NCBI GenBank assembly: GCA_036924855.1
Contig: JBAGRP010000001.1
Coordinates: forward strand, 6,808,001 to 6,872,000
DNA from: Nitrobacteraceae bacterium AZCC 2146
Lineage (GTDB): Bacteria; Pseudomonadota; Alphaproteobacteria; Rhizobiales; Xanthobacteraceae
DNA: 64,000 bases
Reading direction: 5' to 3'
The notes below the pieces were generated by a model. It ran no database searches, was not told where the DNA came from, and was given only the letters and a program-made list of their open reading frames with translations. Positions within the stretch are counted from its first letter, which is position 1. Each line of letters opens with the position of its first letter. A program made the translations under genes and the position numbers. Below are positions 1 through 64,000 of this stretch, in pieces.

Positions 1-174
1 GGTCTGGGATACGTCATCAACGCATCCAACATATCGCTCGATACCGAGCTGATGTTCGCGGCCATCATCTGCATGAGCGTCCTTGGCATCGCCCTTTTTC
101 TCGTAATCGTCCTGCTGGAGCGGCTCTTTCTTCCGCAGGGACCGGATGACTCCGGCGTTCAGGCAACAATGTGA
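1..174 (+). CDS. ABC transporter permease, C-terminal end (partial)
   Basis: The open frame enters from the left edge and stops at 172-174, giving 57 residues. They contain one strongly hydrophobic segment (about residues 18-39, FAAIICMSVLGIALFLVIVL) followed by a short basic/acidic tail starting ERLFLP. This is the usual last transmembrane helix and cytoplasmic end of SsuC/TauC/NrtB-type permeases. The next gene is a matching NMT1/THI5-like binding protein, which supports a nitrate/sulfonate/pyrimidine-type importer. The substrate cannot be read from this fragment. An ATPase presumably lies upstream, outside the window. Confidence 0.75.
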   Translation, partial: GLGYVINASNISLDTELMFAAIICMSVLGIALFLVIVLLERLFLPQGPDDSGVQATM

Positions 175-224
175 ACAGTTATTCGCAGCAATGGGCCAAG
201 TGCCCTCAATCGAAGGAGTTGATC

Positions 225-1205
225 GTGAACACTTTCAAGAAGTTGGTTCTGGGCGCCGCGATTTTCCAGGGGCTTGTGCTATCGGCCAGCGCCGTGGAGG
301 CCGCCGACAAGGTCAAGCTCCGTCTCGATTGGGTCTACGGTTCGGAGCACGCCCCAATCTTCCTCGGCATAGAGAAGGGGTATTTCAAGGACGAAAACAT
401 CGAGATCGAACTGATGCCGGGTGAAGGATCTTCCGTCACCGTCAAGCTGGTGGGAAACCGCGATACCGATTTCGGCTATGCGACGGCTGACCAGGTGTTG
501 ATCGCCGCGCAGCGCGGACTGCCGCTGGTCGCGACCGCGGTCGTGCTGCAGCAAAATCCGACCGCCCTGATCTTCAAGACTTCTCAAAACATCAAGGACG
601 CCAAGAAGGATCTCTACGGCAAGACCATCGGCGTGCAGCTCAAGAGCAATACCGCCAAACAATGGGAGGCCCTGAAGAAGGATCTCAAGCTGGACGCGAG
701 CAAGTTCAAGGAAGTCCCTGCTGACGGCGCGCTGGTACCGTTGATGGCGTCGGACCGCATCGACGTCGGCGTCGGATTCTATTTCAACGATGCGCTCAAG
801 CTCCGCGCGACTGGTGAGAAGGTGGACTGGATCCTGCTCGAGGATCTCGGCATGAAGATGTACGGCACCTCGCTGGTGACGAATGCGGATCTGATCAAGG
901 AGAAGCCCGAATTGGTGAAGCGTTTCACCCGCGCTTTCATGAAGGGATGGAGCAGTGCGATCGCCAATCCGAAGGACGCCTACGACGCCTTCGTCAAGGC
1001 CAATCCATCGACCGACAAGGTGTATGCCGAAATGAAGCTGCCGGAGGTCTTGAAGCTCACTGCATCGAGCGACGCCAAGGCCAATGGCCTCGGCCATTCG
1101 ACCAAAGCGGCATGGGAAGAACTGCAGACACAGCTGGTCAGCATGGAAATGATGAAGGAGAAGACGGACGTGTCGAAGGTCTTCACCAACGACTTCCTGA
1201 AGTAA
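225..1205 (+). CDS. ABC transporter substrate-binding protein, NMT1/THI5-like (SsuA/TauA type)
   Basis: A 326-residue periplasmic binding protein. I choose the GTG at 225 because AAGGAG (213-218) precedes it at the right distance and it gives a clean signal peptide (NTFKKLVLGAAIFQG, cleavage after AVEA). An in-frame ATG further upstream at 171 would add residues unlike a signal sequence. The mature start KLRLDWVYGSEHAPIFLGIE is typical of the NMT1 fold that binds small anionic or heterocyclic ligands. It lies 50 nt after the permease stop, so the two form one uptake system. It heads a gene run containing an SDR, opine dehydrogenases and RidA, so the ligand is probably the substrate of that pathway. 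The ligand itself is unknown. Confidence 0.85.
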   Translation: MNTFKKLVLGAAIFQGLVLSASAVEAADKVKLRLDWVYGSEHAPIFLGIEKGYFKDENIEIELMPGEGSSVTVKLVGNRDTDFGYATADQVLIAAQRGLPLVATAVVLQQNPTALIFKTSQNIKDAKKDLYGKTIGVQLKSNTAKQWEALKKDLKLDASKFKEVPADGALVPLMASDRIDVGVGFYFNDALKLRATGEKVDWILLEDLGMKMYGTSLVTNADLIKEKPELVKRFTRAFMKGWSSAIANPKDAYDAFVKANPSTDKVYAEMKLPEVLKLTASSDAKANGLGHSTKAAWEELQTQLVSMEMMKEKTDVSKVFTNDFLK

Positions 1206-1230
1206 ACGCAACCTAATCGAAAGGCTTGGA

Positions 1231-1392
1231 ATGAAGCGCAGCGATATCCTCGTGATCGGGGTCGGCGTTCTGGCAGCGATTGCAATCGGAGATATCGCTG
1301 CCCGAGGCAGAGGGGCGGAGCGGGAGGCCGATCGCAGGGACCGTGACCGGTCGAAGCCTGCGATCGACATTGGTATTGGCGTCGCCGGATGA
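1231..1392 (+). CDS. Possible small membrane protein, translationally coupled to the SDR
   Basis: A 53-codon open frame that starts at ATG 1231, with AAAGG about 6 nt upstream. Its stop TGA (1390-1392) overlaps the ATG of the next gene as ATGA. The first part (DILVIGVGVLAAIAIG) could be a single membrane span; the rest is rich in Arg and Asp. I recognise no family. The overlap and Shine-Dalgarno sequence argue for real translation, perhaps as a leader that couples to the SDR. The absence of a family and the short length argue for caution. Confidence 0.35.
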   Translation: MKRSDILVIGVGVLAAIAIGDIAARGRGAEREADRRDRDRSKPAIDIGIGVAG

Positions 1393-2168
1393 GCAAGAGC
1401 GCGTCTTCGCTGCCTCGGACGCCCTCCTTCAGGGTGGACGGCCGCCGTGCGCTTGTCACCGGTGCCGGTCGCGGCATCGGACGTGCTGCCGCGGCGGCAT
1501 TGGCAGAGGCCGGCGCGGAAGTAACGTTGTGCGCGCGCACGGCTGACGATCTCGAGGAGACCGCGAGCTCCATCAGAGCTGCGGGCTTCTTCGCAAGCAC
1601 GCTCGTTCTGGATATCACCGACCTCGATCTGGTTAAGCGAGCACTCGAAGCTGGTACGCCCTACGATATTCTCGTCAACAATGCAGGCACCAACCGTCCA
1701 AAACCGATTCAACTTGTGGAAATGGAAGATTTCGATGCGGTATTCGAGCTCAACGTGCGTGCGACATTCTTTCTGTCCAAGGAAGTGGCGGTTCGCCTGA
1801 TGGGACTCGGACGTCCCGGTTCTATCATCAATATGTCGTCCCAACTCGGACACGTCGGGGCTCCGAACCGTTCGCTCTATGTCGCGTCGAAGTTCGCGAT
1901 CGAGGGGCTGACAAAGGCGCTGGCGGTGGAACTGGGCCATGCAGGCATACGTGTGAACGCCATTGCGCCGACCTTCATCGATACGCCACTGACGAGATCC
2001 TACGGGCTCGACGAAGCCGCTCTGGATTCGGTCAGGTCAAAGATCAAGCTCGGACGTATCGGTAGGGTCGAGGATCTGATGGGCGCCGTTATTTATCTCG
2101 CTTCGGATGCGTCGGCCCTGGTGACCGGAACGTCATTGCTGGTCGATGGCGGGTGGACGGCGGAATGA
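1389..2168 (+). CDS. Short-chain dehydrogenase/reductase (SDR), classical FabG-like
   Basis: 259 residues with all classical SDR landmarks in order: the cofactor motif TGAGRGIG (about residues 22-29), NNAG (about 97-100), the catalytic Ser in NMSSQ (about 147-151), YVASK as the YxxxK pair (about 162-166), and a C-terminal DGGWTAE. It should oxidise or reduce a secondary alcohol or ketone with NAD(P). It has a short Ser/Pro-rich N-terminal extension before the Rossmann fold. It is coupled by ATGA to the small open frame upstream. It is followed, after a 113-base gap with no recognisable signal, by the first opine dehydrogenase. The substrate is unknown. Confidence 0.9.
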   Translation: MSKSASSLPRTPSFRVDGRRALVTGAGRGIGRAAAAALAEAGAEVTLCARTADDLEETASSIRAAGFFASTLVLDITDLDLVKRALEAGTPYDILVNNAGTNRPKPIQLVEMEDFDAVFELNVRATFFLSKEVAVRLMGLGRPGSIINMSSQLGHVGAPNRSLYVASKFAIEGLTKALAVELGHAGIRVNAIAPTFIDTPLTRSYGLDEAALDSVRSKIKLGRIGRVEDLMGAVIYLASDASALVTGTSLLVDGGWTAE

Positions 2169-2281
2169 GCGGCAGGCCCAGATCGCGCGGTCGATACATC
2201 TCGCTGCAACTTGCGCCGGCTGATCGCGCTGAAAAATAGCAGAGCCCTTCGCGACGGGCGCCACGTCAAGGCCAAAGAACG

Positions 2282-3352
2282 ATGAAGATAGTCATTATTG
2301 GAGCAGGCGCCGGCGGCGCGGCGGCAGTGGCGGAGCTTTCGCTCGCGGGCCACGAGGTGACGCTGTGGAATCGGTCCGCAGAGACACTGGCGCCGTTCCA
2401 GAATATGGGTGTGGCCTATCAGGGCGTGCTGGGCGAGGGCGTTTTTCGTCCGGCCATCACCGCCGATCTGGGCCGCGCCATTGCCGGCGCGGATGTCGCG
2501 GTCGTTGTGCTGCCGACGCTCTCCCATGGCCCGGTCGCCATGCTGCTGGCGCAGGCAGGCTGGGGATCGACCCGGCCCGTTGTGCTCAATCCGGGCCACA
2601 CCGGCGGCGCGCTGGCCTTTCGCCATGCCTTTGCCGCCGTCGCCAGCCCGCCGCCGATCGCCGAATTTTCAACGTTGACCTACGTCGCCCGGAAATCCCG
2701 GCCGCACGAGGTCAACGTCACGGGGCGCGCCAAGCGGGTCCGATGCGCAGGTCTGCCCGGCGGGCAGGTGGCGGTCGCCGCCGCCCAAGCGCTGTTTCCC
2801 GGCGTGGTCGAAGCCGGCAGCGTACTCGTCTGCGATCTGTCGAATGTCAACATGGTGCTGCATCCACCCGGCGCAGTGCTGGCGGCCGCGTGGGTCGAGG
2901 CGCGTGCGGGCGACTTCACTTTCTATGTCGATGCAATGACGCCGGGCGTGACGCGGGTGATGAAAGGTCTTGACGACGAACGCCGCGCGGTCGCCACCGC
3001 CTTCGGTATCGAATTGCCCTCCGTCATCGAGGAGATGCGCGCCATCGGCACTGTCTCGCCGGACGCCCCTGCCGACGACTTTGCTGTAGCGATATCCGCC
3101 GGTGAAGCCAACCGGCGAATCAAGGGTCCGGACACGCTGCGGCACCGCTATTTTATGGAAGATTTTGGCTACGGGCTGACACCATTTCTGGCGCTGGCCG
3201 GTATCGCGGGCGTAGCGGTGCCGGTCGCTGCATCGCTGTCGCGCCTCGGCGACATCGCCTGTGATGTCGCGCCGGGCGAAGGTCGCACGGCGCGAAGCAT
3301 GGGCATCGACGGAATGACGCGGGATGCCCTCCTCGAAGCAGTGAGCGGATAG
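2282..3352 (+). CDS. NAD/NADP octopine/nopaline dehydrogenase family protein (copy 1)
   Basis: 356 residues. The N-terminal Rossmann motif GAGAGGAAAVAEL is at residues 7-19. The C-terminal opine-dehydrogenase domain shows the family signature HRYFMEDFGYGLTPF near residue 290, where the conserved His and Asp lie in known members. The family reductively condenses, or oxidatively cleaves, N-(carboxyalkyl) amino acids with NAD(P)H; some members act on related secondary amines. A paralogue lies 1.7 kb downstream (5039-6157) in the same operon. In this uptake and catabolic setting the oxidative (degradative) direction is more likely, but that is inference. Confidence 0.85.
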   Translation: MKIVIIGAGAGGAAAVAELSLAGHEVTLWNRSAETLAPFQNMGVAYQGVLGEGVFRPAITADLGRAIAGADVAVVVLPTLSHGPVAMLLAQAGWGSTRPVVLNPGHTGGALAFRHAFAAVASPPPIAEFSTLTYVARKSRPHEVNVTGRAKRVRCAGLPGGQVAVAAAQALFPGVVEAGSVLVCDLSNVNMVLHPPGAVLAAAWVEARAGDFTFYVDAMTPGVTRVMKGLDDERRAVATAFGIELPSVIEEMRAIGTVSPDAPADDFAVAISAGEANRRIKGPDTLRHRYFMEDFGYGLTPFLALAGIAGVAVPVAASLSRLGDIACDVAPGEGRTARSMGIDGMTRDALLEAVSG

Positions 3353-3355
3353 ACG

Positions 3356-4520
3356 ATGCGTTCCGGAAAGCTCGCGGATCTCTTGACGATCGATGACATG
3401 CGCGCGCAGGCGCGGCGGACGCTGCCGCGGATGCTGTTCGATTTTGTCGATGGCGCCGCTGGCGACGAGGCAACCGCTTTTCGGAACTTGGCTCCCTACC
3501 AAACCCACGCCTTGATAGGAAGTGCCCTGACGGGAAGCAGCGTGCGGGATCAGAGCCGGATGCTTTTCGGACAGACGATCAGAAGTCCCGTCATGGTGGC
3601 ACAGACAGGATCTTCCGGTTTGCTATGGCCGCGCGGCGAAGCCGAGGTGGCGCGGGCATGCGCGGCGGCGGGCACGATCATGAGTGCGGGCGCCACGCTC
3701 TCGATTGAAGAAGTCGGCAACGAAATGGTTGCAGATATTCATCTACCGGGATCGCGCCATCACGAAGGCCTTTGCCGAGGGCGCCAAAGCCGCCGGCTAC
3801 GAAGCCCTGGTCTTGACGATCGACTGTCCGGTGCTGGGGCGGCGGGAACGGGATCTGCGCAATGGGTTTAAGATCAATCCGAGGTTGCGCGTCGGCAACT
3901 TGCTGGATGCCGCAATCCATCCGGGCCGGTGGTCGCGGATGATGCAAACGCCGAAAGTGACGTTTCGAAACTTCGAGGCCTATGGCGGCGGCAATGTAGT
4001 CGACATGGCGCGCTACATTGCCACGCTGATTGATCCCGGCGTGTCGTGGGCGGAGGTCGAATGGCTGCGTTCCATATGGGACGGTCCGCTGATCCTCAAG
4101 GGAATCATGCGCGGCGAGGATGTCCGCCGCGGTCTGGAGATCGGATGCGACGGCATGCAGGTGTCCAACCATGGAGGCCGGCAGCTTGATCAAACCCTCG
4201 GCACGTTCGAGGCGCTGGCGGAGGTGGTCGAAGCGGTCGGCGGCCGCGTGCCCTTGCTGCTCGACGGCGGCATTCGCCGTGGCACCGATGTCCTGAAAGC
4301 CGTCGCGCTCGGCGCGCAGGCGGTTCTAATCGGCCGCAGCCATCTGTGGGGACTAGCGATCGCCGGCGAAGCCGGGGTCCGGCACGCACTGGATATTCTG
4401 ACCGCCGAAATCGATCTCGCCATGGCGATCGGAGGCTGGCGCAGCCTCGACGAAATATCGACCAGTTCGGTGCGGTCGGTCAATGCGCTGTCAAACCTCA
4501 AAAGCCTGCGAGCAGAATGA
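3356..4520 (+). pseudogene. FMN-dependent alpha-hydroxy-acid dehydrogenase (LctD/GOX family), one frameshift
   Basis: The first frame runs from ATG 3356 through the N-terminal part (FDFVDGAAGDEAT; MVAQTGSSGLLWPRG; TIMSAGATLSIEEV). It then leaves the homologous reading just after 3724. Homology resumes one base later at 3726 (WLQIFIYRDRAITKAF). It continues to the end through LTIDCPVLGRRERD, ILKGIMRGEDVRRGLE, the active-site SNHGGRQLD and LLDGGIRRGTDVLKA. One extra base (or two missing) near 3725 therefore splits an otherwise complete protein of about 388 residues. Nothing suggests a programmed slip site. A sequencing error is the main alternative, because both halves keep all the family's residues. 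The intact enzyme would oxidise a 2-hydroxyacid with FMN. Confidence 0.85.
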
Positions 4521-4993
4521 GAACAATCGACATGACGATACAACAGAGGTTGCTGTCCCTGGGCATCGAGCTGCCGAAGCCGTCGATCCCTTCCGCGAAC
4601 TATGTGCCTGCCCGCCGCATCGGCTCGCTGGTCTTCATTGCCGGCCAGGTGCCGAACTGGGAGGGAAAGGACCGCTTCACGGGGAAGCTGGGTGACACGA
4701 TATCGATCGAGGAAGGCCAGGCGGCGGCCCGGCTTTGCGCCGTCAACGTCCTGGCTCAGGTTTCCGCGATCCTCGACGGTGATCTCGAACGCGTGGCTTC
4801 GGTGGTTCGCCTCGGTGGATTTGTCAACGCGGTCCCCGACTTCCGCGATCATCCGGCTGTCGTCAACGGGGCGTCGGACTTGATGGTCGCGGTGTTCGGC
4901 GATGCCGGCCGCCACGTCCGTGTGGCCGTTGGATCGTCCTCCTTGCCCCGAAATGTCCCGGTTGAGATTGAAGCGATGTTCGAACTCAAGTGA
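4517..4993 (+). CDS. RidA/YjgF/Rut-C family protein
   Basis: A protein of about 158 residues. The start ATG at 4517 overlaps the preceding stop as ATGA; ATG 4532 (MTIQQRL) is an alternative. The family pattern is visible: SANYVPARRIGSLVFIAGQVP, then CAVNVLAQVSAIL, VVRLGGFVNAVPDFRDHPAVVNGASDLM, and VGSSSLPRNVPVEIEAMFEL with the conserved RNVPVEIE end. Members of this longer YjgF subgroup hydrolyse reactive enamines or imines to ketones and ammonia. That fits an operon whose opine dehydrogenases produce imines, so it may hydrolyse or detoxify the imine. Its precise role here is inferred. Confidence 0.88.
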   Translation: MRTIDMTIQQRLLSLGIELPKPSIPSANYVPARRIGSLVFIAGQVPNWEGKDRFTGKLGDTISIEEGQAAARLCAVNVLAQVSAILDGDLERVASVVRLGGFVNAVPDFRDHPAVVNGASDLMVAVFGDAGRHVRVAVGSSSLPRNVPVEIEAMFELK

Positions 4994-5038
4994 CGAAGCT
5001 GCGCTGACGGATGCAATGATTGAAGATCGGGGAACGAG

Positions 5039-6157
5039 ATGGCAAACGAGAAAATCAGGACTGTCGCGGTGCTCGGCGCCGGTCACGGCGGATGTGCTGC
5101 GGCTGCAGATCTGACGGCGCGGGGATACACCGTCCATCTGCACGCGCGGCGGGAAGCGGTGCTGGAGCCGCTGCGCCAGGCCGGCGGCCTTCACGTGCGA
5201 GGCGTGCAGCAGGGGCTGTATCCGATCGCTAAGATGACGACCGACGTGGCTGAGGCCATCGACGGCGTTGATTTGATCATGCTGGTCGTCCCTTCCAGCG
5301 CGCATGCCTATTACGCGGCCGCGCTCGCCGGATTGATCGACGGCTCGGTGCCGATCTTTCTCAATCCAGGCCATACCGGGGGCGGACTTCACTTCCTGAA
5401 TGAATTGCGGGAGGCAGGCTATCACGGGACGGTAAGGATCGGCGAAACGGTCTCGCTCACTTACGTGACCCGAATGGAGGGACCTGCGACGGTCGGGATC
5501 TACTCTTATATGCGCAAGCAGCGGTTTGCGGCCCTGCCGGGTCGCCATGCCGATGAGATGTTCGGTCTGATCCATTCGATCTATCCCGAGACGATCAAGG
5601 CTTCGAGTGTCATCGAGACGGCACTGACGAATATGAACGCCGTCTTTCACCCGCCCGGCATGATTTTGAACGCCGGGTGGATCCAGCGCACTGACGGCAA
5701 TTTCCTGTTCTACAAAGAGGGCATTACCGACGCCGTGGGCCGTGCCTGCGAGGCGATCGACCGCGAGCGACTGGCGGTGGCCAGAGCGCTCGACGTTCCG
5801 GCGCTGCCTTTCCTCGACAATTTTCTTGCAGCGGGACTGACCACCAAGGAAGCCCGCGACAGCGGCTCGATTTCACGGGCCTGCGAAGAAAGCGAGCCCA
5901 ACAAGACCATCAAGTCGCCCTCATCACTCGATCATCGGTACGTGCATGAGGACATCGGCTACGGCCTCGTACCCTTTGCCGCGTTTGGCCGCCTGGCCGG
6001 CGTCCCAACGCCGGCGATCGAAGCCATGATCACAATGGCCTCCATCGCGACAGGCATTGACTACGCCGTGCAGGGCCTCACTCTGGCCAGGATGGGTCTT
6101 GGCGGCATGAACGTGACGCAGCTGAAGCATTTCGTTGAAGCCGGCGAGCGAGCCTAG
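5039..6157 (+). CDS. NAD/NADP octopine/nopaline dehydrogenase family protein (copy 2)
   Basis: 372 residues with the Rossmann motif GAGHGGCAAAADL near residue 13 and the C-terminal signature HRYVHEDIGYGLVPF near residue 299. It is clearly paralogous to 2282-3352: NPGHTGG, FHPPG/LHPPG and the ED-GYGL-PF blocks are shared. The two are separated by the hydroxyacid dehydrogenase pseudogene and ridA. GGGGAACGAG just before the ATG serves as ribosome-binding site. Two divergent copies in one operon suggest two related N-substituted amino acids, or forward and reverse steps on different keto partners. Confidence 0.85.
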   Translation: MANEKIRTVAVLGAGHGGCAAAADLTARGYTVHLHARREAVLEPLRQAGGLHVRGVQQGLYPIAKMTTDVAEAIDGVDLIMLVVPSSAHAYYAAALAGLIDGSVPIFLNPGHTGGGLHFLNELREAGYHGTVRIGETVSLTYVTRMEGPATVGIYSYMRKQRFAALPGRHADEMFGLIHSIYPETIKASSVIETALTNMNAVFHPPGMILNAGWIQRTDGNFLFYKEGITDAVGRACEAIDRERLAVARALDVPALPFLDNFLAAGLTTKEARDSGSISRACEESEPNKTIKSPSSLDHRYVHEDIGYGLVPFAAFGRLAGVPTPAIEAMITMASIATGIDYAVQGLTLARMGLGGMNVTQLKHFVEAGERA

Positions 6158-6209
6158 CTGCGATGGCAAAGATTTCACCCGAGAATTACAGCGTGGGCTG
6201 GGAGACAAC

Positions 6210-7214
6210 ATGATGGATGTACGATTCGGCGTTAGCTTCGACGGCTTCGAGGATACGACGACCGCTTTGGCCACGGCGCGGCAGGTCGTCGCCGCCGGCG
6301 CCGAAAGCCTGTGGATGGCCGAACATATGGGCTACCGCGAAGCCCTCGTGACCAGCATGGGGTTTCGGATGAATGACCCGAACGCGGTTGTCGTTCCCAC
6401 AGCGGTCAGCCCCTACCTCTGGCATCCGAGCCCAACGGCGATGTCGCTCGCGACGCTCGCGGAGGTCGGTGCCGCGCCGGTGGGCATCGCGGTCGGGGTT
6501 GGCAATCCACTGTTTCTCGCCGAGTCCGGAAAGGCCGTAGAAAAGCCGGTCCGCGCGGTGCGGGAGTTTGTCGAGTGCATGCGGGCCCTGTGGACCGGCG
6601 AAGCGGTACAGTATCAGGGAGACATGTTTCAACTTGCCGGCGCGCGGCTGGGATTTCGCCCGCCGCAGTCGTTGCTCGTCTACATTGCAGCGATGGGTGA
6701 GCAGATGCTGGCTCTTGCCGGGCGTATCGCCGACGGCGTTGCGCTGTCGGCGGGGCTTTCCGCCGCCTACTGCAAAACTTCCCTGCAGCATGTCAACGCA
6801 AACGCGCGCGCAGCGGGGCGCGATCCCGCGACACTGCGCCGAGCTTCCTATCTGTTTTTCGCCGTCTCTGAAGACGGCCGGAAGGCGGTCGACCTGGTGC
6901 GCCCAAAGCTTGCCTTCCTGCTGCGCAACAGGGCGCTGAAGGAAAATATCGCGGTGACCGGCGTACCGGTGGATCAGGACCGCATCATCGACGCCATCTC
7001 CCGCCGCGACATGGAGGAAGCCGCGCGTTTGGTTTCGGACGATGCCGTCGAGGCGTTCTCGATCTGTGGTACAACCCGATCATGCAGCGATCGGCTCGCG
7101 GCTTTCATCGACAGCGGCATCAATGAGCCTGTACTGATGGTGATGGGGGAGAGGCCCGAACGCGATCTTGCTCTCAAATTTCTACGAGAGCACACGGGGA
7201 GAGACCCGCAGTAG
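6210..7214 (+). CDS. Luciferase-like (LLM class) flavin/F420-dependent oxidoreductase
   Basis: A 334-residue TIM-barrel LLM protein. I choose ATG 6210 because GGGAGA precedes it and because the barrel's first strand (VRFGVSFDGFED) begins there; an earlier in-frame start at 6135 overlaps the previous gene. Typical blocks are VVVPTAVSPYLWHPSPTAM, IAVGVGNPLFLAESG, LVYIAAMGEQMLALAG and RIADGVALSAG. It resembles the LLM at 10683-11654 more than the Rv2161c-like ones. Family members use F420 or FMN to reduce or oxidise small molecules. F420 is likely here because a full F420 pathway lies 16 kb away in the same island. It ends the first operon, just before a terminator. Confidence 0.8.
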   Translation: MMDVRFGVSFDGFEDTTTALATARQVVAAGAESLWMAEHMGYREALVTSMGFRMNDPNAVVVPTAVSPYLWHPSPTAMSLATLAEVGAAPVGIAVGVGNPLFLAESGKAVEKPVRAVREFVECMRALWTGEAVQYQGDMFQLAGARLGFRPPQSLLVYIAAMGEQMLALAGRIADGVALSAGLSAAYCKTSLQHVNANARAAGRDPATLRRASYLFFAVSEDGRKAVDLVRPKLAFLLRNRALKENIAVTGVPVDQDRIIDAISRRDMEEAARLVSDDAVEAFSICGTTRSCSDRLAAFIDSGINEPVLMVMGERPERDLALKFLREHTGRDPQ

Positions 7215-7338
7215 AATTAAGCCGATGTTAGATTTTGTCGCTTGTGTCGGCTAACGAGCAATTTCAACCGAGGTTTCGGCGCTCTCCATTCGCCTCGCCT
7301 CGGCGAAGACCACGGCCAGGATGCACCAAATACAAACA

Positions 7339-7370
7339 AAGGCCCCGCACTCGGATAAGCGCGGGGCCTT
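7339..7370. terminator. Bidirectional rho-independent-type terminator
   Basis: A perfect 10-bp inverted repeat AAGGCCCCGC (7339-7348) and GCGGGGCCTT (7361-7370) with a 12-base loop. It lies between two convergent genes (LLM ending 7214, livK-like ending 7382). A flanking A-rich stretch on the left (ACAAAC) and CTTCTC on the right make a weak U tract for both directions. Confidence 0.85.
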
Positions 7371-7381
7371 CTCGTCCGAGT

Positions 7382-8518
7382 TTAGTTGAGCGAGACTTCC
7401 TTCAGAATCTTCACCTTCTTGTCAGCCACGCCCTCGATCAGCACGACCTTGCCGCCCTGGTTGTGGTCGTCGAACGTGACCTTGGCGCCCATCACATTGG
7501 TGAACTCGATCTTCTTGAGCGCATCCCGGATCGCGGTCGGATCGGTGGAACTTGCTTCTTTGATAGCCTTCAGCAGGAGCCGCATGGCGTCATAGCCGGC
7601 CCAGGTCTGCAGCACCGGCGTCGTCTTGTGGCGCTTTTCGACTTCGGCGGCGAACGCCTTGTTCAACGGAGTATCGACCAGATAGCTGTAGGTCCACGCG
7701 GTGATCGAGCCTTCCATACCGCCGGCCTGGATGATCTGCAGGTTGTTGCCGCCGGGGTCGAAGCGACCGATGTACGGGATCTTGACGCCGAGCTGCATCG
7801 CGTTGCGCAGGAAGTTGAGCTGGTCGCCTGCGAGCTGAAAGATCGCGATGGCGTCCGGCTTGCTCTGCTGGATGCGGGTCAGCAGCGAGGTGAAGTCCGG
7901 ATAGCTCTGCGGATGGAAGTCGGTGGAGATCACTTCCAGGCCGTTCTTCTTGGCCACCGCCGCAAAAGCTGCTGCGCCTCCGCGGCCGAAATCGGTGTCC
8001 TCGCCGAGGATCGCAACGCGCTTGATCTTCGATCCGCCCTGGCCGAGATACAGGCCAAGCGCGTTCATCATATCGTCGTCGGACGGGTTGATGCGGAACG
8101 TCCACTCATTGCCGCCGACGCCGGACTGTTCCGTGATCTTCGGACTCGAGGCGATGGCGTCGACCATCGGGATTTTTGCCGCCGCGATCAGCGGCATGGT
8201 GGCCAGCGTCGCCGAGCTGCAATGCGCGCCGAGGATGGCGACGACCTTGGCTTCGATCAGCTTGTTGGCGACGTTGACGGCCTCCGAAGGGTTGCAACGG
8301 TTGTCGTAGCCGATCATCTCGACCTTCTTGCCGAGCACGCCGCCGGCGGCGTTGGCTTCGTCGAGTGCCAGCTGGTAGCCCCAGCGCTGCCACATCGCGG
8401 GCGCCGCCGCGGGACCGGTGTCGGGCACGCTGGCGCCGATCACGATGTTCTGCGCATTTGCCGCCATCGGCAGCGCGAGCGAAAGCCCGACCGCCGCCAC
8501 CAGTGTTCCAATCAACAT
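7382..8518 (-). CDS. Branched-chain-amino-acid-type ABC substrate-binding protein (LivK-like)
   Basis: 378 residues from ATG 8518, with AAAGG at a proper distance; a GTG at 8524 is in frame but too close to it. A signal peptide (LIGTLVAAVGLSLALPMAANA) precedes a type I periplasmic-binding fold: IVIGASVPDTGPAAAPAMW, LGAHCSSATLA, IPMVDAIASSP, VAILGEDTDFGRG. Family members bind amino acids, amides, urea or aromatic compounds. The membrane and ATPase genes livHMGF are 8 kb away in another operon carrying the same operator, so they probably form one transporter. It lies 70 nt downstream of the aldolase-like gene. Confidence 0.9.
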   Translation of the reverse strand: MLIGTLVAAVGLSLALPMAANAQNIVIGASVPDTGPAAAPAMWQRWGYQLALDEANAAGGVLGKKVEMIGYDNRCNPSEAVNVANKLIEAKVVAILGAHCSSATLATMPLIAAAKIPMVDAIASSPKITEQSGVGGNEWTFRINPSDDDMMNALGLYLGQGGSKIKRVAILGEDTDFGRGGAAAFAAVAKKNGLEVISTDFHPQSYPDFTSLLTRIQQSKPDAIAIFQLAGDQLNFLRNAMQLGVKIPYIGRFDPGGNNLQIIQAGGMEGSITAWTYSYLVDTPLNKAFAAEVEKRHKTTPVLQTWAGYDAMRLLLKAIKEASSTDPTAIRDALKKIEFTNVMGAKVTFDDHNQGGKVVLIEGVADKKVKILKEVSLN

Positions 8519-8588
8519 CGTCACGCCTTTCTGAAATGATTTATAGGTTCTTCAACGCAAGATATGTGCCGCCACCGCGGAACATGAT

Positions 8589-9653
8589 TCAGAAGACGGC
8601 TTCGCGTACCGTCGCGACAAAGGACCGCACCGCCTCGGCTTCGGTGGCGAAGGACGTGACGAGGCGAATGAACACCTCGCCCGGTCCCGGCGATTGCGTT
8701 GCATCGAGGCCACGCGATCCCCAGTCATAGTAACGGGCGCCGGCACGCTTCAAGGCTTCGTCGGCCGCGCGCGGGATGATCGCGAACAGCTGGCTTGCCG
8801 GTGCATCCCACGCCAGACGCACGCCCGGAAGATCCTTCAATCCCTGAGCGAGTATCTGCGTGTGCGCATTTGCGGTTCGCGCCAGGCCGATCCAGTGATC
8901 GTTTTCCAGATAGGCCACCATCTGCGCGCCGAGCAGGCGGCCCTTGGACAGCGTGTGGCCACCGCGCTTGCATTGATAGGCGAAGTTCTTGGCCTTCTCG
9001 AAATCGAAGAAGATGATCGCCTCGCAGGCGAAGGTGCCGTTCTTGGTAGCGCCGAACGACAGGACGTCGATGCCGGCCTTGCAGCTCATCTCGGCGGGCG
9101 TGCATCCCAGCGCGACCAGCGCGTTGGCGAAGCGCGCGCCATCCATGTGGACGCCGATGCCGGCGGCATGGGCGATCTCGCTCAGCGTCGCGATCTCGTC
9201 GCAAGTATATATCGTGCCGCATTCAGTGGCTTGCGAAAGCGACAGCGCGCCGGGCTGCACCTGACGGACGATCCCGCTCGGAAAATCCGTCAGTGTCTTG
9301 CGAAATGCATCGGGCGAAATCTTTGCAGTCGGGCCGTCGATGCCGACCAGCTTAGCGCCTGTCGTAAACATTTCCGGCGCGCCGCATTCGTCGTTGGCGA
9401 TATGGGCATGGTGATGACAAAACACAGCGCCCCACGGCGGGCACAGCGCAGCGAGCGCCAGCGCATTTGCGGCCGTGCCTGTAGTGACGAAGAAGCACGT
9501 GACCTCGCGCTCGAACACCTCTCCGAGCATGGCTTTCGCGCGCGCGCTGTAGGGATCGGCGCCGTAGGCCGGCGCGGCGCCACGGTTTGCGGCGAGCAAG
9601 GCATCGAGCACCAGCGGGCTGGCCCCGAAGGCATTGTCACTGGCGAAATCCAT
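8589..9653 (-). CDS. Low-specificity threonine aldolase / beta-eliminating lyase family, PLP-dependent
   Basis: 354 residues from ATG 9653; TTG 9656 directly before it is unlikely. The start FASDNAFGASP is typical of threonine aldolases. The cofactor sites are clear: GTAANALAL near residue 60, HMDGARFANAL holding the Asp that pairs with the pyridine nitrogen (about 170), and SFGATKNG with the Schiff-base Lys (about 202). The known reaction is cleavage of beta-hydroxy-alpha-amino acids to glycine and an aldehyde. It is the first gene of a short unit with the LivK-like protein, driven by a promoter that carries the shared operator. In this setting it may cleave a pathway-specific hydroxy-amino acid. 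Confidence 0.88.
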   Translation of the reverse strand: MDFASDNAFGASPLVLDALLAANRGAAPAYGADPYSARAKAMLGEVFEREVTCFFVTTGTAANALALAALCPPWGAVFCHHHAHIANDECGAPEMFTTGAKLVGIDGPTAKISPDAFRKTLTDFPSGIVRQVQPGALSLSQATECGTIYTCDEIATLSEIAHAAGIGVHMDGARFANALVALGCTPAEMSCKAGIDVLSFGATKNGTFACEAIIFFDFEKAKNFAYQCKRGGHTLSKGRLLGAQMVAYLENDHWIGLARTANAHTQILAQGLKDLPGVRLAWDAPASQLFAIIPRAADEALKRAGARYYDWGSRGLDATQSPGPGEVFIRLVTSFATEAEAVRSFVATVREAVF

Positions 9654-9685
9654 CAAGGTCTCTTTTGCTCGCCGTCGCCGTGAGG

Positions 9686-9747
9686 CGTTCCGTTTATAGA
9701 AACGTCGTTCCGGGAAAGATTAGAGAAAAATCCGGCTGTTCTGTCAA
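9686..9747 (-). promoter_or_regulatory. Promoter plus IclR-type operator of the aldolase-livK unit
   Basis: Read on the minus strand: TTGACA (9747-9742), 17 bp, TCTAAT (9724-9719), a near-consensus sigma70 promoter. Just downstream is the 19-bp palindrome CGTTCCGTTTATAGAAACG (9686-9704). A further half-site CGTTCCG lies at 9706-9712, exactly 20 bp from the first. The operator covers the expected transcription start and lies 33 nt from the ATG, which suits repression by the adjacent IclR protein. The same arrangement occurs before livH. Confidence 0.75.
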
Positions 9748-9832
9748 GCAAGCGTCTGCTTACAATTGCGGCCACGCTGCACAGATTGCAGCTCATGCCG
9801 CGTCCTCCGATGGCGGCGCGGCAGGGCTACCG

Positions 9833-9898
9833 TTGACATCGTGAGCGCGGGCCGGATAGCTATAGCTAAAGGCGAACGCCGTTCCTCTTATCGGAATG
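9833..9898 (+). promoter_or_regulatory. Promoter and autoregulatory operator of the IclR gene
   Basis: TTGACA (9833-9838) is followed 16 bp later by GATAGC (9855-9860). Downstream is the 19-bp palindrome CGTTCCTCTTATCGGAATG (9880-9898), which matches the operators at the aldolase, liv and M24 promoters in 11 of the 14 arm positions. It overlaps an in-frame ATG at 9896, which is one reason to place the gene start at 9905. Negative autoregulation is the likely outcome. Confidence 0.65.
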
Positions 9899-9904
9899 TA
9901 TTAC

Positions 9905-10735
9905 ATGGGTGCGGAAAGCCAGTCGGTCGCGCGGGCGGTCGATATCCTCGAATTGCTGGCGGAAAATGGTTCGCTTGGGGTTCGCGACATCGCGCGCCGC
10001 ATGGAGCTGTCGCCGACGATCGTCCATCGGCTACTCAGCACGCTGGCCTCCACGGGCTTTGCCGAACAGGCCCCGGACACGCAAAAGTACCGCATCGGCT
10101 ACCGCGCCTTCCGGATCGGTTGTTCGTTCTTGTCGCAGAACGATCTCGACCGCGCCAGCACGCCGGAGCTGGTGGCGCTGGCGGAGCAGCACCAGGTCAA
10201 CAGCTTCCTCGGCGTGCTGCGCGATCGCGCCATGGTCTATCTCAAGGTGGTCAAGAGCAATGGCCCGATCGTCATAAACAACGCTGCGGGATCGAGGGCA
10301 CTGCCGCATTCCACCGCGTTCGGCAAGATCATGCTCGCCGCACTCCCCGACAAGCAGGTTGCCGAGGTGATGGGCCGCGAGCCCTACAAGAAGCTGACCA
10401 AGAAGACGAAGGTCACGCTGCGTTCGCTGCTGACCGAGCTGCGCGAGATTCGCGAGACGGGCATCGCGATCTCCGACGAGGAGAATCTCGCCAACGTCTA
10501 TTCCGTCGGCGCCGCCGTGCGCGACGCGTCGGGTGCCGTGGTCGCCTCCCTGAGTGGCGCGGTGCCGCGGCAGGGCCTGACCAAGCGCGACATCGACAAT
10601 CTCTGCGGCTGGGTCAGGGACGCCGCCGACAGCGTCTCGCGCAAGATGGGCGCGCCGCAGGCATCGCTGGCGCCGCGGGGCGCTAGACCAGCTTCAACGT
10701 ATCGAACACCTTCTGCAAATGCACGGGATGGCTGA
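9905..10735 (+). CDS. IclR-family transcriptional regulator (regulator 1)
   Basis: 276 residues. The N-terminal winged helix (SVARAVDILELLAENG, then VRDIARRMELSPTIVHRLLSTLASTGF) precedes the IclR effector domain (LGVLRDRAMVYLKVV; LPHSTAFGKIMLAALP, the conserved A.GK..LA block). I prefer ATG 9905 because ATG 9896 lies inside the operator. Its C-terminal end runs 53 bp into the convergent LLM gene and is of low complexity. Matching operators before its own gene, the aldolase unit, the livHMGF-hyuAB unit and the M24-F420 unit make it the likely local repressor. The inducer is unknown, probably a pathway compound. Confidence 0.9.
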   Translation: MGAESQSVARAVDILELLAENGSLGVRDIARRMELSPTIVHRLLSTLASTGFAEQAPDTQKYRIGYRAFRIGCSFLSQNDLDRASTPELVALAEQHQVNSFLGVLRDRAMVYLKVVKSNGPIVINNAAGSRALPHSTAFGKIMLAALPDKQVAEVMGREPYKKLTKKTKVTLRSLLTELREIRETGIAISDEENLANVYSVGAAVRDASGAVVASLSGAVPRQGLTKRDIDNLCGWVRDAADSVSRKMGAPQASLAPRGARPASTYRTPSANARDG

Positions 10736-11654
10736 GCCCGGAGGCGACGATCTCGTCGATGCCGACATCTTCATAGGCTGCAAACGCGGCCCGGACTTGG
10801 TCCGGCGTGCCGCTGGCGCTGTGGCGCATCACCACGTCGTCGGTGACCAGCGCGTTGACGGCGTCCCAGTCTTCGCGCGTATAAGCGGCGACGAGCGCCT
10901 TCTGGTCCAGCGTAGTGCCGGCCATCTCCAGGTTGCGGGCATGGTGCTGGCCGCGCAGGATGAAGCCGAGGGGGCGTCGCAGCCGATCGCGGGCAACTGT
11001 CTCATCATCGTCGGCCGAGACATAGACCAGCGCCGTCTTGTTGATCTTGCGCCCGGCGGTTTCCTCTCCCTTGCGCACCAGGTCAAGCGTCCAGCGCACA
11101 AAGGCTGGCGAGGTCGCGGCGCTGATCAGCACGCCATCGGCGGCGGCGCCGGCGAGTTCCAGCATCTGCGGACCAGAGGCCGCCAGGAATATCGGAATGT
11201 CGCGCGCGCCATTGGCCAGCCGCCGTCCGGAGACCTGAAAGCGCTCACCCTTGAAGTCGATGGTCTCGCCGCCTAGCAGCGCGCGGGCGACGCCGATGGC
11301 CTCGCGCATGGTGCCGATCGGGTGTTCCGCTTTTAACCCTGCGGCATCCAGATCGCGCGGCGCGCCGACGCCGAAGCACAGCTTGACGCGGCCCGGGAAA
11401 TATTCGTCGAGCGTGGCCGCGGCCATGGTGGCGTAAAGCGGATGCACCGAATAGGGGCTCATCGCCATCAGTGCGATGCTTATGTTCTGGCTGCCGGCCA
11501 GGGTCAGCGCGGCGGTTGCAATCGGTTCGCGCTGGAACAGGTGCGAGGCCAGCCAGGCGGTGGCGGCGCCGCCGTCGTCGGCGGCCTTGACCATCGCGCG
11601 CAGTGCAGCCGGCGTTTCGCTGCCGTCAAAGGAAATTCCGAACCTGCTAAGCAT
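10683..11654 (-). CDS. LLM-class F420/flavin-dependent oxidoreductase
   Basis: A 323-residue LLM barrel beginning SRFGISFDGSETPAA. Blocks seen are IALMAMSPYSVHPLYATMAAATLDE, KLCFGVGAPRDLDAAGL, IPIFLAASGPQMLELAG and ADGVLISAATSP. It is a relative of the enzyme at 6210-7214. It is the last gene of the livH-to-LLM operon, 34 nt after the previous LLM gene, and its tail overlaps the convergent IclR gene. Cofactor use is not decidable from sequence. F420 is favoured by the linked F420 genes; FMN is the alternative. Confidence 0.8.
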   Translation of the reverse strand: MLSRFGISFDGSETPAALRAMVKAADDGGAATAWLASHLFQREPIATAALTLAGSQNISIALMAMSPYSVHPLYATMAAATLDEYFPGRVKLCFGVGAPRDLDAAGLKAEHPIGTMREAIGVARALLGGETIDFKGERFQVSGRRLANGARDIPIFLAASGPQMLELAGAAADGVLISAATSPAFVRWTLDLVRKGEETAGRKINKTALVYVSADDDETVARDRLRRPLGFILRGQHHARNLEMAGTTLDQKALVAAYTREDWDAVNALVTDDVVMRHSASGTPDQVRAAFAAYEDVGIDEIVASGLSHPVHLQKVFDTLKLV

Positions 11655-11688
11655 GATGGGCCTCTATCGAAGCGGAAGTCGTGTCGCG

Positions 11689-12702
11689 CTAGACGACCCG
11701 CGGCGTGATCTCTTCGGCAAAAAACTGCATCTGATCGAGCAGTTCCTGGACGTCGTTGGCCGCGAAATATAGCCCGAGCAGATGGGTGACGCCGGCGTCC
11801 TTGAGCTTGTGCACCTTCTCGACGATGGCATCGGGGCTGCCGATCAGGTTGATGTCCTCCATCTTCAGGCCGGCCTCGTCCTTCAGCGTCGACTTCGACA
11901 GCGACAGCAGGTGCTTGTGCATCTGGCTTTGCTTGTAGCGCGCCACGGCTTGCTCGTGGTTGTGCCCGGCATGGACGATGTATTGTGGCGCTACCTGGAT
12001 CTGCGACGGATCGCGACCGGCCTTCACCGTCATCTCCATCATCCGCCCTACCATGGATTTGAGTTTTTCCGCCGGCATGCCCGCGGGAATCCAGCCATCG
12101 GCGCCCTCGACGACACGGCGGATGTGGTTCTTGTTGTTGCCGCCGAAATAGATCGGCAGCTTTTCCTGCTTCGGCTTCGGGAACAGCTCGACGTCCTTGT
12201 AGCTGTAATACTTTCCTTCGAACGTCGCGCTGCGTTCCTTGAAAAGAAGCTGCAACGCCTTGACGCCTTCCTCGACCATGTCGCCGCGATGGGCGCCGCC
12301 CTCGGGACGCAGCGCATCGAATTCCTCCTTGTAGGCGCCGACGCCGACGCCGATCTCCAGCCGGCCGCCGCTGAAATGATCCAGCGTCGCGATCTGCTTG
12401 GCGAGCACGACGAGGTCGCGCCGCATCGGCAGCACCAGGACGCCGGTGCCGAAGCGCAATGTTGTGGTGGCAGCGGCGATGAAGGCATAGGTCATCAGCG
12501 GCTCCCAAAACCGCGGCGGCACCGGAAATTCCTCGCGCACATAATGCTGGGTGGTCATGTGATCGTTGCCCCATACCGAGTGATAGCCCAGTCTCTCGGC
12601 ATGCTGGGCGATCTTGATCAAGGTTTCCGGGCTGGAAAACGGGATCGGATAGGTGAGGCCTTCCATTCCGGTCGGCAGGCCCGCGCTCACGATCAGACTC
12701 AT
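11689..12702 (-). CDS. LLM-class F420-dependent oxidoreductase, Rv2161c-like subgroup
   Basis: 337 residues. The stretch LVLPMRRDLVVLAKQIATLD followed by GGRLEIGVGVGAYKEEFDAL is characteristic of the Rv2161c-type F420 oxidoreductase subgroup. Other blocks are LGYHSVWGNDHMTTQHYV and LPIYFGGNNKNHIRRVVEGADGW. It is a close paralogue of 22764-23774, which opens the same way (SLPTGFEG against GLPTGMEG) and shares the VWGNDH motif. GGAGTG precedes the ATG. It lies 50 nt after hyuB in the operon, so it probably acts on a product or precursor of the hydantoinase step. Confidence 0.82.
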   Translation of the reverse strand: MSLIVSAGLPTGMEGLTYPIPFSSPETLIKIAQHAERLGYHSVWGNDHMTTQHYVREEFPVPPRFWEPLMTYAFIAAATTTLRFGTGVLVLPMRRDLVVLAKQIATLDHFSGGRLEIGVGVGAYKEEFDALRPEGGAHRGDMVEEGVKALQLLFKERSATFEGKYYSYKDVELFPKPKQEKLPIYFGGNNKNHIRRVVEGADGWIPAGMPAEKLKSMVGRMMEMTVKAGRDPSQIQVAPQYIVHAGHNHEQAVARYKQSQMHKHLLSLSKSTLKDEAGLKMEDINLIGSPDAIVEKVHKLKDAGVTHLLGLYFAANDVQELLDQMQFFAEEITPRVV

Positions 12703-12752
12703 GGTTCACTCCTGTCGGGCACCGCGTGCCGCGTGTGGGTTATCGTGAAATT

Positions 12753-14504
12753 TCAGGCGCGGCGGCTGCGCCGCGCTGCAGTGGTGGCCTCGTGATCGAC
12801 GCTGTTGTCATCGCGCAGCACGACGCCATAGTCGTTCGACGCGGCCGCCAGCGATACCATGCCGAGATGAACGTCGTCGGCTACAGCGGCGGGATCGCGA
12901 TCGAGGGGATCGCCGAGGCCGCCGCCGCCGGGCATCTCGATGAGCACCGACTCATGCTTGGCGATGGTCTGCTGACCTTTGCTCTTCAGCGTGGCGCCGG
13001 AGCCGAGCGACAACCTGCCGGCCATTCCGTCGCCGCCTCCGTTGCGGCCGCGGGGGGGATAGAGCACGCGGTCGTAATTGGCGCTGATGGCGAAGGCGGC
13101 GTCGTCGAGGGTGATCACCTCCATCACCTGGCCGAGGCCGCCGCGATATTGGCCGGCGCCGCCGGAATCGATCCGGTATTCCTTGCGCCGGATCAACAGC
13201 GGCGACATTGCTTCGGTCACCTCGACCGGCACGTTTCGCACGCCGCTCGGAAAGGCGGTGGCGGACAGGCCGTCCTTGCCCGGCCGCGCGCCTGTACCGC
13301 CGGAATGGAACGACATGATGTTGAAGACGCGGGCCTTCATCATCTCGGTGGAGTCCGCATCAATCTGGCTGGAGCCGCCGAACGCGAACAGATTCCACAA
13401 GCACGAGGTGCCTTCCGCCGGTACCTGATTGTCTAGCGCCTGGTTCAGGCAGCCGATCACCAGGTCGGGCAGCATCTGGCCGACGATGTGGCGCGTCGCC
13501 ACCGGCAGCGGGTGCTGGGCGTTGAGGATGCAGTCGTCCGGAGCGTGCATGCGCAGCGGTGCCAGCGAGCCCTCATTGTTCGGGATCTTCGGCGCGATGA
13601 TGCATTTCACGCCGAACGAGGCATAGGCCTCGGTGTAGCAGAACGGCACGTTAATGCCGAAGGAGGAGGGTGGCGAGGTTCCGGTGAAATCGACATCGAT
13701 GCCATCGTTGCTGATGGTCATGGTGGCGACCAGGTCGAGCGGCTTGTCATAGCCGTCGACGCGCATGCTGTTGCGGAAGGTGCCCTTCGGCAATTTGCCG
13801 ATCGCTTCCAGCGTGGCGACGCGGGAGCGTTCGAGGATGTGCGCGCCCAGGAGATCGAGCGTCTCGATGCCGAACTCGGCCATCATGGCGAGCAGCTGCC
13901 GGCTGCCGACGTCGTTACAGCCCGCCAGCGAATAGATGTCGCCAATCACCTGCACGGGTTCGCGGACATTGCCCTTGACGATCTCGAGCAGCGTTTCATT
14001 GGTGCCGGCGGCGCTGGCGAATCGCATGATCGGCACGTAAAGGCCTTCTTCGTAGATCTGTCGCGCGTCGGGGCCCATGCCACGGCCACCGATGTCGATG
14101 ACGTGGCAGGTGCTCGCGAACAGCGCCACCATCGTCTCGCCGCGGAACACCGGCGTGACCACTGTGAAATCATGCAGATGCCCGGTGCCCTTCCAGGGAT
14201 CGTTGGTGATGAAGATGTCGCCGGGCTTCATGGTGGCGGCCGGAAACTTATCGAGGAAGTGCACCACCGCGCGCGCCATTGAATTGACGTGGCCGGGCGT
14301 GCCGGTGATCGCCTGCGCCAGCATGTGACCCGCGATGTTGAACACCCCGGCGGAGACGTCGCCGGCCTCTCGCGTGGAGGTGCTGAAGCCGATCCGGATC
14401 AGGGTCTGCGCCTGTTCCTCGACCACCGAGATCAGGCGGTCCCACATGATCTGCTGGTGGATCCCGAACATTGGATCCTCGGTATGGGTCAGGTTTCCGT
14501 CCAT
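12753..14504 (-). CDS. hyuB: Hydantoinase/oxoprolinase subunit B (HyuB)
   Basis: 583 residues of the HyuB family. Early blocks are DRLISVVEEQAQTLIRIGFSTSTREAGD. The metal-rich core shows GDIFITNDPWKGTGHLHDFTV and CHVIDIGGRGMGPDARQIYEEGL. It ends with GGGGLGDPLDRDP, as usual in the family. With HyuA it forms ATP-dependent hydantoinases, 5-oxoprolinases or related carboxylase-like enzymes that open lactam, imide or ketone substrates. It follows hyuA by 2 nt. Which ring is opened cannot be read from sequence. Association with a Liv-type importer and F420 enzymes suggests an imported cyclic amide or ureide. Confidence 0.9.
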   Translation of the reverse strand: MDGNLTHTEDPMFGIHQQIMWDRLISVVEEQAQTLIRIGFSTSTREAGDVSAGVFNIAGHMLAQAITGTPGHVNSMARAVVHFLDKFPAATMKPGDIFITNDPWKGTGHLHDFTVVTPVFRGETMVALFASTCHVIDIGGRGMGPDARQIYEEGLYVPIMRFASAAGTNETLLEIVKGNVREPVQVIGDIYSLAGCNDVGSRQLLAMMAEFGIETLDLLGAHILERSRVATLEAIGKLPKGTFRNSMRVDGYDKPLDLVATMTISNDGIDVDFTGTSPPSSFGINVPFCYTEAYASFGVKCIIAPKIPNNEGSLAPLRMHAPDDCILNAQHPLPVATRHIVGQMLPDLVIGCLNQALDNQVPAEGTSCLWNLFAFGGSSQIDADSTEMMKARVFNIMSFHSGGTGARPGKDGLSATAFPSGVRNVPVEVTEAMSPLLIRRKEYRIDSGGAGQYRGGLGQVMEVITLDDAAFAISANYDRVLYPPRGRNGGGDGMAGRLSLGSGATLKSKGQQTIAKHESVLIEMPGGGGLGDPLDRDPAAVADDVHLGMVSLAAASNDYGVVLRDDNSVDHEATTAARRSRRA

Positions 14505-14506
14505 GG

Positions 14507-16579
14507 TTATGTCCTGGTCATCACGACGCTGCCGAGCGCGTCGATGCGCGCGGTGAAACTCTTCGTCACCAAGGTCGTCGTCTCATCCTCGACTATCAAG
14601 GCGGGGCCGGCAATGGTTGATCCCGGCGTCAGCGCGCTGCGATTGTACAGCGCGATGCGTTCCAGCTTGCCGGCGGGTGGGTCGATGACGTCGACGTGGT
14701 CGGCCGGCGTTGCCGCATGGTCCGCAGGCGCCGGCGGGCAAAGCGCAATCGGCGCGCCGATCGTGGCCAGCCGTAACGACCAGCTCAGCACCTCGACATC
14801 GAGGTTGGGAATGCGGCGGCCGAATTGCTGCTCGTAATCTGCGATGAAGAGCTGCTCCAGCTCGGCGACCGAGCTTCCGGTGAGCTCGCCAACAGAGAGC
14901 GTCACCGTCAATTCATGGCCCTGGCCGCGGTAGCGCATATTGGCGGTCCAGCTCTCGGTCAGCGGCGCCGTCGGCGCGCCGAGCCGAACCACAGCCTCTG
15001 CCTCGGCTCGCATCTCGTTGCGCAGCATGTTGAGGCCGGCGAAATCGAACGTGGCATCGAGATGGACGTAACGCGTGCGCACCACCTCATAGGCAATCGG
15101 CGCCAGCAGGAAGCCGAATGCCGAGCCGACGCCGGCGCCGGCCGGAACGATGACCGTGGAAATATCCAGCTTCTCGGCCAGTCGCGTGGCATGGATCGGC
15201 GCGGCACCGCCGAAGGCGATCATGATCCGGTTCGACAGTTCACGGCCGCGCTCCACGGCGTGGACCCGCGCAGCGTTGGCCATGTTTTCTTCCACCACTT
15301 CGGTGACGCCAAGTGCCGCTGTCGTGGCGTCGAGCTGCAACTTCTGGCCGACGGAGGTGGCAATCGCCGCCGCAGACGCATTCGGATCGAGCTGCATCTT
15401 GCCGCCGGCAAAGCGGTCGACCTGGATGCGGCCGAGCAGTACGTTGGCATCGGTCACCGTGCCGTTGAGGCCGCCGCGGCCATAACAAGCCGGCCCTGGC
15501 TCCGATCCCGCGCTGGCGGGGCCGACCTGAATCCGGGCGAGATTGTCGACATGGGCGATCGAGCCGCCGCCGGCGCCGATCTCCACCATCTCGATGACGG
15601 GAATCCGGATCGGAATGCCGCTGCCCTTGAGGAAGCGATATTGACGCGCCACTTCGAACGAGCGCGAGAAGTGCGGCTGGCCATCGTCGATCAGGCAGAT
15701 TTTGGCAGTCGTGCCGCCCATGTCAAACGAGACGATGTGATCGTGGCCGCGCTCCTGCGCGATATGGGTGGCGAGGATGGCGCCGCCGGCCGGGCCGGAT
15801 TCGACCAAGCGGATCGGAAAGCGCCGCGCGATCTCGACGGTGGTGAGGCCGCCGGCCGAGGTGATCAGGAAGATCGGGCAGGTAAATCCGCGCTCGGTCA
15901 GCGTGTCCTCGAGCAGCTTCAGGTAGCGGTCCATCACCGGCTGCACATAGGCATTGGCGCAGGCGGTGGACCAGCGCTCATATTCGCGCATCTCCGGACA
16001 GACTTCGCTCGACATGGTCACAGCAATGTCGGGCGCGAGCTGTCTCAGGATGTCGCGGCTACGGATCTCATGCACCGGGTTGGCGTAGGAATGCAGATAG
16101 CCTAGCGCGACGCTGGTGACGCCTTCGGCGCGCAGCACCGGCACCAGATCGGCCAGCGCCTGCTCGTCGAGCGGCTCATGGATGCGGCCGGTGGCGTCGA
16201 TCCGTTCCTGCACCGAGAGCCGGAGATGGCGCGGCACCAGCGGCGCCGGCTTGTCCATGAAGATGTCGTATTGCTCGAAGCGATGCTCATAGGCTATCTC
16301 GATGGAATCGCGAAAGCCACGCGTTGCCAGCAGCGCCGTCTTGGCGCCCTTGCGCTCGATGATGGCGTTGGTGGCCAAGGTGGTGCCGTGAATGATCAGG
16401 CCGAGATCAGACGGGCGCAGCGCGGCGTCGGCGAGAATCATCTCGATGCCGGCGAGCACGCCCTGTTCGGGCGCGGACGGCGTCGTCAGGACTTTCCGGC
16501 TGAACCGCTTGGCGCCGACTTCCAGCGCGAAATCCGTAAATGTGCCGCCGATATCGACAGCGAGGCGAGCGGACGTCAT
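14507..16579 (-). CDS. hyuA: Hydantoinase/oxoprolinase subunit A (HyuA), ATP-dependent
   Basis: 690 residues from ATG 16579, whose first base is shared with the livF stop (TAATG). An open frame further upstream is only the livF shadow. The ASKHA-type nucleotide-binding motifs are present: LAVDIGGTFTDFALEV at the start and DMGGTTAKICLIDDG near residue 288. Between them is IHGTTLATNAIIERKGAKTALLATRGFRD, the hydantoinase A N-terminal signature. It supplies the ATP-driven activation half of the enzyme with HyuB. It is translationally coupled to the ABC transporter genes, so transport and ring opening are made together. Confidence 0.92.
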   Translation of the reverse strand: MTSARLAVDIGGTFTDFALEVGAKRFSRKVLTTPSAPEQGVLAGIEMILADAALRPSDLGLIIHGTTLATNAIIERKGAKTALLATRGFRDSIEIAYEHRFEQYDIFMDKPAPLVPRHLRLSVQERIDATGRIHEPLDEQALADLVPVLRAEGVTSVALGYLHSYANPVHEIRSRDILRQLAPDIAVTMSSEVCPEMREYERWSTACANAYVQPVMDRYLKLLEDTLTERGFTCPIFLITSAGGLTTVEIARRFPIRLVESGPAGGAILATHIAQERGHDHIVSFDMGGTTAKICLIDDGQPHFSRSFEVARQYRFLKGSGIPIRIPVIEMVEIGAGGGSIAHVDNLARIQVGPASAGSEPGPACYGRGGLNGTVTDANVLLGRIQVDRFAGGKMQLDPNASAAAIATSVGQKLQLDATTAALGVTEVVEENMANAARVHAVERGRELSNRIMIAFGGAAPIHATRLAEKLDISTVIVPAGAGVGSAFGFLLAPIAYEVVRTRYVHLDATFDFAGLNMLRNEMRAEAEAVVRLGAPTAPLTESWTANMRYRGQGHELTVTLSVGELTGSSVAELEQLFIADYEQQFGRRIPNLDVEVLSWSLRLATIGAPIALCPPAPADHAATPADHVDVIDPPAGKLERIALYNRSALTPGSTIAGPALIVEDETTTLVTKSFTARIDALGSVVMTRT

Positions 16580-17316
16580 TACGCAATGGTCTCCTTGATA
16601 TTGCCGCCGAGATAGGCCTCGCGGATCCGCGGATCCATGCGGACCTCCGCGGCCGGGCCTTCGAGAAATTTCTTGCCGAGCTCCATCACGATCGCGGTGT
16701 CGGACACCAGCAATGCGCCGTGGACGTTCTGCTCGACGACGAGCACGGTGACGCCGGCCGCGGCGATCTGCTGGGCGACGGCGAACACCTCGGCCTGCAT
16801 TTTTGGCGAGAGGCCGAGCGAGGGCTCGTCGAGCAACAGCAATTGCGGGCTGCTGAGCAATACCATTGCGGTCTCCAGCACCTGCTGTTCGCCGCCCGAA
16901 AGATTGCCCGCCAGCTCCGACCACTTTCGCGTCAGCATCGGAAACTGCGCGATGACGCGCGCGATCGCGGCGCGGTGGGTGCGGCCGGGCAGGGTGTAGC
17001 AGCCCATCTTGAGATTTTCGGCGACGCTCATCTGTGGAAAGTTGCAGCGGCCCTGCGGCACGAAGCCGATGCCGCGCTGCAGACGCTCCGACGGGCCGAG
17101 ATGTTCGATCGCCTCGCCATTGAAGATGATCTGGCCGGAGAACCAGCGGTTGGTGCCGAAGATCGCGCGCAGCAGCGTCGATTTGCCGGCGCCGTTGCCG
17201 CCGATCAGCGTGGTGATGGTGCCCGGCGCCAGCCGCGTCGAGAAATCACGCACGATCTGGACGTCGCCGTAGCCGGAGCAGAGATCGACGATTTCTAGCT
17301 TCGGATAGGCGCTCAT
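16579..17316 (-). CDS. livF: Branched-chain-type ABC transporter ATP-binding protein LivF
   Basis: 245 residues. Walker A GGNGAGKS is near residue 38, signature LSGGEQQ near 143 and Walker B LLLLDEPSLGLSP near 163; it ends AYLGG as LivF proteins do. ATG 17316 overlaps the livG stop as ATGA. It energises uptake by the LivH/LivM channel. The stop shares one base with the hyuA start. Confidence 0.92.
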   Translation of the reverse strand: MSAYPKLEIVDLCSGYGDVQIVRDFSTRLAPGTITTLIGGNGAGKSTLLRAIFGTNRWFSGQIIFNGEAIEHLGPSERLQRGIGFVPQGRCNFPQMSVAENLKMGCYTLPGRTHRAAIARVIAQFPMLTRKWSELAGNLSGGEQQVLETAMVLLSSPQLLLLDEPSLGLSPKMQAEVFAVAQQIAAAGVTVLVVEQNVHGALLVSDTAIVMELGKKFLEGPAAEVRMDPRIREAYLGGNIKETIA

Positions 17317-18107
17317 GTCGCCTCCGCCGCGCTGGGCTCGGACGTCGGCGCCATGCCGAGATAGGCCTCCAACACGCGTGGATCGCTGCGCACGTCGTCG
17401 GGCGAGCCCTCGGTCAGCTTGCTGCCCTGCTCGAACACCACCACCTTGTGGCACAAGCTGTTGATGAATTCGACATTGTGCTCGACGATCAGGAACGAGA
17501 TGCCGGTTGCATTGGCCTTGCGCAGGATCTCGGCGACCTCGTTGACCCGGGTCGGGTTGACGCCGGCGACAGGCTCGTCCAGCACAATCAGCCGCGGCCG
17601 CGCCATCATCGCTGCGGCAAAGGCCAATAGCTTCTTCTGGCCGTAGGAGAGCACCGTGGCCGGCGCGTCGATCAGACGCGTCAGGCCGACGAGGTCGATC
17701 AGCTCGCGGGCGCGGTCATGGGCAGCGGTGCTGGTGCGGCGAAAGGCGCCCGTGCGAACCAGCGCATCGAACCAGTTCAGTTCACGAAACGAGGCGTCGG
17801 CCACCAGCAGGTTGTCGAGCAGGTCATAGGAATCGTAGACCCGGACGTTCTGAAAGGTGCGGACCAGGCCGGCGCGCGCCACCGCGGCGGCATTGAGATT
17901 GGTAATGTCCTGGCCGTCCAACTCGACATGGCCGGCGTCAAGGCGCTGGAAGCCGCTGATGCAGTCGATCGTCGTGCTCTTGCCGGAGCCGTTGGGGCCG
18001 ATCAGGCCGGTGATGCTGCCTTCCTGGACATCGAAGGACGCGTTCTGCACGGCGTCGATGCCGCTGAAGGATTTTGACAGGCCGGCGATGGTGAGGATGG
18101 CGCTCAT
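17313..18107 (-). CDS. livG: Branched-chain-type ABC transporter ATP-binding protein LivG
   Basis: 264 residues. Walker A GPNGSGKST is near residue 37 and Walker B LIVLDEPVAGVNP near 169. The ABC signature is replaced by LSYGQKKLLAFA, which is common in LivG proteins. The C-terminal block RSDPRVLEAYLG is typical. It overlaps its neighbours by ATGA on both sides, so the liv genes are tightly coupled. Confidence 0.92.
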   Translation of the reverse strand: MSAILTIAGLSKSFSGIDAVQNASFDVQEGSITGLIGPNGSGKSTTIDCISGFQRLDAGHVELDGQDITNLNAAAVARAGLVRTFQNVRVYDSYDLLDNLLVADASFRELNWFDALVRTGAFRRTSTAAHDRARELIDLVGLTRLIDAPATVLSYGQKKLLAFAAAMMARPRLIVLDEPVAGVNPTRVNEVAEILRKANATGISFLIVEHNVEFINSLCHKVVVFEQGSKLTEGSPDDVRSDPRVLEAYLGMAPTSEPSAAEAT

Positions 18108-19060
18108 CGCAGCGCCTTCCGCAGCGCCGCGATGCGGCGCTGCTCAAGCCAGCCCGAGATCCCCGCCGGCATGAACATCATCACCGCCACCAGCACCACG
18201 CCGTAGATCACCATCCGTAGTTCGTTAGAGAAGCGCAGTGCTTCCGGCAGGATCACCATCGCGGCGCCGGCCAGCACCACGGCCCAGAAGCTGCCGGCAC
18301 CGCCGATGATCACGATGATCAAGAACGTCTGCATGTAGTAGAAATCGAGAAAGCTCGGATCGATGATCTTGAGGTGGAAGGCGAAGATCGCCCCGGCCAT
18401 GCCGGTGATGACCGCCGCGATCACAAAGGCGGCAAGCTTGTAGGGCGCCGGCGAGATGCCCTGGGATTCGACCAGCGGATCGTTCTGCTTGATCGCCTTC
18501 AGCACCAGTCCGATCCGCGACGTCATCAAGGCATACAAAAACGCCAGCGCGAGCAGCGTGAACGCCAGTGCGATGTAATAGAACCGCGCGCTGGTGTTGA
18601 ACACAAAGCCCATCAGCTGCGGCGGCAGCAACCCGGGAATGCCGAGCGGGCCGCGGGTGACGTCGATCCAGTCTCGCGCGACCAGGCTGGCCAGCAGCGC
18701 GAAGGTCAGCGTCACCACGACGAAGGCGTGACGCGTGGTGCGGGTGATGACAATGCCGATGACCGTGCCTAGGACCAGGTTGACGGCGCCGGCAAAAAGG
18801 ATGCCGGACCAGAAGCTCCATCCGAAATCCATCACCGCGATGGCCGAGCAATAGCCGCCGACGCCCCAGAAACCGAGCTGGGCGAAGGACAGCAGCCCGG
18901 CATAGCCGTAGACCAGGTTGAGTGAAGCAGCGGCGGTGAGGAAGATCAGGCCGGAAATCGCGATGCCGACGAAATAGTTCGAGCCAGTCATCAGCGGCAG
19001 GCACAGCAGCAGGATGACGGCCGCGAGCACGGCCGCGAGGGTCCATCGGGGCTGGTTCAT
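18104..19060 (-). CDS. livM: Branched-chain-type ABC transporter permease LivM
   Basis: 318 residues from ATG 19060, which overlaps the livH stop as ATGA; an open frame upstream of this is a shadow. Roughly ten hydrophobic segments are visible. The conserved LNLVYGYAGLLSFAQLGFWGVGGY is near residue 48 and GIPGLLPP follows a short basic loop. It ends in a basic tail (QRRIAALRKALR). It forms the channel with LivH. Confidence 0.9.
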   Translation of the reverse strand: MNQPRWTLAAVLAAVILLLCLPLMTGSNYFVGIAISGLIFLTAAASLNLVYGYAGLLSFAQLGFWGVGGYCSAIAVMDFGWSFWSGILFAGAVNLVLGTVIGIVITRTTRHAFVVVTLTFALLASLVARDWIDVTRGPLGIPGLLPPQLMGFVFNTSARFYYIALAFTLLALAFLYALMTSRIGLVLKAIKQNDPLVESQGISPAPYKLAAFVIAAVITGMAGAIFAFHLKIIDPSFLDFYYMQTFLIIVIIGGAGSFWAVVLAGAAMVILPEALRFSNELRMVIYGVVLVAVMMFMPAGISGWLEQRRIAALRKALR

Positions 19061-19944
19061 CCGACGCGCATGCTCCCGCGCTGGAAAATGCCGTCGGGCC
19101 GCAGCAGCACGGCGACGATCATGATGGTGAAGATCGCGCCTTCCTGCCAGACGATGCCGAAGAAGCCGCCGACCCAGCTCTCGATCATGCCGAGCGCGAT
19201 GGCGACCACCACCGCGCCGGTCATGTTGCCGAGGCCACCGATCACCACCAGCGCAAAGGCCTTGAAGATGATGGCCTGACCCATCGCCGGATTCAGCAGC
19301 TGGATCGGCGCGAGTGCCGCGCCGGCCAGGCCGCACAATGCCGCCGCCAGGGCGACCGCGTTGCGCGCGACATGGCGCGGCTTGATGCCGACCATCATCG
19401 CCGCCTCGCGGTTCTGCGCGATGGCGCGCATGGCGCGGCCGAACTGGGTGAATTTCAGCAGGCAGTATAGTCCTGTGAAAGCGGCGATAGACAGGCCGCC
19501 GGCGATCAGCCGCGTCACCGTGATCCGGATCGAGCCGATCTCGAGGCCGTCGAAGCCATAGGCCGTGTCGACCATCATCGGCGTTGCGGTGAACAGGTAC
19601 TGCATGCCGTACAGCAGGATCATGGAAATGCCGAGCGTGGTGAGGATGCTGCGCTCGAATTCTTTCTGGCCGACATGGCGCAGGAAGAATTCGTAGAGCA
19701 CGATGCCGACCAGCGATGTCGTCAGCACCGCCACCGCAAGCGCCGGCCAGTAGGACAATCCGAACAGCGGCAGCGACAATGCCATCGCGTAGCTGCCGAG
19801 CATTAGCAGTTCGCCGTGCGCGAAATTGATGACCTCGAGCACACCAAATATCAGTGCGAGGCCGACGGCGATCAGCGCGTAGATCAGCCCGAGCATCAGC
19901 CCATTCAGCATCAACTGCAGCAGGTAGGTGGCGCTGATTTCCAT
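19057..19944 (-). CDS. livH: Branched-chain-type ABC transporter permease LivH
   Basis: 295 residues, first gene of the livHMGF-hyuAB-LLM-LLM operon. Features are LMLGLIYALIAVGLALIFGV and INFAHGELLMLGSYA near the N-terminus and NREAAMMVGI in the EAA-like loop, as in LivH. The promoter and operator lie 25-83 nt upstream. No binding protein gene is in this operon; the co-regulated LivK-like protein at 7382-8518 is the best candidate. Confidence 0.92.
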   Translation of the reverse strand: MEISATYLLQLMLNGLMLGLIYALIAVGLALIFGVLEVINFAHGELLMLGSYAMALSLPLFGLSYWPALAVAVLTTSLVGIVLYEFFLRHVGQKEFERSILTTLGISMILLYGMQYLFTATPMMVDTAYGFDGLEIGSIRITVTRLIAGGLSIAAFTGLYCLLKFTQFGRAMRAIAQNREAAMMVGIKPRHVARNAVALAAALCGLAGAALAPIQLLNPAMGQAIIFKAFALVVIGGLGNMTGAVVVAIALGMIESWVGGFFGIVWQEGAIFTIMIVAVLLRPDGIFQRGSMRVG

Positions 19945-19968
19945 GGTACCCGGGCGGATCGAGCTAGA

Positions 19969-20027
19969 CGTTCCGATAATAGGGACGTCGTTCCGATTAT
20001 TCTAGTTAAACAAATCTGCCGCGTCAA
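19969..20027 (-). promoter_or_regulatory. Promoter plus IclR-type operator of the liv-hyu operon
   Basis: On the minus strand TTGACG (20027-20022), 17 bp, TAGAAT (20004-19999) forms a strong sigma70 promoter. The palindrome CGTTCCGATAATAGGGACG occupies 19969-19987. A second CGTTCCG at 19989-19995, exactly 20 bp away, runs up to the -10 box. The geometry matches the aldolase promoter. Repression by steric block is the likely mode. Confidence 0.78.
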
Positions 20028-20180
20028 TTTTCCTTCGTTGCCGGATGCTCAACTGCACGGCATCGCCTGCGCATTTGCTGGTCATCATGCACGCGATCAT
20101 CTCGCTGCGGTGCTTTTTCGTAACCGTCGACACCTCGGTCGCATTCTCAGCCGTTCGGTGGCATCAGCGGCCCGCGTTGC

Positions 20181-20239
20181 TTGACTTGGCTTCGACGCGC
20201 CGCTTACATAAGCAGAACGATGTACCGTTAATCGGAACG
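20181..20239 (+). promoter_or_regulatory. Promoter plus IclR-type operator of the M24-F420 operon
   Basis: TTGACT (20181-20186), 17 bp, TTACAT (20204-20209) is a good sigma70 promoter. The operator TGTACCGTTAATCGGAACG (20221-20239) is downstream, and an upstream half-site CAGAACG (20213-20219) lies 20 bp before CGGAACG (20233-20239). This repeats the arrangement at the liv and aldolase promoters in gene orientation. The rest of the 325-base divergent gap (19945-20269) shows no gene. Confidence 0.75.
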
Positions 20240-20269
20240 TATTTGTTGAGCCGTGAAAGACTAGTTGCG

Positions 20270-21457
20270 ATGCTGATGAATTCCGAGCGCCTGTTTGCCG
20301 GCATGAAGCTGCAGCGGCTTGATGCCATCGTAGCGACGATGCCGGAGAACGTGACTTATAGCAGTGGCTTCTGGGCGATGAGCCAGTGGATTCGCCGTGG
20401 ACCGCAGGCCTATGTGCTGACGCCCGCCGAAGGCAACGGAGAGCCGGCCGTGATCGCCAGCACCGGTCTGATCGACCTCGCAGCCGATCCCGACGTCTGG
20501 GTCAAGGATATCTCGCGGTTCGGAAAATTCGTCATCGACCGCACGCCTGAGGTCGGGCTCGACTCCCATGAATCCCGCATCGAAAAACTGATGGCGCAGG
20601 GAGACGATGGCGATGCCGTCGGCGCGCTGGTCACGGCGATCAAGGCGCGCGGGCTGCAGAACGGGCGCATCGGCGTCGAGGAAATCGGCATCCTGCCGCA
20701 GTACTGGGACAGGCTTGTCGAGGCGTTGCCCGCCGCGACCATCGTCCGCGCAGCCGATATCTTTCGTTATGCTCGCGCGATCAAGACGCCGGAAGAGATT
20801 TCGCGGCTGCGCAGGTCGGCCGAGATCGCCGATCTGTCGATCCAGGCCGCGTTGGCGCAGGCGCGCGTTGGTGCAACGGAAATGGACCTGGCCCGCGCGT
20901 TTCATGCCAAGACCATCATGGAAGGCGGCATGCCGGTTCTTGGATGCATCGGAGCCGGCACCCGCGGCGCCATGACCAATGTGCAGCCTTCGGAGCGCGC
21001 GCTGGTGCAGGGCGACGTGATCCGCTTCGATGTCGGCGGCCGCTATAAGCATTACCGCGCGGATATTGCGCGCAACGCGGTGCTGGGTGAGCCGACCAAG
21101 AAGATGAAGCATTATCATCGTGCGATCTGCGTCGGTCTCGACCGCGCCATCGAGATGATCAGGCCCGGCGTACGCGCGTCCGACGTCTTCGACGCTTGCG
21201 TCGAAACCGTAAGGCGGGAAGGAATGCCGCATTATCAGCGCAGCCATGTCGGCCACGGCATCGGCCTCGACGGCTACGACGCGCCAAATATCGCGCCCTC
21301 GAATACGGAGGTGTTCGAGGAGGGCATGGTGATCTGCGTGGAAACGCCCTATTACGAAATGGGCTTTGCCGGTCTGCAGGTCGAGGACACCATGGTGGTC
21401 ACTAGCGACGGCGTGGATTCCTTCATGCTCAGCGGCACCGAGCTTAAGGTGATCTGA
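20270..21457 (+). CDS. M24-family (creatinase/Xaa-Pro dipeptidase-like) metallohydrolase
   Basis: 395 residues. I place the start at ATG 20270 (20276 also fits) because the operator and promoter occupy the upstream in-frame sequence. The N-terminal creatinase-like domain (SERLFAGMKLQRLDAIVATMPENVTYSSGF) is followed by the pita-bread domain. Family blocks there include GDVIRFDVGGRYKHYRADIAR, SHVGHGIGLDGYDAPNI, VICVETPYYEMG and LQVEDTMVVT, which contain the expected Asp, His and Glu metal ligands. Members hydrolyse Xaa-Pro dipeptides, creatine or similar amide and guanidino bonds. As first gene of the F420 operon it is probably a pathway amidohydrolase rather than a general peptidase. Confidence 0.87.
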   Translation: MLMNSERLFAGMKLQRLDAIVATMPENVTYSSGFWAMSQWIRRGPQAYVLTPAEGNGEPAVIASTGLIDLAADPDVWVKDISRFGKFVIDRTPEVGLDSHESRIEKLMAQGDDGDAVGALVTAIKARGLQNGRIGVEEIGILPQYWDRLVEALPAATIVRAADIFRYARAIKTPEEISRLRRSAEIADLSIQAALAQARVGATEMDLARAFHAKTIMEGGMPVLGCIGAGTRGAMTNVQPSERALVQGDVIRFDVGGRYKHYRADIARNAVLGEPTKKMKHYHRAICVGLDRAIEMIRPGVRASDVFDACVETVRREGMPHYQRSHVGHGIGLDGYDAPNIAPSNTEVFEEGMVICVETPYYEMGFAGLQVEDTMVVTSDGVDSFMLSGTELKVI

Positions 21458-22713
21458 TGGCTCATGTTGCCGGTCTGCAATGCGTTCGTTGCGACGCGCT
21501 GTATCCAGCCGATCATTATGCCGAGGATTGTCCGATGTGCCGGCCCGTGGCGCGCAGCAATCTTATGGTCGCCTATGATGAGACGCTTCGGGTGCCGCGC
21601 GATAGGCCTTCAAACGATGCCAGCCGGGGGATGTGGCGGTATGGCGATGTACTGCCGGTGGATGCCTCGGACGGTGTCAGCCTCGGCGAGGGCGGTTCGT
21701 CGTTGCATCGCCTGGATCGTGCCGGCAGCAGCATTGGCGTTGCCAATCTATTCGGCAAGGACGAGACCCGAAATCCGACGTGGTCGTTCAAGGACCGGCT
21801 GGCCTGCATGGCAGTGTCGTCGGCGAAGAAGATGGGCGCCAAGGTCATCGTCTCGAGCTCGTCCGGGAATGCCGGCGCCGCCGTGGCGGCCTATTCGGCG
21901 AAGGCCGGCCTTCGCTGCGTCATCTTCACCTTCAAGGGTACCGCCGGGCCGATGCTGACGCAGATGCGAGCCTACGGTGCCACCGTGGTCGCCTGCGAAA
22001 ACAAAGATGATCGCTGGACGCTGATGGAGCACGCGGTCCGCAACTACGGTTGGTTTCCGACCTCGCCGTTTTTCGGCCCGGTGGTTGGAAGCAATCCATA
22101 TGGCATCGAAGGCTACAAGACGCTGGCCTATGAGATAGCCGAGCAGATGGACTGGAAGGTGCCGGACTGGTGTGTGGTGCCGGTGTGCTACGGCGACGCG
22201 CTGCTCGGCATGTGGCGCGGCTTCGAGGATATGATGGCGTTCGGCTGGACCGATCGTATGCCGCGCATGGTCGCGGCCGAGGTCTACGGTTCGCTTGGCG
22301 CCGCGCTGGCAAATGGCACCGATGCGCCACCTGACGTTCGCAAGAATTACGAGACCGCCGCGGTGTCGATCGGCGCCACCCGCGGCACCTATCAGGCGCT
22401 CGACATCGTCCGCCGCTCCGGCGGCACCGCGCTGACCATCGGCAACGACGAAATGATGCGCTGGCAGAGCGCGCTGGCCAGCAGCGAAGGCCTGTTCGTG
22501 GAGCCCGCCTCCGCCACCGGCCTCGCTGCGGTTGAACAGCTGGCACACACCGGTCGCATCGGCGCCGGCGAATCCATCGTGTCGCTGCTGACGGCGAGCG
22601 GCCTGAAGGATTCCGCCACGACCGCCTCGCTGCAGAGTGAGCTGCTGGGGTTGCCCTCGGATTTGTACAACGCGATGGCGGTGCTGAAGGCCGCGAAGGT
22701 GTTTCCCGATTAA
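21457..22713 (+). CDS. Threonine synthase-like PLP enzyme with N-terminal zinc ribbon
   Basis: 418 residues. The start ATG shares a base with the preceding stop (TGATG). Two CxxC pairs, CVRC and CPMC in the first 30 residues, form a zinc ribbon as in some archaeal-type threonine synthases. The PLP Lys lies in NPTWSFKDRLA near residue 110 and the phosphate loop in SSSSGNAGAAVAAY. The fold type II enzymes do beta- or gamma-elimination and replacement. A housekeeping threonine synthase would not be expected in this operon, so it may eliminate or exchange a side chain on a pathway amino acid. Confidence 0.83.
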   Translation: MAHVAGLQCVRCDALYPADHYAEDCPMCRPVARSNLMVAYDETLRVPRDRPSNDASRGMWRYGDVLPVDASDGVSLGEGGSSLHRLDRAGSSIGVANLFGKDETRNPTWSFKDRLACMAVSSAKKMGAKVIVSSSSGNAGAAVAAYSAKAGLRCVIFTFKGTAGPMLTQMRAYGATVVACENKDDRWTLMEHAVRNYGWFPTSPFFGPVVGSNPYGIEGYKTLAYEIAEQMDWKVPDWCVVPVCYGDALLGMWRGFEDMMAFGWTDRMPRMVAAEVYGSLGAALANGTDAPPDVRKNYETAAVSIGATRGTYQALDIVRRSGGTALTIGNDEMMRWQSALASSEGLFVEPASATGLAAVEQLAHTGRIGAGESIVSLLTASGLKDSATTASLQSELLGLPSDLYNAMAVLKAAKVFPD

Positions 22714-22763
22714 CGGCAGCGCAATGATCCCTTGTCAAAATCTGCGACGCCTGAGAGAACAAC

Positions 22764-23774
22764 ATGAAGTTCAGTGTCAGCCTGCCGACCGGCTTCGAAG
22801 GTGTGATGTATCCGGTGCCGTTTGTCAGGCCGGAGGATTTCATCGAACAGGGCCGGCTGTGCGAGCGGCTTGGCTATGATTCCGTTTGGGGCAATGACCA
22901 CATCACCACGCAGAATTACGTCCGCGAGCTGTTTCCCGGCAATCCACCGAACTTCTATGAGCCGATGATGGTGCTGGCGGCGATCGGCGCCGTCACCACC
23001 CGGCTGAAGCTTGGGACTGCGCTGACCGTGCTGCCGATGCGCGATCCGGTCTATCTCGCCAAGCAGGCGATCACCCTCGACCAGATGACCAATGGGCGAT
23101 TCATCATGGGGGTCGGGCTCGGCGCCTATCGCGAGGAGTTCCTGTCGTGGGGCGGATCGCGGGTTGAGCACGCGCGCCGCGGCGACATGATGGACGAAGG
23201 GCTGCAGGCGCTCGAACTTCTCTTCAACGAGGATCGCTGCAGCTACGAAGGCAAGTATTTCGCTTTCAAGGATCTGGAGATGTTTCCAAAGAGCAGGGCG
23301 CAGCCGTTCCCCCTCTACGTCGGCGGCCACAACATGGAAGCGCTGGAGCGCGCCGCGCGCTATGGCCAGGGCTGGCTGCCGGGCTGGCGTCCACTTAAGG
23401 AAATGGAAGAGCGTATTGCACGCCTGAAGGCGCGTGCGGTGGAGCTTGGCCGCAATCCTATCGATATCGAGATTGCGCCGCAGTTCTCGGTGACGGTCGA
23501 CAAGACGCTGGAGGCCGCAGAAAAGCGCTATATGGCCAGCGGCCTGGTGGCACACCGGGTGTCGCTGTCCTATACCGGCCGCGATCTCAGCCATCAGGTG
23601 ATTGCCAATCTTGTTGGATCGCCCGACGTAATCCTGGAGAAGATCGAAAAGCTGCGCGCCATCGGCGTCGATCATTGCAGCGCCTTGATGTTTCCCGCCA
23701 ACTCGGTGGCGGAGATGAACGAGCAGGTCGAGTGGTTCGCGACAGATGTGATGGCGAAGGTTGGAAAGAGCTGA
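22764..23774 (+). CDS. LLM-class F420-dependent oxidoreductase, Rv2161c-like subgroup
   Basis: 336 residues, paralogous to 11689-12702. Shared blocks include GYDSVWGNDHITTQNYV, LTVLPMRDPVYLAKQAITLDQ, GRFIMGVGLGAYREEF and FPLYVGGHNMEALERAARYG. It lies 50 nt after the threonine-synthase-like gene and just before fbiC, so this enzyme is made together with the F420 pathway. That is the strongest context evidence that the local LLM proteins use F420. The substrate is unknown. Confidence 0.85.
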   Translation: MKFSVSLPTGFEGVMYPVPFVRPEDFIEQGRLCERLGYDSVWGNDHITTQNYVRELFPGNPPNFYEPMMVLAAIGAVTTRLKLGTALTVLPMRDPVYLAKQAITLDQMTNGRFIMGVGLGAYREEFLSWGGSRVEHARRGDMMDEGLQALELLFNEDRCSYEGKYFAFKDLEMFPKSRAQPFPLYVGGHNMEALERAARYGQGWLPGWRPLKEMEERIARLKARAVELGRNPIDIEIAPQFSVTVDKTLEAAEKRYMASGLVAHRVSLSYTGRDLSHQVIANLVGSPDVILEKIEKLRAIGVDHCSALMFPANSVAEMNEQVEWFATDVMAKVGKS

Positions 23775-23905
23775 TGGGCAAGGGACACCGCGGGCGCATA
23801 TCAGCTGCGGTCTATGAACGCATTGCAAGACTCGCCGGTCGGCGTATTCATTTGTCGCCGGGATCGGCGCACGGTGGTGGCTGCGTCATGACGCGGTCAC
23901 CTTGA
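23774..23905 (+). CDS. Doubtful small basic open frame between LLM and fbiC
   Basis: A 43-codon frame whose ATG shares a base with the preceding stop (TGATG). It ends 11 nt before the fbiC start. The product is Arg/Gly-rich with no recognisable family. It could be a translated coupling leader or simply an open spacer. I list it only because of its tight fit between two operon genes. Confidence 0.2.
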   Translation: MGKGHRGRISAAVYERIARLAGRRIHLSPGSAHGGGCVMTRSP

Positions 23906-23916
23906 GGAGAGGGCCT

Positions 23917-26304
23917 ATGAATACGCTCGCGAAAGTAGAGCCGGAGCAGCTTCTCGCCGCGTTCGAACGTATGCCCGTAGCTGAATTATTTGAGCGCGCC
24001 AGCGAGTTGCGCCATGCCGGCCATGGCACAGCGATCAGCTATTCGCGAAAAGTGTTCATCCCGCTGACGCATCTGTGCCGCGACGTCTGCGGCTACTGCA
24101 CCTTTGCCAAGGCGCCGCGCGAAGTGGCAAGCCCCTATCTGTCGCCGGAGGATGTGCTCGCGATCGCTCGCGCCGGCGAGCAGGCCGGCTGCCACGAGGC
24201 GCTGTTCACCCTCGGCGACAAGCCGGAACTGCGCTATGCCGCCGCCCGCGATGCGCTGAATGAGCTCGGCTTCGCCAGCACCGTCGACTACCTGGAGTCG
24301 GTCTGCGCGCTAGTGCTGAAGGAAACCAGCCTGCTGCCGCACGTCAATGCCGGCGTGATGACCGAGCCGGAAATCGCAAGGCTGCGCAAGGTCAGCGTCT
24401 CCCAGGGCATCATGCTGGAGACGATTTCGCCGCGGCTGAACGATCGCGGAGGCGCGCATTTCGGCTCGCCCGACAAGGACCCGAAGGTTCGCATCGAGAT
24501 GATCGAAGCGGCCGGCCGCCAGCGCGTGCCGTTCACCTCAGGCATCCTGATCGGCATCGGTGAGACCCGGCTGGAACGCATACAGTCGCTGCTCGCACTG
24601 AAAGAGCTGCACGACCGATACGGCCATCTGCAGGAAATCATCGTGCAGAATTTCCGCGCCAAGCCCGGTACGCGCTTCGCCGGCTGCGAGGAGCCGGATC
24701 TCGACGATCTCCTGTGGACCGCGGCAGTGACGCGGCTGGTGTTCGGCGCGGCGATGAACATCCAGATTCCGCCCAATCTCAGCTACGACGCGTTTCCGCG
24801 CCTGCTCGAGGCCGGCATCAACGACTGGGGCGGGATTTCGCCGGTCACCGCCGACCACGTCAATCCGGAAGCGCCGTGGCCCGATCTGGCTAAACTCGAA
24901 TCCGCCACTGAGCGCGCCGGCTTCTCGCTGCAGCAGCGGCTGGCGGTCTATCCGGCCTATGTCGCGAAGTCGGCGGCGTGGCTCGACAAGAAGCTGGCGA
25001 CCAAGGTGCTGCGCACGGTCGATGCCGACGGCTTCGTTCGCGAAGACGGCTGGATGCCCGGCTCGCTGGAGCCGTTGCCGGTGGCGCCGCGCCGCGCGCG
25101 AATCGATCATGGCCTCGATGCGCTGGTCTCGAAAGCAGGCGCGGGAACGCGGCTCTCGGAAACCGAGATGGTATCGCTGTTCAAGGCGCGCGCCGGCGAT
25201 GTCGAACTGATCTGCTCGGCGGCAGATGAATTGCGTTCAAACACCAGCGGCGACCTGGTGCGCTACGTCGTCAACCGCAACATCAACTACACCAATGTAT
25301 GCAGCTACCAGTGCAGCTTCTGCGCCTTCTCCAAGGGCAAGATGCACGAACAGCTGCGCGGAAAGCCGTATGATCTCGCGCTCGAGGAAGTCGCGCGCCG
25401 CGCCCGCGAAGCGTGGAATCGCGGCGCCACCGAGGTCTGCATGCAGGGCGGCATCAATCCGCGCTATACCGGCGACACCTATCTGGAATTGCTGCGCACG
25501 GTGAAGAACGAAGTGCCGGGCATGCACGTGCACGCTTTCTCGCCGCTCGAAGTCTCGCAGGGCGCGGCGACGCTCGGCATTCCGGTCCGGCGCTATCTGG
25601 AGATGCTGCGCGATGCCGGTCTGGGCTCGCTGCCCGGCACCGCCGCGGAAATCCTCGACGACGAGGTGCGCGACATCATCTGCCCGGACAAGCTCAACAC
25701 CGAAGAATGGCTCGACGTCATCGGTACCGCCCATGAGGTCGGTCTGCGCACCACCTCGACCATCATGTTCGGCCATATCGAGCATTATGGCAGCTGGGCC
25801 AGGCACCTGTTGCATCTGCGCGACCTGCAGGAACGCACCGGCGGCATCACCGAATTCGTGCCGCTGGCATTTGTCCACATGGAAGCGCCGATGTCGCTGC
25901 GCGGGCAGTCACGCCTCGGCCCGACCTGGCGCGAGGTGCGGCTGATGCATGCGGTATCGCGACTGGTGCTGAATCCGCTGATCAGCAATATCCAGGCGTC
26001 CTGGGTCAAGCTTGGCGAGCAAGGAATTACCGCGCTACTGCAAGGGGGCGTCAACGATCTCGGCGGTACGCTGATGAACGAAAGCATTTCGCGCGCCGCC
26101 GGCACCCAGCACGGCCAGGAGTTCGCGCCCGAGCAGATGGAAAGCGTCATCAAGTCGCTTGGACGCCGCTTCGAGCAGCGCACCACACTGTACCAGCCGG
26201 TGCCGAAGGAGCGCTACGAAACGAGCTTCGATGCGGCGCCGCTGACTGAGATGGTGATGACGCCGTTCTCTGCGAAGCGAAAACACGTCGAGAATGTTCA
26301 ATGA
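23917..26304 (+). CDS. fbiC: FO synthase FbiC (CofG-CofH fusion), radical SAM
   Basis: 795 residues, close to the usual FbiC size. ATG 23917 follows GAGGAGAGGG. Two radical SAM domains are fused. The CofG-type cluster motif CRDVCGYC has ligands at residues 54, 58 and 61. The CofH-type motif CSYQCSFC has ligands at about 462, 466 and 469. The known reaction joins tyrosine and 5-amino-6-ribitylaminouracil to make FO, the deazaflavin chromophore of F420. The fused form is typical of Actinobacteria and some Proteobacteria; archaea use separate proteins. The other F420 genes follow directly, so this is a dedicated pathway. Confidence 0.96.
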   Translation: MNTLAKVEPEQLLAAFERMPVAELFERASELRHAGHGTAISYSRKVFIPLTHLCRDVCGYCTFAKAPREVASPYLSPEDVLAIARAGEQAGCHEALFTLGDKPELRYAAARDALNELGFASTVDYLESVCALVLKETSLLPHVNAGVMTEPEIARLRKVSVSQGIMLETISPRLNDRGGAHFGSPDKDPKVRIEMIEAAGRQRVPFTSGILIGIGETRLERIQSLLALKELHDRYGHLQEIIVQNFRAKPGTRFAGCEEPDLDDLLWTAAVTRLVFGAAMNIQIPPNLSYDAFPRLLEAGINDWGGISPVTADHVNPEAPWPDLAKLESATERAGFSLQQRLAVYPAYVAKSAAWLDKKLATKVLRTVDADGFVREDGWMPGSLEPLPVAPRRARIDHGLDALVSKAGAGTRLSETEMVSLFKARAGDVELICSAADELRSNTSGDLVRYVVNRNINYTNVCSYQCSFCAFSKGKMHEQLRGKPYDLALEEVARRAREAWNRGATEVCMQGGINPRYTGDTYLELLRTVKNEVPGMHVHAFSPLEVSQGAATLGIPVRRYLEMLRDAGLGSLPGTAAEILDDEVRDIICPDKLNTEEWLDVIGTAHEVGLRTTSTIMFGHIEHYGSWARHLLHLRDLQERTGGITEFVPLAFVHMEAPMSLRGQSRLGPTWREVRLMHAVSRLVLNPLISNIQASWVKLGEQGITALLQGGVNDLGGTLMNESISRAAGTQHGQEFAPEQMESVIKSLGRRFEQRTTLYQPVPKERYETSFDAAPLTEMVMTPFSAKRKHVENVQ

Positions 26305-26364
26305 TGCGGTCGGTTTTTGATCTTGTCCTTTAAAGCAACTATAGGGGAGCGCGCGAGACCGCCA

Positions 26365-27132
26365 ATGACCAGGTCGATCACCTATACCACTCTGCCGAAT
26401 ATCCCGCTGGTGCAGCCTGGCGACGATATCTGCGCACTCATCAGCGCAGGACTGGCTCGGGCGGAGATTGCCATCCAGGATGGCGACGTCATCGTAATCG
26501 CGCAAAAGATCGTGTCGAAGTCGGAAGATCGCTACGTCGATCTGGCTCAGCTAGTTCCCTCGGCGCAGGCGAAGGAGCTGGCCGCGGTGACGGGCAAGGA
26601 TGCGCGGCACATCGAGGCCGTTCTCGCGGAAACGTCAGAAGTCCTGCGGTTCAAGCAGAACGTTATGATCGTCGCGCACCGACTGGGCTATGTGATGGCC
26701 AATGCCGGTATCGATGAATCGAACATCGAGCGCGTCGATGGAGTCGACCGGGTGCTGTTGCTGCCGGTCGATCCCGACAAGTCGTGCCGAGCGATCAAGG
26801 CGAAACTGGATCGCGAGTTCGCGGTTTCGGTAGGGGTCATCATCAATGACAGCTTTGGCCGGGCGTGGCGCAATGGCGTGGTCGGGGTGGCGCTGGGCGC
26901 AGCTGGCATCTCGTCACTGCACAACCTGATCGGTTCGCCGGATCTGTTCGGCCGAGCCATGAAGGTGACCGAAGTCGCGATTGGCGACGAACTGGCCGCA
27001 GCAGCCTCGCTCGTCATGGGACAGGGCGCCGAAGGGCTGCCGATCGTTCATGTCCGTGGCTATCAGAACCGCGGACCGGAAAACGATGCGGCGGCGCTGA
27101 TTCGACCGAAGCATATGGATATGTTCCGTTGA
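26365..27132 (+). CDS. cofE: Coenzyme F420-0:L-glutamate ligase (CofE type, single domain)
   Basis: 255 residues from ATG 26365; upstream in-frame TTG codons at 26317 look unused. CofE blocks are LPNIPLVQPGDDICALI, QDGDVIVIAQKIVSKSEDR, IINDSFGRAWRNGVVGVALGAAG and GDELAAAASLVMGQG. It adds glutamate residues to F420-0 with GTP. It has only the ligase domain; the C-terminal FMN-binding domain of mycobacterial FbiB, which reduces dehydro-F420-0, is absent. Its stop overlaps the probable cofD start. A truncated second copy lies at 46370-46540. Confidence 0.93.
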   Translation: MTRSITYTTLPNIPLVQPGDDICALISAGLARAEIAIQDGDVIVIAQKIVSKSEDRYVDLAQLVPSAQAKELAAVTGKDARHIEAVLAETSEVLRFKQNVMIVAHRLGYVMANAGIDESNIERVDGVDRVLLLPVDPDKSCRAIKAKLDREFAVSVGVIINDSFGRAWRNGVVGVALGAAGISSLHNLIGSPDLFGRAMKVTEVAIGDELAAAASLVMGQGAEGLPIVHVRGYQNRGPENDAAALIRPKHMDMFR

Positions 27133-28115
27133 CCGCGACAGCTGCAACGCCGCCGCCGATCGCTGTCGATCCATCCAGGACGGTGGTGGCCATCTGCGGC
27201 GGCGTTGGCGGCGCGAAGCTGGCGCTCGGCCTGCAGCATTTGCTGGGCGATCGGCTGACAGTCGTTGTCAACGTAGCCGACGATTTCGAGCACATGGGGC
27301 TGCGGATCTGCCCCGATCTCGATACCGTGATCTACACGCTGGGCGGCCTGAGTGATGAGGTCCGCGGCTGGGGCCGCGCCGGCGAGACCTGGAATTTCAT
27401 GGAGGCCACCCGCCAGCTCGGCGGCGAGGACTGGTTCGCGCTCGGCGACCGCGATCTCGCGCTTCATGTCGAGCGGACCAGGCGTCTCGCCTCTGGTGAA
27501 ACGCTGACGGAGATCGTCGCTGGCATCGCCAGAAAGCTTGGGATCGCGCCGCGTTTGTTGCCGGTGACGGATGACGATCTCCGGACCAAGGTGAATACGG
27601 AAATCGGTATCCTCGATTTCCAGCGTTATTTCGTCGAGCACCGCTGCGCGCCGACGGTGCATAGCATTTCGTTCGACGGGGCAAAAGTCGCGCGCCTGAA
27701 TCCGGCGGTCAGCGCAGCCCTGTCGTCGCCGGAACTCGGCGCGATCATCATCTGTCCTTCCAACCCCTACCTGAGCATCGATCCGATGTTGTCCGTGCCC
27801 GGCCTCCGAGATGCGATGAGGGTCAGCGGAGCACCTGTCGTCGCGGTGTCGCCCATCATCGGCGGCCGTGCCATCAAGGGGCCGACCGTGAAAATCATGA
27901 ACGAGCTAAAAATCGAGACGACCTCGGCCTCGATCGCAAGCCACTATGCCGATTTTATCGACGGCCTTGTGATCGATAATGCGGACGCCGACGACGCGCC
28001 AGGCATCGTCCCGCACATCCATGTGGCGCCGACGCTGATGACGGACCTGAATTCCCGAATTGCGCTGGCGCGGGAGGTTCTCACCTTCGCCGAATCTTTG
28101 TCGGGGAAGCGATGA
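27129..28115 (+). CDS. cofD: 2-phospho-L-lactate transferase (CofD/FbiA)
   Basis: About 328 residues if TTG 27129, overlapping the cofE stop as TTGA, is the start. GTG 27183, directly before the conserved VVAICGGVGGAKLALGL, would give 310 residues and has AGGA upstream. Other CofD blocks are VVNVADDFEHMGLRICPDLDT, LGDRDLALHVERTRRL, GLLLSL-like repeats replaced by VTDDDLRTKVNTE, and AIIICPSNPYLSIDPML. It transfers the phospholactyl (or equivalent) group from the GDP-activated donor to FO. The start codon is uncertain; the function is not. Confidence 0.93.
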   Translation: MTATAATPPPIAVDPSRTVVAICGGVGGAKLALGLQHLLGDRLTVVVNVADDFEHMGLRICPDLDTVIYTLGGLSDEVRGWGRAGETWNFMEATRQLGGEDWFALGDRDLALHVERTRRLASGETLTEIVAGIARKLGIAPRLLPVTDDDLRTKVNTEIGILDFQRYFVEHRCAPTVHSISFDGAKVARLNPAVSAALSSPELGAIIICPSNPYLSIDPMLSVPGLRDAMRVSGAPVVAVSPIIGGRAIKGPTVKIMNELKIETTSASIASHYADFIDGLVIDNADADDAPGIVPHIHVAPTLMTDLNSRIALAREVLTFAESLSGKR

Positions 28116-28158
28116 ACGCCAACAGCGAACCACGTCAAACAGCGGCTGGCTGGTCAGC

Positions 28159-28851
28159 ATGAAGTCGCTCGCGATCATCATTCCTGTCAAACGGCCCGAA
28201 CTGGGCAAGTCCCGGCTTGCGGCGGCTCTGCTGCCTCACGACCGGTTGGCGCTTAACCGTGCTCTACTGAAGCACACGTTTGACGAGGCGGCCGGGCTTT
28301 CCGACATCGCGGCCATCTATGTTGTCACGAAGTCGCCAGACGTCCGCACCGAAGCGGCAAGGCGCGGCTTCTTGACCTGCGATGAACCCGAGGCGTGCGA
28401 TTTGAACGGCGCGATTGCGATCGGTGCTACGCATGCGCGAAAGGACGGCATGCTCGAAATCATGGTTCTTCCGGTCGATTTGCCAAGACTTTCAGCGCGA
28501 CGGCTGCGAAGTCTGGTTGCGCAATTTCGAAGCAGCCTCGACGTGGTGATCGTCACCGATCGCGCCGGAAGAGGCACTAATGTTCTGCTGTGGCGCCCGG
28601 TGGGCTCGGCGATTTTCCAGTACGGGACCGCAAGTGCGGAATGTCACGCGCGCAGCGCTAGGGGTCTCGGCCTGCGGCTGGCGATAAGCCAGGATGCCGC
28701 GCTTTCATTCGATATCGATACGCCGCAAGACCTCCAGCACTGGCTGCATGACGGTCGGCTGTCGATAGGCGCGGGAGATGGTCTTGCGTTTCCGCCAGGC
28801 CTCGACGTGCACGGCGGCGCAGCAACCCAGGATCAGGAACAAAGAATTTGA
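28159..28851 (+). CDS. cofC: 2-phospholactate (or equivalent) guanylyltransferase CofC/FbiD
   Basis: 230 residues. The opening SLAIIIPVKRPELGKSRLAA is the nucleotide-binding signature of CofC, followed by MVLPVDLPRLSARRLRSL and the C-terminal SFDIDTPQDLQHWL. It activates the three-carbon acid with GTP for CofD. Known homologues differ in substrate: 2-phospholactate in archaea, phosphoenolpyruvate in mycobacteria, 3-phosphoglycerate in Paraburkholderia. Which applies here cannot be told by eye. It completes the F420 set 43 nt after cofD. Confidence 0.9.
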   Translation: MKSLAIIIPVKRPELGKSRLAAALLPHDRLALNRALLKHTFDEAAGLSDIAAIYVVTKSPDVRTEAARRGFLTCDEPEACDLNGAIAIGATHARKDGMLEIMVLPVDLPRLSARRLRSLVAQFRSSLDVVIVTDRAGRGTNVLLWRPVGSAIFQYGTASAECHARSARGLGLRLAISQDAALSFDIDTPQDLQHWLHDGRLSIGAGDGLAFPPGLDVHGGAATQDQEQRI

Positions 28852-28926
28852 GACACGCGTTGCGTCGTCGCGCGCGTTGGATTTAGTTCTTGTTGAGCGC
28901 CCGGTTCGGGCCGTTATGGAGGTTTC

Positions 28927-29931
28927 ATGCTAAAGATCGGATATAAGGCTTCTGCCGAACAATTTACACCCAATCAGTTGCTGGAGTTCTCCTGCCTCGC
29001 AGAAAAAATGGACTTCGAGTCGGTGTTCATCAGCGATCATTTTCAGCCGTGGCGTCATACCGGCGGCCATGCGCCGTATTCCTTCGCATGGATGGGCGCT
29101 GCCGGCGCGAAGACGAGCAGGATCCAGATCGGCACCAGCGTGGTGACGCCGACATTCCGCTATCATCCTTCCGTGGTGGCGCAGGCAGTCGGCACGCTGG
29201 GCGCGATGTTTCCCGATCGAATAATCCTCGGCATCGGCACCGGCGAGTCACTGAACGAAGTGCCTGCGATTGGAATCAAGTGGCCGGGCTTCAAGGAGAG
29301 ATTCACCCGCCTGAAGGAATCCGTCGTCTTAATGAACCGCCTCTGGCGGGAAGAGCGGGTGAGTTTCGAGGGCCAGTACTACAAGACGGAGAATGCGACA
29401 ATCTACGATCGACCCGAGAACCCCGTTCCGATCTACATTGCCGCGGCGGGGCCAACGGCCGCCACGTTGGCCGGCGAGTTCGGCGCGGGCTTTATCTGTA
29501 CCAGCGGCAAGCCGCCGGAACTGTACCGTGAAACGCTGCTGCCGAAGGTCGCGGAAGGGCTGGCGACGGCGGGGCGCGCGGACGACAGCATCGATCGCAT
29601 GATCGAGATCAAGCTTTCCTTCGACAGCGATGTTCAGAAGGCAAAGGAAGACACCCGGCACTGGGCGGCCCTTGCGTTGTCCGCCGAAGAGAAGACCAGC
29701 GTCGAGGATCCGCTCGCGATGGAACGTCTGGCTGACGCGCTTCCGCTCGACCGGGCCGCGAGCCGGTGGATCGTCTCGTCGGATCCGGACCAGGTGGTGG
29801 AAAAGATCCGTCCCTATGTGGATTTGGGGTTCCGGCATCTGGTGTTTCACGCGCCTGGTCTGGACCAGGAAAGGTTCCTTAGGTTGTTTTCGGAGAAGGT
29901 CGGCCCGAAGCTGCGCGCAGCATTCGGCTAG
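28927..29931 (+). CDS. fgd: F420-dependent glucose-6-phosphate dehydrogenase homologue (FGD)
   Basis: 334 residues preceded by GGAGG. The whole length follows mycobacterial FGD1: SDHFQPWRHTGGHAP, GTSVVTPTFRYHP, GIGTGESLNEVP. The catalytic residues of FGD1 (Asp39, His40, Trp44, Glu109) appear as Asp37, His38, Trp42 and Glu107. Its four phosphate-binding residues (Thr195, Lys198, Lys259, Arg283) appear as Thr192, Lys195, Lys256 and Arg280. It should therefore reduce F420 with glucose-6-phosphate, feeding F420H2 to the LLM enzymes. It follows cofC by 75 nt. A substrate other than glucose-6-phosphate is possible but less likely. Confidence 0.88.
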   Translation: MLKIGYKASAEQFTPNQLLEFSCLAEKMDFESVFISDHFQPWRHTGGHAPYSFAWMGAAGAKTSRIQIGTSVVTPTFRYHPSVVAQAVGTLGAMFPDRIILGIGTGESLNEVPAIGIKWPGFKERFTRLKESVVLMNRLWREERVSFEGQYYKTENATIYDRPENPVPIYIAAAGPTAATLAGEFGAGFICTSGKPPELYRETLLPKVAEGLATAGRADDSIDRMIEIKLSFDSDVQKAKEDTRHWAALALSAEEKTSVEDPLAMERLADALPLDRAASRWIVSSDPDQVVEKIRPYVDLGFRHLVFHAPGLDQERFLRLFSEKVGPKLRAAFG

Positions 29932-29963
29932 GCCGATCCGGGAGATTTCGCTCCTCGCCGGAT

Positions 29964-30133
29964 CATCCGGCTGGTGCGAGCCCCGACTGCCCCATCCATG
30001 CGAAGGAATAGGGAGCGTGCCCGCCGTTATTGGCGCCTCGGCCGGAAATGATTGCTGCCGAGTCGAACCCGACCTGTTCGGCAAGGCAGGAAAACTCCAG
30101 CAGCTTGGAGGGAGCAAATTGATTAGCAGACGC
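29964..30133 (-). pseudogene. Inverted 5' fragment of a second FGD gene
   Basis: Reading the minus strand from 30133 gives ASANQFAPSKLLEFSCLAEQ, then VGFDSAAIIS and GGHAPYSFAWMG. After a one-base shift it gives AVGARTSRM. This matches residues 8-66 of the intact enzyme next door (ASAEQFTPNQLLEFSCLAEK; TSRI). The segment that holds the catalytic DHFQPW in the intact gene is shortened and lost. It abuts the 3' part of the same gene, which lies on the opposite strand. Confidence 0.8.
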
Positions 30134-30726
30134 GAACCGGTTGTGGCGCGAGGAGAGGGTAACATTCGAGAGCCAGTATTACCGGACCGAGAATGCCACG
30201 ATCTACGACAGGCCCGAGAATCCCGTTCCGATCTACGTCGCCGCGGCCGGTCCCACCGCCGCTACCCTGGCCGGCGAAGTCGCCGATGGCTTCTGCACCA
30301 GCAGCAAGCCCGCCGAACTTTACCGCGAAACGCTGTTACCGAACGTCGCGGCGGGGCTGCCGTGAGCCGGCCGGCCGACGGCTTGGACGGCATGATCGAC
30401 CTCAAGGTCTCGTTCGATACCGACAACGGCGATGGCCGATACACGGTACTGGGCGGCCTTGGCCTTGTCGGCCGAGGAAAAGACCAGCGTCGAGGATCCG
30501 CTGCAAATGGAGAAGCTCGCCGATGCCCTGCCGTTGGAGCGGGCAGCGAGCCGCTGGATCGTTTCGATCGATCCCGACGAGCAGGTGGAGCGCGTCAGGT
30601 CGTATGTCGAACTTGTCGAACTGGGATTCCGACACCCCGTATTCCGCGCCCGGGCCGGACCAGGCCAAACTCCTCCGTCTCTATTCAGAACAGGTGATCC
30701 CCAGGCTGCGTGCGGCGTTCGGCTGA
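30134..30726 (+). pseudogene. 3' part of a second FGD gene, degenerate
   Basis: From 30134 the plus strand matches residues 137 onward of the FGD at 28927: NRLWREERVTFESQYYRTEN, YDRPENPVPIYVAAAGPTAATLAG, TSSKPAELYRETLLPNVA. A stop follows near 30363. Homology resumes in another frame (YWAALALSAEEKTSVEDPLQ; RAASRWIVSIDPDE) and a third frame ends LRLYSEQVIPRLRAAFG. At least two frameshifts and a deletion are needed. It is a dead tandem duplicate of fgd. Confidence 0.85.
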
Positions 30727-30736
30727 TGCGTCGCGG

Positions 30737-31519
30737 TCAGGACTCCGGCCCGATGTCGAGGCGCGGAAAACGGGGCAGGGTCCGGCCGCCATCCAGAACG
30801 ACGGAGCACCCGGTCATGAAATCGAATTCGGGCTCGCAGAGCCGTGCGACCACCTTTGCGATCTCGGTTTCGGTCACCAGTCGTCCCAGCGGCGTGCCTG
30901 CGATGGCGGCGCGCTTGTAATCCTCCATCGCGTCGGTGCGGGGACTAGCAATCTGGCTGGGGACGACGGCGTTTACCGTAACCGCGGGAGCCAGTTCAAG
31001 TGCGAGGCTCTCGGTGAGGTGAACCACCGCGGCCTTGGCCAAGCCGTAGATCGAGTGCGATCGGACCAAAGCCGACGTGGCGCCGATATTGATCACGCGG
31101 CCCCAGCCCTGCTGGATCATGGCAGGCGCCATTGCTTGAATCAGCAAAAACGGCGCCTTTAGGTTCGCAGCCAGCACCGCATCCCATTCATGCTCCTGCA
31201 ATTTGAGAAACGGCGTTCCGGCGAATGGACCCGCATTGTTGACCAGGATGGATACCGTGCCGAGTTGACTGTCGACCTCGGCGGCGAGATGACGCACCTG
31301 CGTCGTAATGCCCAGATCGGCGCGGAACGCGGTTGCCGATTGTCCCGCGCGCCGGATCGCCGCCGCCACTTCCTGCGCTGCTTCGAGATTCGACCGGCAA
31401 TGGACGGCCACGTGAGCGCCGAGGCGTCCGAACTCGCGTGCGATCTCCGCCCCGGCGCCGGAGGATGACCCGGTGACCAGGACGACCTTTCCTTTCACCC
31501 GGGAATCGCCCGAGCTCAT
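30737..31519 (-). CDS. Short-chain dehydrogenase/reductase (SDR)
   Basis: 260 residues from ATG 31519, which overlaps the preceding stop as ATGA; GTG 31540 is an unlikely longer start. Motifs are VTGSSSGAG in place of the usual GxxxGIG (the last Ile is Ala), ILVNNAGPF, NIGATSALVRSHSIYGLAKAA with YxxxK, and FMTGCSVVLDGG. It is the last gene of the opp-REDY-SDR operon and converges on the fgd pseudogene. The substrate is unknown; the module suggests a step on a peptide- or hydantoin-derived compound. Confidence 0.88.
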   Translation of the reverse strand: MSSGDSRVKGKVVLVTGSSSGAGAEIAREFGRLGAHVAVHCRSNLEAAQEVAAAIRRAGQSATAFRADLGITTQVRHLAAEVDSQLGTVSILVNNAGPFAGTPFLKLQEHEWDAVLAANLKAPFLLIQAMAPAMIQQGWGRVINIGATSALVRSHSIYGLAKAAVVHLTESLALELAPAVTVNAVVPSQIASPRTDAMEDYKRAAIAGTPLGRLVTETEIAKVVARLCEPEFDFMTGCSVVLDGGRTLPRFPRLDIGPES

Positions 31520-31839
31520 GGTTCGATGCGCTCGGACCACACCGAGACGGTCTTGGATTTATCCAGGTACTTCTCGTAAAGCTCGCTCAGCAGTTCTTTG
31601 CCGGCCACCGCGAGTTCGGCTTCGTAGGCGGCGCGATCGGTCACCTCGATGCGCTCGACATAGTCCCACGGCCCACCCGACAGCCCAGCGCCGGTTTCGG
31701 TGATGCGGTGGGTCCGATAGCTGACAATGGTCTTTATTTTCTCCGAGACGGCATAATCCACCTCGCGTTCGAAGCGCTCGTAGTCTGCGGCATCGACTCC
31801 CGGCTTCAGTGCAGCGAACACGAATCGGACAATGGCCAT
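31516..31839 (-). CDS. Small REDY/HapK-like alpha-beta protein (copy 1)
   Basis: 107 residues, starting AIVRFVFAALKPGVDAADYERFEREVDY and ending in SELYEKYLDKSKTVSVWSE. It is a clear paralogue of 41046-41366 (TLKPGVDPAEYEAWVRDRDY; ELYGRFLDRSKNIYF). The pattern suggests the dimeric ferredoxin-like fold of the REDY/HapK family, whose biochemical role is poorly known. It lies between oppF and the SDR. One copy in each arm of the second module suggests a shared partner role, for example handling the same intermediate. Confidence 0.7.
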   Translation of the reverse strand: MAIVRFVFAALKPGVDAADYERFEREVDYAVSEKIKTIVSYRTHRITETGAGLSGGPWDYVERIEVTDRAAYEAELAVAGKELLSELYEKYLDKSKTVSVWSERIEP

Positions 31840-31887
31840 GGCGGCGCTCCTTGGTTGTTAAGAACGGACGAAAGCGGATCTGCCTCA

Positions 31888-32862
31888 TTAGGCGAGATGA
31901 CAGGCTACGAACCGGCCGTGGGCAATTTCCCGCAGCGGCACCGGTTCTGCACAGATCGGCTCCGCGAGCGGACATCGGCCGCGCAGCCGGCAGCCGACTA
32001 TGTTGGACATCGGACTAGGAATTTCGCCCGCCAGCGTGAAAGGATCGCGTACGGCGTCCGGATCAGGCACCGGAACCGATGCGAGCAAGGCCCGGGTATA
32101 GGGATGCAACGGCCTCGCAAACAGTTCGCGCGTGGCGGCCACTTCCACGATGGTGCCAAGATACATCACGGCCACCCGGCCCGCGAGATACCTCACGGTC
32201 GCCAGATCGTGGGAAATGAACAAATAGGAGAGGCCGAGGCGGTCGCGCAATTTCTCCAGCAGCAGGATCGCGCGCGATCGCAGCGACACGTCGAGGGCCG
32301 AGGTCGGCTCGTCGAGCACGACGAAGCGCGGATTTGTGGCGATCGCCCGGGCAATGTTGACGCGCTGGCGCTGTCCGCCCGAGAGTTCATGGGGATATCG
32401 ATCGCCGAGGCCGCGGCCGAGGTCGACTTCCTCGAGCAGCTCGTCGACCCGGTCGCGCCGCTCCGCCGCGGTAAGCCTGGTGTGCAGCATCAGCGCTTCA
32501 TCGACCATCCGCCTCGCGGACAAACGTGGATTGAGGGAAGCGGTGGGATCCTGAAATACCATCTGGATGTCGCGCCGGAACGGCAGGAAAGCATCGCTGT
32601 CAAGCGATGCGATTTCGATTCCGTCATATCGGATGGATCCCGCGGTCGGGTTCAGCAGTCGCAGCAGGCAGCGGGCCACCGTGGACTTGCCGCAGCCGGA
32701 CTCCCCGACCAGCGCCAGCGTCTCGCCCGACGCGACGTCGAACGAGACCGACTCGACGGCGCGCACGACCGGCTCCGGCTGGCCGCGCAGCCGGGACAGC
32801 AAGCTGCTGACGCCGCCGAGCGGAAAGTGCATCTGCAGATCGCGGACTTCAATAAGCGCCAC
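31888..32862 (-). CDS. oppF: Oligopeptide-type ABC transporter ATP-binding protein OppF/DppF
   Basis: 324 residues from GTG 32862 (GAGGA 6 nt before), overlapping the oppD end by 14 bp. Walker A GESGCGKST is near residue 52, signature LSGGQRQRVNIARAIA near 162 and Walker B FVVLDEPTSALDVS near 183. The C-terminal oligopeptide-type cysteine region (GCRLRGRCPLAEPICAE) is present. It powers uptake together with OppD. An upstream open frame extension is a shadow of oppD. Confidence 0.9.
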   Translation of the reverse strand: MALIEVRDLQMHFPLGGVSSLLSRLRGQPEPVVRAVESVSFDVASGETLALVGESGCGKSTVARCLLRLLNPTAGSIRYDGIEIASLDSDAFLPFRRDIQMVFQDPTASLNPRLSARRMVDEALMLHTRLTAAERRDRVDELLEEVDLGRGLGDRYPHELSGGQRQRVNIARAIATNPRFVVLDEPTSALDVSLRSRAILLLEKLRDRLGLSYLFISHDLATVRYLAGRVAVMYLGTIVEVAATRELFARPLHPYTRALLASVPVPDPDAVRDPFTLAGEIPSPMSNIVGCRLRGRCPLAEPICAEPVPLREIAHGRFVACHLA

Positions 32863-33826
32863 GGCGTTCCTCGTATCCGTAACATGCGACGAGATGGTCG
32901 GGCGCGACCTCCGTAAGCGGCGGACGAGATAAGCGGCACCGCTCGCTGGCCCAGTCGCAGCGCTCGACGTAGCGGCAGCCCGGCGGGGGACTAAGCAGTG
33001 AGGGTACCGAACCCGGGATCGGCTCCATCGTAACGTCGCGATCAATTCGCGGAATGGATCGCACGAGCGCACGCGTATAGGGATGAGCCGGATGATTGAA
33101 CAGCGTGCGTACCGGCGCGCTTTCCACCACCTGACCGGCATGCATCACCACGACGCGGTCACAGATTTCCGCGACCACGCCCATATCGTGTGTGATGAAA
33201 AGGATAGCGGCTCCCGTCCTGGCGCCGAGTTCGCGCAGCAGGTCGAGAATCCTGGCGGCAATCGAGACATCCAGTCCCGTCGTCGGCTCGTCGGCGAGCA
33301 GCAGTTGTGGCGAGGTTGCGAGCGCCATCGCAATCATCACACGCTGGCACATTCCCCCGGAGAGCTGGTGGGCATACTGCCGGGCGCGCTTTTCCGGGTC
33401 CGGAATGCGCACCAGCGCGAGCATCTCCAGCATGCGCTTCTCGGCTTTCTCCACTGACAGCCCGGCATGCAACTGGAACAGCCGGGAAATCTGCCGTCCC
33501 ACCGGAATGACCGGATTGAGCGCGGTGCGCGGACTTTGGGAAATCATCGCGATCTTTGCGCCGCGCACCTGCCGCATCTCCTCCTCGGAGAGCGATGCGA
33601 GATCGACGCCGTTGAACGTGATGGTTCCGGACTTGACCCGTCCAGGCCGGCGGATGAGGCGCAGGATCGCAAAGGACGTGACTGATTTTCCGGACCCCGA
33701 CTCGCCGACCAGGCCGACCACCTCGCCGCGGCGGATGGTCAGGTTGATGTGGTCGACGGCTTCGATTTCGCCTGCATCGCCTTCGAACTGGACGGTCAGA
33801 TCCCGTATCTCGAGAAGCTCGGTCAT
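32849..33826 (-). CDS. oppD: Oligopeptide-type ABC transporter ATP-binding protein OppD/DppD
   Basis: 325 residues. Walker A GESGSGKS and Walker B LLLADEPTTGLDVS are intact. The ABC signature reads LSGGMCQRVMIAMALA, with Cys in place of the common Arg. The C-terminal cysteine motif GCRYVERCDWASERC is typical of the family. ATG 33826 overlaps the oppC stop as ATGA. Confidence 0.9.
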   Translation of the reverse strand: MTELLEIRDLTVQFEGDAGEIEAVDHINLTIRRGEVVGLVGESGSGKSVTSFAILRLIRRPGRVKSGTITFNGVDLASLSEEEMRQVRGAKIAMISQSPRTALNPVIPVGRQISRLFQLHAGLSVEKAEKRMLEMLALVRIPDPEKRARQYAHQLSGGMCQRVMIAMALATSPQLLLADEPTTGLDVSIAARILDLLRELGARTGAAILFITHDMGVVAEICDRVVVMHAGQVVESAPVRTLFNHPAHPYTRALVRSIPRIDRDVTMEPIPGSVPSLLSPPPGCRYVERCDWASERCRLSRPPLTEVAPDHLVACYGYEERRGAY

Positions 33827-34710
33827 CGGATCCCCCGCATCCGAGGATCGAGAAAGTCCCGCAGACCGTCCCCGACCAGATTGAAGGCTAGAACCGTGAT
33901 CATGATCGCGAGGCCCGGGAACAGGAACAGCCACCATTCCCCGGTCACGATCTGTGAAGCGCCTTCCGCCGTCATCACGCCCCATTCGCTTTGCGGAGGC
34001 TGGATGCCGAGACCGATGAAGGACAGCGAGGCCATGGTCAGAAGCGCGAAGCCCATGGCCAGCGTCGACTGTACGATCAACGGAGGCAGGCAGTTCGGAA
34101 GCAGGTGAATCAGCACGATGCGCCAGGCCGGATTGCCGACGGTCCGCGCCGCATCGGCATATTCCATTTCGCGGACACGCAGCATCTCGCCGCGTATCAG
34201 ACGCAGGTAGGCAGGAATTTGCGTGATCGAAATGGCGATGGCTACATTGCCTGTAGAATTGCCCATCGCAGCGGTGATGCCCATGGCGAGCACGAACGCC
34301 GGGAAGGCCATCACGGCATCCACGGCGCGCATCGCAGCATTGTCGACCCAGCCGCCGCGATAACCGACGACGGCCCCGAGCAGCGCTCCGATGGCGACAG
34401 CGGCGGCGGTCGCCGCAAAGGCCACGGACAGATCGACGCGCGCGGCGTAGATGATGCGGGAGAGCTGGTCGCGGCCATACAGATCGGTGCCGAGCCAGTG
34501 CTGCCACGATACCGATTGCAGCGCGGATCCGGCATCAGTCGCGTCAGGCGAATATGGCGCGACCAGCGGGGCGAACAGCGCCATGAATGCGATCGCAATG
34601 ATGACGCAGAGGGCGGTAAAGGACAGTGGATTGCGGCGGATCCTGCGCCATACCAGGGACGGTGGCGCGCTGATCGGCGCTGCGGGGGGGGCAATCGGCA
34701 AAATAGACAT
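33823..34710 (-). CDS. oppC: Oligopeptide-type ABC transporter permease OppC/DppC
   Basis: 295 residues. A Pro/Ala-rich cytoplasmic N-terminus precedes WRRIRRNPLSFTALCVIIAI and LGTDLYGRDQLSRIIYAARV, the family's conserved periplasmic and membrane junction. The EAA loop contains EYADAARTVGNPAWRIVLIHLLPN. About six membrane spans are visible. It overlaps oppB by one base (TGATG) and oppD by ATGA. Confidence 0.9.
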   Translation of the reverse strand: MSILPIAPPAAPISAPPSLVWRRIRRNPLSFTALCVIIAIAFMALFAPLVAPYSPDATDAGSALQSVSWQHWLGTDLYGRDQLSRIIYAARVDLSVAFAATAAAVAIGALLGAVVGYRGGWVDNAAMRAVDAVMAFPAFVLAMGITAAMGNSTGNVAIAISITQIPAYLRLIRGEMLRVREMEYADAARTVGNPAWRIVLIHLLPNCLPPLIVQSTLAMGFALLTMASLSFIGLGIQPPQSEWGVMTAEGASQIVTGEWWLFLFPGLAIMITVLAFNLVGDGLRDFLDPRMRGIR

Positions 34711-35726
34711 CAGCGGAGCCGAATCCTGGGATCGGCGAGGCCATACGCCAGGTCGACCAGCAGATTGACCGCGACATACATGACGGCGACGAACAGCACA
34801 AAGGACTGGATCGGACCGGAATCCTTGGTCATCAACGCAGTGACCGCGTAGTTGCCGATGCCTGGCCAGGCGAATACGCTTTCAACCACCGCGTTGCCGG
34901 CCATCAGAAACCCGAACACGATCCCCAGGATCGTGATCACGGGAATCATCGCGTTACGCAGCGCGTCGCCGTATATCACAGTGCGGCGCGACAATCCGGC
35001 GGCCCAAGCCGCCTTGATGTAATCGGACTCCAGGATTTCGAGCATGGTCGAGCGCACCATGCGGGCAACCGGTGCCATGACGCTGAAACCGAGGGTGGCT
35101 GCCGGCAGCATCAATTGATGCAGGCTGGAGCGCAGCGCGATCCAGTTGCCGGTCATCAGCGAATCCACGATGTAGAGCCCGGTGATGTGGACCGGCGGCG
35201 TGATGCCGGACCCAAGGCGGCCGAGCGGCGGCGGGGCGACGTTCAGCAGGTAGAAAAACACGTAAACGAAAAGCAGGCCGGTCCAGAAGCTGGGCATGGC
35301 CACCCCGGTGATTCCGACCACGCGCCCGATGTGGTCGATGAAGGTGTCGCGGTGGACCGCCGATAACACGCCAAGCGGAATACCGATCGCAATGGCGATC
35401 AGAAGGGCGGCAAGATTCAATTCCAGGGTCGCGGGGAGACGCTGGATGAAATCCTGCGACACCGGGCGTCCTGTCGCCGAACTCTCGCCGAGATCGCCAT
35501 GAAGCAGGCCGGTGACGTAGCGGACATACTGCTCCGGAAGCGAGCGGTCCAAGCCCATCTGATGTTCCATTTCGGCCAGATGCTCAACTGTCGCGAACGG
35601 GCCTGCCTTCACCATCGCCGGATTGCCCGGCAGCATGTAGGTCAGGAAAAAGCAGATCAGGCTGACGCCGAACAGGGTCGGCAGCACGAGCGCCAGCCGG
35701 CGGACGAGGTAGTTCAAAAAGCCCAT
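34710..35726 (-). CDS. oppB: Oligopeptide-type ABC transporter permease OppB/DppB
   Basis: 338 residues from ATG 35726 (GGGAG about 10 nt upstream); GTG 35747 is less likely. The start GFLNYLVRRLALVLPTLFGVSLICFFL is the usual first span, followed by LPGNPA. The EAA loop reads DYIKAAWAAGLSRRTVIYGDALRNAMIPV. It pairs with OppC and is 38 nt from oppA. Confidence 0.9.
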   Translation of the reverse strand: MGFLNYLVRRLALVLPTLFGVSLICFFLTYMLPGNPAMVKAGPFATVEHLAEMEHQMGLDRSLPEQYVRYVTGLLHGDLGESSATGRPVSQDFIQRLPATLELNLAALLIAIAIGIPLGVLSAVHRDTFIDHIGRVVGITGVAMPSFWTGLLFVYVFFYLLNVAPPPLGRLGSGITPPVHITGLYIVDSLMTGNWIALRSSLHQLMLPAATLGFSVMAPVARMVRSTMLEILESDYIKAAWAAGLSRRTVIYGDALRNAMIPVITILGIVFGFLMAGNAVVESVFAWPGIGNYAVTALMTKDSGPIQSFVLFVAVMYVAVNLLVDLAYGLADPRIRLR

Positions 35727-35763
35727 CCGACTGTTACTCCCAACCACCCAAGACGTCGCTCGC

Positions 35764-37389
35764 TCAGGCGAGCTTCATGTTGAAGTAACGCTCGAACGTA
35801 TCCCAGCGCTTTTCAATGCCGACGAGGTCGGATCGCATGACGCGGGTCCAGTTGTCGTACCAGAGGTGTCCCCAGACCGCATCGCCGATCAGAAGCTCCT
35901 GCAGACTCTTGACGGCGGCCATGCGCTTGGTCTTGTCGGTCTCGTGCATATTCTCGTCGATCAGCTTGTCGACCGCCGGATTCGAATAGAACGCCGTGTT
36001 GGTGCCCTTGGCCGTGCTGTGGAAATTGAAGAACAGGTGATAGAGTGGATCGTTGATCCATGACTGCCAGGACTCGATCGAGAGCTGGTGGTCGCCTTTC
36101 GAAGCCACCTGTCGGAACGTGGCGTCGGTCTCCTTGGTGATGTTCACCTTGAAGCCGATCTTCTCCAATTCGGTTTGGATCCACACGGCAGCCTGCTCAT
36201 GCGGCTGCCATCCGACCCGCACCGCCAGATCGACGGCAATCGGGGTCTTTCCGAAACCGGCCTCGCTCATCAGCGCCTTGGCCTTTTCAATATTGTATTT
36301 GTACGGCGACAGCGCGGCGTCATGGCCGGGCGTCAAGCTCGGCACCGGGCTTTTCATCTCGCTGCCATATCCAAACAGCACGCTCGGGATGATGGCATGG
36401 ATCGGGATCGCATAGTTAATCGCCTGACGGACTTTCACATTGTTGAAAGGCTCCTTTTGCGAATTCATGCAGAGCCAATGACATGTGGTATCCGGCACGG
36501 TGACGATCTTCAGGCCGGCTTCATTTTCCAGGCTTTTCACATTGCGCGGTGACAAACCAGGGCGGCCGACGACCATATCGATCGCCTTTCGCTTGAGAAG
36601 CAGCACCCGGTCTGCCTCGTTGGGAACGAATTTGAACACAACGCGCTCAAAAAACGGCGCCGGACGCCAGTGTCCGCTTCGCGCCTCGATCACGATCTCG
36701 ACACCTGGTTCGTTTCTTACCAGCTGATAGGGACCGAGACCTGCGGTATTGCGCTTCAGCCAGCCCGTCGCCCACGGATCCTCCGTTGTGGCGTTCGCCT
36801 TCACTTCGTCAGGATCGAGCAAGGCGTTGTTGATGAGAGCCATGGTATCCAGCGTCATCGGGCTCGACGCCGGCATGTTGATGGCCAGAGTGAACTCGTC
36901 GCGAACCTCGAACTGCTCTGGTTTGGTGACGCGCAAAAGACGAGGAAAAAGTATCCGCATATAGCCCGGCGATTGCAGGCCACGATCGAAAAGAAATTTC
37001 ACGGCGGTCGCATTGACTGGCTTGCCGCTGGGAAAGATTACTCCCTTGCGGACGTTCAGCACGAGGGTCGCGCCGTCTTTTTCGGTTGTGAACGATTCGG
37101 CGATACCGCCTTCCATCTCGCCCGGTCTCGATTGCGACAAGCCGGGCTTTCCGGCGACGGGGTCTACCTTCCACATCAGGGGGCTGTCGTAGATGTTGGC
37201 CTGAACGGTGTAGCCCCCGATCGACTTGAACGACGCCGGATCAAGGGTGTCGATATCAGTGTCCCACGCAACGGTCAGCGTGCGCTTTTCGTCAGCGCCG
37301 GCGGGGACAGGCAATCCGCCCAGGGTCAGCGTCGCTGCACCGGCGGCGGTAAGCTTCAGGAAATCCCGTCGATCCGAATAGTTTTTCAT
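35764..37389 (-). CDS. oppA: Oligopeptide-type ABC substrate-binding protein, Tat-exported
   Basis: 541 residues of the SBP_bac_5 class. ATG 37389 gives a twin-arginine signal (DRRDFLKLTAAGAATLTLGG). The mature protein opens TLTVAWDTDIDTLDPASFKS and contains LRKGVIFPSGKPVNATAVKF-like binding-lobe blocks. It captures a peptide or similar nitrogenous solute for OppBCDF. As first gene of the leftward unit it is controlled from the divergent promoter region next to the second IclR gene. The ligand could be the pathway substrate rather than a peptide. Confidence 0.9.
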   Translation of the reverse strand: MKNYSDRRDFLKLTAAGAATLTLGGLPVPAGADEKRTLTVAWDTDIDTLDPASFKSIGGYTVQANIYDSPLMWKVDPVAGKPGLSQSRPGEMEGGIAESFTTEKDGATLVLNVRKGVIFPSGKPVNATAVKFLFDRGLQSPGYMRILFPRLLRVTKPEQFEVRDEFTLAINMPASSPMTLDTMALINNALLDPDEVKANATTEDPWATGWLKRNTAGLGPYQLVRNEPGVEIVIEARSGHWRPAPFFERVVFKFVPNEADRVLLLKRKAIDMVVGRPGLSPRNVKSLENEAGLKIVTVPDTTCHWLCMNSQKEPFNNVKVRQAINYAIPIHAIIPSVLFGYGSEMKSPVPSLTPGHDAALSPYKYNIEKAKALMSEAGFGKTPIAVDLAVRVGWQPHEQAAVWIQTELEKIGFKVNITKETDATFRQVASKGDHQLSIESWQSWINDPLYHLFFNFHSTAKGTNTAFYSNPAVDKLIDENMHETDKTKRMAAVKSLQELLIGDAVWGHLWYDNWTRVMRSDLVGIEKRWDTFERYFNMKLA

Positions 37390-37479
37390 GACTGCCCTTC
37401 GTCGATGTTGAGAGGAGGCTGCGCGGTGCTTCGGTATTGGATGGGCGGCTGTCCCGCCGGATATTGCCAAATTGCTGGC

Positions 37480-37534
37480 TTGCAGTATTAATCAAGTCCC
37501 AGTATTGTCAACTGATGTTTCACCTAATGGAACA
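37480..37534. promoter_or_regulatory. Divergent promoter region and operator between oppA and IclR 2
   Basis: Rightward: TTGCAG (37480-37485), 17 bp, TATTGT (37503-37508), with a predicted start just before the 19-bp near-palindrome TGTTTCACCTAATGGAACA (37516-37534). Leftward: TTGACA on the minus strand (37511-37506) with a weaker -10 (TAATAC or ATACTG, 15-17 bp on). The palindrome lies downstream of the IclR promoter and beside the oppA -35, so one protein could control both. It resembles IclR-type operators in length and GTTyC-GGAAC arms but differs from the CGTTCCG family of regulator 1. Confidence 0.6.
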
Positions 37535-37543
37535 GGTAGAAAA

Positions 37544-38338
37544 TTGAGCACGCTAGGAAACGCTGCCTCCATTCTCCGTCTCTTCACGCCGGACCGGCTT
37601 GAGATCTCTGTGACGGACGTCTCGAAGATTCTAGGCCTGCCTAAGAGTTCGGTGTCGCGTCTTCTCAAGGCCATGCTGAAAGAGGGGCTGCTGGCCCGTC
37701 ATGAAAACTCGCCGCGTTACAAGGTGGGCAACCTGCTGTTCGAGGTGTCGCAGCTCTACCGGCTCAATTCTTCGCTGATTGAGCTGGTCGACGATGTCCT
37801 CAAGGCGATCTGCCGGGAGACTGGGCATACCGGCTACCTTTCCATTCTGGATGGCTCAGACGTTCTTGTGATCCGGATGCATCAGGGCTCTCACGCCTTG
37901 CGGGTGTTCACCCCGCTGGGACAGCGCGCGCCGGCATTTGCAACCGCCAACGGCCGCACTCTGCTGGCGCGACTTTCAGACGACGAGGTGCGGGCGGTCC
38001 ATGCTGAGGGCCTGGGCATGCCCTCGCCCAACTCGCCGCAGAGCGTCGACGAGCTGATTGCCGCTCTGGCCGAGGTTCGCCGCAGAGGCTGGGAGGAGGC
38101 TGATGATGAAGCAATCCCCGGCGTGGGTTCGATTTCTGTCAGCGTTGCCGATCCGAAACTGCGGGAATCTATCGGGTTTTGTATTTCCTATTCGGCATCC
38201 AACATGGGTACCGAGGAGAAGAACCGCATCATCGCGCTACTGACCGCCGCGGCGCACCGCATAGCGGTGCGATTCGACGATAGTTTCTTTTCCCACCTCA
38301 TTCAGATCGTCCCGGCCGCCGGTTCAGTCGCCGCGTGA
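37544..38338 (+). CDS. IclR-family transcriptional regulator (regulator 2)
   Basis: 264 residues. No ATG or GTG is in frame near the N-terminus, so I use TTG 37544, just before NAASILRLF; TTG 37472 would put the promoter and operator inside the gene. The winged helix (VTDVSKILGLPKSSVSRLLKAMLKEGLLAR) and effector domain (YLSILDGSDVLVIRMHQGSHALRVF; AFATANGRTLLARL; VSVADPK) are complete. It is divergent from oppA and reads into the DUF917 operon. It probably controls both arms through the palindrome at 37516. Confidence 0.88.
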   Translation: MSTLGNAASILRLFTPDRLEISVTDVSKILGLPKSSVSRLLKAMLKEGLLARHENSPRYKVGNLLFEVSQLYRLNSSLIELVDDVLKAICRETGHTGYLSILDGSDVLVIRMHQGSHALRVFTPLGQRAPAFATANGRTLLARLSDDEVRAVHAEGLGMPSPNSPQSVDELIAALAEVRRRGWEEADDEAIPGVGSISVSVADPKLRESIGFCISYSASNMGTEEKNRIIALLTAAAHRIAVRFDDSFFSHLIQIVPAAGSVAA

Positions 38339-38390
38339 TGGTCGCCGCCCCAGCCGCGGACGCAGGCGTGTTTTTCATTCTTAGGTCCGG

Positions 38391-39476
38391 ATGCCGTTCA
38401 TGAGACAATTAAGTTCAGAAGATATCGAAGCGCTTGCTGTCGGCGCCTGGATCTTGGGGACGGGGGGCGGCGGCAGCCCCTATCACGCGCTGCTCAATCT
38501 GCGCCGGCTCTACGCGGACGGGTCCCGGGTCGACATGATCGATATCGACGACCTGCATGACGACGACGCGGTCGCGGTCGTATCGGTGATGGGTGCGCCG
38601 CTCGTGATCCTGGAGCGGCTGGTGGACAGCCGGCTGATCGCTCGCGCCGTATCGGCGATGGAAGAGCATCTCGGTCGCAAGTTCAAGGCGGTGATGGCGG
38701 TCGAGATTGGCGGTGGCAACGGTATGCAGCCGCTGCTTGCGGCGGCTCATCTGGGAATTCCGGTGGTGGATGCCGACGCCATGGGCCGGGCTTATCCCGA
38801 GGCGCAGATGACCAGCTTTGCAGTCGGCAATCTTTCGCCTTGCCCGCTGACATCGATCGACCCGCGCGGCAATGAGGTTGTCATCAGCCAGTCCGCGACA
38901 TGGAAGTGGATGGAACGCGTCAGCCGCAAGGTCTGCACCGAGTTCGGTTCGATCGCCGCCACGTGCAAGGCCCCCAGGACCGGCGCGGAAGTGAAGAAGT
39001 GGGGCATTCCGCGCACCACGACGAAGGCGATTAATCTGGGGTATGCGGTCAATGAAGCCAATCGGCGGCACGCCGATCCAATCGCGGCGATCCTGAAAGC
39101 CGAGTCCGGGCGGCGGCTGTTCACCGGCAAGGTCGTCGAAGTAGAACGGCGGACCACCGAAGGTTTTCTCCGAGGACGCACCGTGATCGAGGGACTGGGG
39201 GACGATCGTGCCTCGAGGATCGAGATCGATTTCCAGAATGAATGGGTCGTGGTCTGGCGCGACGGCCGGCCGATGGTCTCGACACCGGATCTAATCTGCG
39301 TGCTCGACAGCGAGTCTGGGGAAGCGATTGGAACCGAGACGATCCGCTACGGCCAGCGCACCACGGTGATCGCCCTTTCCGCGGCGGAGGTTTTCCTCAC
39401 GCCGCGCGGCCTGGACCATGTCGGTCCGCGCGCTTTTGGATATGACCTCGACTTCAACTCGGTGTTCCAGTCATGA
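38391..39476 (+). CDS. DUF917-family protein (possible thiohydantoin-processing enzyme)
   Basis: 361 residues of the DUF917 family (Pfam PF06032): SSEDIEALAVGAWILGTGGGGSP, VMAVEIGGGNGMQPLLAAA and VVDADAMGRAYPEAQMTSF are its standard blocks. From memory, Pfam now names the family after an S-methyl-thiohydantoin desulfurase; I could not check this. It is regularly paired with HyuA-type proteins, and here its stop overlaps the next hyuA-like start as ATGA. This suggests processing of a hydantoin-like ring. ATG 38400 is an alternative start. Confidence 0.8.
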   Translation: MPFMRQLSSEDIEALAVGAWILGTGGGGSPYHALLNLRRLYADGSRVDMIDIDDLHDDDAVAVVSVMGAPLVILERLVDSRLIARAVSAMEEHLGRKFKAVMAVEIGGGNGMQPLLAAAHLGIPVVDADAMGRAYPEAQMTSFAVGNLSPCPLTSIDPRGNEVVISQSATWKWMERVSRKVCTEFGSIAATCKAPRTGAEVKKWGIPRTTTKAINLGYAVNEANRRHADPIAAILKAESGRRLFTGKVVEVERRTTEGFLRGRTVIEGLGDDRASRIEIDFQNEWVVVWRDGRPMVSTPDLICVLDSESGEAIGTETIRYGQRTTVIALSAAEVFLTPRGLDHVGPRAFGYDLDFNSVFQS

Positions 39477-41032
39477 AACGTATTGGAATTGATGTCGGCG
39501 GAACCAATACTGACGCCGTCCTGCTCGCCGACGGCAAGGTTGTTGAGGGCGTCAAGACGGCAACGACGGCCGACGTGACGGGCGGCATTGTCGCCGCCTT
39601 TGAGGCGTTGAAGGCGGTCACCGATTTCGGATCGGGCATTGATGCCCTCATGATCGGAACCACGCATTTCGTCAACGCCGTCGTGCAGCGGCGCCATTTG
39701 ACTAAGGTTGCGGCCATTCGCGTGGCGCTGCCGGCCACGGCTGCGCTGCCGCCGTTTACGGGGTGGCCCGCTGATCTCGCCGAGCTTGCCAATGGCGGTG
39801 TCTGGCAGATCGAAGGCGGCCACGACTACGATGGGCGACGTTTCATGCCGCTGGAGGTGTCGACGGCTCGCGCGATTGCACGTCAAATCCGGGAGCGGGG
39901 GCTTAAATACGTCGTCGTGACCGCGATGTTTTCACCGCTGGATGCGTCCGACGAGGAAGCCATCGCGGCGATCCTGCGGGAGGAAATTCCGGGCGTGTCA
40001 GTCACCTGTTCGCATCTTCTGGGCGGCATTGGCCTGCTTGAGCGGGAGAATGCCGCGATTTTGAATGCGTCGCTGATCGCGCTTGCCGAGGAAACTATCC
40101 GCGGCTTCGAGGCCGCCAAGCGCAAGATCGGGCTGTCAGCGCTGCTGTTCGTCACCCAGAACGACGGCACCGTCGCAGAGGCTTCCCGCGCCGCTGCGTT
40201 TCCGGTTTACAGCTTTGCTTCTGGTCCCACCAACTCGATGCGCGGGGCCGCCTATCTCTCCGGAATCGAAGAAGCGATCGTGGTCGACGTTGGCGGCACC
40301 ACCGCGGATTTCGGCCATCTTCGGCAAGGTTTTCCGCGCGAGGCAAACGCGGTCGTGCATGTTGGCGGCGTCAGAACCCTGTTCCGGATGCCCGACCTGA
40401 TTTCCATTGGGCTCGGCGGCGGCAGCCGCGTCGATCTGGCGAACACCACCATCGGTCCGGGCAGCGTCGGCTACCGCCTGAAGGAACAGGCGCTGGTCTT
40501 CGGTGGCGACACCCTGACGATGACGGATATCGGGGTGGCTGCCGGATTGATCGATATCGGAGATCGCAAGCGCGTGGCCGGTCTGCGCGCTGGCGATGTC
40601 GATGCCGTTCTTCAACGTGCCAAGGAGATGATCGAAGAAAATGTCGACCGCGTGAAGGCCGACGCTGGCGATGTGACATTGATGGCAGTGGGCGGAGGCG
40701 CGTTCCTGGTGCCCGAAAGCCTGCAGGGTGTCGCCTGCGTGAAGCGGGTCGATCATGGCGGCTGCGCCAACGCGGTAGGAGCAGCCATCGCGCAGGTCAG
40801 CGGCGAAGTCGATCAGGTGTTCCAGGGTTCGACGCGCAACGAGGCGATCGCGGTCGCGCGCAAGCTGGCCGACGGCCGCGCTATCGAGGCAGGGGCGGGA
40901 CCCGAAACGCTGATCATGGTCGAGGCGGAAGACACCCCGATCGCCTATTTGCCAGGAAATGCCATGCGCGTCAGGGTCAAGGTGGTCGGCGACATCAAGT
41001 CGAAGACGCCGGCCGAAACGCTATCAGGATAG
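39473..41032 (+). CDS. HyuA-type hydantoinase/oxoprolinase family protein, short form
   Basis: 519 residues, about 170 shorter than the HyuA at 14507. It keeps both nucleotide-binding motifs (IGIDVGGTNTDAVLL at the start; VVDVGGTTADFG near residue 268) and SIGLGGGSRVD. The extended C-terminal domain of HyuA is missing and no HyuB partner is nearby. This short class is typically found with DUF917 proteins, as here. It presumably provides ATP-dependent activation or ring opening with the DUF917 protein as partner. Confidence 0.85.
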   Translation: MKRIGIDVGGTNTDAVLLADGKVVEGVKTATTADVTGGIVAAFEALKAVTDFGSGIDALMIGTTHFVNAVVQRRHLTKVAAIRVALPATAALPPFTGWPADLAELANGGVWQIEGGHDYDGRRFMPLEVSTARAIARQIRERGLKYVVVTAMFSPLDASDEEAIAAILREEIPGVSVTCSHLLGGIGLLERENAAILNASLIALAEETIRGFEAAKRKIGLSALLFVTQNDGTVAEASRAAAFPVYSFASGPTNSMRGAAYLSGIEEAIVVDVGGTTADFGHLRQGFPREANAVVHVGGVRTLFRMPDLISIGLGGGSRVDLANTTIGPGSVGYRLKEQALVFGGDTLTMTDIGVAAGLIDIGDRKRVAGLRAGDVDAVLQRAKEMIEENVDRVKADAGDVTLMAVGGGAFLVPESLQGVACVKRVDHGGCANAVGAAIAQVSGEVDQVFQGSTRNEAIAVARKLADGRAIEAGAGPETLIMVEAEDTPIAYLPGNAMRVRVKVVGDIKSKTPAETLSG

Positions 41033-41045
41033 GAGAGAAGTTGTC

Positions 41046-41366
41046 ATGCCAGTTCGCTTTCTGATCAGTACGCTCAAGCCCGGCGTCGATCCGGCAGAGT
41101 ACGAAGCTTGGGTGCGCGATCGTGACTACGCCCTGGTGCGCAGCCTTCCGAACTACACCAGCTACAAGGTGCATCGCATCCGAAGCCCGATCCAGGGCGC
41201 TCAGGAATCGGGCTGGCAATATATCGAACGGATCGAGGTCAAGAGTCTCGATCAGCACGACAAGGACCTGGCCTCTCCAGCCGGGATCCAGCTGCGCGAA
41301 GAACTCTATGGCAGGTTTCTCGATCGTTCGAAGAACATCTACTTTGCTAGCGACGAGATCGAATAG
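41046..41366 (+). CDS. Small REDY/HapK-like alpha-beta protein (copy 2)
   Basis: 106 residues, beginning PVRFLISTLKPGVDPAEYEAWVRDRDY and containing SGWQYIERIEVKSLDQHDKDL. The paralogue at 31516-31839 shares the KPGVD, the YIERIEV/YVERIEV block and the LYxxxLDxSK end. A good GGAGAG site precedes the ATG. No catalytic residue is evident. Its place between the short HyuA and an LLM enzyme suggests a small catalytic or partner protein for a step of this pathway. Confidence 0.7.
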   Translation: MPVRFLISTLKPGVDPAEYEAWVRDRDYALVRSLPNYTSYKVHRIRSPIQGAQESGWQYIERIEVKSLDQHDKDLASPAGIQLREELYGRFLDRSKNIYFASDEIE

Positions 41367-41420
41367 GCAGATCGACGTCAGCAAGTCTACGCCAAGTATT
41401 GAATTCGAAAGGGATCTGGA

Positions 41421-42461
41421 ATGTCGATTGATCTGCTGATTCTTGGTAACGCCCCTATTGAACGCATGCTCGAGCGGGTGAAACTCGCCGAGGACAACGG
41501 TTACGATACGGTCTGGCTTGCCGACGAAAGATTCTATCGCGAGGTCTATTCCTGCCTGACCTATTTCGCCCAGCGAACGTCAAGGGTGAAGGTCGGGCCG
41601 TGCGTCACCGATCCGTATGCGAGACATCCGGCGCTGACCGCCATGGCCATCGCCACCCTCGATGAGATATCGGACCGGCGTGCCATTCTCGGCATCGGGG
41701 CGGGGATTTCCGGGTTTGCCGAGCTCGGCATCGACCGCAAGAAACCAGCGCGGGCGATCCGGGAAGCCATCGAACTGATCCGCATGCTGCTGCGCGGTGA
41801 AACGGTCACCTACAAGGGCGAGGTCATTCAATTCACCGAGGGCAAGCTCAGCTTTGCTCCAATCCGTTCCGAAATTCCCATCTACGTCGCCAGCAACGGG
41901 CCGATCGGACAGAAAACCGCAGGCGCCCTGGCTGACGGTGCGATCATGGAAGCCTGCGGCAACGTGGAGGAAGTGAAGGCCTTTCGCGCTGTGCTGGATG
42001 CCGGTGCGAAGCAGGCCGGCCGCGATCCCGCGACGGTCAAGTTGATCGCCCGCCTGAATACCTGCATTGCCGCAGATGGTCAGTTGGCGCGTCAGACCTT
42101 GCGGCCGACCGTCGCGCGTTTGCTCGGCGCGTCACGGCTGAAGTTTTTGACGGCGGATGCTCAGGGCCTTGCGTTGCCGCCGGAATTGGTGGCCTCGGTC
42201 ACGGGCGCGGCCTACGCATCCGGTTTCGCGCCGTACCTGCCGTTGCTTCCGCACGTCACGGATCGCCACGTGAACTCCTTTACGCTGGCGGGCGACGTGG
42301 CTGAAGTGACGGCGCAAGTGATCGAATTGCGCCGGGCCGGGGTCGACAGCGTTATAGTCATGCCTTTTGCGGCAGAGGGCAGCACGATCGAGGATACGAT
42401 CTCAAAGTTCGGTTCCGAGGTGTGGCCCGCGGTTCAGGCTGCCGAGCAGGGGCGCGCATGA
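41421..42461 (+). CDS. LLM-class F420-dependent oxidoreductase, Mer-like subgroup
   Basis: 346 residues. The opening DLLILGNAPIERMLERVKLAEDNGYDTVWLADE, then VKVGPCVTDPYARHPALTAMAIATLDEIS and AILGIGAGISGFAELGI, resembles methylenetetrahydromethanopterin reductase-like LLM proteins, a group rich in F420 users. ATGA overlap couples it to the molybdenum hydroxylase genes, so it is part of the DUF917-HyuA-Mo hydroxylase pathway. It lies 12 kb from the F420 genes, in a different but adjacent operon. Confidence 0.85.
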   Translation: MSIDLLILGNAPIERMLERVKLAEDNGYDTVWLADERFYREVYSCLTYFAQRTSRVKVGPCVTDPYARHPALTAMAIATLDEISDRRAILGIGAGISGFAELGIDRKKPARAIREAIELIRMLLRGETVTYKGEVIQFTEGKLSFAPIRSEIPIYVASNGPIGQKTAGALADGAIMEACGNVEEVKAFRAVLDAGAKQAGRDPATVKLIARLNTCIAADGQLARQTLRPTVARLLGASRLKFLTADAQGLALPPELVASVTGAAYASGFAPYLPLLPHVTDRHVNSFTLAGDVAEVTAQVIELRRAGVDSVIVMPFAAEGSTIEDTISKFGSEVWPAVQAAEQGRA

Positions 42462-43333
42462 GCTTCGATCTGCACAGGCCCGCGACCATTTCCGAGGCCA
42501 TCGGCCTATCGACCAGACTAGCACCTGCCGCGCGATATATCGCCGGCGGCACCGATCTCGTGATCCAGATCAACCGCAAGAAAGTATTTCCGGACCATCT
42601 CATCGATCTCGGGCAGCTGCCGGGCCTAGCGGGAGTGGCAGAGACCGCGGGCGGCTATTCGCTGGGCTCGCTCACCACCTACCGGTCGATCGAACTGCAC
42701 CCGGCATTCCAGGGCAATTTGTCGGGCGTGATCGAGGCGGCGCGTGTGGTTGGCGGCCATCAGGTCCGAAACGTCGCGACCGTCGGCGGCAATATCGTGA
42801 ATGCCTCACCGGCGGCGGATTTTGTGCCAGCGTTGCTGGTCCTCGACGCCGAGCTTGAACTTACTGGTCCGGCGGGAAACCGCATTGTGGCGTTGCGGGA
42901 TTTCGTCGTTGGACCCGGCAGGACGGTGCTTGGTCCCGCGGAAATCGTCACGTCAATTCGCTTCGCCCGCCTGCCTGACCGATCCGCAACGGCTTTTCTC
43001 AAGGAAGGCCGGCGCAAGGCCATGGAAATTTCCGTGGTCTGCGTTGCCGCGTGTCTGACGCTGGACGAGAGCGGCTCCAGCTGCGCGTCCGCGCGCCTGG
43101 CGGTTGGCGCGGCGGCCCCGAAGGCGATGCGACCGCAACAGGCAGAGGCGTATCTTTTGAATCGACCGCCCGGGCGCGTCAGCTTCGCCGAGGCCGGAAG
43201 ACTGGCGGCCGAGTCGTCGGCGCCGATCTCGGACGTCCGTGCCTCGGCGGAGCATCGCCGTCATCTCGTGGCCGTCATGGTCGAACGCGCGCTGACGGCG
43301 TGTCACCAGCGAATTCTGGAGCAGGGCCGATGA
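42458..43333 (+). CDS. Molybdenum hydroxylase FAD subunit (CoxM/XdhB type)
   Basis: 291 residues. FAD-binding motifs ARYIAGGTDLVIQI near residue 28 and VATVGGNIVNASPAADFVPALLVLDAELEL near residue 108 are characteristic. The C-terminal CO_deh_flav_C domain begins near residue 180 (FLKEGRRKAMEISVVCVAACL). It passes electrons from the iron-sulfur subunit to an acceptor. ATGA overlaps on both sides keep the three subunits in step. Confidence 0.9.
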   Translation: MSFDLHRPATISEAIGLSTRLAPAARYIAGGTDLVIQINRKKVFPDHLIDLGQLPGLAGVAETAGGYSLGSLTTYRSIELHPAFQGNLSGVIEAARVVGGHQVRNVATVGGNIVNASPAADFVPALLVLDAELELTGPAGNRIVALRDFVVGPGRTVLGPAEIVTSIRFARLPDRSATAFLKEGRRKAMEISVVCVAACLTLDESGSSCASARLAVGAAAPKAMRPQQAEAYLLNRPPGRVSFAEAGRLAAESSAPISDVRASAEHRRHLVAVMVERALTACHQRILEQGR

Positions 43334-43824
43334 CCCGAACCAACCTCGACATCCTCATCAACGGCGAGCGGCATCAAATCCTGATCGAACCGCATTGGAC
43401 CCTGCTGCATGTGCTGCGCAGTGTGGTCGGCATGATGGGCACCAAGGAAAATTGCCTGGAGGCGGAATGCGGGGTCTGTACGGTGCTGCTTGACGGAAAG
43501 TCGGTGAATTCCTGCATCCTGCTGGCTGGGCAGACCGCAGGGCGCTCGGTGACGACCATCGAAGGAATCGGAAACCCGGAGCATCTGCATCCGCTGCAGG
43601 CCGCATTCATCGAATGCGGCGCCGTGCAATGCGGATACTGCATTCCGGGCATGATCCTGACGGCGAAATCCTTTCTCGATGAAAACCCGGGACGCCGGCA
43701 GAGCCGCGACGAAATCCGCGAGGCCATCGCCGGCAACTTGTGCCGGTGCACCGGCTATCGCAAGATCGTGGATGCGGTAGCGCTCGCCGCCGAGCGCATG
43801 TCTGTTGCAGGAGCGAAACCATGA
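43330..43824 (+). CDS. Molybdenum hydroxylase [2Fe-2S] subunit (CoxS type)
   Basis: 164 residues. The plant-type ferredoxin cluster ligands lie in ENCLEAECGVCTVLLDG, with the fourth Cys in VNSCILLAG. The second cluster is in AVQCGYCIPGMIL and NLCRCTGY. All eight cysteines expected for two clusters are seen. It links the molybdenum and FAD subunits. ATG 43330 and the stop overlap their neighbours as ATGA. Confidence 0.93.
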   Translation: MTRTNLDILINGERHQILIEPHWTLLHVLRSVVGMMGTKENCLEAECGVCTVLLDGKSVNSCILLAGQTAGRSVTTIEGIGNPEHLHPLQAAFIECGAVQCGYCIPGMILTAKSFLDENPGRRQSRDEIREAIAGNLCRCTGYRKIVDAVALAAERMSVAGAKP

Positions 43825-46094
43825 ACGCACACAGCCGCCGCGTCGCCGGTCAACGTCTGCCCCGGCTGGATGGCATCGGCAAGGTCACGGGAAAGCACGT
43901 CTACGCCGCGGACTTCACCTTGCCCGGCATGCTATTCGGGAAGGTTTTGCGCAGCCGCCGGGCGCACGCCTTGATCCGCAAGCTGGATATCTCGCGCGCC
44001 GCTGCAATCCCCGGCATTCGTGGCATCATCACCTCCGCCGATATACCGGCGGTACGTTTTGGGCAGGCGGTGCGCGACACCAGCGTATTTGCGCTCGACC
44101 GCGTGCTTTTCGCCGGACATCCGATCGCCGCCGTCGCCGCGACCTCGCTGGAAATAGCCGAGCAGGCGATCGCTGCGATCGACGTCGAGTTCGAAGACCT
44201 GCCGACGTTGTTCGACCCCGAAGCCGCGCTTGACAGCAATATCCGGATTCATCCGGATTGGGAGACCTACAAGGCGCTGCCCATCATCGCGCGGAGCGGC
44301 AACATTTCGGGGCGCGCGCGCATCCGTGCCGGTGATGTCAATGAGGCCTTTGCTTCTGCCTATCGCGTCTACGAGCATCGCTTTACCACGCCTTTGGTGC
44401 ATCCGGGTTATACCGAGCCGCGAACCGCCGTTGCTGACTGGGACGCCAACAGCAACGTGACGGTGTGGAGCAACACCCAGCTGCCTTTCGATACCCAAAA
44501 TACCCTTGCCGAAATTCTCGATCTGCCGGCCGCCCGGATCCGGGTGATCGTGCCGGGCATCGGCGGCGGCTTCGGCGGCAAGCTGCGGATCGGTGTAGAG
44601 CACTTCGCTGCGCTGCTGGCCCGCAAGACGGCGCGCCCGGTCAAAGTGATGACAACCTGCGAAGATGAGCTGACCTCCGCCTATCCGCGCCAGGCCACCG
44701 TCGTCACGCTGAAGACCGGAGTTGATCGCGAGGGACGTCTCTTGGCGAGGGAAGGCAGGATCATTGTCGACTGCGGCGCCTTTGCCGGCTCCGGCCCCGG
44801 CACCGCCGCCATCTCGCTGCAGATCATGGCCGGTCCCTACAAGACACCGGTGCTCGCGCTCGAAGGCATAGCGGTCTACACCAACAAGGTGCCTTCGGGT
44901 TCGTTTCGGGCTCCGGCCGGACCGATGGCGAATTTTGCCGTCGAAAGCCAGATGGACATCATCGCCCGGGATCTCGGCATCGATCCGCTTGAAATCCGGC
45001 TGCGCAATATCGTCAGGGAAGGCGATCTCGGCCCGTCCGGTGAAATACACAAGTCGGTCAGCATCGAAGAATGCCTCCGCCGGGCCGCCGATGCGATCGG
45101 GTGGGAGCAACGCAACCCGGAGCCAGGCCGCGGCAAAGGGATCGCCTGCAGCTGGTGGATGACCACCGGCGGCTCGTCGGGTGTCTACGTCAAGATCAAC
45201 CCGGATGGCACCGCAACGCTGGTGAGCGGTGCGGTCGAAATCGGCAGTGGCGCCATCACCGGCGCTGCGCAGGTGCTGGCGGAGGAGTTGTCGCTCGATC
45301 TCACCGACATCAACGTCGCCGGGGTGGATACCCAAACCGCGCCGTTCGACTATGGCGCACAGGGCAGCCGAACAGCTTTCTCGGTCGGCAACGCCTGCCT
45401 CGCCGCCGCCAGCGATCTGCGGCGACAGATGTTCGACCTCGCCGCCAGGCAACTTGACGCGGAGGTCAACACGATGGTGTTGCGCGACAAGCACGTGGTG
45501 GCCGGCTCCAAGTCTATTTCGATTGCGGAGCTGGCCCGCATCTCCCGTCTTTCGGGCGGAGGCCTGATCGCCCATGGCACGGCGATTTCGCCGTCTCCTG
45601 CCTACGACCCGACCCGCCTCGAGAACCATCCGCTGCCGGCGTGGAATTCGCCGAGTTATCATGCCCATGCAGTCGACCTGTCGGTCGATTCGGCGACCGG
45701 AAGCGTGACTATCAACCGCTACGTCGTTGCGCAGGATGTGGGATTTGCGATCAACCCGACCTATATCGAGGGGCAGATCGAGGGCGGCGTGGCGCAGGGA
45801 ATTGGCCAGGCTCTCTCGGAAGAGATTGTCTACAACGAAGGGACGGTCGTGAACGCCAACCTGACCGACTACAAGATGCCGACGGCGCAGGATATGCCCG
45901 ATGTCGAATGCATCCTCGTCGAGTGTGCATCGGCGGCAGGTCCCTATGGTGCCAAGGGCGTCGGCGAGCCGCCTTGCATCCAGCCCCCGGCCGCGATCAA
46001 TAATGCCATCGCCGCGGCCACCGGGTTCTGGCTGGATTCACTGCCGATGACCGCTGAAAAGATCGCGAAACAGCTGCGGGCAAGTCGGGCATGA
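43821..46094 (+). CDS. Molybdenum hydroxylase large subunit (CoxL/XdhA type)
   Basis: 757 residues. It starts LPRLDGIGKVTGKHVYAADF; molybdopterin contacts are seen in IGGGFGGKLRIG and SGSFRAPAGPM, and the base-catalyst Glu in AKGVGEPPCIQPP. The CO-dehydrogenase-specific active-site loop with Cys is absent, so this is a hydroxylase of the xanthine/aldehyde/isoquinoline type rather than CO dehydrogenase. Such enzymes hydroxylate carbon next to ring nitrogen, or oxidise aldehydes, using water. In this operon it may hydroxylate an N-heterocycle before or after the hydantoin steps. Confidence 0.9.
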   Translation: MNAHSRRVAGQRLPRLDGIGKVTGKHVYAADFTLPGMLFGKVLRSRRAHALIRKLDISRAAAIPGIRGIITSADIPAVRFGQAVRDTSVFALDRVLFAGHPIAAVAATSLEIAEQAIAAIDVEFEDLPTLFDPEAALDSNIRIHPDWETYKALPIIARSGNISGRARIRAGDVNEAFASAYRVYEHRFTTPLVHPGYTEPRTAVADWDANSNVTVWSNTQLPFDTQNTLAEILDLPAARIRVIVPGIGGGFGGKLRIGVEHFAALLARKTARPVKVMTTCEDELTSAYPRQATVVTLKTGVDREGRLLAREGRIIVDCGAFAGSGPGTAAISLQIMAGPYKTPVLALEGIAVYTNKVPSGSFRAPAGPMANFAVESQMDIIARDLGIDPLEIRLRNIVREGDLGPSGEIHKSVSIEECLRRAADAIGWEQRNPEPGRGKGIACSWWMTTGGSSGVYVKINPDGTATLVSGAVEIGSGAITGAAQVLAEELSLDLTDINVAGVDTQTAPFDYGAQGSRTAFSVGNACLAAASDLRRQMFDLAARQLDAEVNTMVLRDKHVVAGSKSISIAELARISRLSGGGLIAHGTAISPSPAYDPTRLENHPLPAWNSPSYHAHAVDLSVDSATGSVTINRYVVAQDVGFAINPTYIEGQIEGGVAQGIGQALSEEIVYNEGTVVNANLTDYKMPTAQDMPDVECILVECASAAGPYGAKGVGEPPCIQPPAAINNAIAAATGFWLDSLPMTAEKIAKQLRASRA

Positions 46095-46324
46095 TGCGGG
46101 TCGAAGTCCACATGCACGGAAACCTCCGGCGATTTCTGCCGGACGGCGTTTCGTCCGTTGAACTGGACTTGCCGGACGGCACGCGTGTCTGCGACGTCAT
46201 TGAACGTTTGAGGGCGGATGACGAGATTTGGCTGGCATCGATCGGCGAAGACGTCGTACCGGTGTCGGCGCAATTGAGCGACAGGGCTTCGCTCAATCTG
46301 TTTCCGATTCTCGAGGGTGGCTGA
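46091..46324 (+). CDS. MoaD/ThiS-like ubiquitin-fold sulfur carrier
   Basis: 77 residues ending FPILEGG; a C-terminal Gly-Gly is the hallmark of MoaD and ThiS sulfur carriers. The start overlaps the coxL-type stop as ATGA. Its place as last intact gene of a molybdenum hydroxylase operon suggests a role in the enzyme's molybdopterin or sulfido ligand supply, or in sulfur transfer in the pathway. No E1-like activator is nearby. Cellular MoeB-type proteins would have to serve. Confidence 0.8.
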   Translation: MMRVEVHMHGNLRRFLPDGVSSVELDLPDGTRVCDVIERLRADDEIWLASIGEDVVPVSAQLSDRASLNLFPILEGG

Positions 46325-46369
46325 GCTCCCAGGACTTTCTTACATAATGCCGCATGGCTCCCCGCATTT

Positions 46370-46540
46370 ATGCTGACCGCGCTGGCGGGGATTCCCACGG
46401 TTATGCCCAGCGATGATCTGGCCGTCGTGATGGTCGAGGCTTGCAGGCGTTCGGATCTGCCGCTCGAGGATGGCGACATCATTCCGATCACGACGTCGCG
46501 CACCGTTTCGGTCGCTGTAAAATTCAGTATGAGGCGTTGA
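46370..46540 (+). pseudogene. Truncated second cofE (N-terminal remnant)
   Basis: A 56-codon frame reading LTALAGIPTVMPSDDLAVVM, then LPLEDGDIIPITTSRTVSVA. It aligns with residues 8-52 of the intact CofE (LPNIPLVQPGDDICALI; QDGDVIVIAQKIVSKS). Homology stops abruptly near 46515 and the frame closes at 46540. It lies 45 nt after the MoaD-like gene. It suggests this operon once carried its own F420 glutamyl ligase or a related ligase. Confidence 0.65.
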
Positions 46541-46979
46541 GGGCATTTTGATCTCGAATTGGATAAGTGGAAAAGCGTGCCGTTTCGCTACTGCCAGCGG
46601 TCCCACAACTCCGTTTTCTCTGCCGCAGTGAAACCTCGATGATATCCTTGACCCAGGCATGCCTCGGCGCGGACAGGACGTCCATCGTCGGACCCGCTTC
46701 CACCACGAGCGCACCGTCATCCTGACGGTCAAGACCGAGCTTTATGTCCAGGCGGCCGCGTCACTGAGCTCTGATTTTCCGCTGCTGGTCGCCCGGCCCC
46801 TCATCGATCCGCCAGTCACACGCGAGATCGACGTGGCTCATCGGGATGACCGCTCGCTTTCCCCCGCGGCCGAGGTCTTCGTTCGTCTGTTGAAAATGGG
46901 AGCGACACAATTGCAGTCACCGAGCGAGCGACTTCTAGACGCAGAAATTTCCCCGGAACCTTTAAGGCCATCTTGGCAC
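46541..46979. other. Decayed stretch with a LysR-type effector-domain remnant
   Basis: No intact gene. On the plus strand (about 46770-46915) a frame reads LLVARPLIDPPVTREIDVAH then SLSPAAEVFVRLLK, typical of the C-terminal end of LysR regulators; the rest of the gene is missing. On the minus strand (about 46620-46750) LVVEAGPTMDVLSAPRHAW resembles the C-terminal part of oligopeptide-type ABC ATPases, but this is weak. It looks like a recombination junction of several gene ends. Confidence 0.5.
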
Positions 46980-47405
46980 TTATGATGCTGAACCGAGTAT
47001 CTCTGCCGAGATTCCGCGATCACGCTGCAGGAATTCCACGGTGTTGCCATCCGGATCCTCGACGAAAATGGTGCCAATCCCGAAATCGAGCGCTTCATCG
47101 GCCGAAGTGACATCGTGACGATGCGCTTGATCGACAGTGAGCTGATAGGGACGCAGACCGTGGGCAAGGAGCAAAGCGGCAACATCTTCGAGCCGTGCAA
47201 CTTCCAAAGTGAAGTGCCTGGCTGCGTTGATATGACCGAGGTCAGGTCGCGACGGCATCAGGTGCACTGAAAAATGGTCCCCCGCAAAAAGCCAGTTCGG
47301 CTTCTTCTCGCACGGGGTAAGGCCAAGAATGCCGACGTAAAACGCTTCGGCGCGGCCCATGTTTTCCACGGGAACGCCGACGTGGTGCAGCCCCATTATA
47401 AGCAA
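46980..47405 (-). CDS. VOC (glyoxalase/dioxygenase) superfamily protein
   Basis: 141 residues. GLHHVGVPVENMGRAEAFYVGILGLT opens the fold and FVEDPDGNTVEFLQ closes it, as in single-domain glyoxalase/fosfomycin-resistance/extradiol-type proteins. The metal-ligand candidates are the first His pair, the mid His (SVHLMPS) and the late Glu. I use TTG 47405 because AGGAGG is 5 nt before it; ATG 47396 is the alternative. The substrate is unknown. It stands alone facing the remnant region. Confidence 0.8.
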   Translation of the reverse strand: MLIMGLHHVGVPVENMGRAEAFYVGILGLTPCEKKPNWLFAGDHFSVHLMPSRPDLGHINAARHFTLEVARLEDVAALLLAHGLRPYQLTVDQAHRHDVTSADEALDFGIGTIFVEDPDGNTVEFLQRDRGISAEILGSAS

Positions 47406-47828
47406 AAGATCCTCCTACAAAATTATCGAGAGATCCAACTATCCGCGATGGCTCCTAAAGGCAATCTGGAATAACCTACCCACCTCAACGACTGTCCTTT
47501 CCGCCGTATAACCCGGCTGAAGGCGAAGCGGCCGGACTTGGTCCCAACGCACGTTCGGTCTATTCGCGGACCTGCGCCAATCAGTAATTGGAATATCTCC
47601 AGGTTTTAGATTGGGTCTGAACCACTCGACATAATTTAATACCCGCCAGAAAGGTTAAATCCGATTTTAAGCGACTTTGTTGGTTGCTCGGGCCTAATCT
47701 TACGCGAGGCGTCATGTGTTCAGCGGCGCAAACATCTAACGTCATGAATGGACGCTCTTGCAATGCGCTCATCCGCAATTAGCCAGGAGAAGACTGTGCT
47801 GGATCGTGAATCCCATTCATCAGTTGCG
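47406..47828. other. Intergenic stretch without a recognisable gene
   Basis: Between the divergent VOC gene and the dehydrogenase pseudogene I see no credible coding frame, hairpin or RNA gene. It is somewhat AT-richer than the catabolic operons and must hold the promoters of both neighbours, though no clear -35/-10 pair stands out. Confidence 0.4.
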
Positions 47829-48840
47829 ATGGAGGAAGGAGACGTCGGAGCCCACGACTTGTCCCACGTCGATGACGCAGGCAACGTCGATGAACCGGCC
47901 GATCGCTTGCCAGCGCTCGGTAAGATCGGCTTTATCGGCCTCGGTCATATGGGGACCGCTATCGCAGCCAACCTCGCGGCTGCAGGATGCGCTGTAAGTG
48001 CTTACGTCCGTCGTTTGGACCAGATGACGGGTCTTCTGGCGCTCGGTGTTGTGCCCACCATGTATATGCCAGACCTGTTCGACTGCGAGATCGTTGTCAG
48101 CATGTTGCCGGACGACGAGGCCGTTCGACAAGTTGTCTTCGGAAACAGGAATGAAGCCGACGGACTCGCCGCTGCTTTGCCGTCGGGCGCAATTCACCTG
48201 TCGATGAGTACGATCAGCACCGCCGCGCGGCGGAATTTGCGGCCGAGCATTCGCGCCTTGGTCAAGGCTATGTGGCCGCGCCAGTGTTTGGAAACCCGGA
48301 TGCTGCGAGAGCGCGGCAGCTTTTTATCATAGCCGCCGGAGCGCCCGCCGACCTCGAGCGCTGTCGGCTGCTCACTGACAATTTGGGCCAGTCCTTCGTA
48401 ATCGGAACAGATCCAGCGCAGGCGAACCGGATTAAGCTGCTCGGCAATAAATGACCGCGACCTCGCTTGAGGTTCTGGGTGAGGTCATCACCGTGTTCCG
48501 GAAGTGCGGGCAGGATCCCCAGCCGTTCGTGGACATTATGACTGGCACCATGTTCGGTGGTCGGGTCCACAGAATTTACGGCAACAAGATTGTCGCGGAG
48601 AGTTACGCGCCCGGGCTGATTATGCCCTTGGCACTGAAAGACGTGCGCTTGGCGCTTGCTGAAGCGGAGAAGGCGGGCGTCCCCATGCCATCAGTGGGCG
48701 TGGTTCGTGATCGCCTGGTCACCGGAATTGCCCGCGGGCACGCCGGGCTCGACTGGACTGCGTTCGGGCTTGTCGCGGCGGAAGAGGCCGGCATCGATGA
48801 GATCGCCAACAGGCGACATCGCGAGATCGGGCGCAAATGA
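47829..48840 (+). pseudogene. Beta-hydroxyacid (6-phosphogluconate/3-hydroxyisobutyrate-like) dehydrogenase, two frameshifts
   Basis: The Rossmann start KIGFIGLGHMGTAIAANLA is preceded by an unusual acidic extension of about 30 residues. The first frame is good to STISTAARR near 48234. Homology then shifts frame (AEFAAEHSRLGQGYVAAPVF; FIIAAGAPADLERC) to a stop near 48452. A third segment begins TATSLEVLGEVITVFRK and runs to 48840, carrying the family's catalytic-domain end. Two frameshifts make a dead gene. The intact protein would oxidise a beta-hydroxyacid with NAD(P). Confidence 0.8.
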
Positions 48841-48942
48841 ACGTGGCCGCCAACTGAGGGGCGTACTCTAAGCAAGTTATTAGTAATTGCTGCTACCTTG
48901 GGGCGACTGCACGAGGAGCGCGGCCGGGTAAGAGAGCGGACG

Positions 48943-49275
48943 TTATTTCGTGCCTTTGAGGCTGGTCAAATAGTCAACGATCGCACCGACATCCTCTGGG
49001 GCTACCGGGGCCTTATAGTTGTTGATCATCTTGTTGACTTCCGCTGCCCAAGCCTGCTTCGACAACGCCGGCTGGTTCAATACCATGTCGGCGGAGTGAC
49101 AGGCGAGGCAGTTGTTGTTGATCGCGTCCGAACGAGGACCGTCGGGGAACATCTTATCGCTGTCCGGCAGATCGATCTTCACCGACTTCAGTTGGAGGAG
49201 TGTAGCAGCCCGCGCGACGAAAGGCATTGCAGCGCTCAACAACAAAATGACGGCCCACAGAAACTTGCGAAACAT
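48943..49275 (-). CDS. sorB: Monohaem cytochrome c subunit of sulfite dehydrogenase (SorB)
   Basis: 110 residues with a signal peptide (FRKFLWAVILLLSAAMPFVARA) and one haem site CLACH near residue 56. A Met ligand candidate lies downstream (KMINNYKAP). Length and position directly behind the molybdenum subunit match SorB of sulfite:cytochrome c oxidoreductases. It accepts electrons from SorA in the periplasm. It lies 13 nt after sorA. Confidence 0.85.
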   Translation of the reverse strand: MFRKFLWAVILLLSAAMPFVARAATLLQLKSVKIDLPDSDKMFPDGPRSDAINNNCLACHSADMVLNQPALSKQAWAAEVNKMINNYKAPVAPEDVGAIVDYLTSLKGTK

Positions 49276-49288
49276 TATGAATACTCCG

Positions 49289-50524
49289 TCAAACCGCTAA
49301 CACATCGACCGATTCCACGACGTTGCGCATGAAGCCGGCGGGATTCCAGTTGGGTGCGTCGGGCTGCGCCACGCCGTTGCTATTGGTGCAGCGCGTCAAC
49401 AAACTGTACTTTCCGGGCGAAGGCAGCATGAGTTGCGTCTGCCACTGCCGAAATCCATATTTGCCTTCGTCTTTTTCCAATTGCGCCTGGCGCCAACTTT
49501 GACCGCGATCAATTGAGTAGTCGACGCTTGCCACACCGCAATCGCCCCCGAACGCAATGCCGCGCAATGTCGTTGGTGCAGCGGCGCTCACCTTGTGGCC
49601 GGAGGCAATATTTGTGACGAAGGATCTGGGCACCATTCGATTGATCGGGACCATCTTCACGTTCGTTTCGCCCGGCTCGATGCTGGCGTGTGGCGTGTCG
49701 GGAATGGTGTAGGCAATTTTTGTCCAATAGTTCGTGTCGGGCTCATTCAACACTTCGATATCGTTCAGCATCTTGACCCAATAGGTTGCATACCAGCCGG
49801 GCACCACCAACCGCAGGGGGAATCCGTTCACCAAGGGTAATTGCTCGCCGTTCATGGCATAGGCGATCATCACTTCACCATCGCGCGCGTGGTCGATGTC
49901 CAGCGACTTCATGAAATGCGGCGCATCTGGCACGACTGGCTCGTCCAAACCCTTGAACCGGACCTGGACGGCACCCGGCTTCACGCCAGCTTTATCCAGC
50001 ACGTCCGTGAGACGGACCCCGGTCCAAAGAGCGTTACCCATGGCGCCATTCGCCCATTCCCCGCCGGGCACGCGAGGCTGGAAGAAGCCTCGCGAGTTCC
50101 CGGAGCACTGATTCACTGCAGACAATTGAACACTCGGCAATCCATGAAGGATATCGTTCAACGAGAGCGACAATGCTTGATTCACATGGCCACGCACCGT
50201 CAGGCTGAACTTTCCGACATCAATATCGGTTGGGATGACTGCCCAGTGCCAGCGCACATAAAACTGATCGTTGGGGGTGAAGACACCTTTATCAAAAACT
50301 TCAAACGGTGTTTCCAGCAGCGGCGGACGGGTCCGCTGCAAGATCATCGGCCCTTTCTGCGGGAAATCGGTCGTAATTGGCCGCGTCCCGGGACCACCGG
50401 GTAGCGGAAGATCGATCATCGTTTGCGCCCAACTCGGATGTGTAAGAGCCAAGGCTCCTACACCTGCCACACCCAGAAGTCGCCGTCGTGTAACCACGTG
50501 ATGAAGAGCACGGTTCTCGGCCAT
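49289..50524 (-). CDS. sorA: Sulfite dehydrogenase molybdopterin subunit (SorA)
   Basis: 411 residues of the sulfite oxidase family. A Tat signal (TRRRLLGVAGVGALALTHPSWA) shows periplasmic export. The molybdenum-ligating Cys lies in AVNQCSGNSRGFF. Other blocks are RWHWAVIPTDIDVGKFSLTV, and the dimerisation domain starts near residue 290. With SorB it oxidises sulfite to sulfate and passes electrons to cytochrome c. It may handle sulfite from the breakdown of organosulfur compounds. Confidence 0.9.
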   Translation of the reverse strand: MAENRALHHVVTRRRLLGVAGVGALALTHPSWAQTMIDLPLPGGPGTRPITTDFPQKGPMILQRTRPPLLETPFEVFDKGVFTPNDQFYVRWHWAVIPTDIDVGKFSLTVRGHVNQALSLSLNDILHGLPSVQLSAVNQCSGNSRGFFQPRVPGGEWANGAMGNALWTGVRLTDVLDKAGVKPGAVQVRFKGLDEPVVPDAPHFMKSLDIDHARDGEVMIAYAMNGEQLPLVNGFPLRLVVPGWYATYWVKMLNDIEVLNEPDTNYWTKIAYTIPDTPHASIEPGETNVKMVPINRMVPRSFVTNIASGHKVSAAAPTTLRGIAFGGDCGVASVDYSIDRGQSWRQAQLEKDEGKYGFRQWQTQLMLPSPGKYSLLTRCTNSNGVAQPDAPNWNPAGFMRNVVESVDVLAV

Positions 50525-51040
50525 TTAAACCCCCAGGGCATTTGTCGCGTGAACCAAAGACCGTTCAAGACTAGCGGGTCTCAATTCATCCCGCTCTAGG
50601 CCGATAAGAAATCGTCGCATTCGTCTCTCCATTCGTCGGTTGTCGAGCGCATGATGATTTTATCAACGTAGGAGCCCGCACTTCAGCGATCCAATTTATT
50701 GTTTGCATCTTTCCAATCGACACGATCGATAGATCAGACCACCTCGGAAATGGCCGTGCTGGGTTGGTTCGGAGCACGACGCGGCTCTGTAATCTTCAGG
50801 GCATTCGCGTTTAATGTCCGATAATGGGGCATTCGCGTCGTTTTGACAGTCGGTCACTTCGGGTCTACCCCGATAATCGGACGTCTTCGGTGTCGGCCGC
50901 CACTTCACAAAAGTGCCAACAGCGGTCAGGCGAGCCGTCTCGTTTTGCGCTTATCGTTGGACAGAGCATTGCGCGAGTCGTGTCCCTTCGCAGAGATAAA
51001 CAAGGCGATCAACCGCTGGTCCATCGAGACCCGATCACCG
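50525..51040. other. Intergenic stretch, no gene seen
   Basis: Between sorA and the cytochrome c peroxidase gene there are only short open frames of atypical composition. Near-repeats of GGCATTCGCGT (50800 and 50827) and the partner strings TGTCCGATAATGG and CCGATAATCGGACGTC (50815-50885) suggest a decayed intergenic repeat. It probably also contains the sorA promoter. Confidence 0.4.
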
Positions 51041-52513
51041 CTAGTTGACGGGCATAAACCCGTCCGTCAGCGTCTGCATGAAGCTCACGAGCGCATCCTC
51101 ATCTGCAACCGACAGGTCCAAGTGCCCAACTCGGCTCGTGTTCATGTTATCGGTCGATTCCGGCGCAGGCCAGCAAGTCGTACCTTCACCGGTGTCATGG
51201 GGCTGGCAGCGCGGCAGCACGTCGCGCGTGTTGTAGAAATGCACGATCGACTTCAGGCTCGTGAAATAGCCATTGTGCCCGTACGCCTTCACGAAGGTCG
51301 GATAGGGTCGCTTGTCCACGTTGCGCAATGTGGGTACCTGAATCCGTGCCTGGTTGTCTGGCGCTAGTTTGCGCCATCGCTGATCCACCGCGGAGGGGTT
51401 GCTGAGCTGATGCCCGTTGGTGAGAAAGGTGCCGACACCGCCATCGACGAATGACGATCCTTGCGGGTTGGCGACATAGCCGAATGCGTCGGGCCGATTT
51501 TCCGCATAGTAAGGAAGCCTCGGATTGGCCGGGGTTCCGATATTGCTGGCCGTGAAGTCGGTAAACAGGGGGTCCTCGCCAGGACCGCCGTCACGGTGAC
51601 AGGCGTTGCATTGCGCCTTGCCGCGGAACAGGTCGTAGCCCGCCTGCTCCTGCGTCGTGAATTTGGCCGTGCCCGCGAGCATCGCATCGAACTTCGAGGT
51701 AAACGCCGTCACCTCGGCAGAGGCCTCGTAGCCGGCGATGGATTGCGCCATCTGATCGAAGGTCGTGCCGACCCGGCCGCGATCGAGCGGGCCAAGATGA
51801 ACCGGCAAAGGCTCGCCGGCGGGCGGCGGCCCGGGCCGGTCGCAGACCTGCTCCACGTCACCGGGCCACGCGATCACAAAGGCCTGCGGTCCCCACACGC
51901 TTTCGAACAGGGCGCGATAGGGTTGCTGGGAAGCGCGATAGACGGCGCAAGCGACATCGGGCAGTCCCATTTCCACCGGATTGGTGGGCGGCCCCTGCGC
52001 CTGCTCGGCGGCCGGGTTGCCCAGCCGGCGGCCGGTCGCACGCATGTCCCAGAAATTGCCGCCGACGAGGTCACCGCGCGCGGAATTGTAATGCAGCACC
52101 GGGGAAAGTGGCGCGTAGGCATGCGATTGCGGCTTTCGATCGCTGAATCGCGTGCGCACTGATCCGGGATAGGCGCCGGTGGTCCGGTTCAGCTCCGACA
52201 CCGGGCCGGTAAAGCCGGTCTCGGGCATGTGGCAGAAAGCACAAGCCTCGTTGCGGTTTACCGAAAGCTGTTTGTCATACAGCATCAACTTGCCGAGCAA
52301 CTCGACTTGCTGGACCTGATTGTCCGGCAGCGCTGCAAGCCGCTCGAGTGCCTGCGCCTCGATGCGGTCGATCTCGGCCTCGACCCGCGCAATTTCCTGT
52401 ACCGCCTGAGGCGAGAGCACGACGCTGCCCTCTTCCGCGCCCGGCGCATCTGCGTCCATGGCGGCGGCGCCCATAGCCGCTGCAATCAACAAAACCACGC
52501 GCTGTATCTTCAC
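51041..52513 (-). CDS. Di-haem cytochrome c peroxidase family protein (CcpA/MauG type)
   Basis: 490 residues, longer than classical bacterial peroxidases (about 330-350). A signal peptide (IQRVVLLIAAAMGAAAMDADA) is followed by an N-terminal coiled region (IARVEAEIDRIEAQALERL). The haem sites are CAFCH near residue 90 and CNACH near residue 305. The region between the haems (QAQGPPTNPVEMGLPD, as in the family) is complete. It reduces peroxide or carries out MauG-like oxidation in the periplasm. It stands in an electron-transfer neighbourhood with sorAB. Confidence 0.85.
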   Translation of the reverse strand: MKIQRVVLLIAAAMGAAAMDADAPGAEEGSVVLSPQAVQEIARVEAEIDRIEAQALERLAALPDNQVQQVELLGKLMLYDKQLSVNRNEACAFCHMPETGFTGPVSELNRTTGAYPGSVRTRFSDRKPQSHAYAPLSPVLHYNSARGDLVGGNFWDMRATGRRLGNPAAEQAQGPPTNPVEMGLPDVACAVYRASQQPYRALFESVWGPQAFVIAWPGDVEQVCDRPGPPPAGEPLPVHLGPLDRGRVGTTFDQMAQSIAGYEASAEVTAFTSKFDAMLAGTAKFTTQEQAGYDLFRGKAQCNACHRDGGPGEDPLFTDFTASNIGTPANPRLPYYAENRPDAFGYVANPQGSSFVDGGVGTFLTNGHQLSNPSAVDQRWRKLAPDNQARIQVPTLRNVDKRPYPTFVKAYGHNGYFTSLKSIVHFYNTRDVLPRCQPHDTGEGTTCWPAPESTDNMNTSRVGHLDLSVADEDALVSFMQTLTDGFMPVN

Positions 52514-52546
52514 TTCGGATCCTCCGCAAGCGGCGTAGCGGCCGAT

Positions 52547-53116
52547 TCAAGCCGCCGCTCGAACAGAGCGCGCTGCCTTGATCTCCTCGAGGAGATCATC
52601 GACGCCAGCAAGCGCGAAGCGCAGCGCGGCTTCGTCGACGAGGCGCCCGTCGCGCACCTTCTCATGCACGCCCCCGATCACGATCTGGGGCCGGAGCACA
52701 AGGCGCGCTGGGATCGATACGAGCGTCTCGTTCATTTGCTGCTGCGCGCGCACGCCACCGGTGAAAGCGGGCGAGGCCGTCATCGTCAGTACCGGCTTGC
52801 CCCTTAGCGCCGAACGTCCATAAGGCCGAGAGGCCCAGTCGAGTCCGTTCTTCAGGACGCCGGACATACCATGATTGTACTCGGGCGAGATCATGATTAC
52901 GCCATCGCTCGTCTCAATGGCCGAACGCAGGGCGCGCACCGATTCCGGCGCGTGTCCGGCGTCATCATCCTCGTTGTAGAGCGGCATCTCGTGCAGCAGA
53001 AAAATGTTGAGCGCAGCCCTGGGCGTAAGCGCGTCCTGAAGGCCGCGAAGTACCGCGGTGCTGTTGGAGGCGCGGCGCAGGCTGCCGGAGAGGCCAAGAA
53101 GGCAGAGTTGGGTCAT
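52547..53116 (-). CDS. NADPH-dependent FMN reductase (ChrR/YieF-like)
   Basis: 189 residues of the flavodoxin-like FMN reductase family. GLSGSLRRASNST near the start is the FMN phosphate loop and SPEYNHGMSGVLKNGLDWAS near residue 78 is the family signature. It can reduce flavins, quinones or chromate with NAD(P)H. It lies 33 nt upstream of the peroxidase gene on the same strand and so may share its transcript. Confidence 0.88.
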   Translation of the reverse strand: MTQLCLLGLSGSLRRASNSTAVLRGLQDALTPRAALNIFLLHEMPLYNEDDDAGHAPESVRALRSAIETSDGVIMISPEYNHGMSGVLKNGLDWASRPYGRSALRGKPVLTMTASPAFTGGVRAQQQMNETLVSIPARLVLRPQIVIGGVHEKVRDGRLVDEAALRFALAGVDDLLEEIKAARSVRAAA

Positions 53117-53260
53117 TGGGGGGCGGCTCCAAATGGTGTGGATTTCAGCTCGCGACCATCACGACAACACCGGTCGACTCAAGTAAATTCGATTTTAATA
53201 TTCGACTTACGATTGCTCTCCAGTTGCTGAGCGATGTCGCCCTTGGGGCAGTTGCAGCGC

Positions 53261-53291
53261 GTAGGATGGGTTGAGCGCAGCGAAACCCATC
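53261..53291. repeat. REP-like hairpin element (GTAGGATGGGTT type)
   Basis: GTAGGATGGGTTGAGCGCAG (53261-53280) continues into CGAAACCCATC (53281-53291). The arms GATGGGTT and AACCCATC form an 8-bp perfect stem. The sequence type is a common intergenic palindrome in many proteobacterial genomes. It sits in the 320-base gap between the FMN reductase and the small secreted protein. Otherwise that gap shows nothing coding. Confidence 0.6.
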
Positions 53292-53439
53292 GCCTTGCTG
53301 CTCATCCGCGCCGGTGAAATCAAGCGCTTGTCATCCGCTCAACAGCAAGTGAGCAAGAGGCGCAGCGTTGTGATCGGATCGAAGCGCACGCCTACCTATC
53401 TCTGCCTTGGCTGTGGCCTTATCAGGAAGGAGAGAAGTG

Positions 53440-53625
53440 ATGAAGAAACTTATTTTGTTCGCCACCGCATTGGTGATAACGAGTGGAGCTGGCGCCTACG
53501 CCCGGGGTGAGCAAGGCGCCAGCAAGTACATGCAGTTGGCGTCTTACCACCGGGTGCATCATGGTCACTCACACGGCTATGGTCGAATGGATGACCCGTC
53601 AGCGGAAGGCCGGACCAGCGGCTGA
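53440..53625 (+). CDS. Small secreted His/Gly-rich protein
   Basis: 61 residues with an excellent Shine-Dalgarno (AGGAAGGAGAG). The signal peptide (KKLILFATALVITSGAGAYA) is followed by a mature part with a His/Tyr-rich stretch (YHRVHHGHSHGYGR). I recognise no family. A metal-binding or envelope role is conceivable from the histidines, but that is only a guess. Confidence 0.55.
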   Translation: MKKLILFATALVITSGAGAYARGEQGASKYMQLASYHRVHHGHSHGYGRMDDPSAEGRTSG

Positions 53626-53838
53626 AAACTTTCGATAATTGTTGCGCTGTGTCCGCCTCAAGCTGGATCATGCCGCGAGCTCTGAGAGCCTCCAATCGAA
53701 TGTCGCAGCAACGGGCGCGGGAGTGATTTCCGCTTCGGAGACCACTCTTGTACTCTAAAAAAATTTAATGGTCTCGGCGGGCTGCGAACCCACATCAGAA
53801 TCGTGTAGGGCGTCCCTCCCGGCCATTCTAAACTTCGG

Positions 53839-53874
53839 CCCCAGCTCGCCCCGGCCGCTGGGGTCGTTTCTTTT
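53839..53874 (+). terminator. Rho-independent terminator
   Basis: CCCCAGC (53839-53845) pairs with GCTGGGG (53857-53863), with an 11-base loop and a following TCGTTTCTTTT run. It lies between the small secreted protein and the IS110-type element. The rest of the gap 53626-54021 shows no other gene. Confidence 0.7.
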
Positions 53875-54424
53875 GCGGCGGCAATGAGATTTAATGAACG
53901 CCGACCCACTTACGGGCCGCCTCGCTCTGATCGGATGTCCGTTAATGGGATGGTCCGGCCGTGCTCCCGCCTCACCAGCAAGCGATGCTTGTGCGGGGGC
54001 ACCAAAGACAAGGAGCACGCCATGGCCGAAGCTCTCAACCGTTCAATCGCCTTCGCCGGTATCGACATTGGCAAGAACTCGTTCCACGTCGTAGGTCTCG
54101 ATGAGCGGGGTGCCATCGTGCTGCGACAGAAGTGGTCGCGTGGCCAAGTGGAAGCGCGGTTCGCGAATATGCCGCCATGTCTGATTGGCATGGAAGCCTG
54201 CGTCGGCGCGCACCATCTCAGCCGCGGGCTCCTGAGGCCTGGCCATGATGCCCGGCGGATGCCTGCGCGGTACGTTCGGCCCTATTCGAAGGGACAGAAG
54301 AACGACTTCCGCGACGCGGAGGCCATTGCCGAAGCGGTGCAACGCCCGACGATGAAGTTCGTCGCGACCAAGACCGCCGACCAGCTGGACCTTCAGGCCA
54401 TGCACCGTGTGCGAGAGCGGCTAG

Positions 54425-55874
54425 CACTACTTTGGCAGATTTGGCTGAAGGCGGCCTGCGAGCATCATCTCACAGCGCGTGCATCGTAATGGTGGAGGCC
54501 GCACGAAAAGGTCGAGGATGGCTTGTCTGATGGCTGGCATGCTCGGCTGTGGCGGAGGGCCTGAGACTCTTTTTTTTCCGTCCCGCTGCGGTGAGGCGGC
54601 GGGATTGAAGGAAGGCGTAGGCGATCATCGTCATCAAGGCATGTCGGTGTAATCCGGCCCACGACCTGCCTTCAAAATGGTCGAGCCCCAGCTCTTCCTT
54701 CAATTGCTGATGCGCCTGTTCACAGATCCACCGCGCCTTGACGGCAGCTGCCAGCGTCTTGAGCGAAACGTCAGCGGGCAGGTTCGAGACGTAGTACTTC
54801 TGCTCTCCGCTCGATCGTCGTTCGCCCAGGATCCACACTTCATCGCCAGGCATACGCTCGACACCTTTATCGAACACGCGGTGCTTTGGGCCGTCCGCGA
54901 TGCGGACGCGCCGTGCAGCGAAGAGGCATGTCAGCGGGCCTTTCGTGCCCCGGCGCCAACTGATCTTCCGCCACTTTTCGCCGACCAGCATCGTCTCGGC
55001 AGAAACTGGCGACATATCCGGGATATGGTGTTTGCGCGGCTTACGGGCTTTCTCCGTCGGAAAGATCATGGTGACATCGCTCGGATAGACTTTCTGGCGC
55101 CGCGACATACCAACTGCCCACAAGAGGCCACGTTCGCTCAGAGCATGACGGAACGGCGCGCTCGATCCGTATCCCGCGTCCGCCAGCACACAGCCGAAGC
55201 GAACACCGGCGGCGATCACGCGATCGATCTCAGCCAGCGCGATCTCTGGCTTGGACCGTGCCGTGCGATGCTCGATTGGAACGCCGGCACGCTTCAGACG
55301 TACCGGATCGCTCGTCCAACTCTCGGGAATGAAGAGACGTAGCGCCACCATTACCGGCACCTCACCGCGCGCAAGCGTCAGCGACACCAATGTTTGGCAA
55401 TTGGCCGTCTTGCCGAGAGTTGATGCATATTGCGGAGCGACACCAACCGAGCGATCGCCCTTCTTCGGCATCGATGTGTCGTCGATGACCAGCACTGCAT
55501 CGTTGCCGCCGACGAGCCGGTCGGCCTGAACGAGCAATTCTGCTTCCAGCGGCGCCGCGTCCCAGACGCCATCAGCGATGAAATGGTGCAATTGATCATA
55601 GTCGTTCGGTGCCAGCCGCGCCGCCATCGGCTGGACGCTCTTGCGATCACCCGGTCCAATCAGTCCCGAAACATACAGCGGACACATCCGCCGCCGGGCC
55701 TTGTGACCTAAACGATCCAGGAATGGCTTGAGCCAGCGTCCAAGCTCATCTTCCCACCTCGACGTCGTCTCCACCATGGTCAGCCCTCCAAAAGCCGACC
55801 ATCCATGAATCATTGAAAACGTGATTCGGGAATCCAGTCTCGCCCATCAATCGCAAAAATCTGCCAAAGTAGTG
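54425..55874 (-). mobile_element. IS701-type insertion sequence with 18-bp inverted repeats and CTAG duplication
   Basis: The element is 1450 bp long. The ends CACTACTTTGGCAGATTT (54425-54442) and its exact complement (55857-55874) are 18-bp perfect terminal inverted repeats. The 4-bp target CTAG is duplicated at 54421-54424 and 55875-55878; it fits the YTAR target preference known for IS701. The single transposase gene is on the minus strand. Intact ends and a clean duplication indicate a recent insertion. Confidence 0.9.
54470..55777 (-). CDS. IS701-family transposase (DDE)
   Basis: 435 residues from ATG 55777 (GGAGGG 7 nt before); an upstream ATG at 55813 is in frame. Catalytic-domain blocks are LVIDDTSMPKKGDRSVGVAPQYA with the first Asp, CVLADAGYGSSAPFRHAL with the second, and ICEQAHQQLKEELGLDHFEGRSW with the Glu. 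The frame appears complete and without frameshift, so the enzyme may be active. Confidence 0.9.
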   Translation of the reverse strand: MVETTSRWEDELGRWLKPFLDRLGHKARRRMCPLYVSGLIGPGDRKSVQPMAARLAPNDYDQLHHFIADGVWDAAPLEAELLVQADRLVGGNDAVLVIDDTSMPKKGDRSVGVAPQYASTLGKTANCQTLVSLTLARGEVPVMVALRLFIPESWTSDPVRLKRAGVPIEHRTARSKPEIALAEIDRVIAAGVRFGCVLADAGYGSSAPFRHALSERGLLWAVGMSRRQKVYPSDVTMIFPTEKARKPRKHHIPDMSPVSAETMLVGEKWRKISWRRGTKGPLTCLFAARRVRIADGPKHRVFDKGVERMPGDEVWILGERRSSGEQKYYVSNLPADVSLKTLAAAVKARWICEQAHQQLKEELGLDHFEGRSWAGLHRHALMTMIAYAFLQSRRLTAAGRKKKSLRPSATAEHASHQTSHPRPFRAASTITMHAL

Positions 55875-56797
55875 CTAGTGAGTCAGCGCACCGGCATCAT
55901 CAACCAGATCCGCGCCTTTCTGCTGGAACGTGGCATCGCTGTTCGGCAAGGCTTGCGCTTCCTGCGCGCCGAGTTGCCGGACATCCTCGCCCGACCACCC
56001 GACATCCTGTCGTCGCGCATGGTGCGGGTACTTGAAGGACTGGCTGGAGACTGGCGCCGGCTCGACGAGCGCGTCGAGGGTTTGTCGAACGAGATCGAAG
56101 CTATCGCGCGCCAGGACGCGGGTTGTGATCGACTGATGAGTGTTCCTGGCATTGGGCCGATCATCTCCAGCGCGATGGTGGCAGCGATCGGCGCAGGCGA
56201 TGTGTTCTCCAAAGGCCGTGACTTCGCCGCCTGGCTGGGCCTCGTTCCCAGGCAAATCTCGACCGGGGACCGCACCATCCTCGGCAAGATATCGAAGCGC
56301 GGCAACCGCTACCTGCGGGTTCTGTTCGTGCAGGCGGCGTGGGTGGTGCTGATCAAACCGAAAAGCTGGGAGCGCCACGGGCTCAAGTCCTGGATTGACG
56401 CTGCCAAAAAGCGGCTGCACCGCAACGTGCTCGCGATTGCTCTGGCCAACAAGCTGTCCCGCATCGCCTGGAGCGTTCTTGCGCATGGGCGAAACTTTGA
56501 GGCGGCCAGATTTGGCGGGGCCACCCAATCCGCCTGGTAGCCGATGGCATTGGAAGGACAAGCGATGACGTAATCCGACACCCTTTACCCGCCGAGGTCT
56601 GCGAACATTGATGCAAGACCGCTGACGCCAGCTCGACGAAAACCTCTTGTGACGCACGGCCGGATGCTTGCGAAACGATGGTTGCCAGCATCTTGCACGA
56701 GGTGCGCGGACGACCGGCCAAGATACGAATCTGCGCTGGGCCCCTGTCACGGCTGAACAGACGCGAATCAAGAACGACGAACCCGGGCAAGACGCGG

Positions 56798-57127
56798 TCA
56801 GCAGCCTTTGCAGATGTTTCCGATTTTTTTATCAAGCGCTACCTCGTCCGGAGTTGGCTTGTCCAAGTTTTCGTTAAGCGTCCCCATATCGGCCCGGGTC
56901 GGCTGCTGATGCGGAGGAAGTGGCGCGCCGCTGGTCAGGCGCGGATCCGGGGTCAGTGATGGCGGGACTGTCGGGTCAGCAGGAGCCGCTAGACCGTTAT
57001 CGCTTGAGCTGCGTGGGCCGAGACCGCTTGAGTTGTGCATACCGCCGCTGTGCATCCCGCCACGCGCCAGAACCGGTGACAATCCGGACAGCGCCAAAAC
57101 CATGGTTGTAACGATCAATCTTCGCAT
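56798..57127 (-). CDS. Small secreted Pro/Gly-rich hypothetical protein
   Basis: 109 residues from ATG 57127 (GGAG 7 nt before). A signal peptide (RRLIVTTMVLALSGLSPVLA) precedes a low-complexity mature part (GGMHSGGMHNSSGLG; PPSLTPDPRLTSGAPLPPHQ) and ends GNICKGC with two Cys. I recognise no domain. The two 3' cysteines could bind a metal or make a disulfide. Confidence 0.45.
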   Translation of the reverse strand: MRRLIVTTMVLALSGLSPVLARGGMHSGGMHNSSGLGPRSSSDNGLAAPADPTVPPSLTPDPRLTSGAPLPPHQQPTRADMGTLNENLDKPTPDEVALDKKIGNICKGC

Positions 57128-57789
57128 ATCGAAGCTCCATTTCCGAAGGCCAGAATACATGTAGGCTCGCAATCTGTCCGCACCATTAAATCGTACTTCA
57201 GAAAGCCGGTTTTACGTCGCGCTTGAAGATGCAGACGTTCGTGAGAGCTCTACGAAAGCATGCTACGTTCAATATTCCGCTCAACTCGATGGGCGCGATC
57301 TTGCGGTAGGGCGGTGTGAACTGCATCGCCGGTTTAATCGGTTGGGTGTCCTAAGGGTGATGGGCACTAACCCAGCCACACCACAGCCGCGAATCAGAAA
57401 CAACTTCCGCTCTGCAGCACACCTGCCGAAACAACGTAGTGAACACATGGCTAGGCTTGAGCAAGAGCAGCGCACGCCCGCGCAGATCGCGGCGTTCGCG
57501 CGCGCTTAGAAACGCGGCACAGCAGGCTGCAGCAGCTAATGGCGTGATCAAAAATAGCGGATCCATGGCACAAATGCGAAGTGCCGACCGCCTCTGAAAA
57601 TGTGTGCTTATCCGGGTAGACCGGAAGTGATCGGTGCACCGCCTCAATGACGAGATTGCCCCAAATGCCAAGCGCCATTACGACCGGCGATCTCGGTGAG
57701 TTACTGCGCCTTCGTTGCCATTTTCAGAGATCGCGATCTCCTACTTACTGACGCGCCCTTTTTCCTTTCGCGTAATCGAGCCGGCTTGT
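57128..57789. other. Intergenic stretch without a recognisable gene
   Basis: About 660 bases with only short open frames of unconvincing composition. Nothing resembling a tRNA, repeat array or mobile element end is seen, except that CGCACCATTAAAT (57178) recurs near 60184. It lies between two minus-strand genes and presumably contains the promoter of the small secreted protein. Confidence 0.4.
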
Positions 57790-59157
57790 TCACTTTTCTG
57801 CCGGTCCCGGGCAAACTATCTCCACCTGGCAACCCGGACCGGAAAAGATCGTTAGCCGGAAGTCGTGCAACTTGACGATCGCGGCCACCAGATTAAGCCC
57901 AAGACCCACGCCCGGCGCATTCCGTATCTTGTCAGAGCGATAGAAACGCCGTAGCACGGCGTCGCGCTCCGGTTCGCTGATGCCGCAGCCAGTATCTGCT
58001 ACCCGCACGATAGTTTCGCCATCGCCGCGCAACAGTTCGATATCAACCCTTCCCCCTTCAGGTGTAAACTTGATGGCGTTATCGACAAGGTTGGCGACTG
58101 CTTCGATCAGCAGGTCACGATCGCCTCGTACCGTGAGCGGTTGCGTCGCCTCAACATGCAGGGTGATGCTCTTGTTTTCGGCGATTGGTTCATAGATGTC
58201 GCACACCTCGCGCAGCATTGTGTGCAGGGCGACCGTTCCGAAGCCCGTAGATCGCCGGCTGTTCTCGATCTCCGCCAGACGCAATAGCGCCGTGACAATC
58301 GTGAGCGATTGATCGATGCCTGCGATTGCTTTGTCCGCGACTACCTGAAGTTGCTCCAGAGTAGTCGCGTTGGCGCGCCCGCGCTCTAGCTTGAGCCGCG
58401 CCCGCGTCAGAGGCGTTCGCAGGTCATGGGCGATGTCGTTGCCGACGCCGGCGAGCGCGTGGATCATGGTTTCCATTTCATCGAGCATGCCGTTCACGAT
58501 GACTGCAAGTTTTGAAAACGGCTCGTCGGCTCTGCGATCCGGCAGCCGCTCACGCAGATCGCCGGCGATAATGCGCTGGACCCGCTGATTGACCTCTTCG
58601 ACCCGCCGCTGGGCGCGCACGCTGAGCCAGGCGCCGGCCAGCAAACAAAGGCAAAAGCCCGGCAGAAGACCCAGCGCGAGCGCCTGGCCGACCACAACGG
58701 CAATCTCTTTGGCTTCATCGACGTTTCGTCCGATGACGAGCAAGTCACCGTTTTTCATACGCTTGGCGACCGCACGAACAGGTTGGTATTCCCTGCCGCT
58801 ACGATCGATCCGCACAACGTCGGAGCTCTGTGCCGGGGCATCGATCTCTAGTCGAGCCGGTAGGCTCTCGATATTGCCGTTGATCCGGCGCCCGTCCGCA
58901 CCGAAAATCGCCGCTACCTGTACGCCCCGGAAATCTGCCCTCAGACGCTCTTCAATGGCCTCGAGCTGCCGTTCTGGCGACAGGCCGGCGATCGCGTTGA
59001 GCTGCGCGGTTATCACGCCGTCGGATCGCGCCGTCAAATAGTCATCGGTCTTCCAGTAGATGAATCCGAACAGCACGATGACGAAAATGGCGAACACGGC
59101 GGCCACGAGGAACGCCGAGTGGAACGTGTTGGAGCGCAGGAATCGCGGTTGACGCAT
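57790..59157 (-). CDS. Two-component sensor histidine kinase
   Basis: 455 residues from ATG 59157; GTG 59184 is a possible longer start. Two membrane spans (FLVAAVFAIFVIVLFGFIYW and ALALGLLPGFCLCLLAGAWL) enclose a periplasmic domain of about 130 residues. HAMP (VNQRVQRIIAGDLRERLP), the phospho-acceptor HDLRTPLTRARL and the ATPase boxes (NLVDNAIKF, VADTGCGI, GVGLGLNLV) follow. The signal is unknown. It follows the response regulator on the same strand by 69 nt. Confidence 0.92.
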   Translation of the reverse strand: MRQPRFLRSNTFHSAFLVAAVFAIFVIVLFGFIYWKTDDYLTARSDGVITAQLNAIAGLSPERQLEAIEERLRADFRGVQVAAIFGADGRRINGNIESLPARLEIDAPAQSSDVVRIDRSGREYQPVRAVAKRMKNGDLLVIGRNVDEAKEIAVVVGQALALGLLPGFCLCLLAGAWLSVRAQRRVEEVNQRVQRIIAGDLRERLPDRRADEPFSKLAVIVNGMLDEMETMIHALAGVGNDIAHDLRTPLTRARLKLERGRANATTLEQLQVVADKAIAGIDQSLTIVTALLRLAEIENSRRSTGFGTVALHTMLREVCDIYEPIAENKSITLHVEATQPLTVRGDRDLLIEAVANLVDNAIKFTPEGGRVDIELLRGDGETIVRVADTGCGISEPERDAVLRRFYRSDKIRNAPGVGLGLNLVAAIVKLHDFRLTIFSGPGCQVEIVCPGPAEK

Positions 59158-59226
59158 CGGATACTGGCCGCCTCGGTATCTCACCGGACGCTAGCCGCAA
59201 AAGGCCGCCGCCACAGTCAGAAAAAG

Positions 59227-59904
59227 TTATGGTACCACGCGAAGAATGAAACCGGCACCGCGCACGTTGTGGATCATAGGGACCTCGTTCGGCCCGTCCA
59301 CCTTGTGGCGGAGCCGGCCCATATGCACGTCCACAAGGTTGGTGGCCGGAATAAACTTGTAATGCCAGACTTCCTCGAGCAGCATCGCCCGCGTCAGCAA
59401 CTGATCGCTCCGCTGCATCATGTATTCGAGCAGCCTGAATTCGCGTGGCAGCAAGTCGATGAAACGTTCGCCGCGTTTGACGGTGCGCTCGATCAGATCG
59501 AGTTCTAGCGGCCCCACCCGCAGGGTCGTCTCGCGCGATTCGGCCGGCCGGCGCAGCAACGCTTCGACCCTGGCGACCAGTTCCACAACCGCGAAGGGTT
59601 TGGTGAGATAATCATCGCCACCCATCCGCAATCCGCGGACGCGGTCATCCACCGCGCCGAGCGCACTCAGCACCAGCACCGGTGTGCGGACCTGCTCCTT
59701 TCTCAGCGTTTCGATAACCGAAAGGCCATCCATTCCCGGGAGCAGCCTATCGATAATCATGGCGTCGGGCCGCGATGAACGCGCCTTGTCGAGGCCTTCA
59801 ATTCCGTTAGCTGACCATTCGACCTCAAAACCGAGATCGGCCAGCTCGGCTGTGATTTCCTCGGCCGTTTCGCTGTCGTCCTCAATCAGAAGCACTTTTG
59901 CCAT
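59227..59904 (-). CDS. OmpR-family response regulator
   Basis: 225 residues from ATG 59904. The receiver has the acidic pair in LLIEDDSE, phospho-acceptor Asp52 in MIIDRLLPGMDG and the Lys in LTKPFAVVEL. The winged-helix domain begins near residue 128 and ends VDVHMGRLRHKVDG and GAGFILRVVP. The frame stays open for another 62 codons upstream (to 60090), which read VWILVDETRIEDEPWL; I treat this as outside the gene. It forms a pair with the downstream kinase. Confidence 0.92.
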   Translation of the reverse strand: MAKVLLIEDDSETAEEITAELADLGFEVEWSANGIEGLDKARSSRPDAMIIDRLLPGMDGLSVIETLRKEQVRTPVLVLSALGAVDDRVRGLRMGGDDYLTKPFAVVELVARVEALLRRPAESRETTLRVGPLELDLIERTVKRGERFIDLLPREFRLLEYMMQRSDQLLTRAMLLEEVWHYKFIPATNLVDVHMGRLRHKVDGPNEVPMIHNVRGAGFILRVVP

Positions 59905-60646
59905 CGGGCTGAATTCCAACTGCCGCGAAAATACGTGAAGTCCCTGAGCTAGACACTCCCAAGACTGCATGCCTGTTACTTGTGGCCATTGCCATACCGT
60001 CATTTCCTGTGAAAGCCATGGTTCGTCTTCAATACGGGTTTCGTCCACAAGTATCCAGACAGCGCCGCCGGCCTCTCGGGCATAAGACATGGCGACACCG
60101 CCCGCTTTGCAACCGCTGACACCGCCACCGCGACAAGCGCGGCGCGGCTGCTCACCAAAAACATAGGGTCAATCAATCGGCCGCACCATTAAATAGGGCT
60201 TTAAGGTTGGATCTCGGCCGGGCCTTACACCCCCTCCCGGCGTCGGGAGGCGAGTTTCCCCTCGGCAGCCCGATGGCGATGGGAGCGATACGCCCGGCGT
60301 TGCCGTGGCGCCCTGGCATTGGCCGGTGCCATCTTGCTGGGCGTTGCCAGATTCATCATCATGCTCTCGGCGCAAGCCGACGTATTCAGCGTCGGAACTT
60401 CGGTCATTGTCGGATCGATGCTGGTGCTGGCAAGCTCCGTTGCCGCGGGTTGGGGTCGAGAGCGGCAAAGCCGCGCCATTGGTCGGCGGACCTTCCGGCG
60501 TGGCGCACACGGTGGTCGACGAGCTGCCGAGCGGAGGATATCGGGCGGGCCGAGACCGTCGCCGACCACTCGTTGCGGTGCCAGCGCCGATAAACCCGAA
60601 CGAGAAGGTGCCGATGTACTCCACAAAGAGTTTAGATGCAGTCTGG
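59905..60646. other. Decayed stretch between two regulators
   Basis: No intact gene. Around 60310-60450 a plus-strand frame reads LLGVARFIIMLSAQADVFSV and VGSMLVLASSVAAGWG, then shifts frame to KAAPLVGGPSGVAHTVVDEL and NPNEKVPMYSTKS, suggesting a frameshifted membrane-protein remnant. A minus-strand frame (60090-59910) is open into the response regulator gene. A 7-bp hairpin CCTCCCG-GCGT-CGGGAGG is at about 60235. Confidence 0.4.
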
Positions 60647-61414
60647 TTAGACCTGGCGAGAGGGGGGCGCGCCTAGAATGAAGCCGACGCCGCGGACGCT
60701 GCGAATCATGGGCGCATCATTTGCCCCGTCGACCTTGCGACGCAATCGGCCCATATGTACATCGACAAGGTTCGTTTCGGGAACGAATTTGTAGTGCCAT
60801 ACCTCATTCAGGAGGGTCGCCCGCGTCAGCATACTGTCGGCGCGTTGCATCATGTATTTGAGTAACTGAAACTCGCGGGGCCGCAGATCGATTTGACGGT
60901 CCTCGCGCTTCGCTGTGCGATCGATGAGATCGATCTCCAGTGGCCCCACGCGCACCACCGTTTCATTCGGCTGGGCTGGCAGCCTGGCCAAAGGTTCTCC
61001 GCTCGTTATCAATTCAGCTATCGCGAGCGTCGGTTTTGAAGCGGGGTCCCTTAGTAGGAGCAGGAGCGATCCGCAGATCCGGTCAACCATCTTCTCGAGT
61101 GTGCTCGACAGTAGGGAATGAATATCGGCATCTTTCGAGACAACATTGGATTTTATTTCAGCGGCTACGTCTTTGACGAGGAAGCGAAGCAGAAGGGGTA
61201 AGCCGTCGAGATTTGCCAGAAGCTCCGCCGTTTCATTCCGCAACGTTGGCGGCTTCTGCGTGCTTCGAACCAGGCGTCTATGCTGTCCAGGTCTGCTTGA
61301 TGAATTCAGCAAATGCGTTGAGGCTGATCTCGGCACCGAAGTCCTTGAATCAGCGCCGACGAATGCGGGGTCCATCCGATCGAGGGTGCCGCGGCTGCTG
61401 TTATGGATTCTCAT
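60647..61414 (-). CDS. OmpR-type winged-helix protein lacking a receiver domain
   Basis: 255 residues. The C-terminal domain from about residue 150 (VVRVGPLEIDLIDRT; LTRATLLNEVWHYKF; NLVDVHMGRLRRKVDG) is nearly identical in pattern to the response regulator at 59227. The N-terminal 140 residues are not a receiver: there is no acidic pair, phospho-Asp or LTKPF, and instead a helical Leu-rich part (ELLANLDGLPLLLRFLVKD; LLSSTLEKMVDRICGSLLLL). It may be a decayed duplicate whose receiver was replaced, or a stand-alone DNA-binding protein. The true start is uncertain. Confidence 0.55.
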   Translation of the reverse strand: MRIHNSSRGTLDRMDPAFVGADSRTSVPRSASTHLLNSSSRPGQHRRLVRSTQKPPTLRNETAELLANLDGLPLLLRFLVKDVAAEIKSNVVSKDADIHSLLSSTLEKMVDRICGSLLLLLRDPASKPTLAIAELITSGEPLARLPAQPNETVVRVGPLEIDLIDRTAKREDRQIDLRPREFQLLKYMMQRADSMLTRATLLNEVWHYKFVPETNLVDVHMGRLRRKVDGANDAPMIRSVRGVGFILGAPPSRQV

Positions 61415-61525
61415 CGCAATGTCCTTTCCTTCGACCGCGGACTCGTCTCCGGCGGGTCTCCAAATTGAGCGATATCGCGACCCACAAGGGCCGATCGCTC
61501 TGTCACTCGAGACGGCGAGGGCTAC

Positions 61526-61714
61526 TCATGATGTTCTCGCACGATCTTCGAGAAGCAGGGCGGCGATTTTACAGTGCTCGGCGTAGCAATTGTGATCGCA
61601 GTAAATGAGGTGCGTCCCGATTTCTCGCACGTAGCTTGCTCCGATCGGCTCGCCGCATATCACACAGGAGGATTGCGAGCAGGGCGTCCTCCCATTCACC
61701 AATGCGAATCTCAT
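61526..61714 (-). CDS. Small Cys-rich zinc-ribbon-like hypothetical protein
   Basis: 62 residues from ATG 61714. It contains CVICGEPIGASYVREIG and YCDHNCYAEHC, a treble-clef or ribbon-like Cys pattern. It overlaps the next hypothetical frame (61569-61976) in another phase, so at most one may be right in the overlap. I recognise no named family. Confidence 0.35.
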   Translation of the reverse strand: MRFALVNGRTPCSQSSCVICGEPIGASYVREIGTHLIYCDHNCYAEHCKIAALLLEDRARTS

Positions 61715-61976
61715 GTGGCGCCCCCAAAGCGAAGCAGAACACGGTGTCCGATGAGTAGAAGACACTCGGCGAGGGAGCGCTGAGGTGGTTCCTGCCATCG
61801 GAATTGTCCCTATTCCGCTCCACCCTTTCAGGTGGAACGGAAATGTAATTTACGTCACCTTGGCGTTCTGCGTGAATGTTGCCATCAACGAATTTGATCT
61901 CAGTCGGGTAGCAGTCCGCATCATTGCAACAGCTGGCGAGAGGGTTATCGGGCAAGTGCCATTTTGAATAAACCAT
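61569..61976 (-). CDS. Hypothetical Cys-containing protein, possibly with a frameshifted end
   Basis: From ATG 61976 it reads YSKWHLPDNPLASCCNDADC, then ISVPPERVERNRDNSDGRNH and TVFCFALG. This series resembles small exported proteins common in Bradyrhizobium-like genomes (paired Cys, VPPE, RDNPDGRNH, FCF). In those the protein ends soon after FCF, whereas here the frame runs on for about 50 residues of doubtful sequence. A signal peptide is not evident, so the N-terminus may be lost; the frame is open to 62105. Confidence 0.4.
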   Translation of the reverse strand: MVYSKWHLPDNPLASCCNDADCYPTEIKFVDGNIHAERQGDVNYISVPPERVERNRDNSDGRNHLSAPSPSVFYSSDTVFCFALGAPHEIRIGEWEDALLAILLCDMRRADRSKLRARNRDAPHLLRSQLLRRAL

Positions 61977-62122
61977 CTCGTGCAAAAATTGATCCTGGCG
62001 AGGGTGGTGCCGCGCAGCCTGGCTTTGTACATCTTGCGTTCGGATTCGCATCGCCAACTCGCAGTAGACACAGCTCTCAAAGATGAGTTTGCATGGAAAA
62101 TTCAAAGCGCCGCCTCCTTGCC

Positions 62123-62515
62123 TCAGAATTCTGAATCTACTGAAATTGCTGCAGGATTCTCGTCGTAAGCGCCGTCAGGTGACGTGAAGCCGACGTAACC
62201 ATCTGCGATCACCCGTCGGGCGGGTCTTGAAGCGATCAGCGCACTTCCCTGAACAGAACGCGGTTCGCCAGGAGTGATGCCTGATGAAACCAAACTTTCC
62301 GTCACAGATTGCGCAACGCTTCGCTGCGCCGTTCCAAAGATGTTGGGGACTGTTGCGTATTGTTGTCTCCTGTCGGCCTTGCGTGGGTAGTAATTGGTGC
62401 TCGCCTCCTGTTCGCCATCGCACTTCGCGCACACGTGAAGCATGCCTTCGGGATCGTAGTGGCCTGCCAGGTCTCGTGGCGTATAGGGACACCGTGCGCA
62501 AAGCTTTACCCTCAT
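62123..62515 (-). CDS. Small hypothetical protein with CxxC pairs
   Basis: 130 residues from ATG 62515. The start VKLCARCPYTPRDLAGHYDP and VCAKCDGEQEASTNYYPR gives two CxxC pairs, consistent with a zinc ribbon. The second half (SVTESLVSSGITPGEPRSVQ) is of low complexity. An alternative phase offers CAICDGKFGF and FCSGKC, again with zinc-type pairs, so a frameshift between the two halves is possible. Function unknown. Confidence 0.4.
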   Translation of the reverse strand: MRVKLCARCPYTPRDLAGHYDPEGMLHVCAKCDGEQEASTNYYPRKADRRQQYATVPNIFGTAQRSVAQSVTESLVSSGITPGEPRSVQGSALIASRPARRVIADGYVGFTSPDGAYDENPAAISVDSEF

Positions 62516-63136
62516 GTGCGGCCTCCCGAGGTCAAGCAGCAGACTTCGTCACAGGTGTGGTTTGCCGGCGGGGCACATGCGTAATTCCGGCCGTCGGGCT
62601 TATGGCAGTTGCGCTCAATCTGCTTGGCCTGGATCGTGGACATTTTGTCACCTGCAATCGGCTTTTCCGATTAGCAGCGAGACTAAGATGATTGCGACTG
62701 ATGGCTCAATCGTACGTAGGTAAACGGCCGATATCGAAAGGGATCGAAAGAGTTATACGGAGGTTTGTGGTGTTACCGTTCACAGCCTATGTCTTTGAGC
62801 GTCAGCGGCGGGCCTCTGCGCAACTCGATGGACAACTGCCGGCGCCGCCGCTCATATGGGCTGCGAGACCGCCTTAATGGTGTGATCCTTCAATCGCGCG
62901 GTAGCGCTGACGCCGATGAGGACGATCTGGCCGCAATTGAATGGTCGGCTGCGGCGAACAACGTCGCCGCGATAAATGGTGCCGGGCGGGTCCCGGAGGC
63001 CGCGTTCATGTGCCCTGTTGAGGCTGGAACAAATTGATGATTTTCCTCCAAAGTGCTCTAATCCTGTTCGCCGGAGACCCCGGACGCTCTGCGGCAGTTA
63101 ACAGTCTGATCGCCTTGAGCCGGACGAGGAAGGAGA
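62516..63136. other. Intergenic stretch before the PAS sensor
   Basis: About 620 bases with no credible gene on either strand; short frames have no recognisable domain. It contains the strong ribosome-binding site GAGGAAGGAG (63126-63135) directly before the PAS sensor and presumably that gene's promoter. Confidence 0.45.
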
Positions 63137-64000
63137 ATGATTAAACCCAATCTTCGTCAACGGTGGCCTAGGCCACTTAAGATTATCTCCTACTACGCAA
63201 TGGCGGTTGTGTCGGTCGCCGTGGCGGTAATTGCTGCCGAACTCATATCGCGCTTACTGCATGCTGAGCCCATCGTATCGTCGATGCTTTGCGCGGTTAT
63301 TTTCGCGGCATGGTTCGGCGGTTTCGGCCCAGCACTGTTGGCGATCATACTCGCCCTTTTGGCTTTCCATTATTATCTGGTGCCGCCAATCAATTCATTT
63401 ACGTGGAAGCATGATTTATTCGATGTGGGTATTTCGGAGCTGCCGCGTCTGATCCTGTTCTTCATTACATCTGTCTTTGTTGCATTCATGATGTCAGCGC
63501 AGAGAAAAGCAACGGAAACTCTCCAGCGTTCCGGCGATGACCTGCGAGCAGCGATTGAGGATCAAAAGCGGATTGAAGACGCACTGCTGCATAGCGAAAT
63601 TTATTTGACCGAAGCGCAGAGAGTAAGCCGTACCGGCAGCTTTGGATGGAATGTCTCCAGCGGAGAAATCTTTTGGTCCGACCAAACCTTCCGAATCTTT
63701 CAATGCGACCGGGCGACGAAACCGACCCTAGAATCTATTATCCAGCGCGTCCATCCGGACGATCGCGCCGCCGTGCAAAAGACTATTGATGACGCGTCCA
63801 ACGCCGGAAGGGATTTCGACCACGAGTATCGATTGCTGATGCCAGACGGCTCAGTGAGATACATCCACGCGGTAGCTCGTGCGGCGAGGGATGCATCGGG
63901 GAGCATTGAGTTTTACGGGGCGGTGACGGAAGTTACGGTTGCAAAGGAAACCGAACGGAAGCTGCGGCGCAGCGAGGCCTATTTGGCCGAAGCCCAGCAC
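63137..64000 (+). CDS. PAS-domain membrane sensor, probably histidine kinase (partial)
   Basis: 288 residues, still open at the right edge. The start ATG follows GGAAGGAG. Three to four membrane spans in residues 15-115 (ISYYAMAVVSVAVAVIAAEL; MLCAVIFAAWFGGFGPALLA; LPRLILFFITSVFVAFMM) resemble the DUF4118/KdpD-type sensor region. A coiled linker (ATETLQRSGDDLRAAIEDQK) and a PAS/PAC unit follow (SRTGSFGWNVSSGEIFWSDQ; RVHPDDRAAV; HEYRLLMPDGSVRYIH). A repeat of the SEIYLTEAQ/SEAYLAEAQ phrase at the end indicates a second PAS beginning. A kinase domain is expected beyond the window. Confidence 0.85.
   Translation, partial: MIKPNLRQRWPRPLKIISYYAMAVVSVAVAVIAAELISRLLHAEPIVSSMLCAVIFAAWFGGFGPALLAIILALLAFHYYLVPPINSFTWKHDLFDVGISELPRLILFFITSVFVAFMMSAQRKATETLQRSGDDLRAAIEDQKRIEDALLHSEIYLTEAQRVSRTGSFGWNVSSGEIFWSDQTFRIFQCDRATKPTLESIIQRVHPDDRAAVQKTIDDASNAGRDFDHEYRLLMPDGSVRYIHAVARAARDASGSIEFYGAVTEVTVAKETERKLRRSEAYLAEAQH

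Follow-up and report, generated by a model that had tools for sequence, protein, structure and literature searches.

F420 biosynthesis genes in a candidate substrate-switched divergent catabolic cluster of Nitrobacteraceae bacterium AZCC 2146

Results

An eight-gene F420 operon faces a divergent importer and hydrolase arm

We analysed a 64-kb stretch of the AZCC 2146 genome, referred to here as the window. Profile hits and open reading frames placed eight genes on its + strand, in the order M24 hydrolase, threonine-synthase-like enzyme, LLM oxidoreductase, fbiC, cofE, cofD, cofC and fgd, exactly as the initial annotation had proposed (Table 1). Likely starts were chosen from start codons and homolog alignments. 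From these starts the successive junctions are a 1-nt overlap followed by gaps of 50, 142, 60, 47, 43 and 75 nt, which bears out the close spacing that had been described; the longest gap, 142 nt, lies upstream of fbiC. We infer that the operon is read as one transcript.

FbiC carries both CX3CX2C motifs and both radical-SAM halves of an FO synthase, and CofC, CofD and CofE each score above the curated NCBIfam cut-off, giving the bacterial F420 biosynthesis set. AZCC 2146 is predicted to produce F420. The suggested role of Fgd as the F420H2 recycler agrees with its score, which exceeds the TIGR03554 cut-off, and with its residues, which fit FGD when read by eye in the alignment; the protein looks like a genuine FGD. 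The threonine-synthase-like protein stayed under every cut-off among the best 25 of 42 NCBIfam families (best PRK08197, 265 versus 303).

The eight genes had been described as a compact module. The unit itself stands, but it makes up only half of a regulon whose other, divergent half reaches left to about 7.4 kb. In this left arm the Liv-type genes and the binding protein form an amino-acid-type ABC importer, and an aldolase/IclR pair sits beyond the left-arm LLMs. The HyuA-like protein is likely an ATP-dependent lactam or hydantoin hydrolase. HyuB-type proteins were found in 111 of 391 family genomes (E <= 1e-150), and since many of these genomes lack FbiC, such proteins are not as such tied to F420. 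Homologs of the M24 protein at 77-82% were present in loci L114, L116 and L119-L123, and those of the LivH-type permease at 91-92% in L120, L121, L123 and L185. The proteins scanned from 7.4 to 29.9 kb include no Mo-hydroxylase; the Mo-hydroxylase subunits at 42422-46094 lie in the next cluster. Any initial attack on an aromatic ring would therefore need an enzyme encoded elsewhere.

Table 1. Genes, promoters and operators of the cluster (window coordinates)
Feature	Position	Strand	Evidence and remarks
Periplasmic binding protein of importer	7382..8524	-	profile match
GntG/threonine-aldolase-like PLP enzyme	8589..9656	-	weak GntG match, 62.6 bits, cut-off 230
Operator at aldolase promoter	9686..9716	-	
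Operator match at start of IclR gene	9873..9897	+	2 mismatches
IclR-family regulator	9896..10735	+	PF09339 (HTH), PF01614 (ligand domain)
Mer-like LLM	10683..11654	-	166 bits to Mer model, cut-off 276; Mer 1z69 E=8e-37
Left-arm LLM oxidoreductase	11689..12702	-	TIGR03619 above cut-off
HyuB/caprolactamase-beta-like subunit	12753..14504	-	184 bits, cut-off 1000
HyuA/caprolactamase-alpha-like protein	14507..16924	-	513 bits, cut-off 1000; start uncertain
LivF-type ATPase	16579..17454	-	profile match; start uncertain
LivG-type ATPase	17313..18107	-	profile match
LivM-type permease	18104..19336	-	profile match
LivH-type permease	19057..19944	-	profile match
Left-arm promoter TTGACG-17-TAGAAT	20027-19999	-	
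Left-arm operator	19969-19999	-	
Proposed F420-operon promoter TTGACT-17-TTACAT	20186-20208	+	by eye
F420-operon operator	20209-20239	+	directly after promoter
M24 (creatinase/prolidase-like) hydrolase, gene 1	20270..21457	+	PF00557 150 bits, Pfam cut-off only
Threonine-synthase-like PLP enzyme	21457..22713	+	PF00291, Pfam cut-off only
Operon LLM oxidoreductase (Rv2161c type)	22764..23774	+	TIGR03619 193.5 bits, cut-off 166.9
FbiC (CofG-CofH fusion), FO synthase	23917..26304	+	PRK09234 1143 bits, cut-off 1018; ATG; listed ORF from 23902
CofE, F420-0:glutamate ligase	26365..27132	+	TIGR01916 271 bits, cut-off 180.65; ATG; listed ORF from 26317
CofD, phospholactate/PEP-type transferase to FO	27180..28115	+	TIGR01819 280 bits, cut-off 257.45; inferred GTG; listed ORF from 26865
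CofC guanylyltransferase	28159..28851	+	TIGR03552 133.5 bits, cut-off 105; ATG; listed ORF from 28060
Fgd	28927..29931	+	TIGR03554 478 bits, cut-off 420; ATG

Linker and tailoring steps

Residues M91, C95 and H145 of CofC have been reported for 3-PG binding (PMC8764529). These three residues are not seen in the AZCC 2146 CofC, which carries L, I and R at the corresponding positions, assigned by eye in the HMMER alignment, and the 3PG-F420 variant is not favoured. CofE lacks the FbiB C-terminal domain. The best TIGR03553 match for the dehydro-F420-0 reductase of the actinobacterial PEP route (FbiB C-terminal) reached 60.4 bits against a cut-off of 249.55, and the control panel likewise gave none above the cut-off. 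PF04075 reductases had 0 matches elsewhere in the genome and 0 in the control panel, so that the genomic result carries no weight.

A three-box operator marks the cluster promoters

In both divergent arms a 31-bp, three-box operator of IclR type directly adjoins the proposed -10 box, and at the cluster promoters it consists of an inverted pair plus an external direct half-site. The IclR-family proteins PcaU, PobR and HmgR have three-box sites that include such an outer direct half-site (PMC8222616). When pairs of TAATCGGAACG half-sites spaced at exactly 20 bp were searched with at most 5 of 22 mismatches, three were found in the window, all at cluster promoters, compared with none in 20 control loci (400 kb) and one in 75 other FbiC loci (1.42 Mb). 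The middle GTTCC box, which lay outside the search pattern, kept its T in 22, its C in 20 and its G in 18 of 22 sites, and TTGAC occurred at most 34 nt upstream in 16 of the 22.

A search of the whole 7.64-Mb genome with up to 2 mismatches returned four matches, all in the cluster, while the reversed control returned none. In relatives, the search covered 11 of the 14 that carry the threonine-synthase-like gene. With up to 3 mismatches, 31 of 48 matches lay within 25 kb of the cluster, versus 0.5 expected, and 17 fell outside it; every one of the 11 had at least one near-cluster match, and the reversed control gave 5 matches. The proposal of one switch for F420 supply and F420 use is supported as far as the sequence goes, with the same operator at the F420 operon, the divergent arm and the aldolase/IclR pair, and nowhere else at up to 2 mismatches. 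From its position and family, the IclR protein is the probable operator binder, and we infer that it is a repressor.

FbiC and CofD have single matches in the genome and accompany the cluster across the family

FbiC (E <= 1e-100) and CofD (E <= 0.001), the two proteins covered by the copy search, each gave one match in the genome, the copy lying behind the pathway operator. F420 supply therefore appears to depend on the cluster switch. The threonine-synthase-like gene was found in 15 of 391 Xanthobacteraceae genomes, every one with both FbiC and CofD. The operon LLM was found in 16, with CofD in 16 and FbiC in 15. Among 17 loci with either gene, 13 share their contig with FbiC at a distance of 1.4-32.5 kb and 11 have CofD at most 15 kb away; in one genome (G218) the sole CofD and the cluster are 1.3 Mb apart. 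At the level of sequence, these counts tie the cluster to F420 genes in different genera.

More widely, the 19-20 kb stretch around FbiC contained an LLM in 62 of 78 family loci versus 0 of 20 controls, and a Mo-hydroxylase lay near FbiC in 49 of the 78. The general statement that F420 pathways are usually constitutive and scattered is a misfit for a family in which LLMs so often accompany FbiC, though CofD was in the same stretch at only 42 of the 78 loci.

The F420 genes have different histories

The initial annotation regarded the whole as a possibly transferable F420 module. We rejected a single transferred cassette, as the nearest relatives differ among FbiC, CofD/CofE and Fgd and the AU test rejected CofD sharing the history of FbiC (p = 5e-65 and 1.6e-5, with groups picked after tree inspection); the history of Fgd was judged by nearest identity only. 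By these comparisons the F420 genes are a mosaic and did not move together as one cassette. A genomic island with tRNA borders found no support, as neither the window nor the adjoining 40 kb to its left and right contains a tRNA. G+C was 59-60% in the flanks versus 61-65% between 6 and 30 kb of the window. In 6 of 7 genus relatives the right flank (56500-62500) gave weak matches only, about 50-410 bases long at 64-84%, and hence no empty site was found. FbiC matched 60 plasmid records; among the 30 listed, the best match was 62% and none was close to the AZCC 2146 FbiC.

Discussion

Based on the above results, we propose that the cluster provides a pathway-private, substrate-controlled supply of F420, with a probability of roughly 0.75. 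In this model, the IclR-family protein would occupy the three-box operators just after the -10 boxes of the two divergent promoters and block both when substrate is absent. Substrate would release it, and the importer and catabolic enzymes of the left arm would be made simultaneously with the right arm, comprising the M24, PLP and LLM enzymes, FbiC-CofE-CofD-CofC and Fgd. FbiC would form FO, CofC and CofD would add a three-carbon phosphate linker, CofE would add glutamate, and Fgd would reduce F420 using glucose-6-phosphate. LLM reductases, with the Mer-like one the likeliest, would then draw on the F420H2 to reduce an imported nitrogen-containing ring for cleavage by HyuAB, M24 and PLP enzymes. 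That the substrate is an N-heterocycle is about an even bet. Candidate routes were weighed around an ectoine-hydrolase-like M24 with a PLP enzyme, pyrazine or imidazole, and a uric-acid-like compound, and none was singled out from the sequence.

The 142-nt gap could instead hold a separate promoter for fbiC-cofEDC-fgd, with the operator governing only the M24-PLP-LLM genes and F420 always made. It is the longest gap of the operon, a weak or non-sigma-70 promoter may escape consensus scans, and there is no half-site within 300 nt before FbiC in L114, L116, L118 and L119; L128 has none directly before FbiC, and L113 has single half-sites only. However, the operator pair precedes the unit both where FbiC heads it (L120, L121, L123) and where FbiC follows the PLP gene (L128), and the consensus scan found no promoter-like site upstream of FbiC. 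The same scan found no sigma-70-like promoter anywhere on the + strand at 19900-30300, and thus also misses the M24 promoter proposed by eye. Only trace F420 has been reported in two alphaproteobacteria (PMC8498797), and we consider permanent F420 supply distinctly unlikely. It is also doubtful that the IclR protein is a PcaU-like activator rather than a repressor, or that the operator belongs to a different regulator. Three-box sites do occur with activators, namely PcaU and PobR, but in both arms the operator starts at the proposed -10 box and spans the start point, so a bound protein should block RNA polymerase, and the regulator gene has two operator matches in its own intergenic region.

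The claim that the neighbouring LLMs use F420 holds in part. The Mer-like left-arm LLM is nearest to an F420-dependent enzyme and is likely F420-dependent, whereas the operon LLM is as similar to FMN-dependent as to F420 enzymes and could be FMN-dependent: its best PDB match is the FMNH2-dependent dimethylsulfone monooxygenase, and in Afipia an 86% homolog adjoins a flavin reductase. No published sequence rule separating F420 from FMN LLMs was found in the available part of PMC6279831. If all the neighbouring LLMs were FMNH2-dependent monooxygenases, F420 would serve another enzyme; besides the Mer-like protein, the presence of CofD in every genome having the operon LLM and the frequency of LLMs around FbiC make this unlikely. 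We also weighed whether the cluster uses F420H2 as reductant in biosynthesis of a natural product or osmolyte rather than in degradation. F420-LLM reductases do occur in actinobacterial biosynthetic clusters (PMC8498797), and the aldolase shows a weak similarity to GntG, which belongs to a natural-product pathway. Yet the divergently encoded importer of amino-acid type and its binding protein, the lactam/hydantoin-hydrolase-like subunits and the IclR control all speak for degradation, and the scanned proteins of both arms include neither a peptide synthetase nor a polyketide synthase or exporter, which makes a biosynthetic role very unlikely.

The proposed pathway-private supply has partial counterparts in known systems. 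In Salmonella cob-pdu, B12 synthesis and propanediol use are switched by one substrate-responsive regulator, the AraC-type PocR, and the biosynthetic genes form a separate long operon. Cofactor, regulator family and chemistry differ from those of AZCC 2146, and what would be shared is one switch for cofactor and pathway. The npd genes for picrate and 2,4-dinitrophenol in Rhodococcus opacus HL PM-1 use Fno, and neither Fgd nor F420 biosynthesis genes are known from the npd regulon. The proposed likeness lies in F420H2-dependent LLM catabolism with an IclR-family regulator; NpdR is listed as an IclR-type regulator (PMC8222616), and a picrate LLM belongs to F420H2-dependent catabolism (PMC8498797).

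The reductive uric acid pathway (PMC12507026) is similar in its reductive ring dearomatisation, hydantoin-type hydrolysis and PLP lyase, and its Chloroflexota versions have a putative F420 LLM. It differs in its hydrolases and reductase and in its XDH-type Mo-hydroxylase, which is absent from the AZCC 2146 proteins scanned at 7.4-29.9 kb, and the available part of that source leaves F420 biosynthesis in the cluster unmentioned. Within the family, the Mo-hydroxylase/5-oxoprolinase-like F420 clusters share F420 genes with an LLM, an importer, lactam-hydrolase-like and PLP enzymes, but have LamB/YcsF and CT_A_B instead of HyuAB and, in many cases, Fno; one of them (L141) has a GntR-type regulator. 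Oligotropha carboxidovorans and Paracoccus denitrificans are likewise alphaproteobacteria with F420 biosynthesis genes. Their CofCs prefer 2-PL and accept some PEP (PMC8498797, PMC8764529), and F420 was reported in both only in traces (PMC8498797).

The cluster offers concrete candidates for a regulator, a 31-bp operator, defined promoters, the F420 genes that they would control and a handful of F420 consumers. Our model predicts F420 only when the right substrate is present, and operator-reporter screening could identify that substrate. The cluster might also lend itself to inducible F420 production in Gram-negative hosts, as a natural unit that brings its own recycling enzyme. Tentatively, and at slightly less than even odds, we suggest that F420 in Xanthobacteraceae, and perhaps in Alphaproteobacteria at large, is pathway-private rather than housekeeping, its biosynthesis genes being repeatedly rebuilt in substrate-switched catabolic clusters where LLMs, acting alongside Mo-hydroxylases and ATP-dependent lactam hydrolases, would open N-heterocycles reductively at the expense of F420H2. 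If true, pathway-private F420 would explain the trace F420 levels in two alphaproteobacteria.

Gene content of the F420 operon and its divergent partner

All eight genes claimed in the initial annotation, from M24 to fgd, were found in the order it had given. In a profile search, the LLM oxidoreductase, FbiC, CofE, CofD, CofC and Fgd each scored over the curated family cut-off, while the M24 and threonine-synthase-like proteins were assigned from the Pfam domain alone; the latter reached no NCBIfam cut-off among the best 25 of 42 families. With gene starts picked from start codons and alignments, the junctions vary between an overlap of 1 nt and a gap of 142 nt. Both radical-SAM motifs are present in FbiC, and Fgd aligned over its full length to two FGDs in the PDB, with conservation of the residues that we take to be those of the FGD1 active site. 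FbiC (E <= 1e-100) and CofD each have a single match in the genome (one contig, 7.64 Mb), and AZCC 2146 is the only one of 18 genomes of its genus with FbiC.

The operon is one half of a divergent gene pair whose partner arm lies on the minus strand. A second catabolic cluster, which may draw on the same F420, adjoins the operon. On the other side, two proteins, the LLM (80%) and the second opine-dehydrogenase-like one (79%), have homologs adjoining an FbiC locus (L161) in the family genome G139.

Features of the window, with positions in window coordinates
Feature	Position	Strand	Remark
SDR, two opine-dehydrogenase-like proteins, FMN-dependent dehydrogenase, LLM	1389-7214		LLM at 6135-7214
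Half-site pair	9686	-	
GGAACGNNGTNCCNNTNATCGGAAC matches	9687-9711, 9873-9897		
GntG/threonine-aldolase-like enzyme, binding protein	beyond left arm, after IclR gene		
IclR regulator	beyond left arm	+	
LivH-, LivM-, LivG-, LivF-type importer parts	left arm	-	
HyuA	left arm	-	nearest caprolactamase models; 513 bits, far under cut-off of 1000
HyuB	left arm	-	nearest caprolactamase models; 184 bits, far under cut-off of 1000
LLM, TIGR03619	left arm	-	above cut-off
Mer-like LLM	left arm	-	top PDB match Mer, E 8e-37
Importer promoter			TTGACG-17-TAGAAT; promoter scan
Intergenic gap between the arms	19945-20269		325 bp
Half-site pair	19969	-	
GGAACGNNGTNCCNNTNATCGGAAC matches	19970-19994, 20214-20238		
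Half-site pair	20209	+	
F420 operon promoter			TTGACT-17-TTACAT; proposed, read by eye
Opp-type ABC transporter, SDR	within 30737-46094	-	second cluster
IclR, thiohydantoin-desulfurase-like protein, HyuA-like protein	within 30737-46094	+	second cluster
CoxM- and CoxL-type Mo-hydroxylase subunits	within 30737-46094	+	second cluster
LLM	41421-42461	+	second cluster
Unrelated CGTTCCGATTA copy	48399		
Oxidoreductase molybdopterin-binding protein	49289-50524		
Di-haem cytochrome c peroxidase/MauG-like protein	51041-52513		
DDE transposase, PF13546	54470-55813		right side of catabolic region

A putative three-box operator at both divergent promoters

The motif CGTTCCGATTA occurs three times in the intergenic gap, once with a mismatch; a further one-mismatch copy lies upstream of the aldolase gene, and a fifth copy is unrelated. 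The copies are arranged as direct pairs with a spacing of exactly 20 bp. Allowing up to 5 mismatches of 22, we found three half-site pairs in the 64-kb window and none elsewhere in it. The loci of relatives with the same-type FbiC or the same catabolic genes gave 20 pairs in 21 loci (one counted twice, as locus L184 overlaps L120), compared with 0 in 400 kb of control sequence (20 loci of relatives) and 1 in 1.42 Mb from 75 other FbiC loci. Alignment of 22 sites, three from the window and 19 from relatives, gave the consensus TnATCGGAACGnnGTTCCnnTnATCGGAACn, with a middle box GTTCC (T in 22, C in 20 and G in 18 of 22) that had played no part in finding the sites. TTGAC lies at most 34 nt upstream in 16 of the 22. 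The operator has three boxes, an inverted pair and, outside it, a direct repeat, on the same plan as the sites described for the IclR-family regulators PcaU, PobR and HmgR (PMC8222616). It begins at the -10 hexamer in both arms; the promoter scan missed the proposed F420 promoter, a weak match to the consensus.

We then searched whole genomes with the pattern GGAACGNNGTNCCNNTNATCGGAAC. At up to 2 mismatches, all four matches in the AZCC 2146 genome fell in the cluster's two divergent regions, with none elsewhere, the absence elsewhere being the informative part since the pattern was derived from these sites and those of relatives; the reversed control gave 0 matches. At up to 3 mismatches, 11 of the 14 relatives with the threonine-synthase-like gene (drafts G114, G176 and G269 omitted) gave 48 matches vs 5 for the reversed control, although pattern building had drawn on loci from several of these genomes. 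Within 25 kb of that gene lay 31 of the 48 (29 distinct places, as two sites in G380 were scored on both strands), where 0.5 would be expected, with at least one in each genome; the other 17 lay away from it. The operator pair precedes FbiC in loci L120, L121 and L123, and in L128 it precedes a PLP gene that itself precedes FbiC. Before FbiC, L113 has isolated half-sites only, and the 300 nt directly before FbiC contain no half-site in L114, L116, L118, L119 and L128.

Association of the catabolic genes with F420 synthesis

Among 391 Xanthobacteraceae genomes, FbiC was found in 93 and CofD in 97. Fifteen genomes carry the threonine-synthase-like gene (E <= 1e-100), all 15 with FbiC and CofD, and 16 carry the operon LLM (E <= 1e-90), namely the same 15 and G021, whose 680-contig draft has CofD and no FbiC match. 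The chance of such a link is about 1e-10 if the genomes are independent, which is overstated with just 6 or 7 genera. FbiC lies on the same contig, 1.4-32.5 kb off, in 13 of 17 such loci, the remaining four being on draft contigs without FbiC; 11 of the 17 have CofD no more than 15 kb away, and in G218 it is 1.3 Mb off. HyuB by itself is no F420 marker, as it matched (E <= 1e-150) in 111 of 391 genomes, many without FbiC. Close HyuB proteins (86-87%) are confined to G121, G212 and G239, which have the same two facing arms, but with FbiC heading the right arm; CofE-CofD is located farther downstream in the latter two. In G082, LivH (92%) and the binding protein (89%) lie close to another copy of the PLP gene. 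Loci L114/L115 combine M24, a PLP enzyme, a Tct transporter, a Mo-hydroxylase, two LLMs, a flavin reductase and two IclR genes with FbiC, a Fno-like enzyme, CofE, CofD and CofC.

Of 105 FbiC places in the family, most were fetched, as 100 stretches, 96 with FbiC (L112 holds merely its edge); after removal of L184, 78 stretches of at least 19 kb, each a distinct FbiC locus, were compared with 20 control loci from 20 genomes with FbiC, all taken at the same fractional position. The reference proteins were those of the window plus seven surveyed loci, self-matches included. An LLM other than Fgd was present in 62/78 stretches (0/20 controls), a Mo-hydroxylase in 49 (4/20), a lactam-hydrolase-like gene of HyuAB or LamB/CT type in 38 (0/20), Fno in 38 (0/20) and Fgd in 8 (0/20). 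Eight stretches had neither LLM, Mo-hydroxylase nor lactam-hydrolase-like gene, and CofD lay inside only 42. Some loci bring LamB/YcsF and CT_A_B (5-oxoprolinase-like) proteins together with Mo-hydroxylase and LLM as well as CoA transferase and serine dehydratase. Next to FbiC in L164 lie genes for LamB/YcsF, paired CoA transferases, a PLP enzyme and serine dehydratase; L141 carries CT_A_B and a GntR regulator.

A proposed substrate-switched F420 supply

Reading the sequence, we propose that an IclR protein would occupy the two divergent promoters until lifted by the substrate, upon which the importer would appear at the same time as HyuAB, the LLMs, the M24 and PLP enzymes and the proteins that make and recycle F420. 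HyuAB might open a lactam or hydantoin, the Mer-like LLM use F420H2 to reduce a C=N or C=C bond, M24 cleave an amide or cyclic amidine, and the PLP enzymes carry out the last steps. The PDB relatives of M24 include the ectoine hydrolase DoeA, ranked behind prolidases. The reductive uric acid route offers a published parallel to this logic; its Chloroflexota versions have a putative F420 LLM (PMC12507026). In CofC, the residues linked to 3-PG use in published work were not seen at the three positions mapped by eye. If PEP is the linker source, dehydro-F420-0 would have to be reduced; a possible candidate is G000:C1:1682746-1683255, whose similarity to the FbiB C-terminal reductase, though the best found, is weak (60 bits vs a cut-off of 249.55).

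Against this proposal, the operon LLM may depend on FMN, and a promoter could lie within the 142-nt gap before FbiC. The initial annotation had assigned the F420 to one catabolic route. This may be too narrow, because the LLMs in the two flanking gene groups could tap the same F420. Control of cofactor synthesis by the regulator of the route that depends on it is known in principle from cob-pdu; a search of a partial literature library found no report of F420 genes under such a regulator.

Probable separate origins of the F420 genes

Several genomes have two FbiC matches. In G380 (L128, L113), G211 (L114/L147) and G218 (L116/L129), the two copies lie in clusters of differing composition, and G380 has three CofD matches, as if every pathway held its own F420 supply.

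The nearest relatives of the window genes differ: FbiC is closest to that of G380 (L113, 80%), CofE (69%) and CofD (66%) to those of L129, which is G218's second F420 locus, and Fgd (71%) to those of L199, L201 and L205, loci of a third type. The FbiC and CofD trees were consistent with these gene-wise relatives. Grouping of the window CofD with the CofDs of its FbiC type was rejected by the AU test (p = 5e-65; wider group, 1.6e-5), with groups defined after inspection of a tree of the quick kind. Together, the differing relatives and this rejection suggest that the F420 gene combination was probably put together from separate parts rather than sharing one history. Such an assembly would argue for selection on co-location.
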